DNA of 64,000 bases from Paramacrobiotus metropolitanus (Eukaryota > Tardigrada > Eutardigrada > Parachela > Macrobiotidae): assembly GCF_019649055.1 (NCBI RefSeq), contig NW_026570339.1, positions 62,001 through 126,000 on the forward strand. The letters run 5' to 3'. The position numbers and the translations under genes are program-made. Every line of letters starts with the position of its first letter. The first letter of the stretch is position 1. This document shows positions 1-64,000 of the stretch, piece after piece. The notes beneath the pieces are model-generated. The model did no database searches and was not told the origin of the DNA. It saw nothing but the letters and a program-made list of their open reading frames with translations.

Positions 1-307
1 TTGTAGATATCAAGAATTTTGTAGATGCCTGCCAAGAAAAGAAAAGCAAGGCCGTCCACAGCGAGCCAGAGCAAAAAACAAAGAAAAATATGAGAATGCA
101 AAGAGTAAGAGAAAGGCATCCCCAGAGCCAGCGGCAAAACGCCTGAAACGAGCAGAAAAGGCCAAACCGCTCAAAAATATTCTTCCTCAGTTGAAAAAAG
201 TAATTTATCATAACGTTGTATAGGTAATACAGCCATCACAAAATCTTTATTCCTGCAGTTAACCATGAGGCCCTGCGATCGATGCGGAGCAATGCTTTTC
301 AATACAG

Positions 308-835
308 ATGCAAAATCACTTTGGTGTAGTTATTGATTTACCGCACGTACCAGTAGCGTTCCAAGCCCTTTACAAAGAAAACCCAGAGCTCTGTAACCGA
401 AGTCGAGCGTATAATAATCTTTTTGCATTCTCTGCCATTGGTACTTCCGGGGAATTCATCAAACAGACAGGAGGTCCATCAAACCTGATTCTGCATGGGT
501 GCACGTATCACCGAATGCTTAACGGTAGTGTTTAAATCATTTGATGTTTAAAAATTTGTGGATTTTTTTTTCTGTTAATTGCTTTTTGCTCACTTTATGC
601 TGTAGGATCTGATAGTACCGGTCCTTTGAGATGGTTTGTTAGCGATGCCAGCGTACCGAAGACCGCTGCCCAAGAAGAAAAATTAAGCGAAAATTTAGTC
701 GAATCCATTCGCTCAATCCTTGAAGAGAACAACTATTTCTGGGGCAAATTTAAGCGCATGTCACAAGATTCTTCCCAACAGATACGAATGGAGTTAACCG
801 TCTCAGCAAAACGAGAAATCGCGGCCATTAGATTA
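308..835 (+). pseudogene. Helitron N-terminal fragments
   Basis: Two open stretches (about 308-535 and 604-835) read as the N-terminal Helitron-like domain. The first contains an NNLFAFSAIGTSG-type segment followed by GPSNLILHGCTYHRM. The second starts with DSTGPLRWFVSDAS and continues into a helical stretch ending at SPDSRDI. These are the conserved blocks that precede the replicase in Helitron polyproteins. The gap between them (about 536-603) ends in an AG acceptor-like site (ctgtag), so it may be a short intron. Coding similarity stops abruptly near 836, where an unrelated insertion begins. Confidence 0.75.
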
Positions 836-1655
836 TTATCGCCCGACAGTCGCGATATACGGTCCGGTATACGATACGGTGGGACACCGTATCGTGACCG
901 TACCGTTGATAAGTTGGAGTGATCGCAACGCGCAGACGGTAAACGATACGGTCCAATCCTGCCTCTGACGTGAAGTATGCTGCGGTTCAAATCGGTTTTA
1001 AGACTTTGGCAGATGGTAACAATCGTTCAGGTTAAAACTCGATGAAAACTAAAATGCTAAGCTATTTTTCGATACCAAAACGGCCAGATTTAACAGCCCA
1101 TGAATCTTTCTACGAGCATTTAGATTTTAACACAGGCGCCTATGGAGTTTTAATAACAGCTCGCGCAGAGTACTCCAACGGCTCCGTAAGCTTTGCATGC
1201 TAAATTCACATGGCTGCAGAATAGTTCGTTTTCAGATAAACTGCACTTGCTTGGTATCAAAAAATTCCTTAGAATTTTATCTTTCTTCTTATATCCTTTT
1301 CTGATGAATCAAGAACAATTAAAATCTACCAGAAGAATTTTAAAGTTTCATGATTTGGCAGCTGCACACGTTGTGCTTCATGCCACTGCCAGTGAGGGTG
1401 GTTGCTATATCGCAGATGTCAACGGTAGTCATTACGATATCTCAGCCTTCTACCGTCAATCCTACCGTTAAACGGTCCGGTAAGGGTACGCCGTGATGAC
1501 GTGAAAGAGCCTACCGTATATCGTACCGTCTATCGTAGGTCCATTTTGTGTTGCGATAAGAATCTATTATATGCGACGATACGAGCGGTGACACGCAACA
1601 ACGTTCAGTAGTTTGCTGGAAGAATACTAATGCTGAGCCGACCTTCATCGAAACC
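836..1655 (+). other. Insertion interrupting the Helitron N-terminal region
   Basis: Helitron coding similarity is lost from about 836 and resumes near 1660. The interval is AT-richer and holds repeated words of the type TACCGT/ACGGTA at both ends. A left-end block around 848-905 and a right-end block around 1470-1545 carry similar words in opposite orientation, as in a degenerate terminal inverted repeat. One open frame of about 90 codons (1193-1471) resembles nothing I know. A nested non-autonomous element is the simplest reading. Exact ends and any target-site duplication are not resolved. Confidence 0.4.
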
Positions 1656-1656
1656 T

Positions 1657-3417
1657 CGAACGCCATGTATTTTCCACTTCAATACGTTTTATTGTATCCT
1701 TCTGGAACTTTGGGATGGGATATTAATATGAAAATAACCGCTAATATTACACAGCTTAAATACTGTCGACAGATGATTTTGAGACATGAACCGCTACACT
1801 ATTTTGGTCCGTTATTTAACGAGTATTCAGTTGATTCGTTCAGTGCAATCGAAGAACCTCGATTAGGGTTTCATCGCTTAACCCAACAGAAAATTTGTCA
1901 GCGCAAAGAACTTTGAGTCAATTGCCAATGATGATGATGTTGGGCGAACGTTTTTACCATCGAGTCATCTGCACTCCAAGCGCAATATGCAGGAGAACAC
2001 TGCAGATGCTCTTGCAATTGTAGCGAAATTTGGTAAACCGACGTATTTTATAACAGTTACGTGCAATCCGAAGTGGCCTGAGATTACATCGCAATTGAAA
2101 CCTCATCAAGATGCCTCTGATAGGCCTGACATTGTAGCAAGGGTCTTCAAGGCGAGACTGCAAGAAATATTCGCTGATTTGGAACGTGCCTTTGGAGGCG
2201 GGTCAATTATTTACCGTATTCACGTTATTGAGTTTCAAAAACGAGGGTTGCCTCACGCGCATATTGCCGTCAAAATGGCTAAAGAACCGCACACAGACGA
2301 GGAAATCAACAAGGTGATTTCCGCCGAACTTCCAGTAAACGATCCAGAATTGAAGCAGGCAGTCGAAAAGCGCATGATTCACCGGCATGTTGAGGATCGG
2401 TGCTTTCGAAGAAAAGGTCATCTCAATGTACCGGATGCAAATGGCCACGTACACAATAAAACGTGTGTGGCCTTTTATCCAAAGCCACTGAACAGCCACA
2501 CATATGTTGACGATTCTGGTTTTCCACATTAACGAAGGCGTAGCGACGCTGATTGTTGCGTTGTGCCATATAATCCGCATCTGCTCCGTAAATATGATTG
2601 TCATATTAACGTTGAGATCTCCCATTCAGTACGGATAAGAAGGTACCTTTACAAGTACTTTTACAAAGGTCCTGATTATGCCAACGTAAAAATGTCGAAT
2701 GGAGATGAAATAACGGAATATTTAAATGCTCGATATATATCGGCGTCAGAGGCAATTTGGCGGCTCTTTGAATACGAAACAACCAGAAAAATCCCATCCG
2801 TTGAGCAGTACCCTGTCCATCTGCCCGATCGGAACTATATCGTATACAGTCCGAAGCAAAAAAAGTTAGAAAAAGCAGAAAAAGTGAAGCAGCTGTCACC
2901 TTTGGAGAAATATTTTCAGAGACCAGCAGGTGCTGATTTTGATGCTCTAAAGTACATCGAATTTTATTCAGAATACACTGCCAACACGAAAAAACCACAA
3001 TCGGCTGAAAACGTGTTTGAATGTAAGATGTCCGATGGGAAGTTTTACTACGTTTATCCACGGAAAACGGTTCATGTGCCACGTCTGGCGCTTAAACGGC
3101 CTCAAGCTGGAGATGTGTGGTATCTGCGACTGCTTTTGAAACATGTACCGTGTCGATCATTTGAAGAACTTAAAACAGTAGAGGGTCGAGTGTGCGAATC
3201 TTCTGCAGAAGCTGCCACTAAGCTGGGACTGTTCAATGACTCAACTGAGAGTAAGCTCTGTATGGAAGAAGCGGTTGCTCAATTTTGTATTCCGTGCCAA
3301 CTACGAATTCTGTTCTTTCTGTTAATAACAGAAGGTGCACCAGGGCCTTCGCTGTATGACGCTTTCAAAAGTCAGATGTCGGAAGATTATCGAATTTACG
3401 ACAAACTTACAGAATGA
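1657..3417 (+). pseudogene. Helitron HUH replicase (Rep) segment, frameshifted
   Basis: The segment opens with the PLQYVLLYPSGTLGW block (about 1670), then a frame change near 1910 leads into the Rep domain. Visible motifs are FITVTCNPKWPEI (about 2050), then the metal-binding HUH motif in FQKRGLPHAHIAV (about 2235-2275), and after a one-base frame break near 2532 the tyrosine region YLYKYFYKG (about 2645), where the paired catalytic tyrosines of Helitron Rep lie. The domain nicks and joins single-stranded DNA during rolling-circle transposition. The HUH and tyrosine residues are kept although the frame is broken at least twice, which suggests fairly recent decay. The following 2660-3417 is the linker between Rep and helicase. 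Confidence 0.88.
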
Positions 3418-3477
3418 GAGTCAGAGAAGAAACTTCTGTCAGATCTTTTTTCCAGATTCGAAGCCGCAGGAAAAAGT

Positions 3478-5212
3478 ATGAACGATTATGGATTAGTTGA
3501 ACCGCTCAACGAGAATACATTGGTCGAGAGAGAACTGGCACGATATGATGCGAAAGACACAGAGAGCGTCCACCAAGCTATGTTAGGGCAGCTGAACAAG
3601 GATCAACGAAAGATCTACGATTTCATCGTTGAAAAAATTCAGAGCAAGAAAGGTGGATTGATCTATATAAATGGCGCTGCAGGTCAGTTTGTGTTTTTTA
3701 TTAACTGCTTTATTGTCTAATTATCTTTACTACAGGAACTGGAAAAACGTTCTTGGTGAAATGCATAGTAAGCTTCGTCCGTGCAGAAAAAAGAATAGCT
3801 CTTTGCTTGCGAGCTCAGCTTTTGCTTTTGTGAACGCAACATTATTTTTATTGAAGCGCGAAACATTAGTAGCAGAACACGGGTTGTGCCAGTACTGCTA
3901 TAGCAGCATCGAATTATGAAGGTGGCAGAACGGCACATTCAACTCTACAGATACCAGTGGAAACAGACGCAGCAGAAAAAATTGAATGCAACGTACCAGT
4001 AAAATCACAAAGAGCAGATTTGTTGCGCGAAGCTTCTGTGCTGATTTGGGATGAGTTTGTTATGACGCACAAGAAAAATTTTCATGCTGTTGACGAAATG
4101 CTAAGAAAGGTGCGTCGTACTCCAGAAGTGTGCGGGGGTATATTATTTATTGGGATTGGCGACTTCCGGCAAAGTCCGCCAGTTATACCGTACGGATCCA
4201 AAGACCAGATAGTTGCCGCCAGTATTAAAAGTTCAAAACTGTGGAAACTATTTCAAACGTTTTCGTTGAAAATGTCTGTAAGACGGAGTGACCCCGAATA
4301 TGCCAGGTAACCCAACGTGACTTAAATTTCAGCGGCCTTCTGCCATGTTTACTGTTGCAGGTTGTTAGATAAGGTAGGCGACGGAACTTTGCAAGAAGAC
4401 GAGGAAGGCTACGTTCATCTACCTGACTACCTTAACTACACGACATCGCTTGAAGATGCTAAAAAATTTGCTTATCCTGATCTAAAAGAACCGGGCAGAT
4501 GCGTTTAAGATACAGCAATATTGTCGCTACGGAACTATCAGGTGGACAGTCTGAATGATGACATATTTAATGATCTGCCAGGCCGCGCTGGGACTCTGCT
4601 CAGCTACGATGAGCTTGACTCAACTGACGGATCTTCTAGTCAGTAACTTAACAATTTATCAGTGAACTCAGCTAATCTGATTATTTTGGCAGATCACTTT
4701 GACGATGGCCTCAACGAAGATTTCTTGCACTCATTAAATGAAAACAATGTTCCTCCCCATGAGCTAAAAGTTAAAGAAGGAATGGAGTGCTATTTGTTAC
4801 GCAACATATCTCCAGAGGATGGGCTACTGAACAACGCTAAAATCATCGTTTTGAAATTTACCAGAAACGTTTTAACAGCCAGAGTTGTTGCAACAGGAAA
4901 GGTTGTGTACATTCCCAGGATTCAGTTCACACTTAAAATAGAGCGCAAGAATTTTCAGATGAAACGAGACAATTCCCTATCCGTCCGTCTTACGCAAGAA
5001 CATTTAACAGAGCCCAGGGAGCAACCCTTATGAAGTGTGTGTTAGACTTACGTGATGCGCCGTTTGCCCATGGACAGCTTTATGTAGGTCTTAGCAGAGT
5101 TCGGCACAGAAACGACATTTTGATTTTACTGACTGAAGAACAAGCTAATTCTGTCTATCCCTTAAGAACTCGGAATGTGGTTTTTCATGAACTTCTAGTA
5201 GAGAGTGAATAA
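3478..5212 (+). pseudogene. Helitron Pif1-type helicase segment with introns and stops
   Basis: This is a superfamily 1B DNA helicase. A Q-like motif (LNKDQRKIYDFIVEKI, about 3590) precedes Walker A, which is split by an intron: INGAA ends at an AG|GTCAGT donor (about 3682) and GTGKTFLVKCI resumes after a TACTACAG acceptor (about 3735). A second break follows near 3765-3880, then GGRTAHSTLQIP (about 3925), motif II in SVLIWDEF (about 4035), motif III in FIGIGDFRQSPPVI (about 4150), and motif VI in QLYVGLSRVRHRNDI (about 5077). A further likely intron runs from about 4308 to 4362. In-frame stops near 4507 and 4645 and a frameshift near 4955 show it is no longer functional. Confidence 0.88.
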
Positions 5213-5365
5213 AAGCGAATGCGATGAAAAAAATTAATATGCTGTAGTGGTTAGAATATAAGAACTGACACCAAATAATTAAGATGATGTAATTACACAG
5301 AAAATACGGTAATAATATAACTAAAACGCTGTCCAATAACAATAAAATTTTTACAACAGTAAATT

Positions 5366-5970
5366 ATCAGTGCGAGTTGTGTAAATAACTTGCTGAAGAA
5401 ATCCGTAAGGAGAACTTCTCTCTGCAACCCGTAAGGGAACCAGAAACAGGCAAGTTATTAAGCAGCGCGTATGGTAGTTTGCATACAAAAACACGCACAA
5501 GCGCTACGGACTGTACAAGTTACATGAGAAAATTATCCGTATAAAGGTTAACTTCATCTGCAATCCGTAAGGAGACCAGAACCGAGCAAGTAACTATGCG
5601 GTCCGTAGCACGTTTTCTTTATAAAGATTTAAAAAAAGTTAGGTCAATCATCTGTGAGGTATCTCGGTACTTAAAATTAAAAGAACAACGATAACAAAAG
5701 CTATTAAGATTTTTTTAACGATGCTAAATTGGTGCCGCGTGAGCAAGTGACTTGCTAAAGTAATCCGTAAGGAGAGCTCCCCCTCTGCAATCCGTAAGGA
5801 AACCAGAAAGAAGCAAGTCACTGAGCTGCACGTGTCGCTAATTTACATCCACAAACTGCGTACGCCAGCAACGGACTGCATAAGCAACTTGCAGAAGTAA
5901 GCCGTAACGAGAACTTTTGCAACCGTAAGGTCAGCAAAAGCGAACAAGTTACTAAGCTGTCCGTATGGCT
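5366..5970. repeat. Four related ~80-110 bp hairpin units
   Basis: Four imperfect inverted-repeat units sit at about 5384-5459, 5503-5609, 5746-5822 and 5871-5964. Unit 1 closes with a perfect 10-bp stem (5384-5393 with 5450-5459). Unit 3 closes with a perfect 10-bp stem (5746-5755 with 5813-5822) that differs from unit 1 at two positions, and both differences are compensated on the other arm. Unit 2 has an outer 9-bp stem (5503-5511 with 5601-5609) and an inner 6-bp stem. Unit 4 has an outer 6-bp stem and a partly decayed inner one. Each unit carries two copies of a CCGTAAGG-type motif, the second followed by ACCAGAA. They may be foldback repeats, Helitron-associated hairpins or a structured RNA family. 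Confidence 0.7.
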
Positions 5971-6169
5971 TTCATAGCTTTTACTTAATATAAAGCTTTA
6001 AAACTTAATACTTACAATTTTCTCTACTGTACGGAAGTCATTGTGAATTTAAGTTTATAATTTTAGTTATCAAATACATCGAAATTTTTAACTTACTTTC
6101 AGAGTTCAACAAACCAGATTTTTATATAATATATTCCATTTTTTTATTTGGTAATACGAAAATTTCTTA

Positions 6170-9100
6170 AAATTTTTGACCCTTACCAGCTGGCGGGTTC
6201 CACGTGGCAAGGGTTGGGTGTGGTTAACAAAGTTTTATTTAACCACAGCAAACAGCCAGTCTTACAAAACATCACTATTACAAATTCTACAAACTCAACT
6301 ACAGTTTCTACAAATTCGCCGTGAATGCAAGCCGAGGCCGGAGGCCGAGGGTTGCCTTGTAAAGACAATTTCTACTCCGCCGTTTTTTTCCCCAACATCT
6401 CCTCCTACACCGTTCGACGTAGATTTTTCCACGATAGCTTAAAAAACGTCTAAATTCCTGTAGGGTGGCAAGACGGTTTTCGTTTATCGTTATTTTCGCT
6501 TTCAAATTTACGAAACTTTTTCGGAACGAATTTCGCCTATTGGCTGAATCAGAAAGTACTAACGGCGAATAGGTGGAATCTGTTATTATGGCGGGAAGAA
6601 TAACTATGGCAACACCGACAGTACGGAATACCAACACATTAGGGACTTATCTAATTGCGGCTGGCATCAGTTACCTCACGACCTCATTATCCGAAAATAA
6701 GGCCTTTGTTTACGGCTACGGCAAAATACATGCGGCACATGCAGAAAATGGGTCAGATGTTGTGTACTACGGTGCGCGCAATACACACGTACGTAACCAG
6801 GACATTGGCAGGAAAATCTAAAATTCCTTATTATTGGAAAGTACTGTTGCAGTGATAACGATGGGCGGAAACAATTAACACAATGAGAATCCGACATGTT
6901 CAGATTGTACAAGTATTTTTGCATTTGTACAAGTATCTTTGTATTTTACAAGTATCTTTGTATTCGAAAATACACAAAAAAACATTACGGAAATTTTGCC
7001 CAAAAACCTTTAGCAATTCAAATAATAGCTAACGATAATAAAAAAAATAATAAATTTACGAAATTGAAGCAAAGGCCTGCATTTCCACATGAAATTAATG
7101 AAATTGTACATACACTACATCGTACGTACATCGTACATTCAAAAATACACAAAAAAACCTTACGGAAATTTCGCCCAAAAACCTTTACCAGTTTAAATTA
7201 TAGCTAATGATAATAAAAAAAATAATGAATTTACAAAAATGCAGCATTAAAAGATAGCTTTTATAAGAGCGATCTGATACAATTCGAAAATGCACAAAAA
7301 TGTCCTTACGGAAGTTTCGCCCATAAACATTCAGTAGTTTAAATTATAGCTATCGATTACAAAAAAATCTTCTAAATAAGCAAGCAATTCCTGTTTCTTG
7401 ATAACTTCTGAGAACATTACGTCTGCTAGGCAATCTGGCGTACTGATATTTCGGCAGATTAATTAGTATCCTTGCTAATGCGGCACAGGAAACACAAAAT
7501 TTTCGGCAAAACTTTAGGTCATGCCGAGTTGTTCGTATGCCGAAAGAGGAGTACGGCAAGAATTTTTAAAAAGGTCACATCTGCAATTTTTAGTACACTT
7601 ACTTTACAATTTTCCATTAAATTAGCGGAACATAAGTAACGGCAATACGGAAACAACAAAATTACTGCACAAATTTGATAAACACCAGCGTTAAATCTGT
7701 TAAGTTTAGGCAACATAAATATCTTAGTTAATGTATTTATATCGCCGAAAAGAACCGTTTTGTGGCCAACACTCGGTAGCCTTAACCCAACGCCGAAATT
7801 AAGAAAATATGTTTCGAACATCGTTTTCGTTTTGTTTTCAAGAACTAGCTAATGTTCTTGAGATTATGACTTTTCTAGATTAAGCGGTAGGAAAGAAGTG
7901 TTCGCCAAACTGTACCAGTACTTTCACTAGGCAGTCATTATCTGTTTGCGCAAATGTACTATAGTAGTTGATAATCCAAAATTGTTGTGTTCGTAAAAAT
8001 AATACAAATTCAAACAAAAAATGTTCCAGCCAAAATAAATAAACGTTCATTTTTTGCAACAAAAGTAATTACGACGGCTGCGGTAAACATAGTTTATCCG
8101 GTACTTTTAAGATTGATTTTGTTTTTAAATATTTTAGATACTTTTTCGCTAGAAGTATTTAATATTTTGTTTTCCACAGTTTCTAGAAATTCTTTAATTT
8201 TCTTCTTTCTACAGTTTCTACAAGTTCTACGTTTTGCAAGCCGAGGCCGGAGGCCGAGGATTGCCTTGTTATAAAGACAATTCCTCACTCCGCCGTTTTT
8301 TTTCCCAACATCTCCTCCTACACCGTTCGACGTAGATTTTTCGACAATAGCTTAAAAAGCGTCTAAATTCCCGTAGGGTGGCAAGACGGTTTTCGTTTAT
8401 CGCTATTTTCGCTTCCAAATTTACGAAACTTTTTCGGAACGAATTTCGCTTATTGGCTGAATCAGAAAGTACTAACGGCGAATAGGCGGAAGTTATTATT
8501 GCGGAAAGAATAAGTAACAATGGCAACACCTACGGTACGGAATACCAACACATTAGGGACTTTTAGATTTCACCACGTTGCTAACCGTAAGACGCTTACA
8601 GGTTACGTTCGTATATATACCTTGACCGTAGTACACAACCTCCCGCCCGAAAACCTCTTCCCAAGATAGGCGTAACTTATCTAATTGCGCCTGACCTCGG
8701 TTCTCTCACGATCTTATTATCCGCAAGATAAGGCCTTTGTTTACGGCTATGGCAAAATACATGCGGGATATGCATAAAATAGGTCAGACGTTGTGTACTA
8801 CGGTCCGCGCAATACACACGTACATAACCAGGACGTAGGATGGAAAATCTAAAGTTTCGCCCAAATACGTTTAATAGTTTAAATTATAGCTATCGATGAC
8901 AAAAAAATCATTTATTTGACATTTAAATACGCAAACAATTGCTGTTTCTCGATGATTTTTGAAAACATTGCGTCTGCTAGACAATCTGGCATATGAGTAT
9001 TTCGGCAGAGTAACTGGTTTCTTAACTGATGAAGCAACAGAAACATATAGTTTTCGGCAAAACTTTAGGCCATGCTGCGTTATTCATATGCCGAAAGAGG

Positions 9101-11860
9101 AGTACGGTAACAATCTTTTAAAAAGCCACGTCTACAATTTTTAGTACAAATACTTTACTACTGTACACTAAAACTTTAGAAAGCTGTAAAAACATATACT
9201 GCATTATTCTCTGGTATTTGTCACCTGTTCAGTTACAAATACAGTTAGCTATACAGGAGCAGCGGAGGATATGATAACGGCAATACGGAAACAACAAAAT
9301 TACTGCAAGAGATTGATCAACACCAGCGTTAAATGTGCAAAAACAAATTTCGATTAGCTGGGCACTACCATAGTAAAGATATATATAATGCTTTTCAGTG
9401 AACCTACTCTTTAGCGTAGGCGAATAACTTCAATCCTTATGTAAACTGAGCACCTCGAGCAAATGAACTTTTATGACGGTGGCAAAATTAACACGCACAT
9501 TGAACCTGTATGCGATGAGCTTAGCGCTAACGTGATGTCTTACTGTCCACACAACTTTGAGGGAGCATCTTACGCACGAGTATTAACAATGCACGCTGTC
9601 CGTCTCGATCAGAAGTAAGAGGCTGATCTAGTGACTGGCAGTGACTGGCCACCGTCTCCAAGTCCACTGGCCGAAGGTCTGCTAATGAGATTTTTGTACC
9701 TCAAGTTGGATAAAGGGACAGAGAGAACGCGTAAAGAAGTCGACTGGGTCTGGCACTACTTAGTCCTTTGAATGTTCGGTGAAAGCTCGTGAAAAACGCT
9801 GCAGTATCTTTTTTCAGAAGATGTTGACAGGCGGAGAATTCTACATTCTGTTATCAGTATAAACATTTTTCGAAACAATCTTATTGAGGGATACCTTAAT
9901 CAAAGACATCATCTTGGAAGCTGAAATGAACATGGAGAAGTTTTATTTGCAAAAAAACCAACACAAACAGTAACAAATCAGTAAAAGGAAGTAGAAATAA
10001 TTAATAAACAGTGATAATTATAACAAAAAAACTAAATTCTAAAGACGGTTTTCATTTATCGTTATTTTTAGTTTCCAATTTACGAAACTTTGTCGGAACG
10101 AATTTCGCCTATTGGCTGAATCAGAAAGTAATAACGTCGAATTGGCGGAATCAGTTAGTATTTGCGGAAAGATAACTATGGCAACACCGACAGTACGGAA
10201 TACCAACACATTAGGGATTTTTAGATTTCACCACGTTGCTTACGGGTTACGTTCGTATAAACGCGAACCGTAGAACACAACGCCCGAAAACCTCTTCTGA
10301 AGATAAGCGTAACTTATCTAATTGCGGCTGACCTCAGTTCTCTCACGACCTTTTTATCCGAAAAATAAGGCCTCTGTTTACGGCTACGGCAAAATACATG
10401 CGGCACATGCAGAAAATGGGTTAGATGTTGTGTACTACGTTGCGCGCAGTACACACGTACGTAACCAGGACGTAGGCTGGAAAATCAAAAATTCCTTATT
10501 ATTGGAAACTGCTTTTACAGTGATAACGATGGGCGGAAACAATTAACACATTGAGAATCCGACATGTGTAGATTATACAAGTATCTTTGCATTAGCCAGT
10601 TCGCGTCAAACAGCATTTACAAAAACGCAGCACCAAAAGATTGTTTTTATCAAAAGGCCAAATCATAATCTGTTTTGGCGGATATACTGTGGTTGTTGTT
10701 AATTCATCATTGTTGTGATCGTGAAAATAAGACAAAGCAAAATAAAAACGTTCTTGCCCAATTAAATAACGGCTTTTGTTTACAACCAGATACAGTTCAT
10801 AGTTTATCCAGTATGGATGTTTTAAAAATTGATTTTTTGTTTCTAAATATTTTAGATATTTCTTCGCTAGCAGTATTTCATTTGTTTTCTACAGCTTCTA
10901 CAAATTCTATGGTTTTCAAGCCGAGGCCGAAGCCCGAGGATTGCCTTACTTGATTGATTGAAAGTTTGCTTATGTTTAGGCAATATAAATGTTTCAGTTA
11001 ATGTATTTAAATTGGCGAAAAAAATCGCTTTGTGGTCAACACGCGCAAGCGTTAAACAACGCCGGAACAAAGAAAAATATGTTTCAGACGTCGTTTTCGT
11101 TTTGTTTTCAAGAGTTTCTAATGTTTTAAAAATGTTAAATTTTCTAGAATACACGGTAAGAAACAAGCGTTCTTCAAGCTGTAACATTACTTTTTCTATG
11201 CAGTCATTATCTATTTGCGCGGATATACTGTGGTTATTGTTAATCTAACATTGTTGTGATCGTGAAAATAAGACAAATGCAAAAAAAATTTTCCAACCGA
11301 ATTAAATGACGGTTTAAAGATTGATTTTTGTTTCTAAATTTTTTAGATATTTCTTCGTTAAAAGTTTTTAATATTTTGTTTTCTGCAGTTTCTACAAAAT
11401 CTTTAATTTTCTGTTTTCTACAATTTCTAATCAGAAAGTACTAACGGCTAATAGGCGGAATCAGCTGTTATTATTGCGGAAAGAATAACTATGGCAACAC
11501 CTACAGTACGGAATACCAATACATTAGGGACTTTCAGATTTCGCCACGTTGCTTACGGGTTACGTTCGTATAAATACGCGGACCGTACTTTCTTATTATT
11601 ATTATTATTATTATAAAGACAATCCTCACTCCGCCGTTTCTTTTCGGTTTTTTGGCAAACAATTCCTAGACCACTCGACATTTCAACCCGCACGATAGCT
11701 TAAAAAACGTGTACATTCATGTAGTTTAGTTCAAAGATTTCGGTTTTTCGTAAATTTCATTTTTAGAATTCACGAAACTTTTTGGAAACGAATTTTGCCT
11801 ATTGGCTGTATCAGAAAGTATTAACGGCGAATGGGCGGAAACAATTATTATTGCGGAACC
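6170..11860. repeat. Composite repeat cluster, about 1.9-kb period
   Basis: No intact gene is visible. At least three sequence modules recur. Module R1 (about 270 bp) runs from a GGCCGGAGGCCGAGG motif to a TTGGCTGAATCAGAAAGTAC/GGCGAATAGGCGGAA end, with copies near 6330-6590, 8240-8490, 10040-10160 (partial) and 11610-11850. Module R2 recurs near 6620-6850, 8535-8860, 10195-10560 and in part near 11500. Module R3 recurs near 7700-8230 and 10960-11420. A further block near 7310-7600 matches 8865-9140. R1 and R2 copies 1 and 2 are offset by about 1905-1915 bp, so part of the cluster arose by tandem duplication of a unit near 1.9 kb. Short open frames here are AT-rich and do not look coding. Confidence 0.8.
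9463..9921 (+). pseudogene. Unrecognised decayed coding remnant (one frame, three stops)
   Basis: A single plus-strand frame stays protein-like for about 150 codons although broken by stops at 9616, 9769 and 9790. It begins MNFYDGGKINTHIEPVCDEL and continues with blocks such as FEGASYARVLTMHAV, LLMRFLYLKLDKGTERTRKE and SEDVDRRRILHSVISINIF. Composition (mixed charged and hydrophobic residues, few runs) differs from the AT-rich shadow frames around it. I recognise no family. It lies between two copies of the composite repeats, so it may be a gene fragment carried by a transposon or a relic of the element's own protein. The finding rests on frame continuity only. Confidence 0.45.
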
Positions 11861-12179
11861 ATAATTATGGCAACACACCGTAATACCAACACATTGTGGA
11901 AAGTGCGGAAGGTGGAATTCCACATTTACTGTAACAAACTGCAAATCCGACATGTTCACATTTTGTTTTTATATTTTGAAACCGAATTTTGCATTTTTTT
12001 ATTTTAATTTCGCTTAATGAATTCCATTTTATTTTCTTATTTTTTTCCCGGTTCTTTAGACAACATCTCCTTCAAGACCATTCGCCGTTTCTCCAAATGC
12101 CATAGCTTAAAAAACGCTTAAATTTAGTAGTTCGGTTAAAAGGTTTTCGTTTTACGTAAATTTCATTTAAAAATTTCGT

Positions 12180-12550
12180 CAGTTAGACAGAGTGAAAGGA
12201 ATTTTTGCTGATCAGACAAAAGGGTGGGCGGGGGTTCGCTGGTTAGACAGTGGGGGTGGGACTTTTGCCAGTTAGACAAAGGATGAGGGATTTTCGCCGA
12301 CTAGACAGAGGGGAAGAAATTTATGCCGACCAAATAAAAGGGAAAGAATTTTCGCCGGCCAGACAAAAGAAGAAATATTTTTGCCGCTTCGCCAGAGGGG
12401 AAGGGAATTTCGCCGCTTAGACAGAAGATTAGGGATTTTCGCCGGTTAGACAGAGGGGAAGGAATTTCTGCCGGCCAGGCAAAAGGAGAGGCATTACTGC
12501 CCGTTAAACAGTGAAGAAAGAAATTTCGCCGGTTAGACAAAGGGGTAAAA
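12180..12550. repeat. Minisatellite block A (29-31 bp unit)
   Basis: About a dozen degenerate direct copies of a 29-31 bp unit with a GATTTTCGCCGG core and a TTAGACAGAGGGG-type tail. This block is the most diverged of the four in the window. It stops at the small inverted-repeat element at 12558. Reading frames antisense to it (proteins rich in SDRRK and LTGE) are products of the repeat and not genes. Confidence 0.85.
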
Positions 12551-12557
12551 ATATGAA

Positions 12558-12705
12558 GTACTGTAGCCGCTAGATGAAATGGCACCACAGAGTCTGATGT
12601 ACGGAAAACAGCGCACACGCTGCTGTTAACTTGTGCGCTGTCCGACAGGGGACAGGCAGCGGCCGGCTCTAATAGTGGTGCCATTTCATCTAGCGGCTAC
12701 AGTAC
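12558..12705. mobile_element. Small terminal-inverted-repeat element (MITE-like)
   Basis: Two perfect 31-bp inverted arms (12558-12588 and 12675-12705) enclose about 86 bp of unrelated, GC-richer sequence. The arms begin and end with GTAC. If TA is the target duplication, the element proper runs from CTGTAGCCGC to its complement, which is the Tc1/mariner pattern. Length, perfect arms and lack of coding capacity fit a non-autonomous MITE. Identical arms suggest recent insertion or recent hairpin-mediated correction. No related transposase is visible in the window. Confidence 0.7.
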
Positions 12706-12949
12706 AGAAAGTAATAAGTGCATTTTATAAAAATAAAATTTTTAAAATTCGTTTCTTTTATATTAATTATATTATTAAAACCATGAACAAATTCAGTCTC
12801 GCTCAATTCATCTTTCATTTTACGGATATTTTTTTTGGCAGCTAAGACCTGAGTGCTATATTTTTATATTCAGAGTGTATAAGCAATCCAGATTTTGGTT
12901 TTGCTGAATCGTTTATAACAAAATCCCATTCCGAGTTTCTAAAATTCGA

Positions 12950-14340
12950 CGTTTGCAAACCGAGGCCGGAGGCCGAGAGTTGCCTTGTATATACAAAGCT
13001 ACTTCGCCGTTTTTTTTATCCAACATCTCCTCCTACACCGTCCGACGCTGATTTTCGCACGATAGCTTAGAAAACGCCTAAAATCATGTAGTTTGTCTCA
13101 ACGACTTTTGTTTTTCTAACTTTTCGACCTCCGATTTACGAAACGCGTTCGAAACGAATTTCGCTGATTGGCTTATCTTTAGAAATCAAAAAGAGGATTG
13201 GCGGACAAATATCTTTAGAAATCAAAAAGAGGAATTAAAAGAAGATTGGCGGACAAGCGGAGATTTCGAACGAAACCCGCTGACTCACGTTATGTGTGGG
13301 AAACAACATACTAATATGGGCCAGAAGAACTGATTTTGAAAATATTCAGAATTAAAATTTATTATCAATATAACTTCGCTGATTGGCTCATCTTTAGAAA
13401 TTAAAAAAGTTGCCAGAAAATCGCAAATTTCGAACAAAAACCGATGACTGACTACAAAGCTAGCTTCGCCGTTTTTCTCTCTACCTCTCCATCCTGCACC
13501 GTTCGGTGCTGATTTTCGCAAGATAGCTTAAAGAACTCCTAAAATCATGTAGTTAGTTTCTACGACTGCGATTTTTTTAATTTTATCGTCCTTCAAATTA
13601 CGAAATATGATCAAAACGAAGAAATTAATTGAGGATTAGAAATTAATTGAGGATCGGCGGAAATGCGAAACTTTCCGAACGAAAACGCTGACTAACAACA
13701 TACGTTGCATGAACACTGTATTTATAAAACCGTGCTTTGAAATTAATATTGCAGAAGTACAAAATGCGAAAAGCCATAACCATAAAGCAAGCGGTAGAAT
13801 TTGATTTAGATCATTAGAAATTATTAAAGAATGGCGGAAAAGCGGAACTTTTCAAACGAAAACCGCTGATTAACAGGGTTTATTTACCCAACATGTTCTA
13901 TACCATTCGACATTAAATTTTCAACGATAAAAATACCTAAAATCGTTTAGTTTGGTTGAACGACTTTCGTTTTCGATGTTTTCAGTTTTGAAATTATGAA
14001 ACGCGTCCAGAATAAATTTCCTTGATTGGCTTACCATTACAAATCAACAGGAGATTAGCGGAAATGTGTAACTTTTTAAACGAAAAAACTGCTAACACAT
14101 AGCATAATATTTTATGAGTAACATTTTTACTTAGTGCAAAGAGTAAAGAGATAGCTTTAAATTAACGGGAAAGTTAATTATTAAGTTACGGCTACCATGA
14201 GTACGTATTAATAGAAAAAGTGGATACGATCTCGTACTTTGGATTACGAAACACGTCGAAAACGGACTTTGCTGGTTGGCCTATCACAAGTTATTAGTTA
14301 ATAATAACGAACCTTACCGAAACTGCCACCAACGTTTCTT
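12950..14340. repeat. Diverged R1-type repeat copies
   Basis: Further diverged copies of the R1 module start near 12957, 13450 and 13870. Each shows parts of the order GGCCGGAGGCCGAG, CTTCGCCGTTTTTT, GATAGCTTAAA, CATGTAGTTTGT, then a CGATTGGC/GATTGGCGGA end. They appear partly nested and truncated. No coding potential is seen in this stretch. Confidence 0.65.
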
Positions 14341-14349
14341 TATCTTTTC

Positions 14350-14995
14350 ATTAGCAGGAATTTTTGCCTGTTAAACCGAGAGTTATAGATTTTCGCCGGC
14401 CAGACAGAGGGGGAGGGTGCCTCACCAGTTTGACAAATCAGAAGGGATTTTCGCCGGTTAGACGGAGAGGGAGGGAATTTCGCCGGTCAGACACAGGGGT
14501 AGGGATTTTCGCCAGTTAGACAGAGGGATAGGGTTTTCGCCGGTCAGACACAAGGGTAGGGGTTTCCTTCGGTTAGACAAAAGGATAGGGATTTTCGCCG
14601 GATAGACGGAGAGGGAGAATTTCGCTGGTCAGACACAGGGGTAGGGATTTTCGCCGGATAGACGGAGAGGGAGGGATTTTCACCGGTTAGACAGAGGAGT
14701 AGGGTTTTCCGCCGGTCAGACACAAGGATAGGGGATTTTTGTCGGATAGACGGAGAGGGAGGGAATTTCGCCGGTCAGACAGAGGGAGGGATTTTCACCG
14801 GTTAGACAGAGGACTAGGGTTTTCCGCCTGTCAGACACAGGGGTAGGGATTTTCGCCGGATAGACGGAGAGGGAGGGATTTTCGGCGGTCAGACACAGGG
14901 GCAAGGATTTGCGCCGGTTAGACAGAGGAGTAGGGGTTTCCGCCGGTCAAACACAAGGGTAGGGTTTTCGCCGGTTAGACAGAGAAGTAGTAGTT
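14350..14995. repeat. Minisatellite block B (about 30 bp unit)
   Basis: About 20 direct copies of a unit GATTTTCGCCGGTTAGACAG plus AGGGGTAGG with alternating variants: one with GTCAGACACAGGGG and one with GATAGACGGAGAGGG. The variants alternate, giving a higher-order period of two to three units. The block is followed by a tail (TCATCATATTCCAATAAATT) that recurs after block D at 18686. Confidence 0.88.
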
Positions 14996-15094
14996 CATCA
15001 TATTCCAATAAATTTTGCTAATCATTAATTCCATAATCAATATTAATAATTTATATTATAATAATAAATCAGTAATCAATACTCAATCCTCCAT

Positions 15095-15780
15095 TTTCCC
15101 GACCGAGGCCGGAGGCCGAGGTTGGGCTTGTTATATATACAAAGCTACTTCGCCGTTTTTTTTATCCAACATCTCCTCCTACACTGTCCCACGCTGATTT
15201 TTGCACGATAGCTTAAAAAACGCTTTAAATCATGTAGTTTGTCTCAACGCCTTTCGTTTTTCGATCTTTTCGTTGTCCGAATTACGAAAGAGGAACAAAC
15301 CGAATTTCGCTGATTGGCTGATCATTAAAAATTACCATACGATTGGCGGAGATGCGGAAGTTATCGAACCATAACCGCTGACTAATAACACACAAGTAGT
15401 ACAATACTTTATGTGCCATATGTACCAGTATGCGCATAATACCGCGCGGCTGAATTGTAAAATATTTTGGAAATGTAAAATATGCGGAAAGGCGTAATTT
15501 AACAGGAACTTCTGGTACAACTTCGAAGCAAAATTTTTTACAACGCTTAAAACAATCATGTAGTTTGTAACAAAGGGTTCGTTTTTCAATTTTTCCTCTC
15601 CGCGTTACGATACGGGTTCCAAACGAATTTTTGATTTCATTGGCGGAAAAAAGAAAAGGATAACTGAAACGGGCAAGGTACATACAAAAACTAACATAAG
15701 TAAGTATTATTAAAGAGAAGGAAATTTGATAAGCACAATAAATGTCCCTGTGATTCGCAATTTCCCGACTGGAAGATATA
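15095..15780. repeat. R1-type repeat copy between minisatellite blocks
   Basis: An R1 copy begins at the CCGAGGCCGGAGGCCGAGG motif (about 15102) and runs through TTATATATACAAAGCTACTTC, the CTCCTCCTACAC segment and GATAGCTTAAAAAACGC to a GATTGGC/GATTGGCGGAG end near 15355. A second partial copy follows (about 15530-15660). No gene is visible. Confidence 0.7.
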
Positions 15781-15789
15781 TTTTCCGAT

Positions 15790-16380
15790 GGTGTTCTTGC
15801 CGGTGAGACGGAGGGGAAGGGATTTTCGCCGGTCAGGTAGAAGTACAGGCATTTTCGCCGGTCAGATAGAATTACAGAGATTTTCGCCGGTCAGATAGAA
15901 GTACAGGGATTTTCGGCGGTCAGATAAAAGTACAGATATTTTCGCCGGTCAGATAGAAGTACAGAGATTTTCGCCGGCCAGATCTAAGTACAGGGATTTT
16001 CGCCGGTCTGATAGAAGTACAGGGATTTTCGCCGGTCAGATAGAAGTACAGGGATTTTCGCCGGTCAGATAGAAATACAGAGATTTTCGCCGGTCACATA
16101 GAAGTACAGAGATTTTCGCCGGTCAGATAGAAGTACAGGGATTTTCGCCGGTCTGATGAAAGTACAGGGATTTTCGCCGGTCTGATGAAAGTACAGCGAT
16201 TTTCGCCGGTCAGATAGAAGTATGTACAGGGATTTTCGCCGGTCACATAGAAGTACAGGGATTTTCGCCTGTTAGAACACAGGGGCATGGATTTTTGCCG
16301 GTTAGACAGAGAGGATGGGATTTCCGACGGTTAGACGGAGGTGTAAGGATTTTCGCCGATCTTACAAAAAATGGAATTTT
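15790..16380. repeat. Minisatellite block C (homogeneous 30-bp variant)
   Basis: About 18 direct copies of a 30-bp variant with core GATTTTCGCCGGTCAGATAG followed by AAGTACAGG. Within this block the AGATAGAAGTACAG variant is nearly fixed, whereas blocks A, B and D carry AGACA(C/G)AGGGG. The last two or three units revert to the AGACAGAG type. This is array-specific homogenisation. Confidence 0.9.
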
Positions 16381-16644
16381 TTGTCAGACAGATGATGAGG
16401 TGCTTGGCTGTTATGTTATTATTAAAATTTTTTGCTAATATGTTATTTGGCTCAACCTTCTTTGCAGACGACGGTTTTATCGTTGGCACTTCCATAAATA
16501 GAGGTATATGTATACACCTTCCGTTATAATTAACGGAACCTTTATAATTCAAAACAAACTGCTTTTGCGACCAGTTAAATTCCGTTTTCAACCAGCTAAA
16601 TCTTCATAAAACTACCACATTTCTTTTTTCAGTTCTAAAAATTC

Positions 16645-16985
16645 TCAACCGAGGCCGGAGGCCGAGGTTGAGCTTGGTGAGGCCGAGGCCGAGGGAGGCC
16701 GAGGCCGAGGCCGAGGCCGTTGGAGAGGCCGAGGTTGGTGAGGTTATATATACAAAGCTACTTCGCCGTTTTTTTTATCCAACATCTCCTCCTACACTGT
16801 CCGACGCTGATTTTCGCACGATAGCTTAAAAAACGCCTAAAATCATGTAGTTTGTCTCAACGACTTTTGTTTTTCGATCTTCTCAAAATCAGATTTACGA
16901 AAAGCGTTCAAAACGAATTTCGCTGATTGGCTTATCTTTAGAAATCAAAAAGAGGATTGGCGGAAAAGCGAAATTTTGGACTAAC
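16645..16985. repeat. R1 copy with expanded GGCCGA hexanucleotide run
   Basis: The R1 motif GGCCGGAGGCCGAGG has expanded here into a run of GGCCGA-type hexamers from about 16651 to 16745, followed by the usual R1 body (TATATACAAAGCTACTTCGC onward) to about 16980. It is the only R1 copy in the window with such an expansion. Confidence 0.75.
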
Positions 16986-17880
16986 GTCACGCAGTGCAAC
17001 AACGCAGTGTAATATGGGACAGGAGCTCTCATTTTGATAAACACAGAGATGCGGAAAGCCGTAGCTTACAAATGTTAGTATTCAGTACACAAATAACAGT
17101 GTAACAAGTAATCATTGTTTCAGACGGGAATTTTGCCATTCTGGTAATTTTGTAAAATAAAGCCAATTCGGCAAAAGAAAATTTTTGCATGCGGACAAAG
17201 CTGCATTAACTCATTTTTTTGGGGGGAAATTTCTGCATTTAGGAGGAATTTAATAATAATGAAACGATTTAAAAACGATTTCTTCCGATTTAATTTAATT
17301 AAATTAATTTAATTTAATGTAGTTTGTCTCAACGACTTTTGTTATTCAATGATTTCTTCCGATTTAATTTAATTTAATTAATTCAATTTAATGTAGTTTG
17401 TCTCAACGACTTTTGTTTTGCAATCTTTTCGACCTCCGATTTACGAAACGCGTTCGAAACGAATTTCGCTGATTGGTTTACCTTTTATAAATTAAAAGCA
17501 GATTGGCGGAAAAGCGAAAATTTCAAACAAAAGCCGATGACTAACTACAAATCTAATTTCGCCGTTTTCTTCTCTTCCTCTCCCTCCTACACCGTTTGGT
17601 GCTGATTTTCGCACGATAGCATAAAAAACTCCTAAAATCATGTAGTTTGTTCCTATGACTGCGATTTTTCGATTTTATCGTCCTTCAAATTACGAAATAT
17701 GTTCAAAACGAAGCAATTAATTGAGGATTGCGGAAAAACGGAACTTTGCGGACTAACAACATACGGTGCATGAGCACTGTATTTAATTAATTTTAACGCC
17801 AACAGCACGACATAGTATTTATAAAACCGTGCTTCGAAATTAATATTGCGGAAGTACGAAAAATGCGAAAAACACAGACA
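16986..17880. repeat. Partial R1 copies and AT-rich spacer
   Basis: The spacer has a local duplication in which TTTAATGTAGTTTGTCTCAA occurs twice (about 17310 and 17390), followed by R1 bodies near 17400-17540 and 17550-17760. No coding potential is seen. Confidence 0.6.
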
Positions 17881-17884
17881 CAGA

Positions 17885-18690
17885 GTAGGGTTTTCGCCGG
17901 TCAGACAAAGGGATAGGGATTTTCGCGGGATAGACAGAGGGGTATGGGTTTCCGCCGGTCAGACACAAGGATAGGGATTTTTGCCGGATAGACAAAAAGG
18001 TAGAAATTTTCGCTGGTCAGACACAAGGGTAGGGATTTTCGCCGAATAAATGGAGAGGTAAGAAATTCCGCCGGTTAGACAGAGGGGTAGGGATTTTCGC
18101 CGGTCAGACACAGAGTAGGGTTTCCGCCGGTCAGACACAAGGGTAAGGGTTTTCGGCGGATAGACGGAGAGGTATAAAATTCCGTCGGTTAGACAGAGGG
18201 GTAGGGGTTTTCGCCGGTCAGACACAGTAGGGTTTTCGCCGGTCTGACAAAAGGGTAGGGATTTTCGCCGGATAGACAAAAAGGTAGAAATTTTCGCTGG
18301 TCAGACACAAGGGTAGGGATTTTCGCCGGATAAACGGAGAGGTAAAAAATTCCGCCGGTTAGACAGAGGGGTGTGGATTTTTGCCGGTCAGACACAGAGC
18401 AGGGTTTCCGCCAGTCAGACACAAGGATAAGGATTTTTGCCGGATAGACGGAGAGGTAGAAAATTCCGTCGGTTAGACAGAGGGGTAGAGATTTTCGCCG
18501 GTCAGACACAAGATTAGGGAATTTCGCCAGTTAGACAGAGGGGTAGTGGTTTTCGCCGGCCATACACGAGGGTAGGGATTTTCGCCGGTCAGACAAAGGG
18601 AAATGTGATTTTCGTCGGTTAGACCATTGCCGCTCTACATTAGTGCAGTCAGCACTAATGTAGAGCGGCAATGGTTAGACAGAGGGGCAG
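17885..18690. repeat. Minisatellite block D
   Basis: About 25 direct copies of the 29-31 bp unit (GATTTTCGCCGGTCAGACAC plus A-GGGTAGG and a GGATAGACGGAGAGGTA variant) arranged in a partial higher-order pattern. The block contains a foldback insertion at 18625-18672. It ends in the same TCATCATATTCC tail seen after block B, followed by the start of an R1 copy that is cut off near 18.8 kb, where the TBCEL duplicate begins. Confidence 0.88.
18617..18680. mobile_element. Tiny foldback insertion with 7-8 bp target duplication
   Basis: A near-perfect palindrome (arms 18623-18646 and 18652-18675, 5-base loop) sits inside a minisatellite unit. It is flanked by direct GGTTAGAC copies (18617-18624 and 18673-18680). 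Removing the palindrome and one flank restores a normal repeat unit, so this is a true insertion of about 48 bp with a 7-8 bp target-site duplication, a length typical of hAT- or P-like transposition. It has no coding capacity. Confidence 0.75.
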
Positions 18691-18972
18691 TAGCTCATCA
18701 TATTCCAATAAATTTTGCTAACATTAATTCCCTAATCATTATTAAAAATAATAATAATAAAACAGAAATCAATATTCAATCCTACATTGGGCTTGTATAT
18801 GCAAATATATATTAATAAAATAAAATAATATATATATTTCCGGGAAATTAATATTTATTTCCCGGCTCGCATTCCTTCCCTGTTTGGCTTTTTCGTGCCA
18901 CGGTTGCAGCGTATTCTGGATGATTAAATGGACTGCTGTTTGGATGGGGATTTTGATTGTGGTGTGTTGCAG

Positions 18973-20125
18973 TGTGGAGGAGCTGCATCTGAGTCTGAAC
19001 GAGTACGCGCCCTTCGCGAAAGCGGACAGTGAGAACGCAGCGCCTTCCAGTTGCCGGCATCCCGGCCTGAAGGAGCTGCACATCGACAGCAACCAGCTGG
19101 CCTCCTGGCGCGAGTTACTCCGCATCGGGCGCAACTTCCCCGGCCTGCAGACGCTCTTCGCCAGCCACAACCTTCTCAATGACCTCTAGTTATTCATTGA
19201 AAACAGACCGGAAGTCGTTAAATTAATAACAGAAAATTAAAGAAATAGAGTGTTATAATAATATGTAGTAATAATTATTATTACCTACATAGGATATGGA
19301 GGGAGAGGCGTTGCGGGACAGCCTCCCCGCGGTGAGCAAACTGCACCTCAGCCACACGGAATTATCCTCCTGGCCGGCGCTGGACCAGTTGCAGCACCTC
19401 CCCTCCTTGACGGACCTCCGTCTGTTGAACACGCCCCTCTGGACGGACTCCCCGCTGACCGGAAGTAGCCCGCCCTCTTCCCCCTCCAAATCCGCGCCCT
19501 TCTCCCCCACTTTGACCACCCGCCAGCACGTCCTGGCCCGTCTCCCCGCCTTATCCTCCCTCAACGGGACCCCCGTCGACGCGATGGAGCGGATGGACGC
19601 CGAGCGCGCCTTTCTGCGCCATTTCCACGGCGCCGACGTCCCGCCGCCCTGTCCGCGCTTCACCGAACTCCTGGGCCGCTACGGGCCGCTGGCGCCCCTC
19701 CTGGACGTGCAGTTGGGGGCGCCGGAGTACGTGGAGGTCGGGCTCAGCTACGGCAGTGTCCAGCGGCGGCCCTTCAAGGTGAAAACAGCAATAAAAGTTC
19801 GATAATTAATTTAAGTGGAATAAAAATGGTAATAATTCATTTAATTGAAATAAAAATCGTATTAATTCATTTAAATGAAATAAGAATGGTAATAATTCAT
19901 TTAACTGAAGTAAAATGTGAATAAATAGGTGAACGTGAAGCAGACGGTGGGGCAGTTGCGGCAGGAGCTGCAGAAGGGGGCGGGGATGCGCTGCCGGGTG
20001 TTCTACCTGGACGCGGTGCTGGCCGGCGTCGTCGGGATGGAGGAGATGCGCGGCGAGCGCCGGGCCGTGCACTCCTTCAACGTCCGCGACGGCAGCCCAA
20101 GTGAATCCGCGATAATCACGACGTC
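18973..20125 (+). pseudogene. TBCEL: Truncated TBCEL duplicate
   Basis: This copy contains counterparts of exons 4-6 of the TBCEL gene at 41.3-45.0 kb, with introns retained, so it is a DNA-level duplicate and not a retrocopy. Exon 4 (18973-19188) encodes leucine-rich repeats. Its donor has mutated: CTCCAG|GTATGC of the parent is CTCTAGTTATTC here, creating a stop. Exon 5 (19293-19778) is fully open and in frame. Exon 6 (from 19929) has the ubiquitin-like domain but lost 16 bases near 20092, removing the normal RDGDEIILQPK end. Exons 1-3 are absent. The 5' breakpoint is near 18.84 kb, at the edge of an R1 repeat. Confidence 0.85.
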
Positions 20126-20130
20126 GCTGC

Positions 20131-20849
20131 CGTGGATAATCACGGGATTTTGGCCTTTTGTGTTGTGCGCGGAATTAACCGGTTGATCGGTGGAAATTTT
20201 GCGCTAATTTGTTTTGTTTTTCCCCCGCTGTTTGATTGATAAATCGACAAGTGTTTTGTTGTAGATAAATCAGAATCAAATCATGTTTCTTGACCTTATC
20301 ATCCGCTGTGCTTCCGTTTTCGCTTGACAGAAAGTAGTCGAAATAAAAAAAACATTTCTCTCATATTTATTTGCATGTTCTCGGTTAAGTCAGGAAAAAT
20401 AGACAGCAAATAATGAACCAAAACAATACAGTACTACCAAAAAACAGCAATAATTAATACTAGCAAAGAGCGGAAAATAATACTTACTAAAAATAAAGTC
20501 ATCAAAAACAAATTAAAACAGATCCGCCAATGTGCAACGAGAAAGTAATCAAATATATACTTCAGCATTGCAGAAACTCTACAGTTATTATTATAGCTGT
20601 CGGCAATAAATGATTTCAGTTGTGAGTGAGTGGTAACTCAGTCCGCACAAAGGAAAAAGCTATTGAAATAAATGTTTGTTTATGTATTTTCATAGTGCCG
20701 ATAATAATATTACCGATGATGATTTCAAATGATAATCCTTATTCGTTCAGTCCTGGCCAGTAGATATGGGAATTTTGCTATATTAAATCTTGCACAACAA
20801 CTGCTAGCCGTAACTACAGATACCGATCCTCATTTATCAAAAAAAAAAA
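20131..20849. other. AT-rich intergenic stretch
   Basis: The first 110 bp still match the 3' flank of the TBCEL gene (compare 45047-45150), so the duplication extends to about 20.25 kb. The rest is AT-rich sequence without recognisable coding or repeat features. Confidence 0.6.
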
Positions 20850-21180
20850 TTTGTCCCTGAAAGCCCAACGTTGGCCACAATACAAAACACTGCTGTTCAC
20901 AAAAAAGAGATCCCCGTTAGCCGTACAAAGAAAAAGTCGTCCAAAAATACCGCACAACACCATACAGAAGCGTTCGCGCAGTACAACCCAATTTAGCGGT
21001 TACACGCAAACAACATCTCCAAAAAAAGCGTACCGATTACCGAAACATTTGATTCAAAGACTGTAAAGAAATTACTCGCTCAAGGCGGAAAAGTGTACGA
21101 TTATAAAACGCGATCAAATGAGCCGGCGAATGATAAAGACGAAAAGAGTACCATCCGCTGGGTCAGCGTCACTCAGCGCT
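20850..21180 (+). pseudogene. Coding-like remnant of unknown type
   Basis: One plus-strand frame is protein-like for about 110 codons with a single stop near 20995. It includes blocks FVPESPTLATIQNTAVHKKE, SVPITETFDSKTVKKLLAQG and TRSNEPANDKDEKSTIRWV. It ends where the minus-strand Ala/Glu-rich frame begins. I do not recognise a family. It may be the 3' end of an older gene or of a transposon. Confidence 0.35.
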
Positions 21181-21768
21181 CACTTGCTGCCATGCGGCTC
21201 TTGCTCGCGGTCCTCAACAGAGCCCCCGCCGCCGGTGGACGAGGCCCCGCCCTTCTCCAGCTTGGCGGCCAACTCCAGCAGGCCCTCCTGGACGTCGGAC
21301 GCCTCGATGGAGGACGCGAGCGCCAGGGAGGAGATGTCCGCCAACGAGACGAAGAGGACGCCCACGCGCGCCGCGAACGCACGGACGGGGGCAGCCTGCG
21401 ACGGCCCAGCGTCCGACAGCGCCGTCCCAGCCTCATCCCGCACCGCCACCAGCGTACGACGACACGCCTCCATCGCATGCTGCGCCTGGTCCACGCCGGT
21501 AGCGCTGGCGCTGGCGCCGGTGGCCCGCTCCTGGCCGGACTCGTCCACTTCTTCCCGGCGCTTCTCGTCGCTCCCTTTCTCACCGGCCGGTTGCTGCAGG
21601 ACGTCGCCGGCGGCATGCTCCAGGGTGTCGGCCGCTTCCTCGGGCTCGTGCCGGGCGTCGGGCTTCAGCGCTTCCTTCTTCTCGTCGGCCGCCTGCACAT
21701 GCTCGTCCGGCGTCTCCTGGCCCGTGCCCTTGGCGTCCTCGTCGCTGGCTACGCACGGAAACCGAACA
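21180..21768 (-). CDS. Ala/Glu-rich hydrophilic exon, copy 1 (partial gene)
   Basis: A GC-rich minus-strand frame ends at TGA 21180 and is open to about 21760, where a GTGCGTAG acceptor-like site precedes SDEDAKGTGQETPDE. The first part is highly charged, with a helical block EEAADTLEHAAGDVLQQ, and the second half is less charged (VRAFAARVGVLFVSLADISS). Its minus-strand coding sense is supported by the paralogous block AADSVKHAAGGVVQQ in copy 2 (23791-24190). The helical block resembles LEA-type stress proteins in composition, but no diagnostic 11-mer is clear, so function is unassigned. No initiating exon was found. Open frames on the plus strand here are antisense shadows. Confidence 0.5.
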
Positions 21769-21814
21769 ATTACAATTCCGCCTAAACTGCAGTCATGATT
21801 ACATGGCGCTGCGC

Positions 21815-23460
21815 TAATGCGAGTAATTATTCGCAGTTAATTAACGAGTAATTATTTCGCAGTTAATTAACGCGTAATTATTGCAATTGATTAACGAGTA
21901 ATTATTTCGCAAATAATTAACGAGTAATTATTTCCCAATTTATTAACGAGTAATGATTTCCCAATTAATTAACGAGTAATTATTTCCCAGTTAATTAACG
22001 AGTATTTATTTCGCAGTTGATTAACGAGTAATTATTGCAATTCATTAACGAGTAATTATTTCCCAATTTATTAACGAGTAATGATTTCCCAATTAATTAA
22101 CGAGTAATTATTTCCCAGTTAATTAACGAGTATTTATTTCGCAGTTGATTAACGAGTAATTATTGCAATTCATTAACGAGTAATTATTTCCCAATTTATT
22201 AACGAGTAATGATTTCCCAATTAATTAACGAGTAATTATTTCCCAGTTAATTAACGAGTATTTATTTCGCAATTGATTAACGAGTAATTATTGCAATTTA
22301 TTAACGAGTAATTATTTCCAATTTATTAACGACTAATGAGTTCGCAATTAATTAACGAGTAATTATTTCGCTATGAATTAACGAGTAATTATTTGGCAGC
22401 TTATTAACGAGTAATTATTTCGCAGTAATTTAACGAGTAATTATTTCCCAATTTATTAACGAATAATTATTTCGCAATTGATTAACGAGTAATTATTTCC
22501 CAACTTATTAACGAGTAATTATTTCGCAAGTTATTAACGAGTAATTTTTCGCAATAAATTAACGAGTAATTATTTCGCAGTTAATTAACGAGTAATTATT
22601 TCGCAATTAATTAACGAGTAATTATTTCGCAGATTATCAACGAGTAATTATTTCGCAGTAATTTAACGAGTAATTATTCGCAGTTAATTAACGCGTAATT
22701 ATTTCGCAATTAATTAACGCGTAATTATTGCAATTGATTAACGAGTAATTATTTCGCTATGAATTAACGAGTAATTATTTGGCAGCTTATTAACGAGTAA
22801 TTATTTCGCAGTAATTTAACGAGTAATTATTTCCCAATTTATTAACGAATAATTATTTCGCAATTGATTAACGAGTAATTATTTCCCAACTTATTAACGA
22901 GTAATTATTTCGCAAGTTATTAACGAGTAATTTTTCGCAATAAATTAACGAGTAATTATTTCGCAGTTAATTAACGAGTAATTATTTCGCAATTAATTAA
23001 CGAGTAATTATTTCGCAGATTATCAACGAGTAATTATTTCGCAGTAATTTAACGAGTAATTATTCGCAGTTAATTAACGCGTAATTATTTCGCAATTAAT
23101 TAACGCGTAATTATTGCAATTGATTAACGAGTAATTATTTCGCAAATAATTAACGAGTAATTATTCCGCTATTAATTAACGAGTAATTATTTGGCAGCTT
23201 ATTAACGAGTAATTATTTCGCAGTAATTTAACGAGTAATTATTTCGCAGTTAATTAACGAGTAATTATTTCGCAATTAATTAACGCGGATTTATTGCAAT
23301 TTATTAACGACTAATGAGTTCGCAATTCATTCATGAGTAATTATTTCGCAGATTATTAACGAGTAATTATTTCGCAATTAACGAGTAATTACGGTATTTC
23401 GCAGTTTATTAACGACCTAACAATTTATGTATTAACGAATTTTTTCACAGTTAATTTACC
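21815..23460. repeat. Satellite array of 26-bp monomers with higher-order structure
   Basis: About 62 tandem copies of an AT-rich monomer built on AATTAACGAGTAATTATTTCGC (26 bp, with 24-25 bp variants). Higher-order periods are visible. The variant GAGTATTTATTTCGCAG recurs at 22001, 22129 and 22257 (128 bp, five monomers). The CTATGAATTAACGAG/TTGGCAGC pair recurs at 22371 and 22757 (386 bp, fifteen monomers) and, with one extra monomer, near 23169. The array lies between two copies of a duplicated segment (about 21.2-21.83 and 23.8-24.27 kb). Confidence 0.95.
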
Positions 23461-23790
23461 AGCGGCGGAAATCGGTCGGTCGTTACAACTTACAAGCCAA
23501 GTGCATACTAACTAATCTCGTTAAAGCTGGCTTTAAACAACAAAGTCAAAAGGTGCAAATCTTGAAAATCAATCAGCTCATGGATATTCAACGGCAACGA
23601 TCACTTTGCAGTTTATGAATATACTGTACACGGACTTTAGAAAAGAAATGCAAATTCACGACAATATTACGAATATTACGTAAACAAAATGGAAAAAAAA
23701 TATCACGTAAACAAAATGCAACGGCTAACCTGTTACAGTCCTGACAGCCAAACGCGAAATTAAGGAAAATAAATGAGAAAACTAATCTGC

Positions 23791-24200
23791 TTAGTGCTTA
23801 CCAACAACCTTCTGCCCGCTCACGCTGGCCAACTGCGCCGATTCCACTTCAGCCTGCTCGTGGGAACGGCGGCCATGCTGCCCGGCGTCCGGCCCCTTAT
23901 CCTGCCGCTGCGAGACCTCGGCGGCGGCGGCGCGGTCCTGGAGGGGCTCGTCGATGGCCCGCGCGGCCTGGCCGCCGTCGCGGCGCTTCTTGTCGCCTTC
24001 GTCACTGCTCGCCTTCCGTTTCCGACCACTCTGCTGCACGACACCGCCGGCGGCGTGCTTCACGCTGTCGGCCGCCGCGTTGGCCTCGCGCCGGGAGTCG
24101 GACCTGCGCTCTCCGGCTTCGCCGGGGCCGCCAGCACGGGCTCATCCGGCGCCATGCGGTGGGGCTGCTTGGCGTCCTTCTTGCTCACGTCGCTTCCTAC
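23791..24200 (-). pseudogene. Ala/Glu-rich hydrophilic exon, copy 2 (frameshifted)
   Basis: This segment is paralogous to 21180-21768. It starts after a GTGCGTAG acceptor-like site with SDVSKKDAKQPH in one frame, then must shift frame near 24110 to continue as SRREANAAADSVKHAAGG and onward to the stop at 23791. Homology also covers the intronic flank (the TTACAATTCCGC/TAAACTGCAG words beyond 24205 match those beyond 21768). The frame break suggests a pseudogene, or a one-base assembly error. Charged composition with KRKASSDEGDKKRR predicts a disordered, basic protein. Confidence 0.45.
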
Positions 24201-24269
24201 GCACACAACCAAGCAGTTACAATTCCGCGTAAACTGCAGCCATGATTACACTGAGCTGCGCTAATACGT

Positions 24270-25020
24270 GATGATGTAACTAAATTTACTAATTGTCTAA
24301 TTAATTTACCAATGCAAATAATTAAAAAATAATTTCGTCAAAGTCAACTTGTCGGGAGTAATCAATTGAACAATTAAAATTAATACCAATTTACGCAAAT
24401 TACTAGTGTAACATTAATGGTCACAATAAAGACAATATTCAACCTTAATAACACGTTTTGATACTGATAAATCGCAATATTAACCGCAATGATTTATTTA
24501 AATAAAATGCAATCCATTTCTTCGCAGACTTGCATACCGTCCAGTTTCGGTTGCCACGGGCGAAACTTGAAGAGCACACCTGCAGAGGTAGTCGCTCCCG
24601 ACGCGTGCGGCGCCCTCCACCCGCTCCGCTTTGGCCGCTGGTGCTCGGGCCCTCGCCGCCTGCCTTCGGGAGATCATCGGTCACATCCCAGGTCAAACCG
24701 GACAAGGGAAGGTTCCTAAATGGAAGATTTCACTGGTTACACAACTGCTGCCTGTCTGCGGACAGACGAAATATTCTCCAAAATTTTCCTGATGGAATTC
24801 CCCACGTAAATCGTTAAATGGCATGAAAACCAACTGCTCGACATGCTTCGACCTTGGCGTGCTCTCAAGCACTGACATTATCGGCCACACGAATAAACTG
24901 TTGATTCATACGCAGTACGATTGCATTCAACAAAATCAGGGACTTACCTGACCACGTTAAGGCACACTTCCCGCTGTCCGCTGGTACCCTTTATAGCAAT
25001 GATGTCGTCCACTTTGCTCG
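24270..25020. other. Stretch downstream of the SNX-like exons
   Basis: No BAR-domain exon is recognisable here. A GC-richer block (24530-24700) is open on both strands but unrecognised. On the minus strand, 24725-24900 is open and encodes HVEQLVFMPFNDLRGEFHQE, without a known match. These could be terminal exons of a divergent transcript or chance frames. Confidence 0.3.
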
Positions 25021-25025
25021 CCCAC

Positions 25026-26589
25026 CTTCCCGAACAACCGCATCACGCCGGCCCCGCTGAAGGCGCTGGTGTTACTCGCTTTCGGCAGCGTCTCGTCCAT
25101 CTCCAGGAACTCCCGCAAGTCGGGGTCCATGCGCAGCACCGGGTGCTGCGCCGTGCGCGCCAGGAAGCGCTCCAGCGCCGCGCGACGCCGCTCCACAAAT
25201 TCCCCTGGAAAAAATCATCAAATTAATTTTGAAAATAATTCTTAACACGAAAACAAAATTATTAAATCAAATAAATTCCATTTGACTAAATCAAATAAAT
25301 GCTATAAAATCATTTGCAATAAATAAAAATCTTTTCACCGGAAGCGCCATCCTGCGCGGTGGTGTCGCCCTTGGACATTTTGACCTTGGCCATCCCGGCC
25401 ACGCTCTTCTCGGGCGCCGGCGGCACGAAGCGGCCGACGTGCACGTGCTTCTCCTGCAGCTTCTCGTGCAGGCCCAGGAAGTCGCTGAAGCGGCGCACCA
25501 CCGAGAACTTGCGGCGCCGGAAGACGGCCAGGTTCGTCTCCGTGCTGACTTTGTACTGCACGTACGCGTTCAACCCCTCGTTCACCTTCTGCGGCTCGCT
25601 CACCGTCACCGTCACGACATTGTCGTCCTCCTCCTTCGCTTTCTCCTCCGTAATCTGATCAAATAACATTTATTTCCGATTTTCAGAATTAATTATTTTT
25701 TGATTTCATAGGAAATTCCCAATGAAAACGGGGAAATAAACAGGAAAAATTAAAAATTATCGTTATTTTTACCGCATGCATTTACGTGACGAAAATAAAA
25801 AAATTACTTTAAACATGATTCACAGCGTTCACAGCATTCGCCAGGAAAACTGATCAAACAATTATTTCTGTCGTAAATAAGCATGAACCTGTTTTATGCA
25901 GTACGCGCTGCCTGAATATTGCAAACGAAAGCAACCGATAATATGCAGACGAATAAACCATAAAATTCACATTGTACAACTCACTACGCGTTTGGGCGCT
26001 GCGAAGGGCTCGTCGCGGTCGCGCGCGGTGGAAGAACTGGAGTCGGAGACTAGTTGATTTTGGAGATGGTGGTCGACGTCAGCGACGTCTGCGAGGCGTC
26101 GTCGCGGTCCTTTTCCTCGCGATTCTGGCTCTCGCGGCCCAGATCGATCTTCCGGAAGTCCGGCGGCGTCAAGTCGCAGCCGCAGCCGTAGGGATTATTC
26201 CGGCCCGCAGCGAATTCATCGCTCGGAGTGCTTTCCTGCAGAGAAACACGCCAGGAAATCAACCACGATCTGCTTTAATCGTCCCAGTAGTGTCAACATT
26301 AACGCAAGCTGACAAATCCATGTCCTGCACTTTGCACTCTACCTTGACCACAACAGGGAAGTGCGCAGGTGAATCAAGTTGAAAATACTCAAATTACTCC
26401 ACATCTTGTTCTCACTGCATTCTTGCCAGACAGCAGTTAACCGACTTCATCTGTGCCTACTATACTAAGAAAACACTGGGAAAAATAAAAACGAACCTCT
26501 AGAGCAGACTGGAACATGTCTTCATCCGGTTCAGGTTTGTTAAAGTCGATATCCGTAAATGCAGGTGGTCCTTCGCGTCCGTCCGACAT
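25026..26589 (-). CDS. SNX1/SNX2: SNX1/SNX2-like sorting nexin, PX domain, apparently BAR-less
   Basis: Sorting nexins 1/2 bind PI3P on endosomes through a PX domain and tubulate membrane through a BAR domain as part of the retromer coat. Exon 1 (26589-26497) encodes an acidic start (MSDGREGPPAFTDIDF). Exon 2 (26235-25985) encodes the acidic linker. Exon 3 (25654-25339) holds the PX domain: LNAYVQYKVSTETNLAVFRR, the phosphoinositide-binding RRFSDFLGLHEKL and VPPAPEKSVAGMAKVKM. Exon 4 (25204-25026) has FVERRRAALERFLARTAQHP and SNTSAFSGAGVMRLFGK, ending at an AAG|GTGGGC donor. Exons 3 and 4 join in phase 1. Exon 2 is 251 nt and changes frame near 26055, so one base is lost or two gained. No BAR exons are seen before 23.8 kb. 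Confidence 0.8.
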
Positions 26590-27158
26590 TTTAATGCTGT
26601 GCCAGTCAACCCCCGAATCGACTCTTCACCTCCTTTAAATGCCTCACAAGATACCTAATCTCGGTTCTTATTTTTACAACTGCAAGAAAAAAAATCCCGA
26701 AACCCAGAATAAATACACACGCTAATGCACTAGCAGGAAGCAAATTAAAAAATCACAGAGCGAAAAATATTTGGACCTGCCCGTTGGCCGTTTATTACGT
26801 AGGCACGGGCCGCAGTGCGGCAGAACAGGCAGCCGCCATCCATGAGCGGCGGCAGGTTGCGTACTGATATTGCTCCAATGGAATCCCCAATCGAGCCCAG
26901 TGGAATTGGCCACTGGTTAGTGGTTGCATGTATGCAGATTGCAGAGCTGATGGTGAGCACGAGTCCCGACCACGCGCTTGGCGAGTACAATAAGTAATTA
27001 TCGAAGTTTTCGACTGCGGTTAGTGTATGTAGTTAACTTCTGCCAACGTTAATTGTCAGCGTTTGACGGAAAATACGTTTTTATGATCTATCTATATAAT
27101 TATACACCAGGCAGGTAAAATCATCTACTATACCTACAGGCTACAGCTCATTTTTACC

Positions 27159-27200
27159 ATGGACAAAAGTCCAAGTTGCAGTTGCTGTGTCGCGAGTGCG
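27159..27200 (+). CDS. Possible small first coding exon
   Basis: ATG followed by 14 codons (MDKSPSCSCCVASA) ends exactly at a strong GTAAGT donor, and a TATATAA-like word lies about 60-70 bp upstream. It ends in phase 0, which is compatible with the frame upstream of the F-box gene's first recognised exon (acceptor near 30627). The link is speculative. Confidence 0.2.
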
Positions 27201-28223
27201 GTAAGTTATTGGCTTGCTGTGGGAATTTTTTCAAGTGGAGATTTCTCTTGGTTTTCAGTTTTTCTTTATCAGTCTTACAGTTATGATAAAAGTACTGAAT
27301 TAATTATTTCTCGTAACTCGTAAATCCCCGCCAGCGCAGCAGTTATGTTGATCTTTCCGAGAGCTATGGTTTCTGTTTTCATTGCCGCTTTAAAAATATG
27401 TTGGTTTCACTGTCGAGGGTTTTAGAAATCTTTTTGTCTATCCTGACGAGTGGCGAATATTTTGAAATGCAGCCGGCAGCCGTAGAAATGCAGCTGTAAA
27501 ATGGATGCGCAGCCTTCGATAACTATTGACCGCACATCAGGTGTAAAAAATTAAAAATAGACTTATGGAGAAACAAGATCTGATACAAAGATTATAATCT
27601 TTAAATGCCTCAAAAAGAAAAATCTGCTCAGTAAGGTAGTAAGGAGACTTTCCTAGGCCTTAAGAAATTTCGGAAAGCAAAGAATAAATTCTCCAAAGAT
27701 ACAGGATGCACTAAAACCATTTTTTTACTTCTCAAAAAAAATCTTTCAAATATTTTAATTACTATGGCATGCTACAATTGAAAAAGCCGATTCCACTGGT
27801 AACTAACTGTAGCTGTGTACAGCTAGGTACTGTAGTTGCTCTTTCGAAATCACGTTTGAACCACAGAATTCCCGCTACCGAATTTCTCGAGAACCATACT
27901 GTATGTGCGGACTCGGGTGCTGGATTATAATTGTATTAACTTGAAAATTGTATTAATTTAAAATAATTTAGTACCGGCTGCAATAACTGCTGAGTAGACA
28001 CGTTTGTTCAAGCCGTCCCGAAAACAGCGCTTGCAAAACTGGCGAGCGGCGATTTAGAGACGGATTGTTCACTAAAAGAACCTTTTTTGCGTGCGATCGC
28101 ATTCAAAATCTTCAAAAGCAGCCGACCTTTCATTACTGTCGAATTACGGTCAAACCTGCTACTGACTTGAACATTCAAGTCCAGCTTTTCAAAACGTAAT
28201 GAGTAATACCCTATTAATTAATT

Positions 28224-28260
28224 AAATGAAAGGCAAAGATGTGTACTTTGCCTTTCATTT
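28224..28260. other. Perfect 15-bp inverted repeat
   Basis: AAATGAAAGGCAAAG pairs with its exact complement after a 7-base loop. It is isolated, with no adjacent gene. Confidence 0.5.
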
Positions 28261-30663
28261 AGCGGAACGGAAATGAAAGTTATGGTTTTTGTTAACTAAT
28301 ATTCTTGTACTACATTGTCCAATACGAACCTCAATAAAGTAGTAGACAATGATTAATTATATAAATTTGTTGATCTTCAGTTGAAAAATTTTTTTTAAAA
28401 GAACTTACCTCTCTTACTGTTTCAAAATGCTCAAGGGTTTGAACTTTGAAGTTAAACATGGCTAAATTGTGTATAAAATTGTCCGAATCAGTACCGTCAG
28501 AAAATTATGAGAATCAGTAGAATCAGTATCAGTATAAAACTGTCAGAATCAGTAATCTGGATAAAAGTTGCCTCTTCAAATGAAGTATCGTGTGAAAACG
28601 GCGAGAGTGGCCGCAATTCAAATAAGTAATTGCTTCTGACGAAATTGGTCCGGAGCGCCGTGGTAAAGGGATTGTTCGGGTTGGGAACACAGACCACAAT
28701 AACGCGGAGGCGACGCCGAAGCTGACCATAAGTATTACCGACTACAGAGTGATTTTGTTGGGCAGTTCCACTGGTAAAGGAACCAGCTCCTGTTGCACTA
28801 TGCCGATAGCTAGCGGCACATGTTCAGTACAGGTACCTATACTAGGTCCGATCCAAACCGGTTACGAACCATTATATTACGACACCGTCCCTGATATGCA
28901 GTATCGCTCCACGTTTATTTATCTTGTATTGCATATGACATGCCATCCAGTTCTACAAATTATAGATGCTTGCAAAATATTAATTTTTATCGTCATTTTG
29001 CGCACGCATCCTTCCTTTAATAAAGCTATTAATTCATGTACAAGCAAGGAATGTCGGTGCGGCAGTGCAGTTTTTGTTGTCGGTACGTTGAGCGACATGG
29101 TTGAGAATGAAGGTTAATATTAATTTGCTTTTAAATTAGCTGGGCGGGAATAATATCATGGATTTTTGTTCTCGTTACTTGTGTTTTACAGATTGTATCT
29201 GTACATGCAATTATTTTTTTAAAAGAAGTCGTAATATGAAATTTTGTAGGATAGAATTAGACAGCTAGTGTCAAATTTATTGTGCATCTCAGTTTCTTTG
29301 GAGTCTTAGTCAATCGTCTCATGGAGAGTAATCCCGCGACTGTCACATGCGTTAAGCAGTAAAACAAATTAATTAAGGAAGCAAAAAAGGTCGTGAAATG
29401 ATGTACTGTTCGTAGTGGTACTAACGTTCCATGAGTAACGTACGCCTTTTTCATTTACTTATCTGGATAGTACACGCCTGTTTCTTCCTTTTTGAGCTAC
29501 CTAATAATTGGTTGTTGTAAACTCCGTTTAATGACGTTGGCGCTGTATTGTGTTTTGCCAATGGTTACATGTAAAAACGGAGAAGTCAGAAGTGGTCGTC
29601 TGTTTTTTTACAGAGAAAATCAGTCTTGACTAGAATTTTGTGTGAATGGCAACTGCAGTTAAGAACTTCCGTTATGAGCGCTCTCGTGTCTTCTCGTAGC
29701 GAAAACATTAGTGTGTGTACCTACCGGAAGTCATTTTTATCTGGATAACTAAATCATCCAGATTGTATTCGTGCACGTAGTTGGATTACTGGCAAAGTGG
29801 TTTGCTATTAGTCTGTGTATTAGGCATAAGAAATAGTCTGTGTATTAGGCATAAGAAATAGTTCATCTTCTTATTTTCCCACTTTATCTACCGGGTCTGG
29901 ATGGTCATCTAGTACGGTAGATGTATGTAGTGCATCTTCCGTATAGCATGTCAGTACTGTATTGTGCCATATAGCACTTGGAGTCTCGATCTGCGGGCTG
30001 TTTGAAGAGCATAGTCAGTCAGAATCTGTCTTCCGTGTCACCGTCCAGTGCCCACTGCGGGCATCATGGATCACGGTAAAGATGCACTTGCACTTCTACG
30101 GGAAAGGTCAAATGCTTCTCTCGTTTGGGAATGCTTGTGCCTTTCTTGTAGGAGCGTCTCACCGTCACTGGGCACGTATACATGAACGAACTTTACCTTA
30201 GCAGCCGTCTCGAAGAAAATTAGCCAACTGTGGCAAGGCCGGGTCGAGCTGTATCAGTTATATAAAGATGTTTGGTGATGTCCGAACATAGGTGGGGACT
30301 GGAGAGTCCCTTCCCTTCGATAGCCTCAGGGTTGCTTGGTTGTGAAGCTCATGCAATATTAGAACTTACTTTCCCTTTTTACAAACAATGATTTTATTTG
30401 CTGCGCAAAATGATGTCGACAGACTCAATTAACAGTAGAAAATTCTTGACGTTGGCGCAAAGCCAAAGCAAACGGTGCGACCTTTGCGGTTTGTTATGTT
30501 TTGGAGTGTCAAATGCCTTGAGGGGTACAGCCGTACTGGGTCCCGTTGCACAAGACAATAACTTATTCGAATAATTAGGCTTTTCCGCGTCGATAAAATC
30601 TAATAATATTGTGCTTTTTGTACGTAGGCTCCTCCCCCTCCGCGGTGGGGTACGGTGGGCCCG

Positions 30664-33600
30664 ATGCCGCTGTATGAGCCGCTACTGGCGGATGGCAGTC
30701 ACGTGAGCTACCGTAACACTGTCGCCGTCCGCAGCGTTGGCGGTGGCGCTGGCGACACCTGGTGGCTGGGCTACATTCAGGATATCGACGAGGACGGCGA
30801 GCGCGCCTTCATCCACTTTAACTCCACAACCGCCCCCGCTCGCTGGCTGCACATGCAGCACGTCTGGCCGCTGACATCGCTCTCGGACTGCAAGTATGTC
30901 AGGGGAGGGCGATATCATGCCAGATTTCCCATATTCGCGGCACTGCGGGACGAAGATAACGGACCCTTCCGTTTCCGACCGGCCGTTTTTGTGGGGAGAT
31001 TTCGGGGCTGTGACGCCGGGTGTAACTGGGGGTGTGAGATGTACTGCATCCGCACCCGCAGCGGCAAAATCCACAACAGCAGCGCCCCTACGCAACACAC
31101 TAGCACATGTACAGCGGGCACCTATATGGAGGTGGTCCTCGAGAGCCAGGTGGCCAGCGAATTACCACCTAGCGGTCCATCCTTGCTGGAGCGCCGCAGC
31201 GGCAGCGGAATGCGCTACACCAAGCACTTCATCCCTTTTGGCCAAGCCAGCGCTCTCCTCAGCGAGCCGTCCGATAAGTTTCGCATCATCAAGCATCTGC
31301 ATGACGCTCTTCCCGACACACTGGAATCAGGAGATGTACATCTGAGCCAGTGCTGCCGGTTTCACCTGCGCATCGAGCCGGACAAGGCCGGCTGCATGTT
31401 CATCGTCGTCAGTCTGGCCGATGACGCGGGAACGACGCGCTGGATGGCTGACACCTTGCCCAAAGTCCTGCAGACGCATCTGGCCAGCCGCGCCCTTCTG
31501 CCGCCTCTCGACCAGCGAGCATTTCGCGCCACTCAGCACCTCCCTTGTGCAGCCGGTTCGTAGTCTGACGTAGGCTAATATTCCTGCTACAGTAATATAA
31601 TATAATCTGTGTACTTGGCACTTGTACAGTTACGCATTTAATCGGCACTAACCAGTGTAACCACTATCCAGTAAGCCAACCATTCAATTTACGGTACAGA
31701 TATGTATAAGCCAATCTCTCTGATGGTCTGTCTGTCTCCCGGGCGGGCGACATTAAAGGGAGCAGAGTAGTAATAAGAGTTGATAATGATGTGTCTTCCG
31801 ACATACAATCTTGCAGGTCGTAAGATAGTATTATTGTCTAACAGTGTTGTATGGGAATTAAGCTGTCATGTCTGGCGTTGGGAGAACTCGCCGGCCATTC
31901 AGTCCGAAGAAGGGCTTGATCAAGATGGCCCTGCCGCTGCGGCGTCCTTTTGTATCAGCCCCACCCATAGCGCAAACACTGCAGTTTCCCAACTGAAAAG
32001 GTTTCCGTTCGGGACGATCTGCCGTTTGGCGGAAACGTTGACGTGGTTGGCGATAAGCTCGAAGCGGTCAACGCAGAATCTGCACAAGTTGGATTGCAGC
32101 TAAACGCGAGTATCATGTTTTCTGTGGAAGCGACTGCGAGGAAGAAGGGACGCAGGCCAGTGAAATACTCGACCGACGACGCCTACGAGTAGGTATGAAG
32201 CTAGCGTTTGTGCGAGGAGGAGGTGATTTTTACCCGGAGCAGCAGTTAACGAGCGAGGCAGTGGCCCGAATTGATATGGCAAAGCCGCCTTTAATAATCT
32301 CGCGCCTGCCAGTGCCGTCTCACCAAAGCGCTTTTCCTGCTGAAGAATTGTCTGTCTCTCTAAGCTCATGCAAGATCAACGCCCGAGCGAAGCGTTCCAT
32401 TACAATAATGCCCGCAAGTGTTGGACAAGTTCGATACGATCATTCGCAGTAGCCTGCAAAACAATAGCAAAGTGTCCATCGATGACGATATGTGCAAACT
32501 GAAAGCATGCAGGGACTTTTTGGATACTGTATTTTAAAGCTCTCCAGTATATTGATTTGTTATTAGTACTTTTATTACTGGTATACAGTACTTAATTATA
32601 TTAATTTATTCTAGTACGTATGTTATTACTAACGATATCACATTGAGAATCGACGTTAGTCTGCGTCGGAGTAGCGATCATTACTCCACATCGCTGCATC
32701 GAATGGGGAATGGGTCGATGCGTGAGGCTACCACGGCCTGAGCTGCACAAAATACATATATGCCGTGGTCGGAAGCCGAGGCAAAGCTGTGCCAGTGCCA
32801 GTCGCATGCGGTTTCGCTTCGGTTAATCTAGACGAAATGTTCTGTGCGATCAGAACGCCTATTTCCGCTGTCGGCTGAAACTGTCATTTTACTGATAAAC
32901 TGTGTCCTTGTATAGAAACCACAAACCAGTGACTGTTAAGCACCGCCAATCTGAGAAAATAATATAACGGTATATTTTAAAGACGGTTACAGCTCTAAAA
33001 GATTATCATGAAAAGGTGTACCGAGAATACTGTACTCTAGTTGCCTTTGTTCAGCTGTTTATTGCTCGATTTTGAAATATTGTATGTATGATATAAATTT
33101 TTTTATCTTCATTCTTTCCTGACTCGTAGATATCGAAGATAATGCCCCGATGTTGAGTGATTTGACGCCTTGGCTGCTGAGCGACATCCTGTCCCATTTG
33201 GACTTGCATTCACAAATGAAAGCAAAACGGTACGGTCGTAGGGATTATCTTTGCGCTCGCTTATTTTCTTTGCAAAGTAGCGACGATATTGAGCCACTGT
33301 CTGACAAAGATGATTCTAGTTCAGGCCACACACAGAGCACGGCTTAAATTGTAAAGGTCATCACCACAATGCAGATGAGAATGACACCGCTGTTTTGCTG
33401 CAATGGTGACAACGAACGTCCCTGCCAGAATTAATTCTCGCGCTGTGTAGCCATGTCGAAAAACATAACCGTCCCGTGGCAGTGAGACAATAAATTAATT
33501 AAACTACAATTACATTCGTTTCACGCCACGAGTAACGTAGTCGTACAGTATGTATTTGTATTCCGCTTTCTTTGTGACCTGTACTTCGGTTGTTTCTTTC

Positions 33601-34707
33601 ATTACGCTTCGCACTTTAAAGTTACACGAAAAGAGTTACCGGTACTTGCTTTGGAGACTGAGCAGTTGCAACGGGGTGGGGTGTAAACAAACAAGGGAAC
33701 TTGATCGTATTAATTTTCTGGAGATCCGGCTCGGGAAGGGTAGGCAACTGTTGTACATTTGGAGATGGGCGTTGTGTAGTTGTTATTATTGTTTTGAATT
33801 TCTTTCCTTGCCAGGGTTTGCGGCTTGTGGCAGTTGCTGCTGCGCAGTCCGCGCATGCAGGAGCACGTCAGCATCTCCTTCGAGAGCTGCTGGCACCTGC
33901 AGGTGGACACCGATAACTGCTTCAAAACGGCCTCCCTCCTCACGCGCTCCATCAGCAGCGCGACCATCAGCCTGACCCTCTTGAGAGTCGCCCCGCCACT
34001 GTACCCCGCGTATTTTTTGCACATGGTATTCGATGCCATGCAGATCAACTTGCCAGTACTTGTACTCAAAGACCATGTTAACGGCAAAGCCGCACCACCT
34101 GTGTACCCAGAAGAGCAGTCACGGTTAATCCATGCGGCAGCGCACGATATAACGCTCCTTAACAGCTCTTGCCACTGCGTCCTGCTGTACAACTGGCAGT
34201 TCAACCATCTCTTCGCTCGACAACTGTACGCGGTGTTTGAGGGCGGAGTCTCCTATAAAGAGCCTTCCGGCGTGACCTCCCGTCCTCTGCCCGAGCACGA
34301 GCGGCAGTGGATGCTGCGCCTGACGTACGAGTCGCGGGAACTGCCCATCGACCAGCTGCAGATCACCATTCCCAAACTGCTGCTGCCCTGCAGCGAAGGC
34401 ACGTGGCACATGGCCAGTCGCTTTATGTGCGCCGTCAACGAGCACTTCCCGCCGGTGACGCCGGAGATGTTGGCAAAGGTCACGGCGGTCTACGCCCGCT
34501 GGCGGCGCACCCTGACCTACCCCGACGACTGGCAGAGCATCCGCAACTTTCTCCGCCTGTGAGCCGTAATGACCTTTAAACAACATATGTAGATGTAACT
34601 GGAAACGTCAAGCGTGTAACATTTATAATACAGTAATTATTATGTACGAGTATGTTATACGCTTGACTTGTATATACTCGTGTATATATATAATAACTCG
34701 TATTATC

Positions 34708-34751
<44 letters not shown>

Positions 34752-35261
34752 GTAGTAGCACTCGTATATACGCTTGACCAAGTACAGTATATATACGGGG
34801 GAAAACCATGTCAGTCGAACCAATTCACGGCACTGCTGCCGTCACCCGGCTGGAGTGTGACGTTACGGCAGTACATGCGGCTAAATCAGGCATAAGCGGT
34901 ACATAAGCACCATGTTTAGCCACAACGTAAAAGTCCAGCCGGCTGACGGCAGCAGTACAGGGGAATGGTTCGGCTAGACACATTTTTCCCCCTATATAAA
35001 CCATGCACTGATGAATCAATGTTGTTCTTTTCGGTTTCGCAACTGCTGTGAGAATTAGGTGCGAGCGGGTCCCGGTCTAGTGCAGTCGGCACGGTATCGG
35101 CTGTACAAGTAGCCTGTGTTCTTGTTGTTTCTGGCAGATTCAGTGGATTTCACTCCGACGGAAGACCGAAGGTATGGGACGAGCTCGATCTGCGCCGTGA
35201 GGACTTATCCACCTGGAGCAAAATGGCTGTATACGCGATCAACGAGATCTTCCGCGTGTGA
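30664..35261 (+). CDS. F-box protein of an apparently lineage-specific family
   Basis: Four exons join in consistent phase. Exon A (30664-31555, from ATG; frame open further upstream to an acceptor at 30627) has a Tudor/Agenet-like start (GDTWWLGYIQDIDEDGERAF, FIHFNSTTAPARWLHMQHVW) and a second domain. Its donor (CCG|GTTCGT) is weak. Exon B (33130-33229) encodes DLTPWLLSDILSHLDLHSQM, the first half of an F-box. Exon C (33815-34558) completes it (KRVCGLWQLLL) and adds a long C-terminal region. Exon D (35138-35261) encodes GFHSDGRPKVWDELDLRRED to the stop. F-box proteins link substrates to SCF ubiquitin ligases. Length is about 620 residues. I associate this architecture with a tardigrade family, from memory only. 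Confidence 0.7.
31980..32537 (+). pseudogene. Coding-like remnant inside intron 1 of the F-box gene
   Basis: Within the 31556-33129 intron two protein-like stretches lie on the plus strand. One follows a CACTGCAG acceptor-like site (about 31983) and reads through GGNVDVVGDKLEAVNAESAQ and ATARKKGRRPVKYSTDDAYE to a stop near 32187. The second (about 32365-32537) reads QRPSEAFHYNNAR, shifts one frame near 32415, then LDKFDTIIRSSLQNNSKVSI to DFLDTVF and stop. The family is not recognised. They look like exons of a decayed nested gene or transposon. Confidence 0.4.
34708..34746. repeat. (TA)n microsatellite
   Basis: A nearly pure TA dinucleotide run of about 38 bp with interruptions beyond it. 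It lies in the last intron of the F-box gene. Reading frames with IYIYI runs across it are artefacts. Confidence 0.95.
34796..34992. mobile_element. Foldback MITE with TATATA flanks
   Basis: The ends (CGGGGGAAAA at 34796, TTTTTCCCCC at 34992) start inverted repeats of about 60 bp with mismatches, meeting at CGGCTGGA/TCCAGCCG. The centre also pairs (ACGTTACGG and GCGGCTAAA with their complements), so the whole 197 bp can fold into one long hairpin. TATATA flanks both sides, consistent with TA target duplication. It lies in the intron between exons C and D of the F-box gene. Confidence 0.65.
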
Positions 35262-37335
35262 TGCATCGCCGGGGCCAGGCGTACGGCAACTCATCTGCAT
35301 CCGTGCTGCTCCTTTTGGGGACAGAATACTGCAGGATCGGCCCGCCCGCTGCTCGGGGGCCACTGGGCTGCGTTGGTCATCGCGATAAAATAACCTCCGA
35401 CCTTGATTTTGTCAGTTTTCCTAACAACAAGAAAAGTTTAGCGCCTGTTCTTTATTAAGATCAGCGGTGGGGCTGGTGGACTGTTACCGCGGGCATAGAA
35501 GTACTACCCTAGTATCAGATAATATTCTGTACTGCTTCCTCTGTTTTGAAGATTTGGCTTTGACTTTCAGTACTTCTACCGGACGAAAGACGGAAATTAA
35601 CGAGTTAAAGCATGAACTGCATGCTCACTAACCCCATGCAACTGTGTCTTTGCATTTCTGCAGCAGAGCGCACGAATCGAAACGATTCAATTCTGTACGA
35701 TCATGACTCCTGTAGGGAATAAGGGACAGCTTTAATTATTATATTCTGCAAATACTATAGTTGGAAAATAAAATTAAGTAAAGAATTGCAGTTTCTGATA
35801 CAAGTAGTCGTAAGCCAGTATGCATCCGTGCTCAGTTATCTATACTCGCACATCGCGTGTAGGTTTCCGGCCTCTTGCTCCCCTTCCACTGGCAGTCTGG
35901 CATGATCCCGACTTCTACTCATCCAGTTGTACTGCTGCGTGTACAGTGTACAGTGCATTTGTACCCCTTTTAGCGCGGGAATGTCGTTGAGACTATTGAC
36001 CTTTAGCTGTTGCGGTTAGCTTGAGCAGGGTGGTCATTCAAAAGCTTGTTGCCGTCCGCCCTAAGTAGCGCTCTCAAGCGTACGGCGTTGTGTGTTTCCA
36101 GTAACTTCCGGCCTTGCGTCGCCTGTTCTTACCGGTCGCGACCCCTACTTCGGCGCGGATAGCGGAGCCAGTCGGCGAATTAATTCGAAGGCGGTGACGG
36201 GGAACAAACGCCCTGTGAAGCTGTGAGCGTGCTCGAACTTAGCGACTCATCGCGCTTCGGCAGCGCCTAGATTCTCGCTCCTTGAGTCGGGCAATGACAA
36301 TCATGCGTATAATATTATGGTGAGACCAGAGTCAGTCATTTTGGCAAGTCGCATTAGCACTGCGATGCGCCGGTTATATGTGACGTCCATTATATATGTA
36401 CCGTATATCTGGCTGTGATACAAGCAGCTCACAGTGCCGGCCGGGCTATAACGTTATATATATCCGGTCAGAATCTTGTCGGCCAACCCCGTCCCGGGTG
36501 CACTCTGGCGGCATAATATTAAAACGATGCTCTTAAAGCATCTCAACTGGAGTTGCTTATACAGCGCAATTCCAGGGAGCAGACGACTGTTCAGGTTGGA
36601 AAAGGATGTAAGGTCACGAAGCAGCTATGATTACGATTACCAGAATGGAGAAACACCAGTTCACTGTGCGGCCAGATCGCAGGCCTAACTTTATTATTAC
36701 GTCCCGTACGAAGGGACGAAAGACCAAAACTAAAATCAGGTTTGGAAACAGAATGGGCAGCTTCCGATAAATGTGTCTAGTCATGCTACGCTCATGGTGA
36801 GCTGGTCAGCACAGGTAGTCACACATGGTGAACCGCTTAGACAATATTCATACGCTTTAATACCTATACTATATAGTATATACTGTACGTATATCCTTCC
36901 TCTCCAAGGCAGCAGGTTATCCTCGGCCGACGTTCCTTCGGGACAGTTTATGCTGCGTCCCGTCCAACCGACGTGGCTCACAGTACTATAGGGCGAAGCC
37001 ACGTTTGTCTTGTCCGCCGGTCGACTGACGGCTCTTGGCCTCTGTCGTATATACAACCGTAACCTCACGCTAATTATAACCGTCCGATGATATCCGAACT
37101 GTGCTGGCTAGTCCGGCCTGGGCCATGCCGGTCTCGTTTCCGGCGCGGCCTCTTTTTCTCTTCCTTCTTCCGCCCGGCCTTCAGGTCCATGCCGGCTGTA
37201 CCCCTACCCTAGCTCGTGGCTAGCCAGCGCACAAGCGGGGATGATAATTATATATGCAAGGTGCGCGACACATGCACAAAACATGTCGCCGAGACGGACC
37301 ATCGATCGACAAACCACAAAACAATAAATATAATT

Positions 37336-37455
37336 CGATTCCCAGCTTCGGCGACAAGATGAACACGACCAGTCGCTTCGTGTGTGCCTTGAACGATGAC
37401 TTTCCACCAATGGCGGCCACACAGGAGATCCGTGTTACCAAAAGTCACGGCAGCC
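37336..37455 (+). pseudogene. Fragment of a paralogue of the F-box gene C-terminal region
   Basis: The frame FGDKMNTTSRFVCALNDDFP aligns with SEGTWHMASRFMCAVNEHFP of exon C at about 34395-34455. Only about 120 bp are similar, and neither the F-box nor the last exon is present nearby. A family member was once duplicated here and has been almost erased. Similarity was judged by eye. Confidence 0.6.
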
Positions 37456-37680
37456 CGTACAAATTACAATTAATTGGTTTGCAACAGAATCGCGATGGAA
37501 TGCATGGAATAATCCCGCTACACCGAACTTACAGATATACCATTAATATAATTACAAGTATCGGTCGCGCTAGTGCGCGACCAGTTGTGTTCGAGGTATG
37601 GAAGAATGAAAAAAATACAAAATACACTTCGTACAGCAATAAAAATGATTTTGAGAAATATATCTATAATGGGTGCGACT

Positions 37681-38401
37681 ATTGTCACCCCCCTCCACCC
37701 CCTTTTGGCTATTGTCACCCCCTTGCACCCCTTTTTGACTATTGTCGCCCCCTTTTTTTAAATAAAGTGAACACCTCCTTAGGCTATAGTCACCACCTTT
37801 TTCACCACCTTCGACTATTGCCACTCCTTGGTCATTTCTTATAAGAAACACAATGCTGCTAACTTGGCCTTTCAGCCAACTTAAGTAAGATTGTAATCTA
37901 CCGGAAAGGTACAAAAAGGTGCTAATAACCACTGAGTGCTGTTAGTGCAGAAAGAGGGGCAGCCGTTTGTTTATGACTCTGCACCACCGGCGTCGGCACA
38001 AGTGATTAATTAAGAAAGTGTTGAGATCAACCGGAAGCGAGGACACCGAAATTTTCTTTCCGTGCGTGCAGCATTAGAGGGATGGCCATAATTGTGGACT
38101 TTCTGCGATCGCATTCGCTGCGGAGCTCATGAGCTAAAACCCTTGAAGATGTTAAGTTTAATGTTAAAAAAAATGATGCCGCAGCTTAGCGATGTATTTA
38201 GTGTCAATAAGCTTCGCTTAGCGCCTTTCCCCAGGCCTGCCGGTGGTGGCAGGAACAGAGTTTGAAGAAAACCGCTGGTGGAAAAATTATAAGAAATTGA
38301 AAGGTGGTGGCAATAGCCAAAAGGGCGTGTTGTAAAGAGTGACAATAGTCAAAGGGGGTGTTTATTTTATTAAAATAAAGGGGGTGCAGGGGAGTGACAA
38401 T
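37681..38401. mobile_element. Inverted-repeat element with C-rich arms
   Basis: Left arm (37681 to about 37835) and right arm (about 38255 to 38401) are inverted and imperfect. Both carry repeats of a CTATTGTCACCCCC-type unit (27 bp period) with an AATAAAGTGAACACC/AATAAACACC segment. Ends are ATTGTCAC and GTGACAAT. A target-site duplication is not clear. The spacer of about 420 bp has no coding sequence that I recognise. A non-autonomous foldback element is likely. Confidence 0.5.
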
Positions 38402-41325
38402 TACCATTTCCATCTATATTTCAGTTATGAAACCCCAGCGAGGCCAGCTACGAAAATATTTTAACATGTAGAAATGAGGACAGTTATCAAGCTTTCCGGT
38501 TAAATTCGACCAGTGTTATAAAAACTGTGAAAGCCTCCACAATTTTTCTTTGTGTTTGCATTTTTCACGGTTCTTTTTCACGTTTTTAATAGTTTTTAAT
38601 ATTGAAAATTCCAGTGAAAAAATGGGGGTAAACCAAATTATTGGCGCATTTTGAATTTTGCCACGAGCGGCAGATTGTCATCGCACGCGCTGTAATGTAA
38701 CTTTATATTGCCGATCTAACGAGCTAAAAACTTGAATTTTTTTGTGCGACCGATAATAATTATTCAAACGGTGATTAAATGAATGGAGTGGGATCATTTA
38801 CACGATGCCCACGAAAACCGTTCAATCGATATTTTAGCACAGAATTAATGGAAACTTGTGAGAAACAATTAACGGTTGCCCAAGGTGACCTGGGAGGCTG
38901 CATCTTTAGCTACTAATTGTAAGACTTTCAGCTATTCAGTCAAGCTCTTGAGTATTTATAAAAATAAAATAAATACATAGTTAAAATTTTGAGGTTAGTG
39001 AATACCCAAGCTACCAGTATCACTGAGCCGTTATGTGAGTGAATACGGTAAACGGGCCGCGGGCTGGCTTTTAAATATTTAGAAATTACATATAAATCAG
39101 ACAATTTAGACCGTGAGATATTGAGGTACTTAGATTTCTAGATATTTTCAAATTTTGACACTTTGGAGGCTCAAAAAATCAGAGGTAACGGCCCCGCTGC
39201 GCGGGGCCGGGTAGAAGTATTTAGAAATATTTTGAAATTCTTGAAATGTAAAAGCTTTGAAGCCGACTTTCGAAAAATTTATAGTTACAGTTTTTTGAGG
39301 TATTCAAACAGATTTAAAAACATCTTAAAGGTTTCAAGAATTTAAAAAAATTGTAAGTTTGATAGGATTGTCAATTTTAAATAAATATAGTTTAGGTTGC
39401 TAAGTTGCGAAACTTGTATTTGCTCATTCGACACGTTTCTAGAATTTACTGGAAATTTCTATGAACTTTAAAACGCTAAGTACTGAAAGTTTGAAAGGGT
39501 TTTTGAAAACGTTCCGGAAACACAAAATTTTTTTCCAAGCTGCAGGTAGGAAGCTTTAGAAGATGCTGGATTTTATAAAATTGTCAAAAGCTTCACAAAT
39601 GGAATCTCGAATTAGGAGATAATTTCCAAAACTAACAACCTTGAAGTACTAACAACCTTTAAGTACTACAGCTTCTAAAAATTTTTTTAGACCTTCTCCA
39701 AAACTTGAGATTTTTTTAAAGATAAAGGTAGGAACGTTTGCGCGATGCTCTATTTTATAAAATTATCAACTTATTGAAAAAATCAATCTTGATTTAGGAG
39801 ATAATTTCCAAAAAATAAGGACGTAAGGATATATGAATCTATTGATACCAGCTACTCGTAGAATCAATAATTATGTATATAGGTTTTGGAAAACTGCGAG
39901 CCATGAATGTACAGTAACTGACAATATTAAGTACTACGTATACCGGTAATAACCAAGAAAAGAACAGTCGCAACAAGCCATAACAGCAGACGCTTAAATT
40001 AATTGTGCCATGTGTCGTCCCGTATTCTATCGGCAAAATGCCCATCACACAGCGCATTACCTCTTTCGCTGGAGATGGACAAACGTTTTTAACTGTTAAG
40101 GCAGTGTAAACAGTGGCGCTATAGCGTATACTGTATAGTGATCATACGTGCTTTCTCCCCAAACTTTAATATTTGTGTTTTACCGCAGAGTATCAGCCAG
40201 CTTACTTCATAAATCCACAAATAAAAGAACAAGAACACTGCAGTTTAGGCTATAATAAGCATATTAATTACGATTCACAAACGGCTCATTCAACATTCTC
40301 CACTCCTTCCATTGTTCCCAGGATCGACCGAAGCCGCGTTGCCAACTTGCCGCGTTGTATCGCCCAGGACAATCGTTCCCGCATGAATTGATGGGAGCGA
40401 ACATCTCCAGTATGGTTGCGTAGGCGTTGACCGATTTCCTTGATTTGCTGCGTTGCACTAGCCGATGGTCCCCAACGGGCCCATGGCCTCGCATGCTAAC
40501 TGGGCAAAAATGTTCCGACCACGAAGGTTCAAATAAAATCAACATTTCTGTTCTTCCGCCTGCGTCGCGGCCGATCCAGCAGTTGTCGAAGTGGACTTAA
40601 TGTGGGAAGAAGCGACAGTATCGATCGGACGCAAGTCGATTGTACATAGTATACATACAGTGTATGAGTGTCTTAATTTTGTTCCTACCAGACTACCACA
40701 GTACAGATACTAGGAATAAGTACTTAAGTAGCTAGCTGTCCCCTCTAAGCGGCAGACTACTGGTGCGATTCCAGTGGAATCCCCATTGGAAGGTTGGCCA
40801 GTGGAATCGCCCACTGGTGGCGTCTGCGTCGAGCACGTGCTGGTGTTTGGCGTGTCGCGCAACTCGCCACTCGCAACTCGCAGGGGAATGTTATGAAACA
40901 GCTGTTTGATTCGATTCTGCCTTGAATGCCTTCCTTGCTGGCATTTGCTGATCTGCACTCTTCCAGATCGAAAATACGTCTCTCAACGCTGCCGAAAATA
41001 CCCTCTCACCAGTTTAGAATTTCCCTCGCTATCCTCCTCATCCCGTAAAGATTGCTTTGGTTGCAACCTGCATTTCATTTTCTTGTGCGTTTCAGTTTTC
41101 TCGCAGGAAAACAGGCTGCGCTGGTTTGCGCACGGCGCTGCTGTGTTGCTTGCCTTGCTTATCTAATCAGCCTCCCGTGTTGACTTTTTACCGCAGCCCT
41201 TACGTTAACGTGGAGTAATGGCTGCGCGGTGAATCTGTGATAGTTGATGTTGATCAACGTGCCTGTGGAGAATCAGTGCGAATCAGCCATCGTCTGTGCA
41301 TGGAAATACTGCAGATCGTCGACCA
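38402..41325. other. Intergenic region, largely AT-rich
   Basis: No supported gene. A GC-rich perfect 8-bp hairpin (39190-39208, GGCCCCGC arms) stands out in AT-rich surroundings. On the minus strand, about 40470-40320, a frame reads QQIKEIGQRLRNHTGDVRSH and MRERLSWAIQRGKLATRLRS, which is coding-like but unrecognised. The final 200 bp form the promoter and leader region of the TBCEL gene. Confidence 0.5.
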
Positions 41326-44300
41326 ATGCAGAGCGCGGACATAATGGAGGAAAATCGCGATGACTGCCAGGAAGTGACGTTCCTGTCGGCGCTGCAGCAC
41401 AAATATTCCGATGAGGATTACCGGGTGCTGTTTGCTGGACTGCTCTGTCAGGAGCGCGAGCGCGAGCGCCAGCGCCAGCAGCAGCAACAGGAACAGGAAA
41501 ATCAGCCGTATTCATCAGGTGCAGTAATACGTGCACACCACTGAATGTACACTGATTATGTAATAGCTATACTATTATTACTATTTTTTTTACATTTTAC
41601 TCAATTCTAGTCACTTTTATTGCTCTAGATCTGGATTAATTTTGTTGTACCGGTAGGTAAATTATTTATTGTAGAGAGAACTGAGTTGCTTGCAGCGGTA
41701 ATTCCCATTCCAAAATTAAATTATACTGTTAAACAGCTTTTAGACGGTGATTATCGCTTCCAGCGGTTCATGATTAAATGGAATTTTAATTTCCTAAAAT
41801 TCTGGGTTATATGGGAATCACTTTGGACCGTGTGTGGCCCATTTCGTTTCGTTTCCGGTTGAAGTATGATTTTATTGATTATGCTCGTATTTTGTCGGTA
41901 ATAAATGTGTATTAAATCGACACTGATTAGGTATGCATGGCATCGTTTGGAATTAAATCGCTGCTGCGGGATGAATGGTACGATCTGCATAATCGTGTTG
42001 TTCCGCGTGAGCAGCAGTCAGCAGCGAATTAATACGATATCGTTTTATCCGATTTACTGTTCACCGTATCGAACAGAATAGATATTTTTATTGAATGGGC
42101 AGCATTTTTCCTTGGCGTGATGAATGCATTGCGTGGCCTCCTGCGGCGAGCAGCCGCCTGTAGAAAAAGCAGCGCGGTAGCGTGGGGAAAAAACAGCTGA
42201 CTGGGCAGTCGATCGGGCAGTGTGCGCGATCGGATGGAATAATAAGCGGCTGCAGTATAGAATTTTTGCGCTGAACAGAGCAGGTTTCTTGTGCTATTTT
42301 TGCCATCTGATAGCGCCAGTTTTAATGCAGCTGCAGCAATAAAATAAAGCGCGTTCAGTTTCAAAATCAGTGCGCTAGTGCAGATTTGCCGTGTAGTGGC
42401 GGCGAATTAGACCGGAAACCACACGCCGCAGTACAGTGCGCGGAGTGATTTCGAAAGTGAAATGTTTCCGCAATGAGCAATAAATTCTCGGCTTGTTTTT
42501 ATGAAATATTATTAGCCTAAATTCCTAGTGTTTCCTGCGTTCTGATTTGTACAAATCAGTTTAGGAAGGATAAAAAAAGTTGAATTATTTGATAAAAAGA
42601 TGCTTAATTATGCTACAGAAATGAATATGACAGTAAAAAAAACAGTAATTCGGTCAACAATATTTGCTTATTAATAGATTAAATTTTAAATGCTTAATAA
42701 TAGTGAATATTTCTTAAATAATAGAAATAATAGCTTTACCAAATACCAATTAAATCAGAAAAATTCAGCAATATTTAAAGAAAAACACGACTGTAAAATG
42801 CACTTGAATTCTGATAAAAAAATGAAAATAATTGCAGGCGCCGGACGTGGTTTCGCGTGTCCCCCGTACGTCGTCCTGCAGAATTTCGGGATTAATCGTC
42901 TGGGCGGCGTGGAGGAATTATCGCGGTGTTGTGTGCACTTGCGGGAAATTGATCTCTCCTTCAATCGGCTGGGCAAATGGAGCGAGGTACACAGGCACTT
43001 GTCAACTGTAATCGATAACTCCCCGACCGACAATTACCGCTTTTGACCAGCATCGATTGCCACTGTTAAACGTATTTTCCCTAATGATTCTTAACGACAG
43101 ATTCGCCCGCTGCTGCACCACACGCACCACCTGGAGTCGCTGAATTTGAGCTTCAACCCGCTGGACGGACTGCAGGTGACCGACGTGCGGGGGGCGGGCG
43201 GGGAGGGGTGCCCCCTGTGCCCCCTGCAGGCCGCCAACTGCCGACACGATCCGCGTCCCACGCCGCCCGCCCTGCGCCGGCTGATCCTCAACGGCAGCCG
43301 CATCGAGGCGCGCGTGGCGCTGGCGCTGCTGGACTCGCTGCCGCAGTAAGTCGCTCGTTTTAATCACTTGTCCCCTCCTTGGCCCGGCTGCAGCGGGGAA
43401 GAATGCTGCCGTTGACAGTCGCGGCTGCTGGCGATTAACCTTTTAACCCGACACTCCACGCAGGGAATCTGTGTCAGCATCGATCCACGCATGTTTCCGC
43501 TGGCAATACAAATCCCACAGTCCGGCCGAGTCGTTAGCCGTAGTTTATCCTCTGCTAATCGATCAGCTGGCACGCTGCCGTCCGGCAGCGGATAGCTGAG
43601 CTTGATACAGAATTAGTAACAAATATCCTCTGGATTTTTTTCGATTGGGTGCAGAATATTTTAGATACATCTACTGTATGTGTTGGGATAATTTTTCGTG
43701 ACAATTTTAACTGTGAATTCCTACAAATAATTTCGGTTTCTTGACAAAATTTTGTTCTTTTTGTACAAACATACCGTACCCGAGGATTCGTGTTTACAAA
43801 GGCCACGACTTGCCGGCATTTATTTATTTGCTGGTTAGCGAAGTGACACAGACAACTATTCCATGCCATACTTGTACGGCACAGGTCAATCGTAATTTGC
43901 TTGATTAGTCGATTGGATGTGGTGAGAAGTGAGAATTGTGTGGTGTGTTTTAGCGTGGAGGAGTTGCACCTGAGTCTGAACGAGTACGCGTCCTTCGTGG
44001 ACGCGGACAGTGAGCGTGCTCCGCATTCCCGCCAGCATGCTCTGAAGGAGCTGCACATCGACAGCAACCAGCTGGCCTCCTGGCGCGAGTTACTCCGCAT
44101 CGGGCGCACCTTCCCCGGCCTGCAGACGCTCTTCGCCAGCCACAATCCCCTCAATGACCTCCAGGTATGCCCTTAGAAAAGACCGGAAGTCACCGAATAA
44201 TAAAAGAATTGAAGAAGAGTGTTATAATTAATAATCATTATTGTAGGATATGGAGACGGAGGCGTTGCGGGACAGCCTCCCCTCGGTGAGCAAACTGCAC

Positions 44301-45046
44301 CTCAACCACACGGAACTGTCCTCCTGGCCGGCGCTGGACCAGCTGCAGCACCTCCCCTCCTTGACGGACCTCCGTTTGTTGAACACGCCCCTCTGGACGG
44401 ACTCCCCGCTGACCGGAAGTAGCCCGCCCTCTTCCCCCCCTCCAAGTCCGCGCCTTTTTCCCCCACCTTAACCACCCGCCAGCACGTCCTGGCCCGTCTC
44501 CCCGCCTTATCCTCCCTCAACGGGACCCCCGTCGACGCGATGGAGCGGATGGACGCCGAGCGCGCCTTTCTGCGCCACTTCCACGGCGCCGACGTCCCGC
44601 CGCCCTGTCCGCGCTTCACCGAGCTTCTCGGGCGCTACGGGCCGCTGGCGCCCCTCCTGGACGTGCAGCTAGGGGCGCCGGAGTATGTGGAAGTCGGGCT
44701 GAGCTACGGGAGTGTCCAGCGACGACCCTTCAAGGTAAAAATAATAATCAAATTTCGATAACTAATTTAATTGAAATAAAAATCGTATTAATTCATTTAA
44801 ATGCAATAAAAATGGTAATAATTCATTTAACTGAAGTAAAATGTGAATAAATAGGTGAACGTGAAGCAGACGGTGGGGCAGTTGCGGCAGGAGCTGCAGA
44901 AGGTGGCGGGGATGCGGTGCCGCGTGTTCTACCTGGACGCGGTGCTGGCCGGCGTCGTCGGGATGGAGGAGATGCGCGGGGAGCGCCGGGCCGTGCACTC
45001 CTTCAACGTCCGCGACGGCGACGAGATTATTCTGCAGCCCAAATGA
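41326..45046 (+). CDS. TBCEL: Tubulin-specific chaperone cofactor E-like (TBCEL)
   Basis: TBCEL destabilises tubulin and lacks the CAP-Gly domain of TBCE. Six exons: 41326-41518 (start could be ATG 41344; TFLSALQHKYSDEDYRVL matches the family start, then a Gln/Glu/Arg run), 42838-42986 (PPYVVLQNFGINRLGG, LREIDLSFNRLGKW), 43101-43345 (LESLNLSFNPLDGL, LRRLILNGSRIEAR), 43954-44164 (VEELHLSLNEY, LKELHIDSNQLASWRELL), 44247-44734 (last repeats, LRLLNTPL, RQHVLARLPALSSLNGTPVD) and 44855-45046, the ubiquitin-like domain (NVKQTVGQLRQELQ, RAVHSFNVRDGDEIILQPK). Phases agree throughout, but exon 5 has two extra C in a 7-C run (44434-44440), shifting the frame. This is a recent mutation or a homopolymer assembly error. 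Confidence 0.9.
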
Positions 45047-46478
45047 ATCCGCGACGTCAACTGCCGTGGATAATCGCGGGATTTTGGCCTTTTGCGCTGT
45101 GTGCGGAATTAACCGGTTGATGGGTGGGAATTTTTGCGTTAATTTCAACCAGTGCCCGGTTTGTATTGTACAGATTGCAGTCATTTCTTCTGAGCAGTAT
45201 GTGGAGCTATTATAATCCGCTAGAAATAGAGCGCTTACTGTTTTGGCTCGGGATTGATTGATTTTGATTCTAATTGACCAGTGTCTTGTTAGATAAACGA
45301 GAATTTCTTTAGTTAAACTCAACTTTATTGCATTTTTGCCTGTTGCGCTACGGCAGTACTGTATGTCAAAATAAAAAAAGAAAACATAATTTATTTATAT
45401 TTGCAGCTTGTCCATTATGTCAAGAAAAATACAGCAAGAATTAAAATTAAAAAAATACAAGAGAAATCATTATAAAAAATTAATAAAGTTGATGAAGAAA
45501 AATAATAAAAAGGTGGATAAGTGAAGAAAAAATAAGGACTTAATTGTGATTTATAATTAGCCAACATTAGCGGTTAATAAACGCAGAGCACATGTCGCGG
45601 AATGCGCGGATGGTGGTGCTGGCAGTTGCTTCCTTCCGTCCGGACTCGGTAGCGACTAGCGAGTTGGTGTCGCTTCAAGTGTTTCTGTAATCGGAGCGCC
45701 GGCCACGGTGGCCAGTCCGGTGGAATACGCAACCGGAAAAACCGGTTGTGCACTGCGCTGTACGCTGCGCGTAAGTATTTAAAATTAGCCGTGGCCAGTG
45801 CCGCCGTTAGACCGGTCCGCCCACTCATCGATCAGCACAGGTACGATGTACACTGTACAGTATCAACTCACCTGTACGACGGCCGCTCGCAGTCGCAGCG
45901 CATACCGGAAAGGAAAGGTAAAGCCAGTCAGCGCCGTGAAAATATCGATTATGCGCGGCAAGCCATCTTTTTCCGGCATTGCCGTGGCGTGCCGTCACGA
46001 GGCTGTCGCTAAAGCATACGCTGCATAGCAGCCCCACTAGGGAAGCAGCCTCGTGACGCTAGTGGAGAGTTTCTGTCGTTAACCTTCACTGCATTGTATT
46101 GGCACACATTTGAACGTTGTGGTCTGGTTTACGTGCGTGCAGTTGCACTGCCAACTCGACTGATTTTTCTCTCACCATCACTCTGCTTTGAATTTGGAGA
46201 GTTGGTTGGCTTGAGAGATCGCGAAGACGGAAAGAAAGCGCTTTGTTATTACGAACGGTAACCACGTTTTTCTATATGTCCACGCGGTCGAATTCAACAC
46301 GGCCACCGGAAGTACAAGGCGAGCGGTTCTCACGCTGATTAATTTATTTGTCACGGATTTTCGTTATTCCTTTATGCGGAGAAGGAAGAGAATGTAGGAT
46401 CGATGTGGCGGCGCGGATGCAGATGATATTCATATACAGTTTTATATATATCAGTGGATTAAGTTATCTTTCAACTGC
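45047..46478. other. Intergenic region between TBCEL and the tetraspan gene
   Basis: The first 100 bp match the flank of the TBCEL pseudogene. A 12-bp inverted repeat (GTCACGAGGCTG with its complement) lies at about 45994-46055. A TATATA word lies near 46443, just before the start codon of the next gene. There are no other supported features. Confidence 0.5.
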
Positions 46479-49400
46479 ATGATGGATCGTTCGGCGCAGA
46501 TGTTGGTGGCGCTGGTTGTTTTGTACGTCATCATCGTGGCGCTCGGCGTCCCGCAGGCCGTCGGCATGGGCCTGGTCACGGTACGCGAAAAACATCATTT
46601 TTCCATATTTAATTGATTTTATTTAAATGTGATTTCTTCCATCACTTACTGTAATCCCCGTATTTAATTACTGAGATCCTTTTACTAAATTGCCCGCGCG
46701 TTAAATATTATATGTACGAGTATGCGTATGTTTTAGAAATGTTATTTTTATGACTGCGGAAGTGTATATATGTTGTGCGGGTGTTGGAAGCCGCTGACAG
46801 GGGAAAAATCAGCGTCGGAAGCCGGAAATATTTTGACTAGAATAATGTGCGAGGATGTGCTGGCAGTATAAAAAATGTCGCTCGATCGAATATATTGCAA
46901 TTCGGCGTCGGCCAGATATTGTACAGACACGACTGCAGCTTGTGCAGCGCATTTTTGCCGGAATACTCGTATTGATCATTTCATTTAATTGGTAGCGGCG
47001 GCATTTCCATTTTCAGTTCAGCTACGATTGCGAATTGCGAATAATTGTTAAAATTAAAGAAGAGCATATCGATCAGTCGTCTTTCGGCCCGCGTAAATAT
47101 CGTATAATTATTACAGGTATACTGCGTATTTTGTGTTATACACGAGTATATAAAAGGCATCCAGGGAGCGCATGTTGACGAGGAAGAAACTGACCTTGCA
47201 AAAGTGACAAGTACGACATGTATTACCTTACATGTGTACAGATATACCTGTACATGTTAATGGCGCGATCACAATGTAGAGTACAATATCTAAAATTAAT
47301 TCGACTGTAAATTGAAGGTAAATCGAAGCCGTGGCATGCACAAGCTAAGAAAGCGCCTAATAACGTACGTCGTAAATGACCGGCAAATAATAAAGGGACG
47401 AATACGATCGAGCACACAATGTAAAAGAATACTGCCGGAAATAGCAGTGATGGGTCGGCAGTCAATTTCACGCGGACTTTGCCCGTTCTTGTTAAGCGGG
47501 CAGTGAAGCGTGCACGTACAGTAATTTTTATACTCGTATACATAATTATTGCACTTTGCATACGCTGGCTAATTGTAGCGTGTATGTACACTGTTACAGT
47601 ACAGATACTCGGGTTATATGCTGTATATAGACTATATACTATATATGCTAATCGAGCGATACATAATAATTATGCATAATTACAAGTGCGCGCACTTTTT
47701 CGAGAGTAATTGATAATGTGCCATCCAACGTGGAAAAGTAGACATGTTATTTTTATTTCTTTGGGATCGGCGGATATTGATTGGATATTGTATCTTGACA
47801 GTCCAGAATCCAGATCAACAGTAATAATTATAAGTCAAATATTAAGTGTGGTATTAAATAATCGTATATGTAATCTTTATAACAGATATACAGTGGCGGT
47901 GCACTTACAGTCTGTCTTTTGTATTGTACCATAATGGATTATTACTGAAATACAGAAGTGATAAGAAAATGTTACGGAAGCGCACTTCCTCGTATAGTAC
48001 TGTAATTGCTTGTAATATCTATATTATTACCGTTCTGTATTAATGTACAGATAGTACTGTATATCTATCTGCGGCATCCATCCTGGGAACGACACCAGCC
48101 TCGGCTAATTTAGATCAAATGTTCTCTGTGATTCGGCCGCATGTTTCCGCTGTCTTTTGATGCAGTGTGACGCTTGTCTGTGTTTTGGATGTTTAAACTG
48201 GCTTAGCATAATTAATTAATAATAAAAAGTATTGTACCAAAAAAAAATCTACATGTATATTGTATTTGTATTTCAGACGCGGCTGGCGGGTTGTCCGCTG
48301 TTCAGCGAGCTGACGTCGCCCGGCTTCCCGGTGCCGGCGCTGTACGGCACGGTGCACAACTGCAACTACGTCACGTATATGCCCGTCATCATCTCCGTCA
48401 TCCTCGGCCTCATCCTCGTACGTACCTACATGTAATTAAGGCTCCAACGTCGTGACGTTTTCTGACATTCCACTTATATATGCGTACTCGTACTGATTCA
48501 CCTACAGTACATGTATTTGTTGTGTAGCACGTACTATTTGCCAGATACAGATACAATACGATAATAATAGTTAATATCGCATTGTATCAATTATTGTATC
48601 AGTTATCAACTTGCACATGCATGAGTGAAATGACAACGTATTGTACATCATCAGGTTCTGTTGCAGTTTATCTACCACTTGTCGTTGTTGGTACAAGCCT
48701 TGCGTCGGCCCGGCATCATACCGTAAGAGTGCAGGATACACAATTAAGTACCCATGCTAATTAGTTACATGTGATTATTGGCCATTTTCTGTACAAAAGT
48801 ATTGTACACACGTACCGGTATGCACTCGTATAGATATACTTGTGTTTGATATATATAATATTTTTATGCACAATCTGTTGCAGAGCGGAAACGTCGGCGG
48901 TGCCGTTCGTGGTGATTTCCCTGTTGGGACTGGTGCTGACGCTGATCGGCGCCGGCATCCTGGAGGCGGGCCTGTACTGGTTCTGCCAGTCCAACAAGGT
49001 CATCGCCGCCCGCTTCATCAACGTCCCCATCACGTGAGTCTATTCTCAGTCCCGTCGAATTCTGTACTGACATGATCATGCTAACTGATTCTAACCGGCT
49101 GTTTAATTTGCACGTGCAGCTGCGTCCCCGGGGAGGCCACCGTGGCGCTCTTCCGCGGCTACGACCCCTACTACGACCTCCTCACCTCCGAGGTATGTAT
49201 ATACAGTGATAGACTGTCTACAAGACGAACGCCACACCGGCTTCGTTTAATTTAATTGCTATTTTCTTAATTAATTTTTCCCTTGGCGCATGCAGGTGTC
49301 GTACTGGTTGGCCGTGGCGGCCTGGCTGCTGGCCTTTATCTTCAGTATCCTGCGCTGGACGGCGCTGCGGCGCGAGCGCGGCCAGGGCGACGACCTGCGC

Positions 49401-49586
49401 GCGACGACCGCCAGCGGGCAGCGGCCGGGCGGACAGGCCTTCGGCGGCGTCTCCTTATTGGCCGACAAGTTCAAGAAGCGCCCCGTGGAGACCGTCACGC
49501 CCACCAAGGTCATCCCTGTCGGACAGACGATGGCCGGCAGCACGCTGTACGAGACCAAGGTCAAACCCCTGGAGACCGCCGCATAA
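46479..49586 (+). CDS. TMEM179-like four-helix membrane protein
   Basis: Six exons in consistent phase: 46479-46580, 48277-48417, 48667-48722, 48884-49033, 49120-49192 and 49295-49586, giving about 271 residues. Four hydrophobic helices are visible: LVALVVLYVIIVALGVPQAV (exon 1), YVTYMPVIISVILGLILFIY (exons 2-3), VPFVVISLLGLVLTLIGAGI (exon 4) and SYWLAVAAWLLAFIFSILRW (exon 6). The loop GCPLF after helix 1, a Cys before helix 2, YWFCQS after helix 3 and GYDPYYDLLTSE before helix 4 match the TMEM179 family pattern as I recall it. The cytosolic tail is Thr/Lys-rich. TMEM179 function is poorly known. Other small tetraspan families remain possible. Confidence 0.7.
48100..48175. repeat. Dispersed repeat copy (partner near 32815-32890)
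   Basis: A stretch beginning CTCGGCTAATTTAGAT and containing AAATGTTCT-TGTGAT and ATGTTTCCGCTGTC matches, with substitutions, a stretch at 32815-32890. Both copies lie in introns and neither is coding. It is probably an old dispersed element whose limits I cannot define. Confidence 0.45.
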
Positions 49587-49931
49587 GCTGAGCGGAGGGA
49601 CGGGCGGGAAATGCAAAGGGAATGCCGGCCGTTACCTGCCTCCGCGTGATCAAGACGCTTACGCGGCCAGCGAATGATTCCCCTGAATTATATTGTCAAG
49701 CGCACTGCGAACATTAATGCCCACACCGGTGACTGTACAATACTGCACTTGTTCATATACGTAAATGTTAAAACATTAACATTCTTCTCTGTTTTTTTTT
49801 TGTATTATTCTACACTCAGGGTTCCGTTCGACGGCTATTAAATTTTTCCTGATTAGCACGTGAATAATTGTACGTACAAATGGTACAATTCTCTGCAGAT
49901 AACCGATACGAGTATTAAATAAACGAAAGTG

Positions 49932-51409
49932 CTATGCGCCAGGAAAATTCCTGGCGCATAGTCAATTTGCTATGCGCCAGGAAATTTCTCGCAAAATTAA
50001 AATTTGAGTATGTTCAAGTTGTTAATATCACTTTACGAAGTCTAATCATAACCCACACGTCTGATTACGATTACAGCCTGTTTCTTTATCACTGTCACTT
50101 TTTTAACACAGTACCACTGATCAACAGTGCTGGTAGAAGTTTCTATCAACTTTCGCCATACTCAAGGAGCTTCACTGTATTGTATACAGTGAAGGTATTC
50201 TTTATTGTATGTAATACAATGCAGCCCCTATTGAACCGCGTTATATCAGCTTGATGCTGTAGTCCCAGCTGTTATTACAGCACAGTGAGCACACCGTTCT
50301 TTTCGTCAAGACGGCTTTCTCCGGGACGTTTCTGCGCTTTCGCATATCATCGACCTTTTTTTGCGGTAACACACACCGAACTTTTTTGCGGCTCGGGCTT
50401 TGCGTGATTATGGACGCCTCCTTTTTTGGCGGCTTCTTCAACGCTTCCGTTTTCAAGAATTTCGTTTAGTCAGTTTCGAAATGCGGACCCTTCTCATAAT
50501 TGGCGTTTTCGATATTGCGTTTTTTGAAAGGACAAGGTCGACTCAAAACGTTGCTGCAAATATCCCACAATTATTCTAACCAATCCCTTGTTGCGGGACG
50601 GGAAGACACTCATTGTGAATTTAATTTCCTTGACTGCAACGTATCCATGTTTACATCTTAATACAGTCCGTCGGTTTCCATACAAGGGTACATAGTAATT
50701 AATGAGATTTTTGAGTTGGGTGGGGAGCCAAGAAGCTTTTAAAGTCACAAGATGGCATCCGGTGGGATCACAAAGAGGCTGGATAAGGGTTATAGAGGGC
50801 TGGATAAGGGTTTTCGCAAGTCCGATCGTGCTTGTTGAATAACCTGGTACGGTCGGTGGCACTTCACAACACACCCAGGTACTAACATGCCGGTAAGACC
50901 GTTGCTTCTTATTCCTTCGGCTGCCGGGAAATCGTACATGCCCTTCTTTTTTGCTTAATTTGAGAATTCGGCAAAACTGTACAGTGCTGTTTTACTTCCC
51001 AACGCGGCCATAACAACATCAATGCATTCCGCGGGTGCATTTTCAGGTGTGTTCGCCGGCATTATCCTCTCATTTCCGCTTTTATCACGGCAAAAAAACG
51101 CTCGCTTCTGTTTGTCGTGCTGTTCTCGAGCAGACGCAAATGCTTCCTTAGGTGTAACGCCCATCGCCCATCACAAGTATTACTGGTTTCCAGTTCATAA
51201 TTTTACGTAAAAATTGAGTTATTCGAAAGGGTAGTTTGTACCTTTTGTAATGAATCTCATGTATTTTTATGCTGGCTATGCAAAAAGTACTTTCACAAAG
51301 TCACAGTGTTAGGTTATTAATAACTTGGAATGAAAAATTTTTATTTTGGCGGCGAATTTCCGGGCGCATAGCAAAACGACTATGCGCCATGAAATTTCCT
51401 GGCGCATAG
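49932..51409. mobile_element. Transposon-like element with nested-palindrome termini
   Basis: Each end has the same unusual layout. A 30-bp palindrome with CTATGCGCCAGGAA arms comes first, then an 8-base spacer (TCAATTTG on the left; TCGTTTTG when the right end is reversed), then a further CTATGCGCC arm reading inward. The two ends are inverted copies of each other over about 60 bp. AAGTG flanks both sides (49927-49931 and 51410-51414) as a 5-bp target duplication. The interior (minus strand) has interrupted, lysine-rich coding-like frames with a TVCSLCC cysteine cluster (about 50290), but no transposase I can name. It lies between the TMEM179-like and WSB-like genes. Confidence 0.8.
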
Positions 51410-51830
51410 AAGTGACCTTAAATAAAACAAACTCATCGGCAAGAAGAAAATTAAAATAATATTGTATTTTAATGCAGCTGGTCATGGCGTTGTAGGCTAC
51501 TTATACAAACTGAAACAGATAGATAATACAAATATAATTGTGTTGAGTAATACCTACATTAATAAGACTCTGGTTAATAACACCGGATAATTATAACAGA
51601 ACGTGTACTGGACAAGCACAGCAAAAGGAGCGTCATATCACGACGCTGCGCATGCTGCGCAACAGGCCAGCAACAAGTGCAACACGAAACACTGATTCGC
51701 AATTCGGATTATGTAAAGCGACGGTTGGTTATTATTCGGTTAAGAATTAATTCCACCAGGCAATGTCCAACTGTGCGACAACGTAACCTTAATTAACACG
51801 GGATGGAACGGCTGGTGTCTGTCAGTCAGT

Positions 51831-54800
51831 CTATCGACTGCGGGCGTAGAACTGCAGGATCCCGCCCAGGCACCTGTACAGCACACGTGTCAGCCAATTA
51901 ATCACTGATTTTTGTTGTGTTAAACAACTGAATAATTATTAGTTTTATTGTATGCAGTGTCAGCCAGCTCGGCAGCACTTACCCGACGGCCAGCACGCGT
52001 CCGTTGTCGGAGAAGGAGATGCTCTTGGCGTCGGGCACGATCTCCAGGACGGCCTCGGGCGCCGCCGGCTGACTGTCGCCCGCGACGTTCCAGATGCGCA
52101 GCATCCTGTCAACACCAACGCTCTCTTCAAAACAGAACACCAGCAAGGCAAAGCGCTCTCACCCGTCGTTGCAGAGGGAGGCCAGCTGGTTGCCGCGCAG
52201 GTCCATGCGCGTCACCTCGTGCTCGTTGGTCCCGGAGGCGAAGATGCTCGTCGGCGGCGGCTGCATGTGCTCCAGCGCGAACAGCTTCTTCCCATCACTG
52301 ATGTTCCAGCAGATGACGCGCGTGTCGAAGCTGCAGGTGAACAAGCGCCGGCCGTCCTCGTGGAAGCGCACGCCGGTCACGTCGTTCTGGTGGCCCTCCA
52401 GCTGGCGCTCGATCTCGTAGTTCTTCACCTCCCACAGCACCGCCTGCGTAAATAAACAGCACTTGTTGCTCAATTAGAGGCGGAGGATAAGGGAACAGGA
52501 CGCACCATCTTGCCGTCGCCGACGGTGGCGATGCGCTTGGCGTCCGGCGACCAGGACACGTCCTTGACGTGGCGCTTGCCGCTGTCCAGCCGCGGCAGCG
52601 TGCGGAACATGTTCCCGTCGTCCAGCAGGTCCCACAGCTTCACCGAGGTGTCCTTGGACGCCGACAGCAGCACCAGACTGCAAACAAGAAGCGTCGTCAG
52701 CCTTCTTTCCCTGGAAAGACCATTCCGGCACTCACCTGCCGTCGGGCGAGAACTGCAGGTCCGTCACGGCGTCCGTGTGGTCCTTCAGCACCATCATCAT
52801 CTTGCCTGCAACGGGATGACGATTAGGGAATGAAACAGAGGCAGCCCAACGTGAAAGACACAGAAGCGAATACCGGTGGCCACGTCGAAGATCTTGATGT
52901 CGCCGGTGGCCAGGCCGACGGCCAGCAGCATCTGGCCGCGCATCTGCTCCTCGAAGCGGTTGTACTTGACCTCGCCCGAGTGCCACTTCACGTCCGACAC
53001 GCGCGACCCAAAGTACATGCACGTCACGGAGGCGCCGGCGCCGCAGTCCAGCACCGCCACGCGCCCCAGACTCTCCGGGTTCTCGTTCGTCGCCGGTCTA
53101 CACATGTAGCTACTTCATTTCGCCATTTCATCTTGTATTTAAATTCGTGCTAGTTCCACACCATAATACAGCAGTGCAATAATTTGTTGGCTAATAAATT
53201 GTTTCAATGATGTATTAACTTTTACCGGTCGGTGTGGAGGATCTGGGCGACGTTGTGGATGGAGACTAACTCGGTGCCGACGGCCCAGGCGAAGAGGGAG
53301 CCGTCCGGCGACCAGGCGCTGGACATGATCTCCTCGCCGAACTTGGAGCGCCGCGACCGCTCCAGCAGCTCCGACGTGGCCACGCTGCTGACGCGCCGGT
53401 ACACGCTGTCGTCGCTGCGCACCTGCGCCACCATCGTCCACGGGCCCGCCTCCGTCTCTGCGCTCTTACCCGCTGCAACACCATACACACCATTCACACC
53501 ATTCACAATCAGGCGTCGCCATTTTCACGCCAAGATATCTCTACAGATACGCACCCGCCGTTTCCACCACGCGTTCACAAATCTCCAGTATTACTAGCAA
53601 GTTAGCAACTGACTACTACCCTAGTCTACTTGTAACATGAACATCCATATATAGATATCAGCACTTACTCGTATAATACATAAATAATTTTAACAATAGC
53701 AGAAATATTATCAATCAGAAATGTGTGAATATTTAATAAAAAATTCGATAATAATACAAATACTTACATTCATGTATATTATATGTAATTTATAAAATAA
53801 TTTTAATACCAACACATTCATGCATACCAATCGTCAGTGTCAACACGCTCACACAGTCGACAATTAATTACTTACTACATTTGCTATAAATTCTTAATGA
53901 AAATTCTGCCGCAATATGGGATGTAAGGAATAGCGCAAGATATTGCGGATAAATCAGACAATTCTTGGGCTTTATCTGAGGTCAGCGACTCAGCCTTTAT
54001 GCATTTTACGAAGAGGCAGAAAGCTTTATCTGCATGTGTTCGGTGACAGACTGATAGTAGAAATTATATCGTAAAACATCAATATTTTGATTTCGATGCA
54101 CTTGCGAAAAATAGAAGAAAATGCCGTGAAATAGCAGTGCAAACGTGGCCTGTCGTTAACTTCCGGTGACGGGCAGTAAAATACTAAAATACGAAGGCCA
54201 CAGCGAGCGATCTGACACTTTCACCCCGGCCTTACGTAACATCCGATTCCGCAGTCCGCGCCGACCGTTTTCTCTCGTTGTTAAGCGTAAGAAGCGCGCA
54301 CATTTTTCACAGGTTTTCAAGAAACAGCCAGCAGCGGCGCTACATGTACAGATACAGCGGATTAGTCACCGCGCCGCTGCAAGCCTGCAACCTTGACATT
54401 ATCGCCCGCAATAATCAACGCAACACTGCTCGCACAAAATCAGCTGGCCGCGCTTCAACTAATTTCCGGCTACTGCAATGCAAGTATAAGCCAGGTTTCC
54501 TCGTGTCGGCACCGCTGCACTCTTCACAAAAATTTTTCAACCGAAATTCTCACTCTTTTATCTTCACTCATTTGACTATTTCTTAACGCAGCAGTAAAAG
54601 TAATAAAATCTTTAAAATTAATACCAAATAATTTCAATTAAAATGTTCTTAATGACCGTTCTTAATGATGTTGGATATTAAATTAACCATTTACAGAACA
54701 ATTTTAATCGCCAAAATAATTTTATTTTCACAATAATCCAGCATCTCACGTTTTCTACAAACGCGCGGTTTTACTGGATCTTCAGTAAATAATTTTTGCA

Positions 54801-55016
54801 CAACGAGCGGGAGAAACCCAAAGTCGCCAATACGAAAAAACACAACTCACAATCCGCAATCGCTGGTCAACTGCAACCGTGTAGTACTTTCTGCTGCACT
54901 TTTCTCGAAACACTTGCGTCTAAGCGCCCACATCTCTAGTAACTCTATAACCCTTTCCTCATAAATTTCTAACCGTAAATTGCATCCCTAACGGTACGAA
55001 CTTGGTACTTACCCAT
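51831..55016 (-). CDS. WSB1/WSB2: WSB1/WSB2-like WD40 protein without a SOCS box
   Basis: Eight exons: 55016-55013 (ATGG only), 53472-53226, 53097-52874, 52805-52736, 52677-52506, 52443-52163, 52105-51983 and 51873-51831. Phases agree throughout. The WD blades follow the WSB order: MSSAWSPDGSLFAWAVG, then WHSGEVKYNRFEEQ and GLATGDIKIFDVATG, LLSASKDTSVKLWDLLDDGN, WSPDAKRIATVGDGKM, GHQNDVTGVRFHEDGRRLFT, then the diagnostic HMQPPPTSIFASGTNEHEV and LRIWNV. Vertebrate WSB proteins recruit Elongin B/C-Cullin 5 through a C-terminal SOCS box. Here the protein ends with GGILQFYARSR and a stop, exactly after the last blade, so no SOCS box is encoded. The first intron is 1.5 kb. Confidence 0.88.
53600..55012. 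other. First intron of the WSB-like gene
   Basis: AT-rich sequence of 1.5 kb between the four-base coding part of exon 1 and exon 2. No repeats or hidden genes are recognised. Confidence 0.6.
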
Positions 55017-55881
55017 TGTTTCGTCGAAGTGCGCAAATCACAGAAAAATCAAGGCGCAAGCGATCGTTGCACAGGCAGCGCTACACTAATCCGGGTAATC
55101 GCTACAGGGAGCAGTAGAGATGCGCACAGACAGGATTCAAGATTCTGGAGCTGACCGAGATTACAGTCCGCCGTCTTCCCTGCTAACCACTGGCTGGAAC
55201 TTTGCAACCTGGCAAAAACAGCAGAGACACTGGAATGAGAAATAAAGATCGTTGCTGCACGTGATAGAGGCAGTCAGGTGAGGCGCGAGTAGCGTTCCAA
55301 AACTGCGGGCCTGCCAGCAGCGATCGACAACTTTCACTTGCAACTGCAGCCAGCAGCAGCTGCGATGATTGTTCTACCAGAAATCAACGAGCGCCGTATT
55401 ACTGGCGCAACCGCAACTGCAGTTTAAAACACAGGCCGGGTCAATGTCTGTATGTACGCTGCACTCCACAGGCGCTGTCTTGCATTGCGGAGCGATAAAG
55501 AATTCGTACAGCGATACGCTTATCTGATCGCCAAGGCGCACAGTACACGCTGCCAGCGCCACCCGGAACTCGGCCAAAAACCATTCAGCCGACGTACGAA
55601 TCGGCTCTACCGGGTGCAGCACGTACGTACCGGTGTGTACGTGCTGGCTAATGGCCAGCTGAGCGTGTCAGTTGTAAAGCCGTGTCGTGTATTCAATTAT
55701 TAATGACAGCGCCGCAGGCGCACGTTTTACTAGATCCATTTTCCATTCTCAGTTTCTCATTACTCCAGAAACAGAAAGCATGCTTTCACTAGTTACAGAA
55801 AACAGCCCACATTCAACAGGTAACTGCGTCGGCGTATCAGTATCAACATTCCAACAAAATCAATCAAGCGGCTCAGACACT

Positions 55882-57022
55882 CTATCTTCTGTCGAAGGCC
55901 ACCCTTCGGCGGGCGGTGGGTCGGAATTTGACTTCCGTCACGCCGGTGTCGATCAGTTCCGTCGCTCCGTAATCCGGTCGGCGTCGCTTGGTGGTGGTTG
56001 TCGTCGTGGTGGTGGTGGTGGTCTTGGGCGCCGGTTTGTAGCTGGGCGCCTCGGTGTCCTCTTCCTCCTTGAGCTCCGTCGAGTCCTGGGGGTAGGGCGC
56101 CGGCGTCCGGGCCCGCGGGGCGGTGGTGGCCGGGGCCGGGGTAGCTTTGGTGGTGACCCGTGGCTGATAAGGGGACTCGGTCTCCTCCGTCGTCTCCTCA
56201 ACGGGCGCCGGGGTGGTGCGGGCCCGCGGGGACGTCACCACCGGCGCGGGAGTGATGACCTTTGGCTTCTCCGTGGTCTCCTCGGTGCTCTCCTCGGGGT
56301 ACGACCGTGGCGTGGTATTCACCCGCTTCTGCGTCGTGGTGGTGGTGGTCCGGCGCGGCCCGTAGCTCTCCTCGTCGTCGTCGGTCTGGGCCTTGGGAGC
56401 GGGCGCGGGGCGGTAGTGGGTCTCCTCCTCGACGGTCTTGGTCAGCAGGACGACGTCGGACTTGGTCGGAGCGCCGTCAGCCGGCTCGATGTTGTTGCAG
56501 GCGTCGCCGCGGCACTGGTAGAAGGCCACGCCCACGTCCATCAGCGGCTCCGCCGACATAATGTCGCATTCGGAGCGGCCAAAGCCCCAACTGGAGACAC
56601 TCCCTGAGCAGCCCCGGTTGACGTTGACCTTTCCTGCATCCATCAGTTAATGAAGTGCGCGTTACGTTAATTAAAAACGCAGAAGCAGTGCACTCACCGT
56701 TCTTGAGGAAGACGAGGGCGTTACACCACGTGGCATCGTTGGGACACGTGATGATCTGCGCTTCCGACACCTTCCGGCAGAACTTCCCGGCGGCCTCGTT
56801 GGACAGACAGGAGAAGCATTGGATAGCCTGGCTGACTGTTTAAACATGGACCAGTCAATAAATATCCACACAAATGTCGATCTTCACACACAATACACAT
56901 ATACATATGCATAAGCCATATATCAAAGTTATATATAAAGGTCACCGTTATATATACGAAAATGTGCGCTCACCTTGGATTAATACTGATAGGAGCAGCG
57001 GCGAATAGACGAGATACTGCAT
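55882..57022 (-). CDS. Secreted Ly6/three-finger protein with mucin-like Thr-rich tail
   Basis: Three exons joined by phase 1 introns (57022-56974, 56835-56698, 56633-55882). Exon 1 is a signal peptide (MQYLVYSPLLLSVLIQ). The Ly6/uPAR fold follows: IQCFSCLSNEAAGKFC, CPNDATWCN, VNRGCSG, SEC and FYQCRGDACNNIEP. Nine cysteines are present where ten are usual. The tail of about 180 residues is rich in Thr, Pro and Glu (likely O-glycosylated) and ends in a poly-Thr run followed by KRRRPDYGATELIDTGVTE and AFDRR. That ending is shared with the unrelated protein at 61117-62786. No GPI-type hydrophobic end is present, so it is probably secreted. It faces the Ly6 gene at 59225. Confidence 0.85.
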
Positions 57023-59224
57023 CTTCGAATGAGATTAATACTGCGCCACGAAAATAATCCGACCCAATTTTGTATGAACAAGCTCGACGCTTCACATGCG
57101 AATGAAAAATAAGAATAATAAAATAATAAAGCAATTGTCGATCAGAATTGTTGTGCGCGGCGCGAAGAACAGAATGGCGGCAATGGAGCGTAAAAACGAT
57201 AAGAAGTGCGGAGCTGGTAGAATAATAAAATAATTGGACGAGTGAATGCTGTTTGCAATCTCAACGGAGAAGGAAAGTGTCGGTTAGTAATAGTACAGTA
57301 AACATGTCCATCGCCAGCGATGGCTCCGATTGATTCTCAGCTCTTCCGTTCTATTCTCTTTTCGTGGCCGGCGCGAAATGCTGCTCTTTGTAGGTTGATT
57401 GCAATTATGCGCTGATTGTATTGTGCAGAAATACTGGTTAGAAGAAATATTTTGGTGTTGTCGCGCTCGCTCCGTCGGCAATTTGCGGTCACGACACAAA
57501 TAGTTTCTTGATAAATCGGCCGGTACATATATTGTATCTGTATATATGTATAACGGCAATTGGCCAGTGGTGAGTAAGCACGGCGTACAGCTGTCGACTG
57601 GCCGTAAATGGGACAAAAGACGACAATTGCCGCCCGCGGATCGCATTGCTGCCGCTCGCCGTGCAGTCGTGTAGCATGGCCGTCGCAGTCGTGCGGATCC
57701 ACTTGACTGCGCCATCGGGAGCAGAGCTGGTCGCGGCAAATGAGGATTAAGCAGATGAGCGAACACAGCACGTGCCTCAGCGTATCTGTACAGACGGTAC
57801 GTTGCCTAACGTACAGATATAGCGCCGGCGCGCGGCGGGGCTGGTAATGCCCACAAGTACTTCCGGCGCGGATGCTGCTTTCTCTTATTAGACTGTGTTA
57901 TCTATCATATTGTACGTACGTACTACGTACAAGTATAACCGGCTTTAATCCGTAGAGCAGTAGGTAAGCAATGCCAGCACCAGGAAAGATTTTCCGCCCG
58001 ATACACAGTACGGACCGTCTACGAGGTCACTGACAATTTCGCTTTTGCACGCGCCGTTCCCGTATGCACACTTTCTGTTGCTGTTTCCTTTGTCGTTCTA
58101 CAATCAAAATGGTGCTATATTTCGGCATGAAAATCGTTTTTGGGGCACACCATCCGCTTGCTGAGATGCACAGTCGTGCGCCGAAAGTCGGCCGGTCCTG
58201 TAGAAACCCGCATCCGTGGGTCGGTCAGGTTCGCGGGGCCGTGCCAGCCAGGTGTACCAGATGGCGGATGCGGCTTTAACAGTGCATTTCCGCTAGCTCC
58301 GTGATCGTCTCATCAGGGCGTGAATGTGACCGTGTGGGCATGTAATCAACACCTATCACTCTGGTCGATCGCATAATATTATACAGCATCAGTTATACCG
58401 CTATACATATGCGTAAACGTCATCCATATTAACATTGCCCCGGTCCGGAGCCACTGCCGTGACCTTTGGAACCGGCTAGCTGGACTGTTCTCCTCGGCGA
58501 CTGTGAGCTGTCTGGCCGACTGGTCTTGCAAACGATGGCCATTTCCGTTCGCGCCGAATGCAGTGCTGTACCGGCCACGGAAACAACAGAAAGGTCACAG
58601 CTGGCGACCAGAACGCCAGTGCAGCGGAGCAGCGTTTGAGCAGAGCGCCGGTAGGCTCGGTTCGGCTGTGCAGCGGATATGGCAGCCGCCGGGGGCTGAC
58701 GTCCAAACCAGCATCCGCCAGCCATACAGATATACGTACATTCTATGATCTCTGATCTGTACGTACACATGAAAGGCAAACTAACGAGCAACGCTGCATT
58801 CGCAATTCGAGTCAGCAGTAACTGCTTCTGATCTTCATGGCAAGTGTCCGCGAGGCATCCCCGCTGCATTCCGTCTTCTACTCGGCGAATTTCACGTTGT
58901 TGAAGGCAAAGACGGTGCAACGTGCTGCAGCGGTACAACCTGTACAAGTACACGTTGCCGATAGAGCGAGTTGGCACACGCGCTGGCGCGGCTTCTCTAT
59001 GTTGCCGATGTGCATGTTGACAAGCTAATGCTTCTCAAGTGCAGTAGCCGGATATATGTAATTATTCATTCTTGGTATAGTAGGCAGAACATATATGTAC
59101 ATAATCGTATAGTACGTCAGCGCATCTGCATCGGATTCATTACGATCCCATCCGCGTCCTTCGACCTGCACTCCTCTTTTCCTGGCGCACTAGCCTTGCC
59201 TTCGAATTCGTCCAACGCCCCACA
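57023..59224. promoter_or_regulatory. Shared region between two divergent Ly6 genes
   Basis: This 2.2-kb interval separates the start codons of two head-to-head Ly6 genes and must hold the promoters of both. I cannot point to a clear TATA box or operator. Open frames here are short and not protein-like. Confidence 0.4.
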
Positions 59225-60683
59225 ATGTACTCCGCACGGAGTCTCGCCTGCGCACTGCTCGTCAGCTGCATAGGTAAGTACTTGTACTTGTGCTGCACGG
59301 TCACTTTAAATATTTATATACAGTTCATTTCCCATACCATCTATACTTCATATCCAATATAACTATATACATTGGTGTGAAAATTTTTACTGCTTTTTAT
59401 TTATGTTTGCTTAGCGACATAACAGTCAGTCATTCCACTACGGTCAGTATTGCACAATCAAGAATTAAAAACACAACCAAAATCATTTATGCGCGCAACA
59501 TCCGAGCGGGGAGATCTGCACAGACGGATGTGCGGCTCAATTCAATAACGGGCAAGGCACGAGTCAACCAAAACTCGCTAGCGCTCCCTAGCCTCGGACA
59601 TTTCTTCACCAATATTTATTATGAAAATTAGCGATATTTATTGTCAAATCAGTTCTAACATTAATTTTCTGATGGTAGCTGTGAAATTTCCAACGAAACG
59701 TCAAGGAAGAAACTCCTGTCTTACGTGCCTTTTATTGCAAAATATCTAGTTCGAAGAATAACCTGAACTTCGGAGCTCCATCGACGCTTAAAATTGTGCT
59801 GTCCATTTTAATTCGCCGTAATAATATTACCTCAGTAAGCGGAAGTCGCGCTCACTTGCACGCTGTTCACTGTCACGTATATGTGTATTGTACAGGGAAT
59901 ATTAGCGCGTATATACAGTAAAACTGATACGCGGTATCAGTAATTGCAATTTCTAATGGTTTGTCTGTTTTGCGCAGTGACGTGCGTGTTGATGCGGCAC
60001 GCGGCCGGTCTGCGGTGCTTCGTGTGCCTGCCGAACGTCTCCACCGGGCAGGACTGCCGCCAGATCAAGGACGCCCAGCCCAGCAACTGCTCCGACGACT
60101 CCAAGCACTGCGTCGCCGTCGTCCTCGGCAACGCCAAAGGTCAGGTCACTTAACTGCCTGCGCGGAATCACGCTTAACCGAACGAAGGCTCCATAATTAT
60201 TGTGCAAGTAACCGGCATATTTGCAAGCTGACTGCATGCGTTTGTGTATTGCAGGCGACATCACGGTGTACCGCGGTTGCGGCGGTCACGTGCAGGACTT
60301 TAATCTCGGCATCAACGAGTGCGCCATGCTCGACACCTGGTCGGACGATCTGCCCGCCGGTAACTAATTCAACAATTAATTCTACCTTGAGAAATCCTGT
60401 ACTGTATCTACGTACTTCTGTTACTGTAATTAGTGTAATATAGATATGATAACGCTAACACAATTATCTCCGCCGAATGTACGTATGGCTTCATGAAAAA
60501 ACATATGCGAGTCGTGGAGGTAATAAAAATAGACAATTCAGAAATGATTTCCGAATTAACTGCTTTGCAGCCTACTACAAGTGCAAGACGGACGCCTGCA
60601 ACAACATCGAGCCCATCACCAGCGAGGTCACCGAAGTGGTCAAGCTGCCCGCGCAGCCCGTCGCCGCCAACACGCCCAAGTAA
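59225..60683 (+). CDS. Secreted Ly6/three-finger protein
   Basis: Four exons with phase 1 introns: 59225-59273, 59978-60139, 60255-60359 and 60571-60683, giving about 142 residues. A signal peptide spans exons 1-2 (SLACALLVSCIVTCVL). The three-finger core reads LRCFVCLPNVSTGQDC, SNCSDDSKHC, VYRGCGG, INEC and AYYKCKTDACNNIEP. The ending ACNNIEP is identical to that of the neighbour at 55882-57022, and cysteine spacing is parallel, including the same missing tenth cysteine. The protein ends with TSEVTEVVKLPAQP and lacks both the Thr-rich tail and a GPI signal. The pair arose by an inverted duplication. Ly6 proteins bind extracellular partners such as receptors; the target here is unknown. Confidence 0.87.
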
Positions 60684-61031
60684 AACCGGCTCCGCTAATG
60701 TCCGCGGTGACCTTTACATTTAGCTCCATGTTCTGTTTGATTCATGCGAGTTACTGCGATCCGCTGCTGCGGAATGTTGTTATTAATGTAGCAGTTGTGC
60801 CAAGCTCATATAAGCGTTATATAAACAATTTATTTGGCAACATCACAACGATTTTGTTAATAATTTTCATAATACGCCATGCTGGCCGACAGCAGCCCAT
60901 CAAGAGCAATCACAAGCAAAAACTCAATACCGTCCGTTACGTCAACAGCATCGTCCAGTGACCAGCAAGCTGTCAAAATACTAATTAGCAGCCGTTTCTT
61001 GCGCAGTCAAGCGTTATACAAAACCAGAAAA

Positions 61032-61060
61032 AGCCGGCCGACCGGCACGGAAGGCCGGCT
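61032..61060. other. GC-rich stem-loop between convergent genes
   Basis: AGCCGGCC pairs perfectly with GGCCGGCT across a 13-base loop, in the 434-bp gap between the stop codons of the convergent genes at 59225-60683 and 61117-62786. It would lie in the 3' untranslated region of one or both. Confidence 0.4.
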
Positions 61061-61116
61061 CATATACTCATAAAAACAGGGAGAAAAGGAACGCAGGTCG
61101 TGAGAGTATCAAACGC

Positions 61117-62786
61117 TTATCGGCGGTCGAAGGCGGTCTTTCCGCGACGCGGTGGCCGGGTAATGACGGCGATCGGCTCGGTGACCTCGGTGTTAATCAG
61201 CTCGGTGCCGCCGTAGTCGGGGCGGCGCTTCTTGGTGGTGGTGGTCGTCGTCGTGGTCGTCGTGGTGGTGGTCGTGGTGGGCTTGGTCGTCTTCTTCGGA
61301 CCATAGGCGCCGCCCTCGTCCTCTCCGCCGGCTGCGGCACCGGCGTCGGCGTCAGCATCGGCCGCGGGAGCAGCCGCCTTCGGGGCGGGCTTAGCGGCGG
61401 GTTTGGGTTTAGCGGCGGCCTTGGGCGCTTCCGTCGTGCCTTCCTCCTCATCACCACCCTCATCACCACCCGCCGCCGGAGCCGGCGCGGCCGGGGCAGG
61501 CGCCTTGGGTTTGGCGGCGGCCGGTTTCTTGGTGGTGGCGGCATTGTCGCCCTCATCCTCACCGGCGCCTTCGTCATCCTTGGCCTCCTCCTTCTTGCTG
61601 GATGACGACGCGGATCCCGACGCCTTGGCGGATCCGGCGGCGCTGGCGCCCTTGGCTTTGGCGGGGACGGCGGCCTTGGCGCCTTCGCTGGACTCGGCCT
61701 GCAGGAGGTCCGTCTTCTGCTCGTCCTCGTCGTCGCTCTTCTCGGCGTCCTTGGCGGCGGGCTTCGCGGCCTTCTTCTCGCCTCCCAGACTGGTCAACAG
61801 CGTCGCCGAGGAGGACTTGGCGGATCCGGACACCTTGGCGCCGGCGCCAGCGGCTTTAGCGTCACCTCCGGCAGCCGGTTTCGTCTCCTCCTCCTCGCTG
61901 CCTTCCTCGGATTTGGCCGGAGCCGGGGCCTTCTCCGCCGATTTGGACGCCGTGGCTGAACTGACCTTGGCACCTCCGGCGGCCTTGGCAGCCTCGGTGG
62001 TGGCCTCATCTCCACCCTCATCACTGGCGGCCGTCGTCGCTTCGACCTTCTTCGCGCTGGACGCCGAAGCACTTCCGGATACGCTGGCGCCCTTCTTGGC
62101 TTCGACCTTAGCGGCGGGCTTGGCGGCTTCGGTGGTGGCCTCCTCATCGCCGCCCTCGTCGCTGGCGGCGGTGGTGGCTTCGGCCTTCTTGCCGCTGGAC
62201 GCGGAGTAACTTCCGGAAACGGTCTTCTTGGCTTCGACCTTGGCAGCGGGTTTGGCCGCCTCGGTGGTGGCTTCCTCGTCACCGGAATCCGCGGCGGCCG
62301 GCTTAGCCGCTGCCGTACCGGCGGACTTGGAGGCGGAGACGGCCGCGCCCTTGGCGGCACCCTTGGCCGCCTCGGTTGTGGCCTCCTCGCCGCCCTGGTC
62401 GGCGTCGGCGCCCGTGTTGTCCGCGGCCGCCGAGGATTTGGCCGCCTGGTTGCCGGACGCGGAGGCACTGCCGGAGACGCTGGCGCCGCCGCCCGCGGCG
62501 GACGTCTTCTTGGAGCTGGAGCCGGAGATCATCATGCTCTGCGCCGAGCACTGCGCCAGGCACTGGTCGCAGTCCACGTTGCCCGCCACGCTGCCTGCAA
62601 TAAAAAAAAATTCAATCAAAATAAAATACTCCCAGAAAAAGCCCGATTAATGCAAATAAAAAGGAAATTATTCCTGCTCATCGTTGATTGGCTGAATTTA
62701 ACAGGCGACGCTGCGCCGATTGGTCGGTTTATTTACATACCGTGGACGAGGTACAGGAAGACGGTGCTTAACGCGAGCAGCTTCAT
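61117..62786 (-). CDS. Long Ala/Lys/Glu-rich disordered secreted protein
   Basis: Two exons joined by a phase 1 intron (62786-62741 and 62594-61117), giving about 507 residues. Exon 1 is a signal peptide (MKLLALSTVFLYLVH). The mature start NVDCDQCLAQCSAQS has the only cysteines, which could cross-link chains. The body is low complexity and built of degenerate repeats of about 43 residues: EEATTEAAKPAAKVEAKK blocks alternate with SGSASASS-type serine blocks. The end is Asp/Gly/Pro-rich, then a 15-Thr run, KKRRPDYGGTELINTEVTE, and GKTAFDRR. Composition predicts a disordered, highly hydrated protein, such as a matrix, cuticle or stress-protective protein, but function is not shown. Long plus-strand frames here are antisense shadows. 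Confidence 0.85.
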
Positions 62787-62896
62787 GATAAAGCGGGGAA
62801 ATGAGAAATCAAAATATATTCCGAAAAGCGATGCAGAAGGGAAGACGATTCGAATGCGCGGTGAAGACAAGAATTATGGCGGCCATAAACGCGCGC

Positions 62897-62903
62897 TTAT
62901 ATA
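62897..62903 (-). promoter_or_regulatory. TATA box of the Ala-rich secreted protein gene
   Basis: Read on the minus strand, CTATATAAG lies about 115 bp upstream of the ATG at 62786, in a GC-rich context (GCGCTCAC before, GCGCGCG after). This gives a leader of about 80-90 bases if transcription starts 25-30 bases downstream. It is the clearest core promoter in the window and suggests a strongly or tissue-specifically expressed gene. Confidence 0.6.
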
Positions 62904-64000
62904 GTGAGCGCGGTAAGAAGCGCATCTGACGGACAAATTGCACATTTACGTGCGTCTGTTGCTCTGAAATTGATCGCCGGCTAATTATTCATTCATTCCA
63001 CTCCGCCGGTTAGCATAACAGCGGCGACATAACCGTTTCTTTTTCTAAATGTTATTGATCGCAGCTGTGTTTTTGCCAAGAAGAGCATAACAATGATAAT
63101 AAGAATTTTAAAGCCGCGAGCACGACAGCGGCGCGTGTGCGGCTGTCGCCGCGGCCACCGCACCGCGGCGCAGTCAGGATAACCTTGACGTTGATTGGCT
63201 GGCAGCGCTATTCGAAGCGGTGTTGTTCAATAATGCTAATCAGCCAGCATTCCTGTAATTGCCAATTGAAAAACAAACCGCCCGCGGGCAGCGCTGTTAC
63301 CGCACGGCTGTATCCATCTCGGATGTTACGTGTGAAACCATCCTCAGCGATTAATTATACAATGTAATCTACATATTACAGCAAAATATTTTCCCCGTCG
63401 GCCGATTAATGCAGTTATTGCGCCCATCAATCAGCGCGCCGACTGGAAAAGTAGTTAAATTAAAAACGGTTTTTCCGTGTCGCGGAGAGACACCTCCGCA
63501 TTGTGCAGGTGACAAATGACCGTCCTAAATGTCCTTGTCACAAGCAACAACAGTGATCAAGAACAGTGAAGCGGCATTGTGCGCATCTGCCGTTCCGACA
63601 GACGACACCGGGAACAATGCGCTGCTTCAGTTTGCAGGTTGAAAATCGCCGCGGCGCACTTCGCTCTAGTTATGGCCGTTGCGCAGCGCCATCCTGGCCA
63701 TCCACACGCTGCTAATAATTATTATAAGTATAGTATGTATACAGATTGCTGATGTGTAAAGTATTGATTTTCCAACGAAATAATGATAATTATAACTATG
63801 TAGCGGCGTGTAAGTGCACGTACGAGTAATTAATCTTCGTGCCGGCTGTATTGCTTGCGCCAATCGCCATTATAACTGTTTAAGAGCCATTGCCATTCGC
63901 ACTTGCGCTTTATTGGCAATAGCCAGTTTAGCCACTCGATTAACGAAAGATGCAAACGCTGCTACACTGCGCGGTAGTAACAATTTAAACATTAGAAAAA
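62904..64000. other. Upstream region to the window end
   Basis: Mixed-composition intergenic DNA with several short GC-rich patches. No gene, repeat or RNA that I can support. Confidence 0.5.

Follow-up and report, generated by a model that had tools for sequence, protein, structure and literature searches.

The 64,000-nucleotide stretch of DNA analyzed here (the window) contains three neighboring genes, referred to as LyT, LyP and AlaT, which were modeled by hand with GT-AG introns and are known from genomic sequence alone. LyT (55882-57022, minus strand) encodes a Ly6 protein of 312 residues, AlaT (61117-62786, minus strand) encodes an Ala-rich, probably disordered protein of 507 residues, and LyP (59225-60683, plus strand), a QVR/Ly6 gene with a product of 142 residues, lies between them. 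Both minus-strand genes could be read, in these hand-made models, where an earlier note on this DNA had placed them. In the LyT model, exon 1 (56974-57022) encodes the signal peptide and ends at a phase-1 intron, exon 2 (56698-56835) encodes the first half of the Ly6 (QVR) domain as matched by Pfam, and exon 3 (55882-56633) encodes the remainder of the domain, a Thr/Pro/Glu-rich linker, the C-terminal tail and the stop codon. In the AlaT model, exon 1 (62741-62786) again encodes the signal peptide and ends at a phase-1 intron, and exon 2 (61117-62594) encodes a CDQCLAQC start, an Ala-rich acidic body predicted to be without structure, the tail and the stop codon. LyP has four exons (59225-59273, 59978-60139, 60255-60359 and 60571-60683, plus strand). 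The signal-peptide exons of LyT, AlaT and LyP are 49, 46 and 49 nt long, respectively, each is followed by a phase-1 intron, and all six introns across the three models are in phase 1. The genes mark the DNA as that of an animal, and the CpG observed/expected ratio was 1.25.

Profile matches and alignments indicated that LyT and LyP carry Ly6 (Quiver-type) domains. Against the Pfam QVR model, with a cut-off of 27.3 bits, LyP scored 29.3 bits and LyT 27.5 bits, the latter passing by only 0.2. Against the UPAR_LY6 Pfam model, LyT scored 18.1, below the cut-off of 24.8, and LyP was not listed. Alignment of the two domains with each other gave a score of 205, with a maximum of 58 in 5000 shuffles. 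The likeness to Quiver/Sleepless-type Ly6 proteins (PF17064) lies in the Pfam cut-off passed by both proteins, in the clustering of the genes and in the exon layout; excerpts of PMC6600238 give a signal-peptide exon followed by phase-1 introns as the typical Ly6 gene layout. Unlike these proteins, LyT has a Thr/Pro/Glu-rich extension of about 200 residues, and the domains contain not 10 cysteines but nine in LyT and nine in LyP (after the first 19 residues). LU-domain members lacking a whole disulfide are described in the same excerpts, which make no mention of odd cysteine numbers.

LyT and AlaT end alike, as had been proposed: LyT terminates in KRRRPDYGATELIDTGVTE---VKFRPTARRRVAFDRR-stop (dashes denote an alignment gap) and AlaT in KKRRPDYGGTELINTEVTEPIAVITRPPRRGKTAFDRR-stop. 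The shared tail comprises 35 residues in LyT (KRRRPDYG...AFDRR, 55885-55989, minus strand) and 38 in AlaT (KKRRPDYG...AFDRR, 61120-61233, minus strand), and in both proteins it is directly preceded by the long Thr run that the note had also described, T11 in LyT (55990-56022, minus strand) and T15 in AlaT (61234-61278, minus strand). With the first Lys omitted, 23 of 34 aligned residues are identical. Two Thr/Arg-rich tails might merely look alike by chance or composition, and it speaks for this that low-complexity sequence precedes RPDYG in both proteins and that the YGP and SEVTEV matches considered below fall within or near the shuffle range. However, when the segment after the Thr run was compared, its BLOSUM62 local score was 101, versus a mean of 21.3 and a maximum of 52 in 20,000 shuffles, none of which reached 101, and at 14 of the 23 identities the two genes use different synonymous codons. 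The shuffles and the codon differences thus refute a chance origin of RPDYG...AFDRR, to which we assign practically no probability, and indicate that the two tails are homologous. Searches of the whole window by tblastn with each protein recovered the other's tail at E values of 9e-8 and 5e-8; behind these came a tail match at 7639-7710 with an E value of 0.31, which was taken as chance. In the six frames of the window, RPDYG and AFDRR were found only in LyT and AlaT, and LyP contains neither. NG86 analysis of the tail codons gave a pS of 0.73, a dS of 2.59, which is near saturation, and a dN of about 0.27. These near-saturated synonymous sites, combined with the dN value, indicate that the tail is old and constrained at the protein level.

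The earlier note had also included YGP-(R/K)(R/K)-TT in the tail and had seen a related SEVTEV near the end of LyP. YGP is indeed present in both proteins, within SYGPRR in LyT (YGPR, 56353-56364, minus strand) and AYGPKK in AlaT (YGPK, 61294-61305, minus strand). However, the LyT motif starts at residue 152 and is followed by its own T6, and RPDYG starts at residue 281 after the separate T11; the distance to RPDYG is therefore 129 residues from SYGPRR in LyT versus 28 from AYGPKK in AlaT. The match itself is weak, as this 7-mer, the best ungapped LyT/AlaT match outside the tail, was equalled in 78 of 1000 shuffles. For the LyP end (EPITSEVTEV...), shuffles of that end attained the score with the LyT tail in 1044 of 20,000 cases, that with the AlaT tail in 415 of 20,000 and both together in 82 of 50,000; when the tails were shuffled instead, the score was reached in 611 (LyT) and 60 (AlaT) of 20,000. 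In addition, the LyP end scores higher against the rest of the LyT post-Ly6 region (29) than against the LyT tail (22). Chance is a possible explanation for both the YGP and the SEVTEV matches.

Searches for relatives elsewhere returned no further tail. A tail pattern scan of viral contigs matched 202 stretches and retained a single relative, L001, at 60% identity across 25 residues and an E value of 5e-6 computed for the candidates only. This candidate was rejected as chance: it lies at the very end of a long ORF (3266-4906) that was judged by eye to encode a phage large terminase, the contig has a G+C content of 63.5% and phage-like genes in its remaining long ORFs, the aligned part has ELID but ends in VVWSRR, and no other convincing match to LyT, AlaT or LyP was found there. 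The same scan of genome contigs matched 88 stretches and yielded no relatives, and the LyT tail had no match in plasmids at E values up to 10. Among PDB sequences, LyT had no match at E values up to 1, the tail had one (E 1.4) and LyP had six, to a dynein chain and to NUDT15 (E values between 0.087 and 0.93), all of which were taken as chance. Literature text matches to RPDYG concerned, by title, only EBV-specific T cells and nicotinic-receptor ligands; those to Ly6 with tardigrade included, by title, none on such a tail, and none were found for a conserved C terminus with Ly6.

Apart from the tail, LyT and AlaT had been called otherwise unrelated, a description that now appears doubtful. All three genes have a similar exon 1 layout, and the N-terminal start of AlaT, CDQCLA, compares with CFSCLS and CFVCLP in the two Ly6 genes (CxxCL). 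In favor of the description, the AlaT N-terminal alignment is not significant, with 1151 of 5000 shuffles reaching the score against LyT and 3917 of 5000 against LyP. AlaT contains three cysteines, at positions 24, 27 and 31, all among the 12 N-terminal residues of the presumed mature protein (488 residues); random placement would produce this clustering with a probability of about 1e-5, the limit of 12 having been chosen after the positions were seen. No Pfam family matched AlaT at E values up to 10, and only the CxxCL start, not a recognizable Ly6 domain, was found. The model of the AlaT exon 2 product had a mean pLDDT of 40.1, with 455 of 491 residues below 50, and was computed from a single sequence, a case in which poor models are common. 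The mature protein has a net charge of -11, tail included. The signal-peptide exon, phase-1 intron and CxxCL start common to the three genes suggest a possible origin of AlaT from a Ly6 gene through loss of the core.

The common tail had been ascribed to exon-tail shuffling. However, in neither the LyT nor the AlaT model does an intron lie at the tail's 5' boundary, and the module lacks flanking introns of matching phase; the tail and the coding sequence before it run on without a break, in a 752-nt last exon that also holds half of the Ly6 domain in LyT and in a 1478-nt exon in AlaT. With no intron between body and tail, exon shuffling is not supported, and duplication of a whole Ly6 gene followed by replacement of the middle of AlaT accounts for the gene structure no less well. 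LyT, AlaT and LyP would then be a small Ly6 (Quiver-type) cluster formed by duplication. LyT would have retained its Ly6 domain, with a long Thr/Pro-rich linker ahead of the conserved tail, and in AlaT, its sister gene, the signal-peptide exon with its phase-1 intron would survive, as would the initial Cys-x-x-Cys-Leu and the tail, whereas the Ly6 core would have given way to an expanding Ala/Lys/Ser/Gly/Glu repeat. Many secreted animal proteins have a phase-1 intron after the signal peptide, so that such an intron is weak evidence for duplication, and comparison of the DNA flanking LyT and AlaT gave only 10-15-base matches with E values of 0.87 or worse. The tail could instead have been copied onto an unrelated nearby secreted gene by ectopic recombination or gene conversion, which needs no exon border. 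Such a transfer would fit the confinement of clear protein similarity to the tail, but the tail edge is without an intron in either model, signal-peptide exon length, intron phase and CxxCL start match as well, and synonymous sites so close to saturation leave room for an old transfer but not for a recent one or for conversion that is still under way; we regard tail transfer as unlikely. The reading that we prefer, to which we give slightly less than an even chance, is that LyT and AlaT arose by an old duplication and diverged in their middle parts, with the tail continuing to direct both into the same extracellular material.

The reality of a common constrained tail makes a common role, as had been suggested, a fair expectation, but two of the specific roles put forward were not supported. 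The furin consensus, R-x-[KR]-R, is absent from LyT, AlaT and LyP, and a Pro, unfavorable to cleavage, comes after the conserved basic cluster. GPI anchoring finds no support in the C termini, which by eye show no hydrophobic signal: the last 20 residues of LyT and AlaT are hydrophilic or basic, and LyP has no long hydrophobic stretch for an anchor. In this respect the three proteins differ from Drosophila Ly6 members, all 45 of which are predicted to be GPI-anchored according to the excerpts of PMC6600238. O-glycosylation of the Thr runs is plausible. The basic cluster before the tail and the terminal RR, conserved in both proteins, would suit a carrier from which a secreted peptide or propeptide is freed by cleavage at basic sites, but the missing furin sites, the Pro and the single tail copy per protein make this very improbable. 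Somewhat less improbable, although still distinctly so, is a sorting or polyanion-binding signal that targets, for instance, secretory granules or a sulfated or chitinous matrix independently of joint assembly; the net charge of the tail (+6 over 35 residues in LyT, +5 over 38 in AlaT), the acidic AlaT body and the Tyr of RPDYG, conserved in both tails, would fit such a signal, but charge alone is weak evidence. In the duplication scenario that we infer, which runs from whole-gene duplication and loss of the AlaT Ly6 core to secretion, glycosylation and co-assembly, both products would be secreted, the Thr run would be an extended and probably O-glycosylated spacer, and the basic tail would be a common docking or co-assembly tag, by which LyT, as the binding head, and AlaT, as an acidic disordered filler, are kept together in one extracellular material, for example mucus, glue or a layer of the cuticle.

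The best analogue, likened by published descriptions of gene architecture and not by sequence, would be the Drosophila melanogaster glue cluster Sgs3/Sgs7/Sgs8. As described in excerpts of PMC6352337, these clustered genes have N- and C-terminal parts in common and a phase-1 intron within the signal peptide, with internal repeats only in Sgs3; the likeness thus comprises a tight cluster, a phase-1 signal-peptide intron, common ends and Thr-rich disordered repeats in one member. Sgs7 and Sgs8 differ in being short Cys-rich proteins. To our knowledge, these two are not Ly6 proteins. Spidroin-type proteins carry a conserved C-terminal domain behind variable repeats and resemble LyT and AlaT in having a conserved end on a repetitive disordered body. 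In contrast, the LyT/AlaT tail spans 35-38 residues, is basic, lacks cysteine and has no confidently predicted fold: a two-sequence model suggested two strands, one over the Thr run and the Lys that follows (residues 19-28) and one at residues 35-45, but with a pLDDT of 67.7 and a pTM of 0.22 it is too weak for use.

Tentatively, and with a likelihood well short of even, RPDYGxTELIxTxVTE...AFDRR may define an undescribed clustered secreted family, in which a Thr spacer and basic tag recruit different heads (Ly6, or disordered and formerly Ly6) into the same extracellular material. If the duplication is true, the locus would be a compact case of a folded domain becoming a disordered matrix protein with a short tail held fixed, and its architecture would resemble the fly glue genes, with a Ly6 fold as the starting point. 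The tail would then offer a handle for finding additional components of the secretion, which may have bodies that evolve too fast for ordinary similarity searches.

Three genes at 55.8-62.8 kb were modelled by hand, without transcripts, with signal peptides assigned by eye. On the minus strand, LyT (55882-57022; three exons, 312 aa) encodes a Quiver-type Ly6 domain behind a signal peptide, and AlaT (61117-62786; two exons, 507 aa) a signal peptide and an Ala-rich body; the intervening plus-strand gene LyP (59225-60683; four exons, 142 aa), like LyT, carries a signal peptide followed by a Quiver-type Ly6 domain. Both domains barely exceed the Pfam Quiver-type cut-off of 27.3 bits (LyT 27.5, LyP 29.3), and for the general UPAR_LY6 model LyT does not reach the threshold. 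Each Ly6 domain contains nine cysteines, and one of them may have no partner and be available for cross-linking; the count in AlaT (three) is also odd. Ala makes up 26% of the AlaT body, which also contains Lys, Ser, Gly, Thr and Glu; part of it shows repeats at 44-46-residue spacing. A Pfam search at E up to 10 gave no family for the protein. A single-sequence structure prediction, a kind of model that is often poor anyway, left AlaT almost wholly unstructured, with a mean pLDDT of 40.1 and values under 50 at 455 of the 491 residues. The element TATATAAG, 117 bases upstream of the AlaT ATG, would suit a strongly expressed gene.

LyT and AlaT share a C-terminal segment, as the earlier note had claimed. 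In each, a Thr run is followed by [RK]RRPDYG[AG]TELI[DN]T[GE]VTE...RP..R....AFDRR-stop, with identity at 23 of 34 aligned residues and an alignment score of 101 that none of 20,000 shuffles reached (maximum 52). Across six frames of the whole window, RPDYG and AFDRR were exclusive to these two genes. Among the 34 tail codons, 9 are the same in both genes, 14 specify the same residue by a different codon and 11 specify different residues; NG86 gave pS 0.73, dS 2.59 (close to saturation, hence rough) and dN 0.27, and for the first 18 codons dN was 0.14 and dS not estimable. With dS near saturation and dN low, the shared tail is ancient and maintained by selection at the protein level, rather than a recent copy. 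Scans of viral, prokaryote and plasmid collections and the PDB were negative, a result bearing on those collections and not on animal genomes.

For two further elements that had been linked to this end, YGP(R/K)(R/K)TT and the SEVTEV of LyP, the resemblance is weak or uncertain. The YGP element, the best ungapped LyT-AlaT similarity outside the tail, was equalled in 78 of 1000 shuffles, and its start lies 129 residues ahead of RPDYG in LyT (SYGPRR) versus 28 in AlaT (AYGPKK). A gapped local alignment that excluded the tail gave a score of 80, which 3 of 2000 shuffles attained, along a low-complexity path; because shuffling does not imitate low complexity, we give it little weight. The LyP end (EPITSEVTEV) directly adjoins the Ly6 domain. 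When it was shuffled, its score was reached by 1044 of 20,000 against the LyT tail, 415 of 20,000 against the AlaT tail and 82 of 50,000 against both at once; shuffling the tails instead gave 611 (LyT) and 60 (AlaT) of 20,000. It scores higher against the rest of the LyT post-Ly6 region (29) than against the LyT tail (22). The LyP end is a possible candidate for a short ancestral tail.

Exon-tail shuffling between otherwise unrelated proteins had been proposed. Neither gene model places an intron between the tail and the coding sequence before it, so that recombination through edge introns cannot have moved it alone. That the heads are unrelated is doubtful: N-terminal comparisons were not significant (LyT-AlaT, 1151 of 5000 shuffles; LyP-AlaT, 3917 of 5000), but a short signal-peptide exon, the phase of the intron behind it and a CxxCL-type start are shared. 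Flanking DNA of LyT and AlaT gave short, chance-level matches only. Phase-1 introns behind a signal-peptide exon are common among secreted proteins. In the three genes these exons measure 49, 46 and 49 nt, each followed by a phase-1 intron, an arrangement that PMC6600238 describes as typical of Ly6 genes. All AlaT cysteines fall among the 12 residues at the presumed mature N-terminus, a clustering with a probability of ~1e-5 under random placement (the limit of 12 was set after the fact), and the motif there, CDQCLA, compares with CFSCLS in LyT and CFVCLP in LyP. Because signal-peptide exon, phase-1 intron and N-terminal cysteine motif match, we take AlaT, with moderate confidence, for a decayed Ly6 gene; its cysteines could also have their own role, such as disulphide cross-linking.

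The window is animal nuclear DNA, judged by its spliced genes; tRNA and Rfam searches of it found no tRNA and no Rfam match. CpG is over-represented across the whole window (observed/expected 1.25), which suggests a genome without much CpG methylation. A Helitron-like element lies at the left end (1882-5209; Helitron_like_N domain, E 4e-36), and ORFs downstream of that domain resemble, by eye, Helitron helicase. Related 29-bp tandem arrays (AGGGATTTTCGCCGGTTAGACAGAG...) are spread across several kb (14356-14990, 15818-16276 and 17875-18624), and a satellite-like array at 21820-23381 comprises ~61 copies of a 26-bp unit. A duplicated segment (18958-20210 and 43939-45145; 86% identity, 1273 aligned bases) encodes a leucine-rich-repeat protein (Pfam LRR_4, E 0.0017, under cut-off) that resembles TBCEL.

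The closest documented parallel to LyT and AlaT is the Drosophila glue cluster Sgs3/7/8, a likeness in architecture: PMC6352337 describes ends in common, a phase-1 intron within the signal peptide and one member with Thr-rich disordered repeats, and notes that in most cases glue proteins may be retrievable solely through their conserved C-terminal part. Among the functions suggested for the tail, anchoring and furin-like cutting at the K/R clusters both lacked their sequence signals (GPI signal, by eye; furin consensus). The tail carries a net charge of +6 in LyT and +5 in AlaT, and the mature AlaT protein, tail included, -11. LyT would be a secreted protein whose Ly6 head is carried by a Thr/Pro-rich stalk, and AlaT a secreted acidic, probably disordered chain, each ending in a basic tail. 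The simplest role would be joint deposition of the two proteins in one extracellular material.
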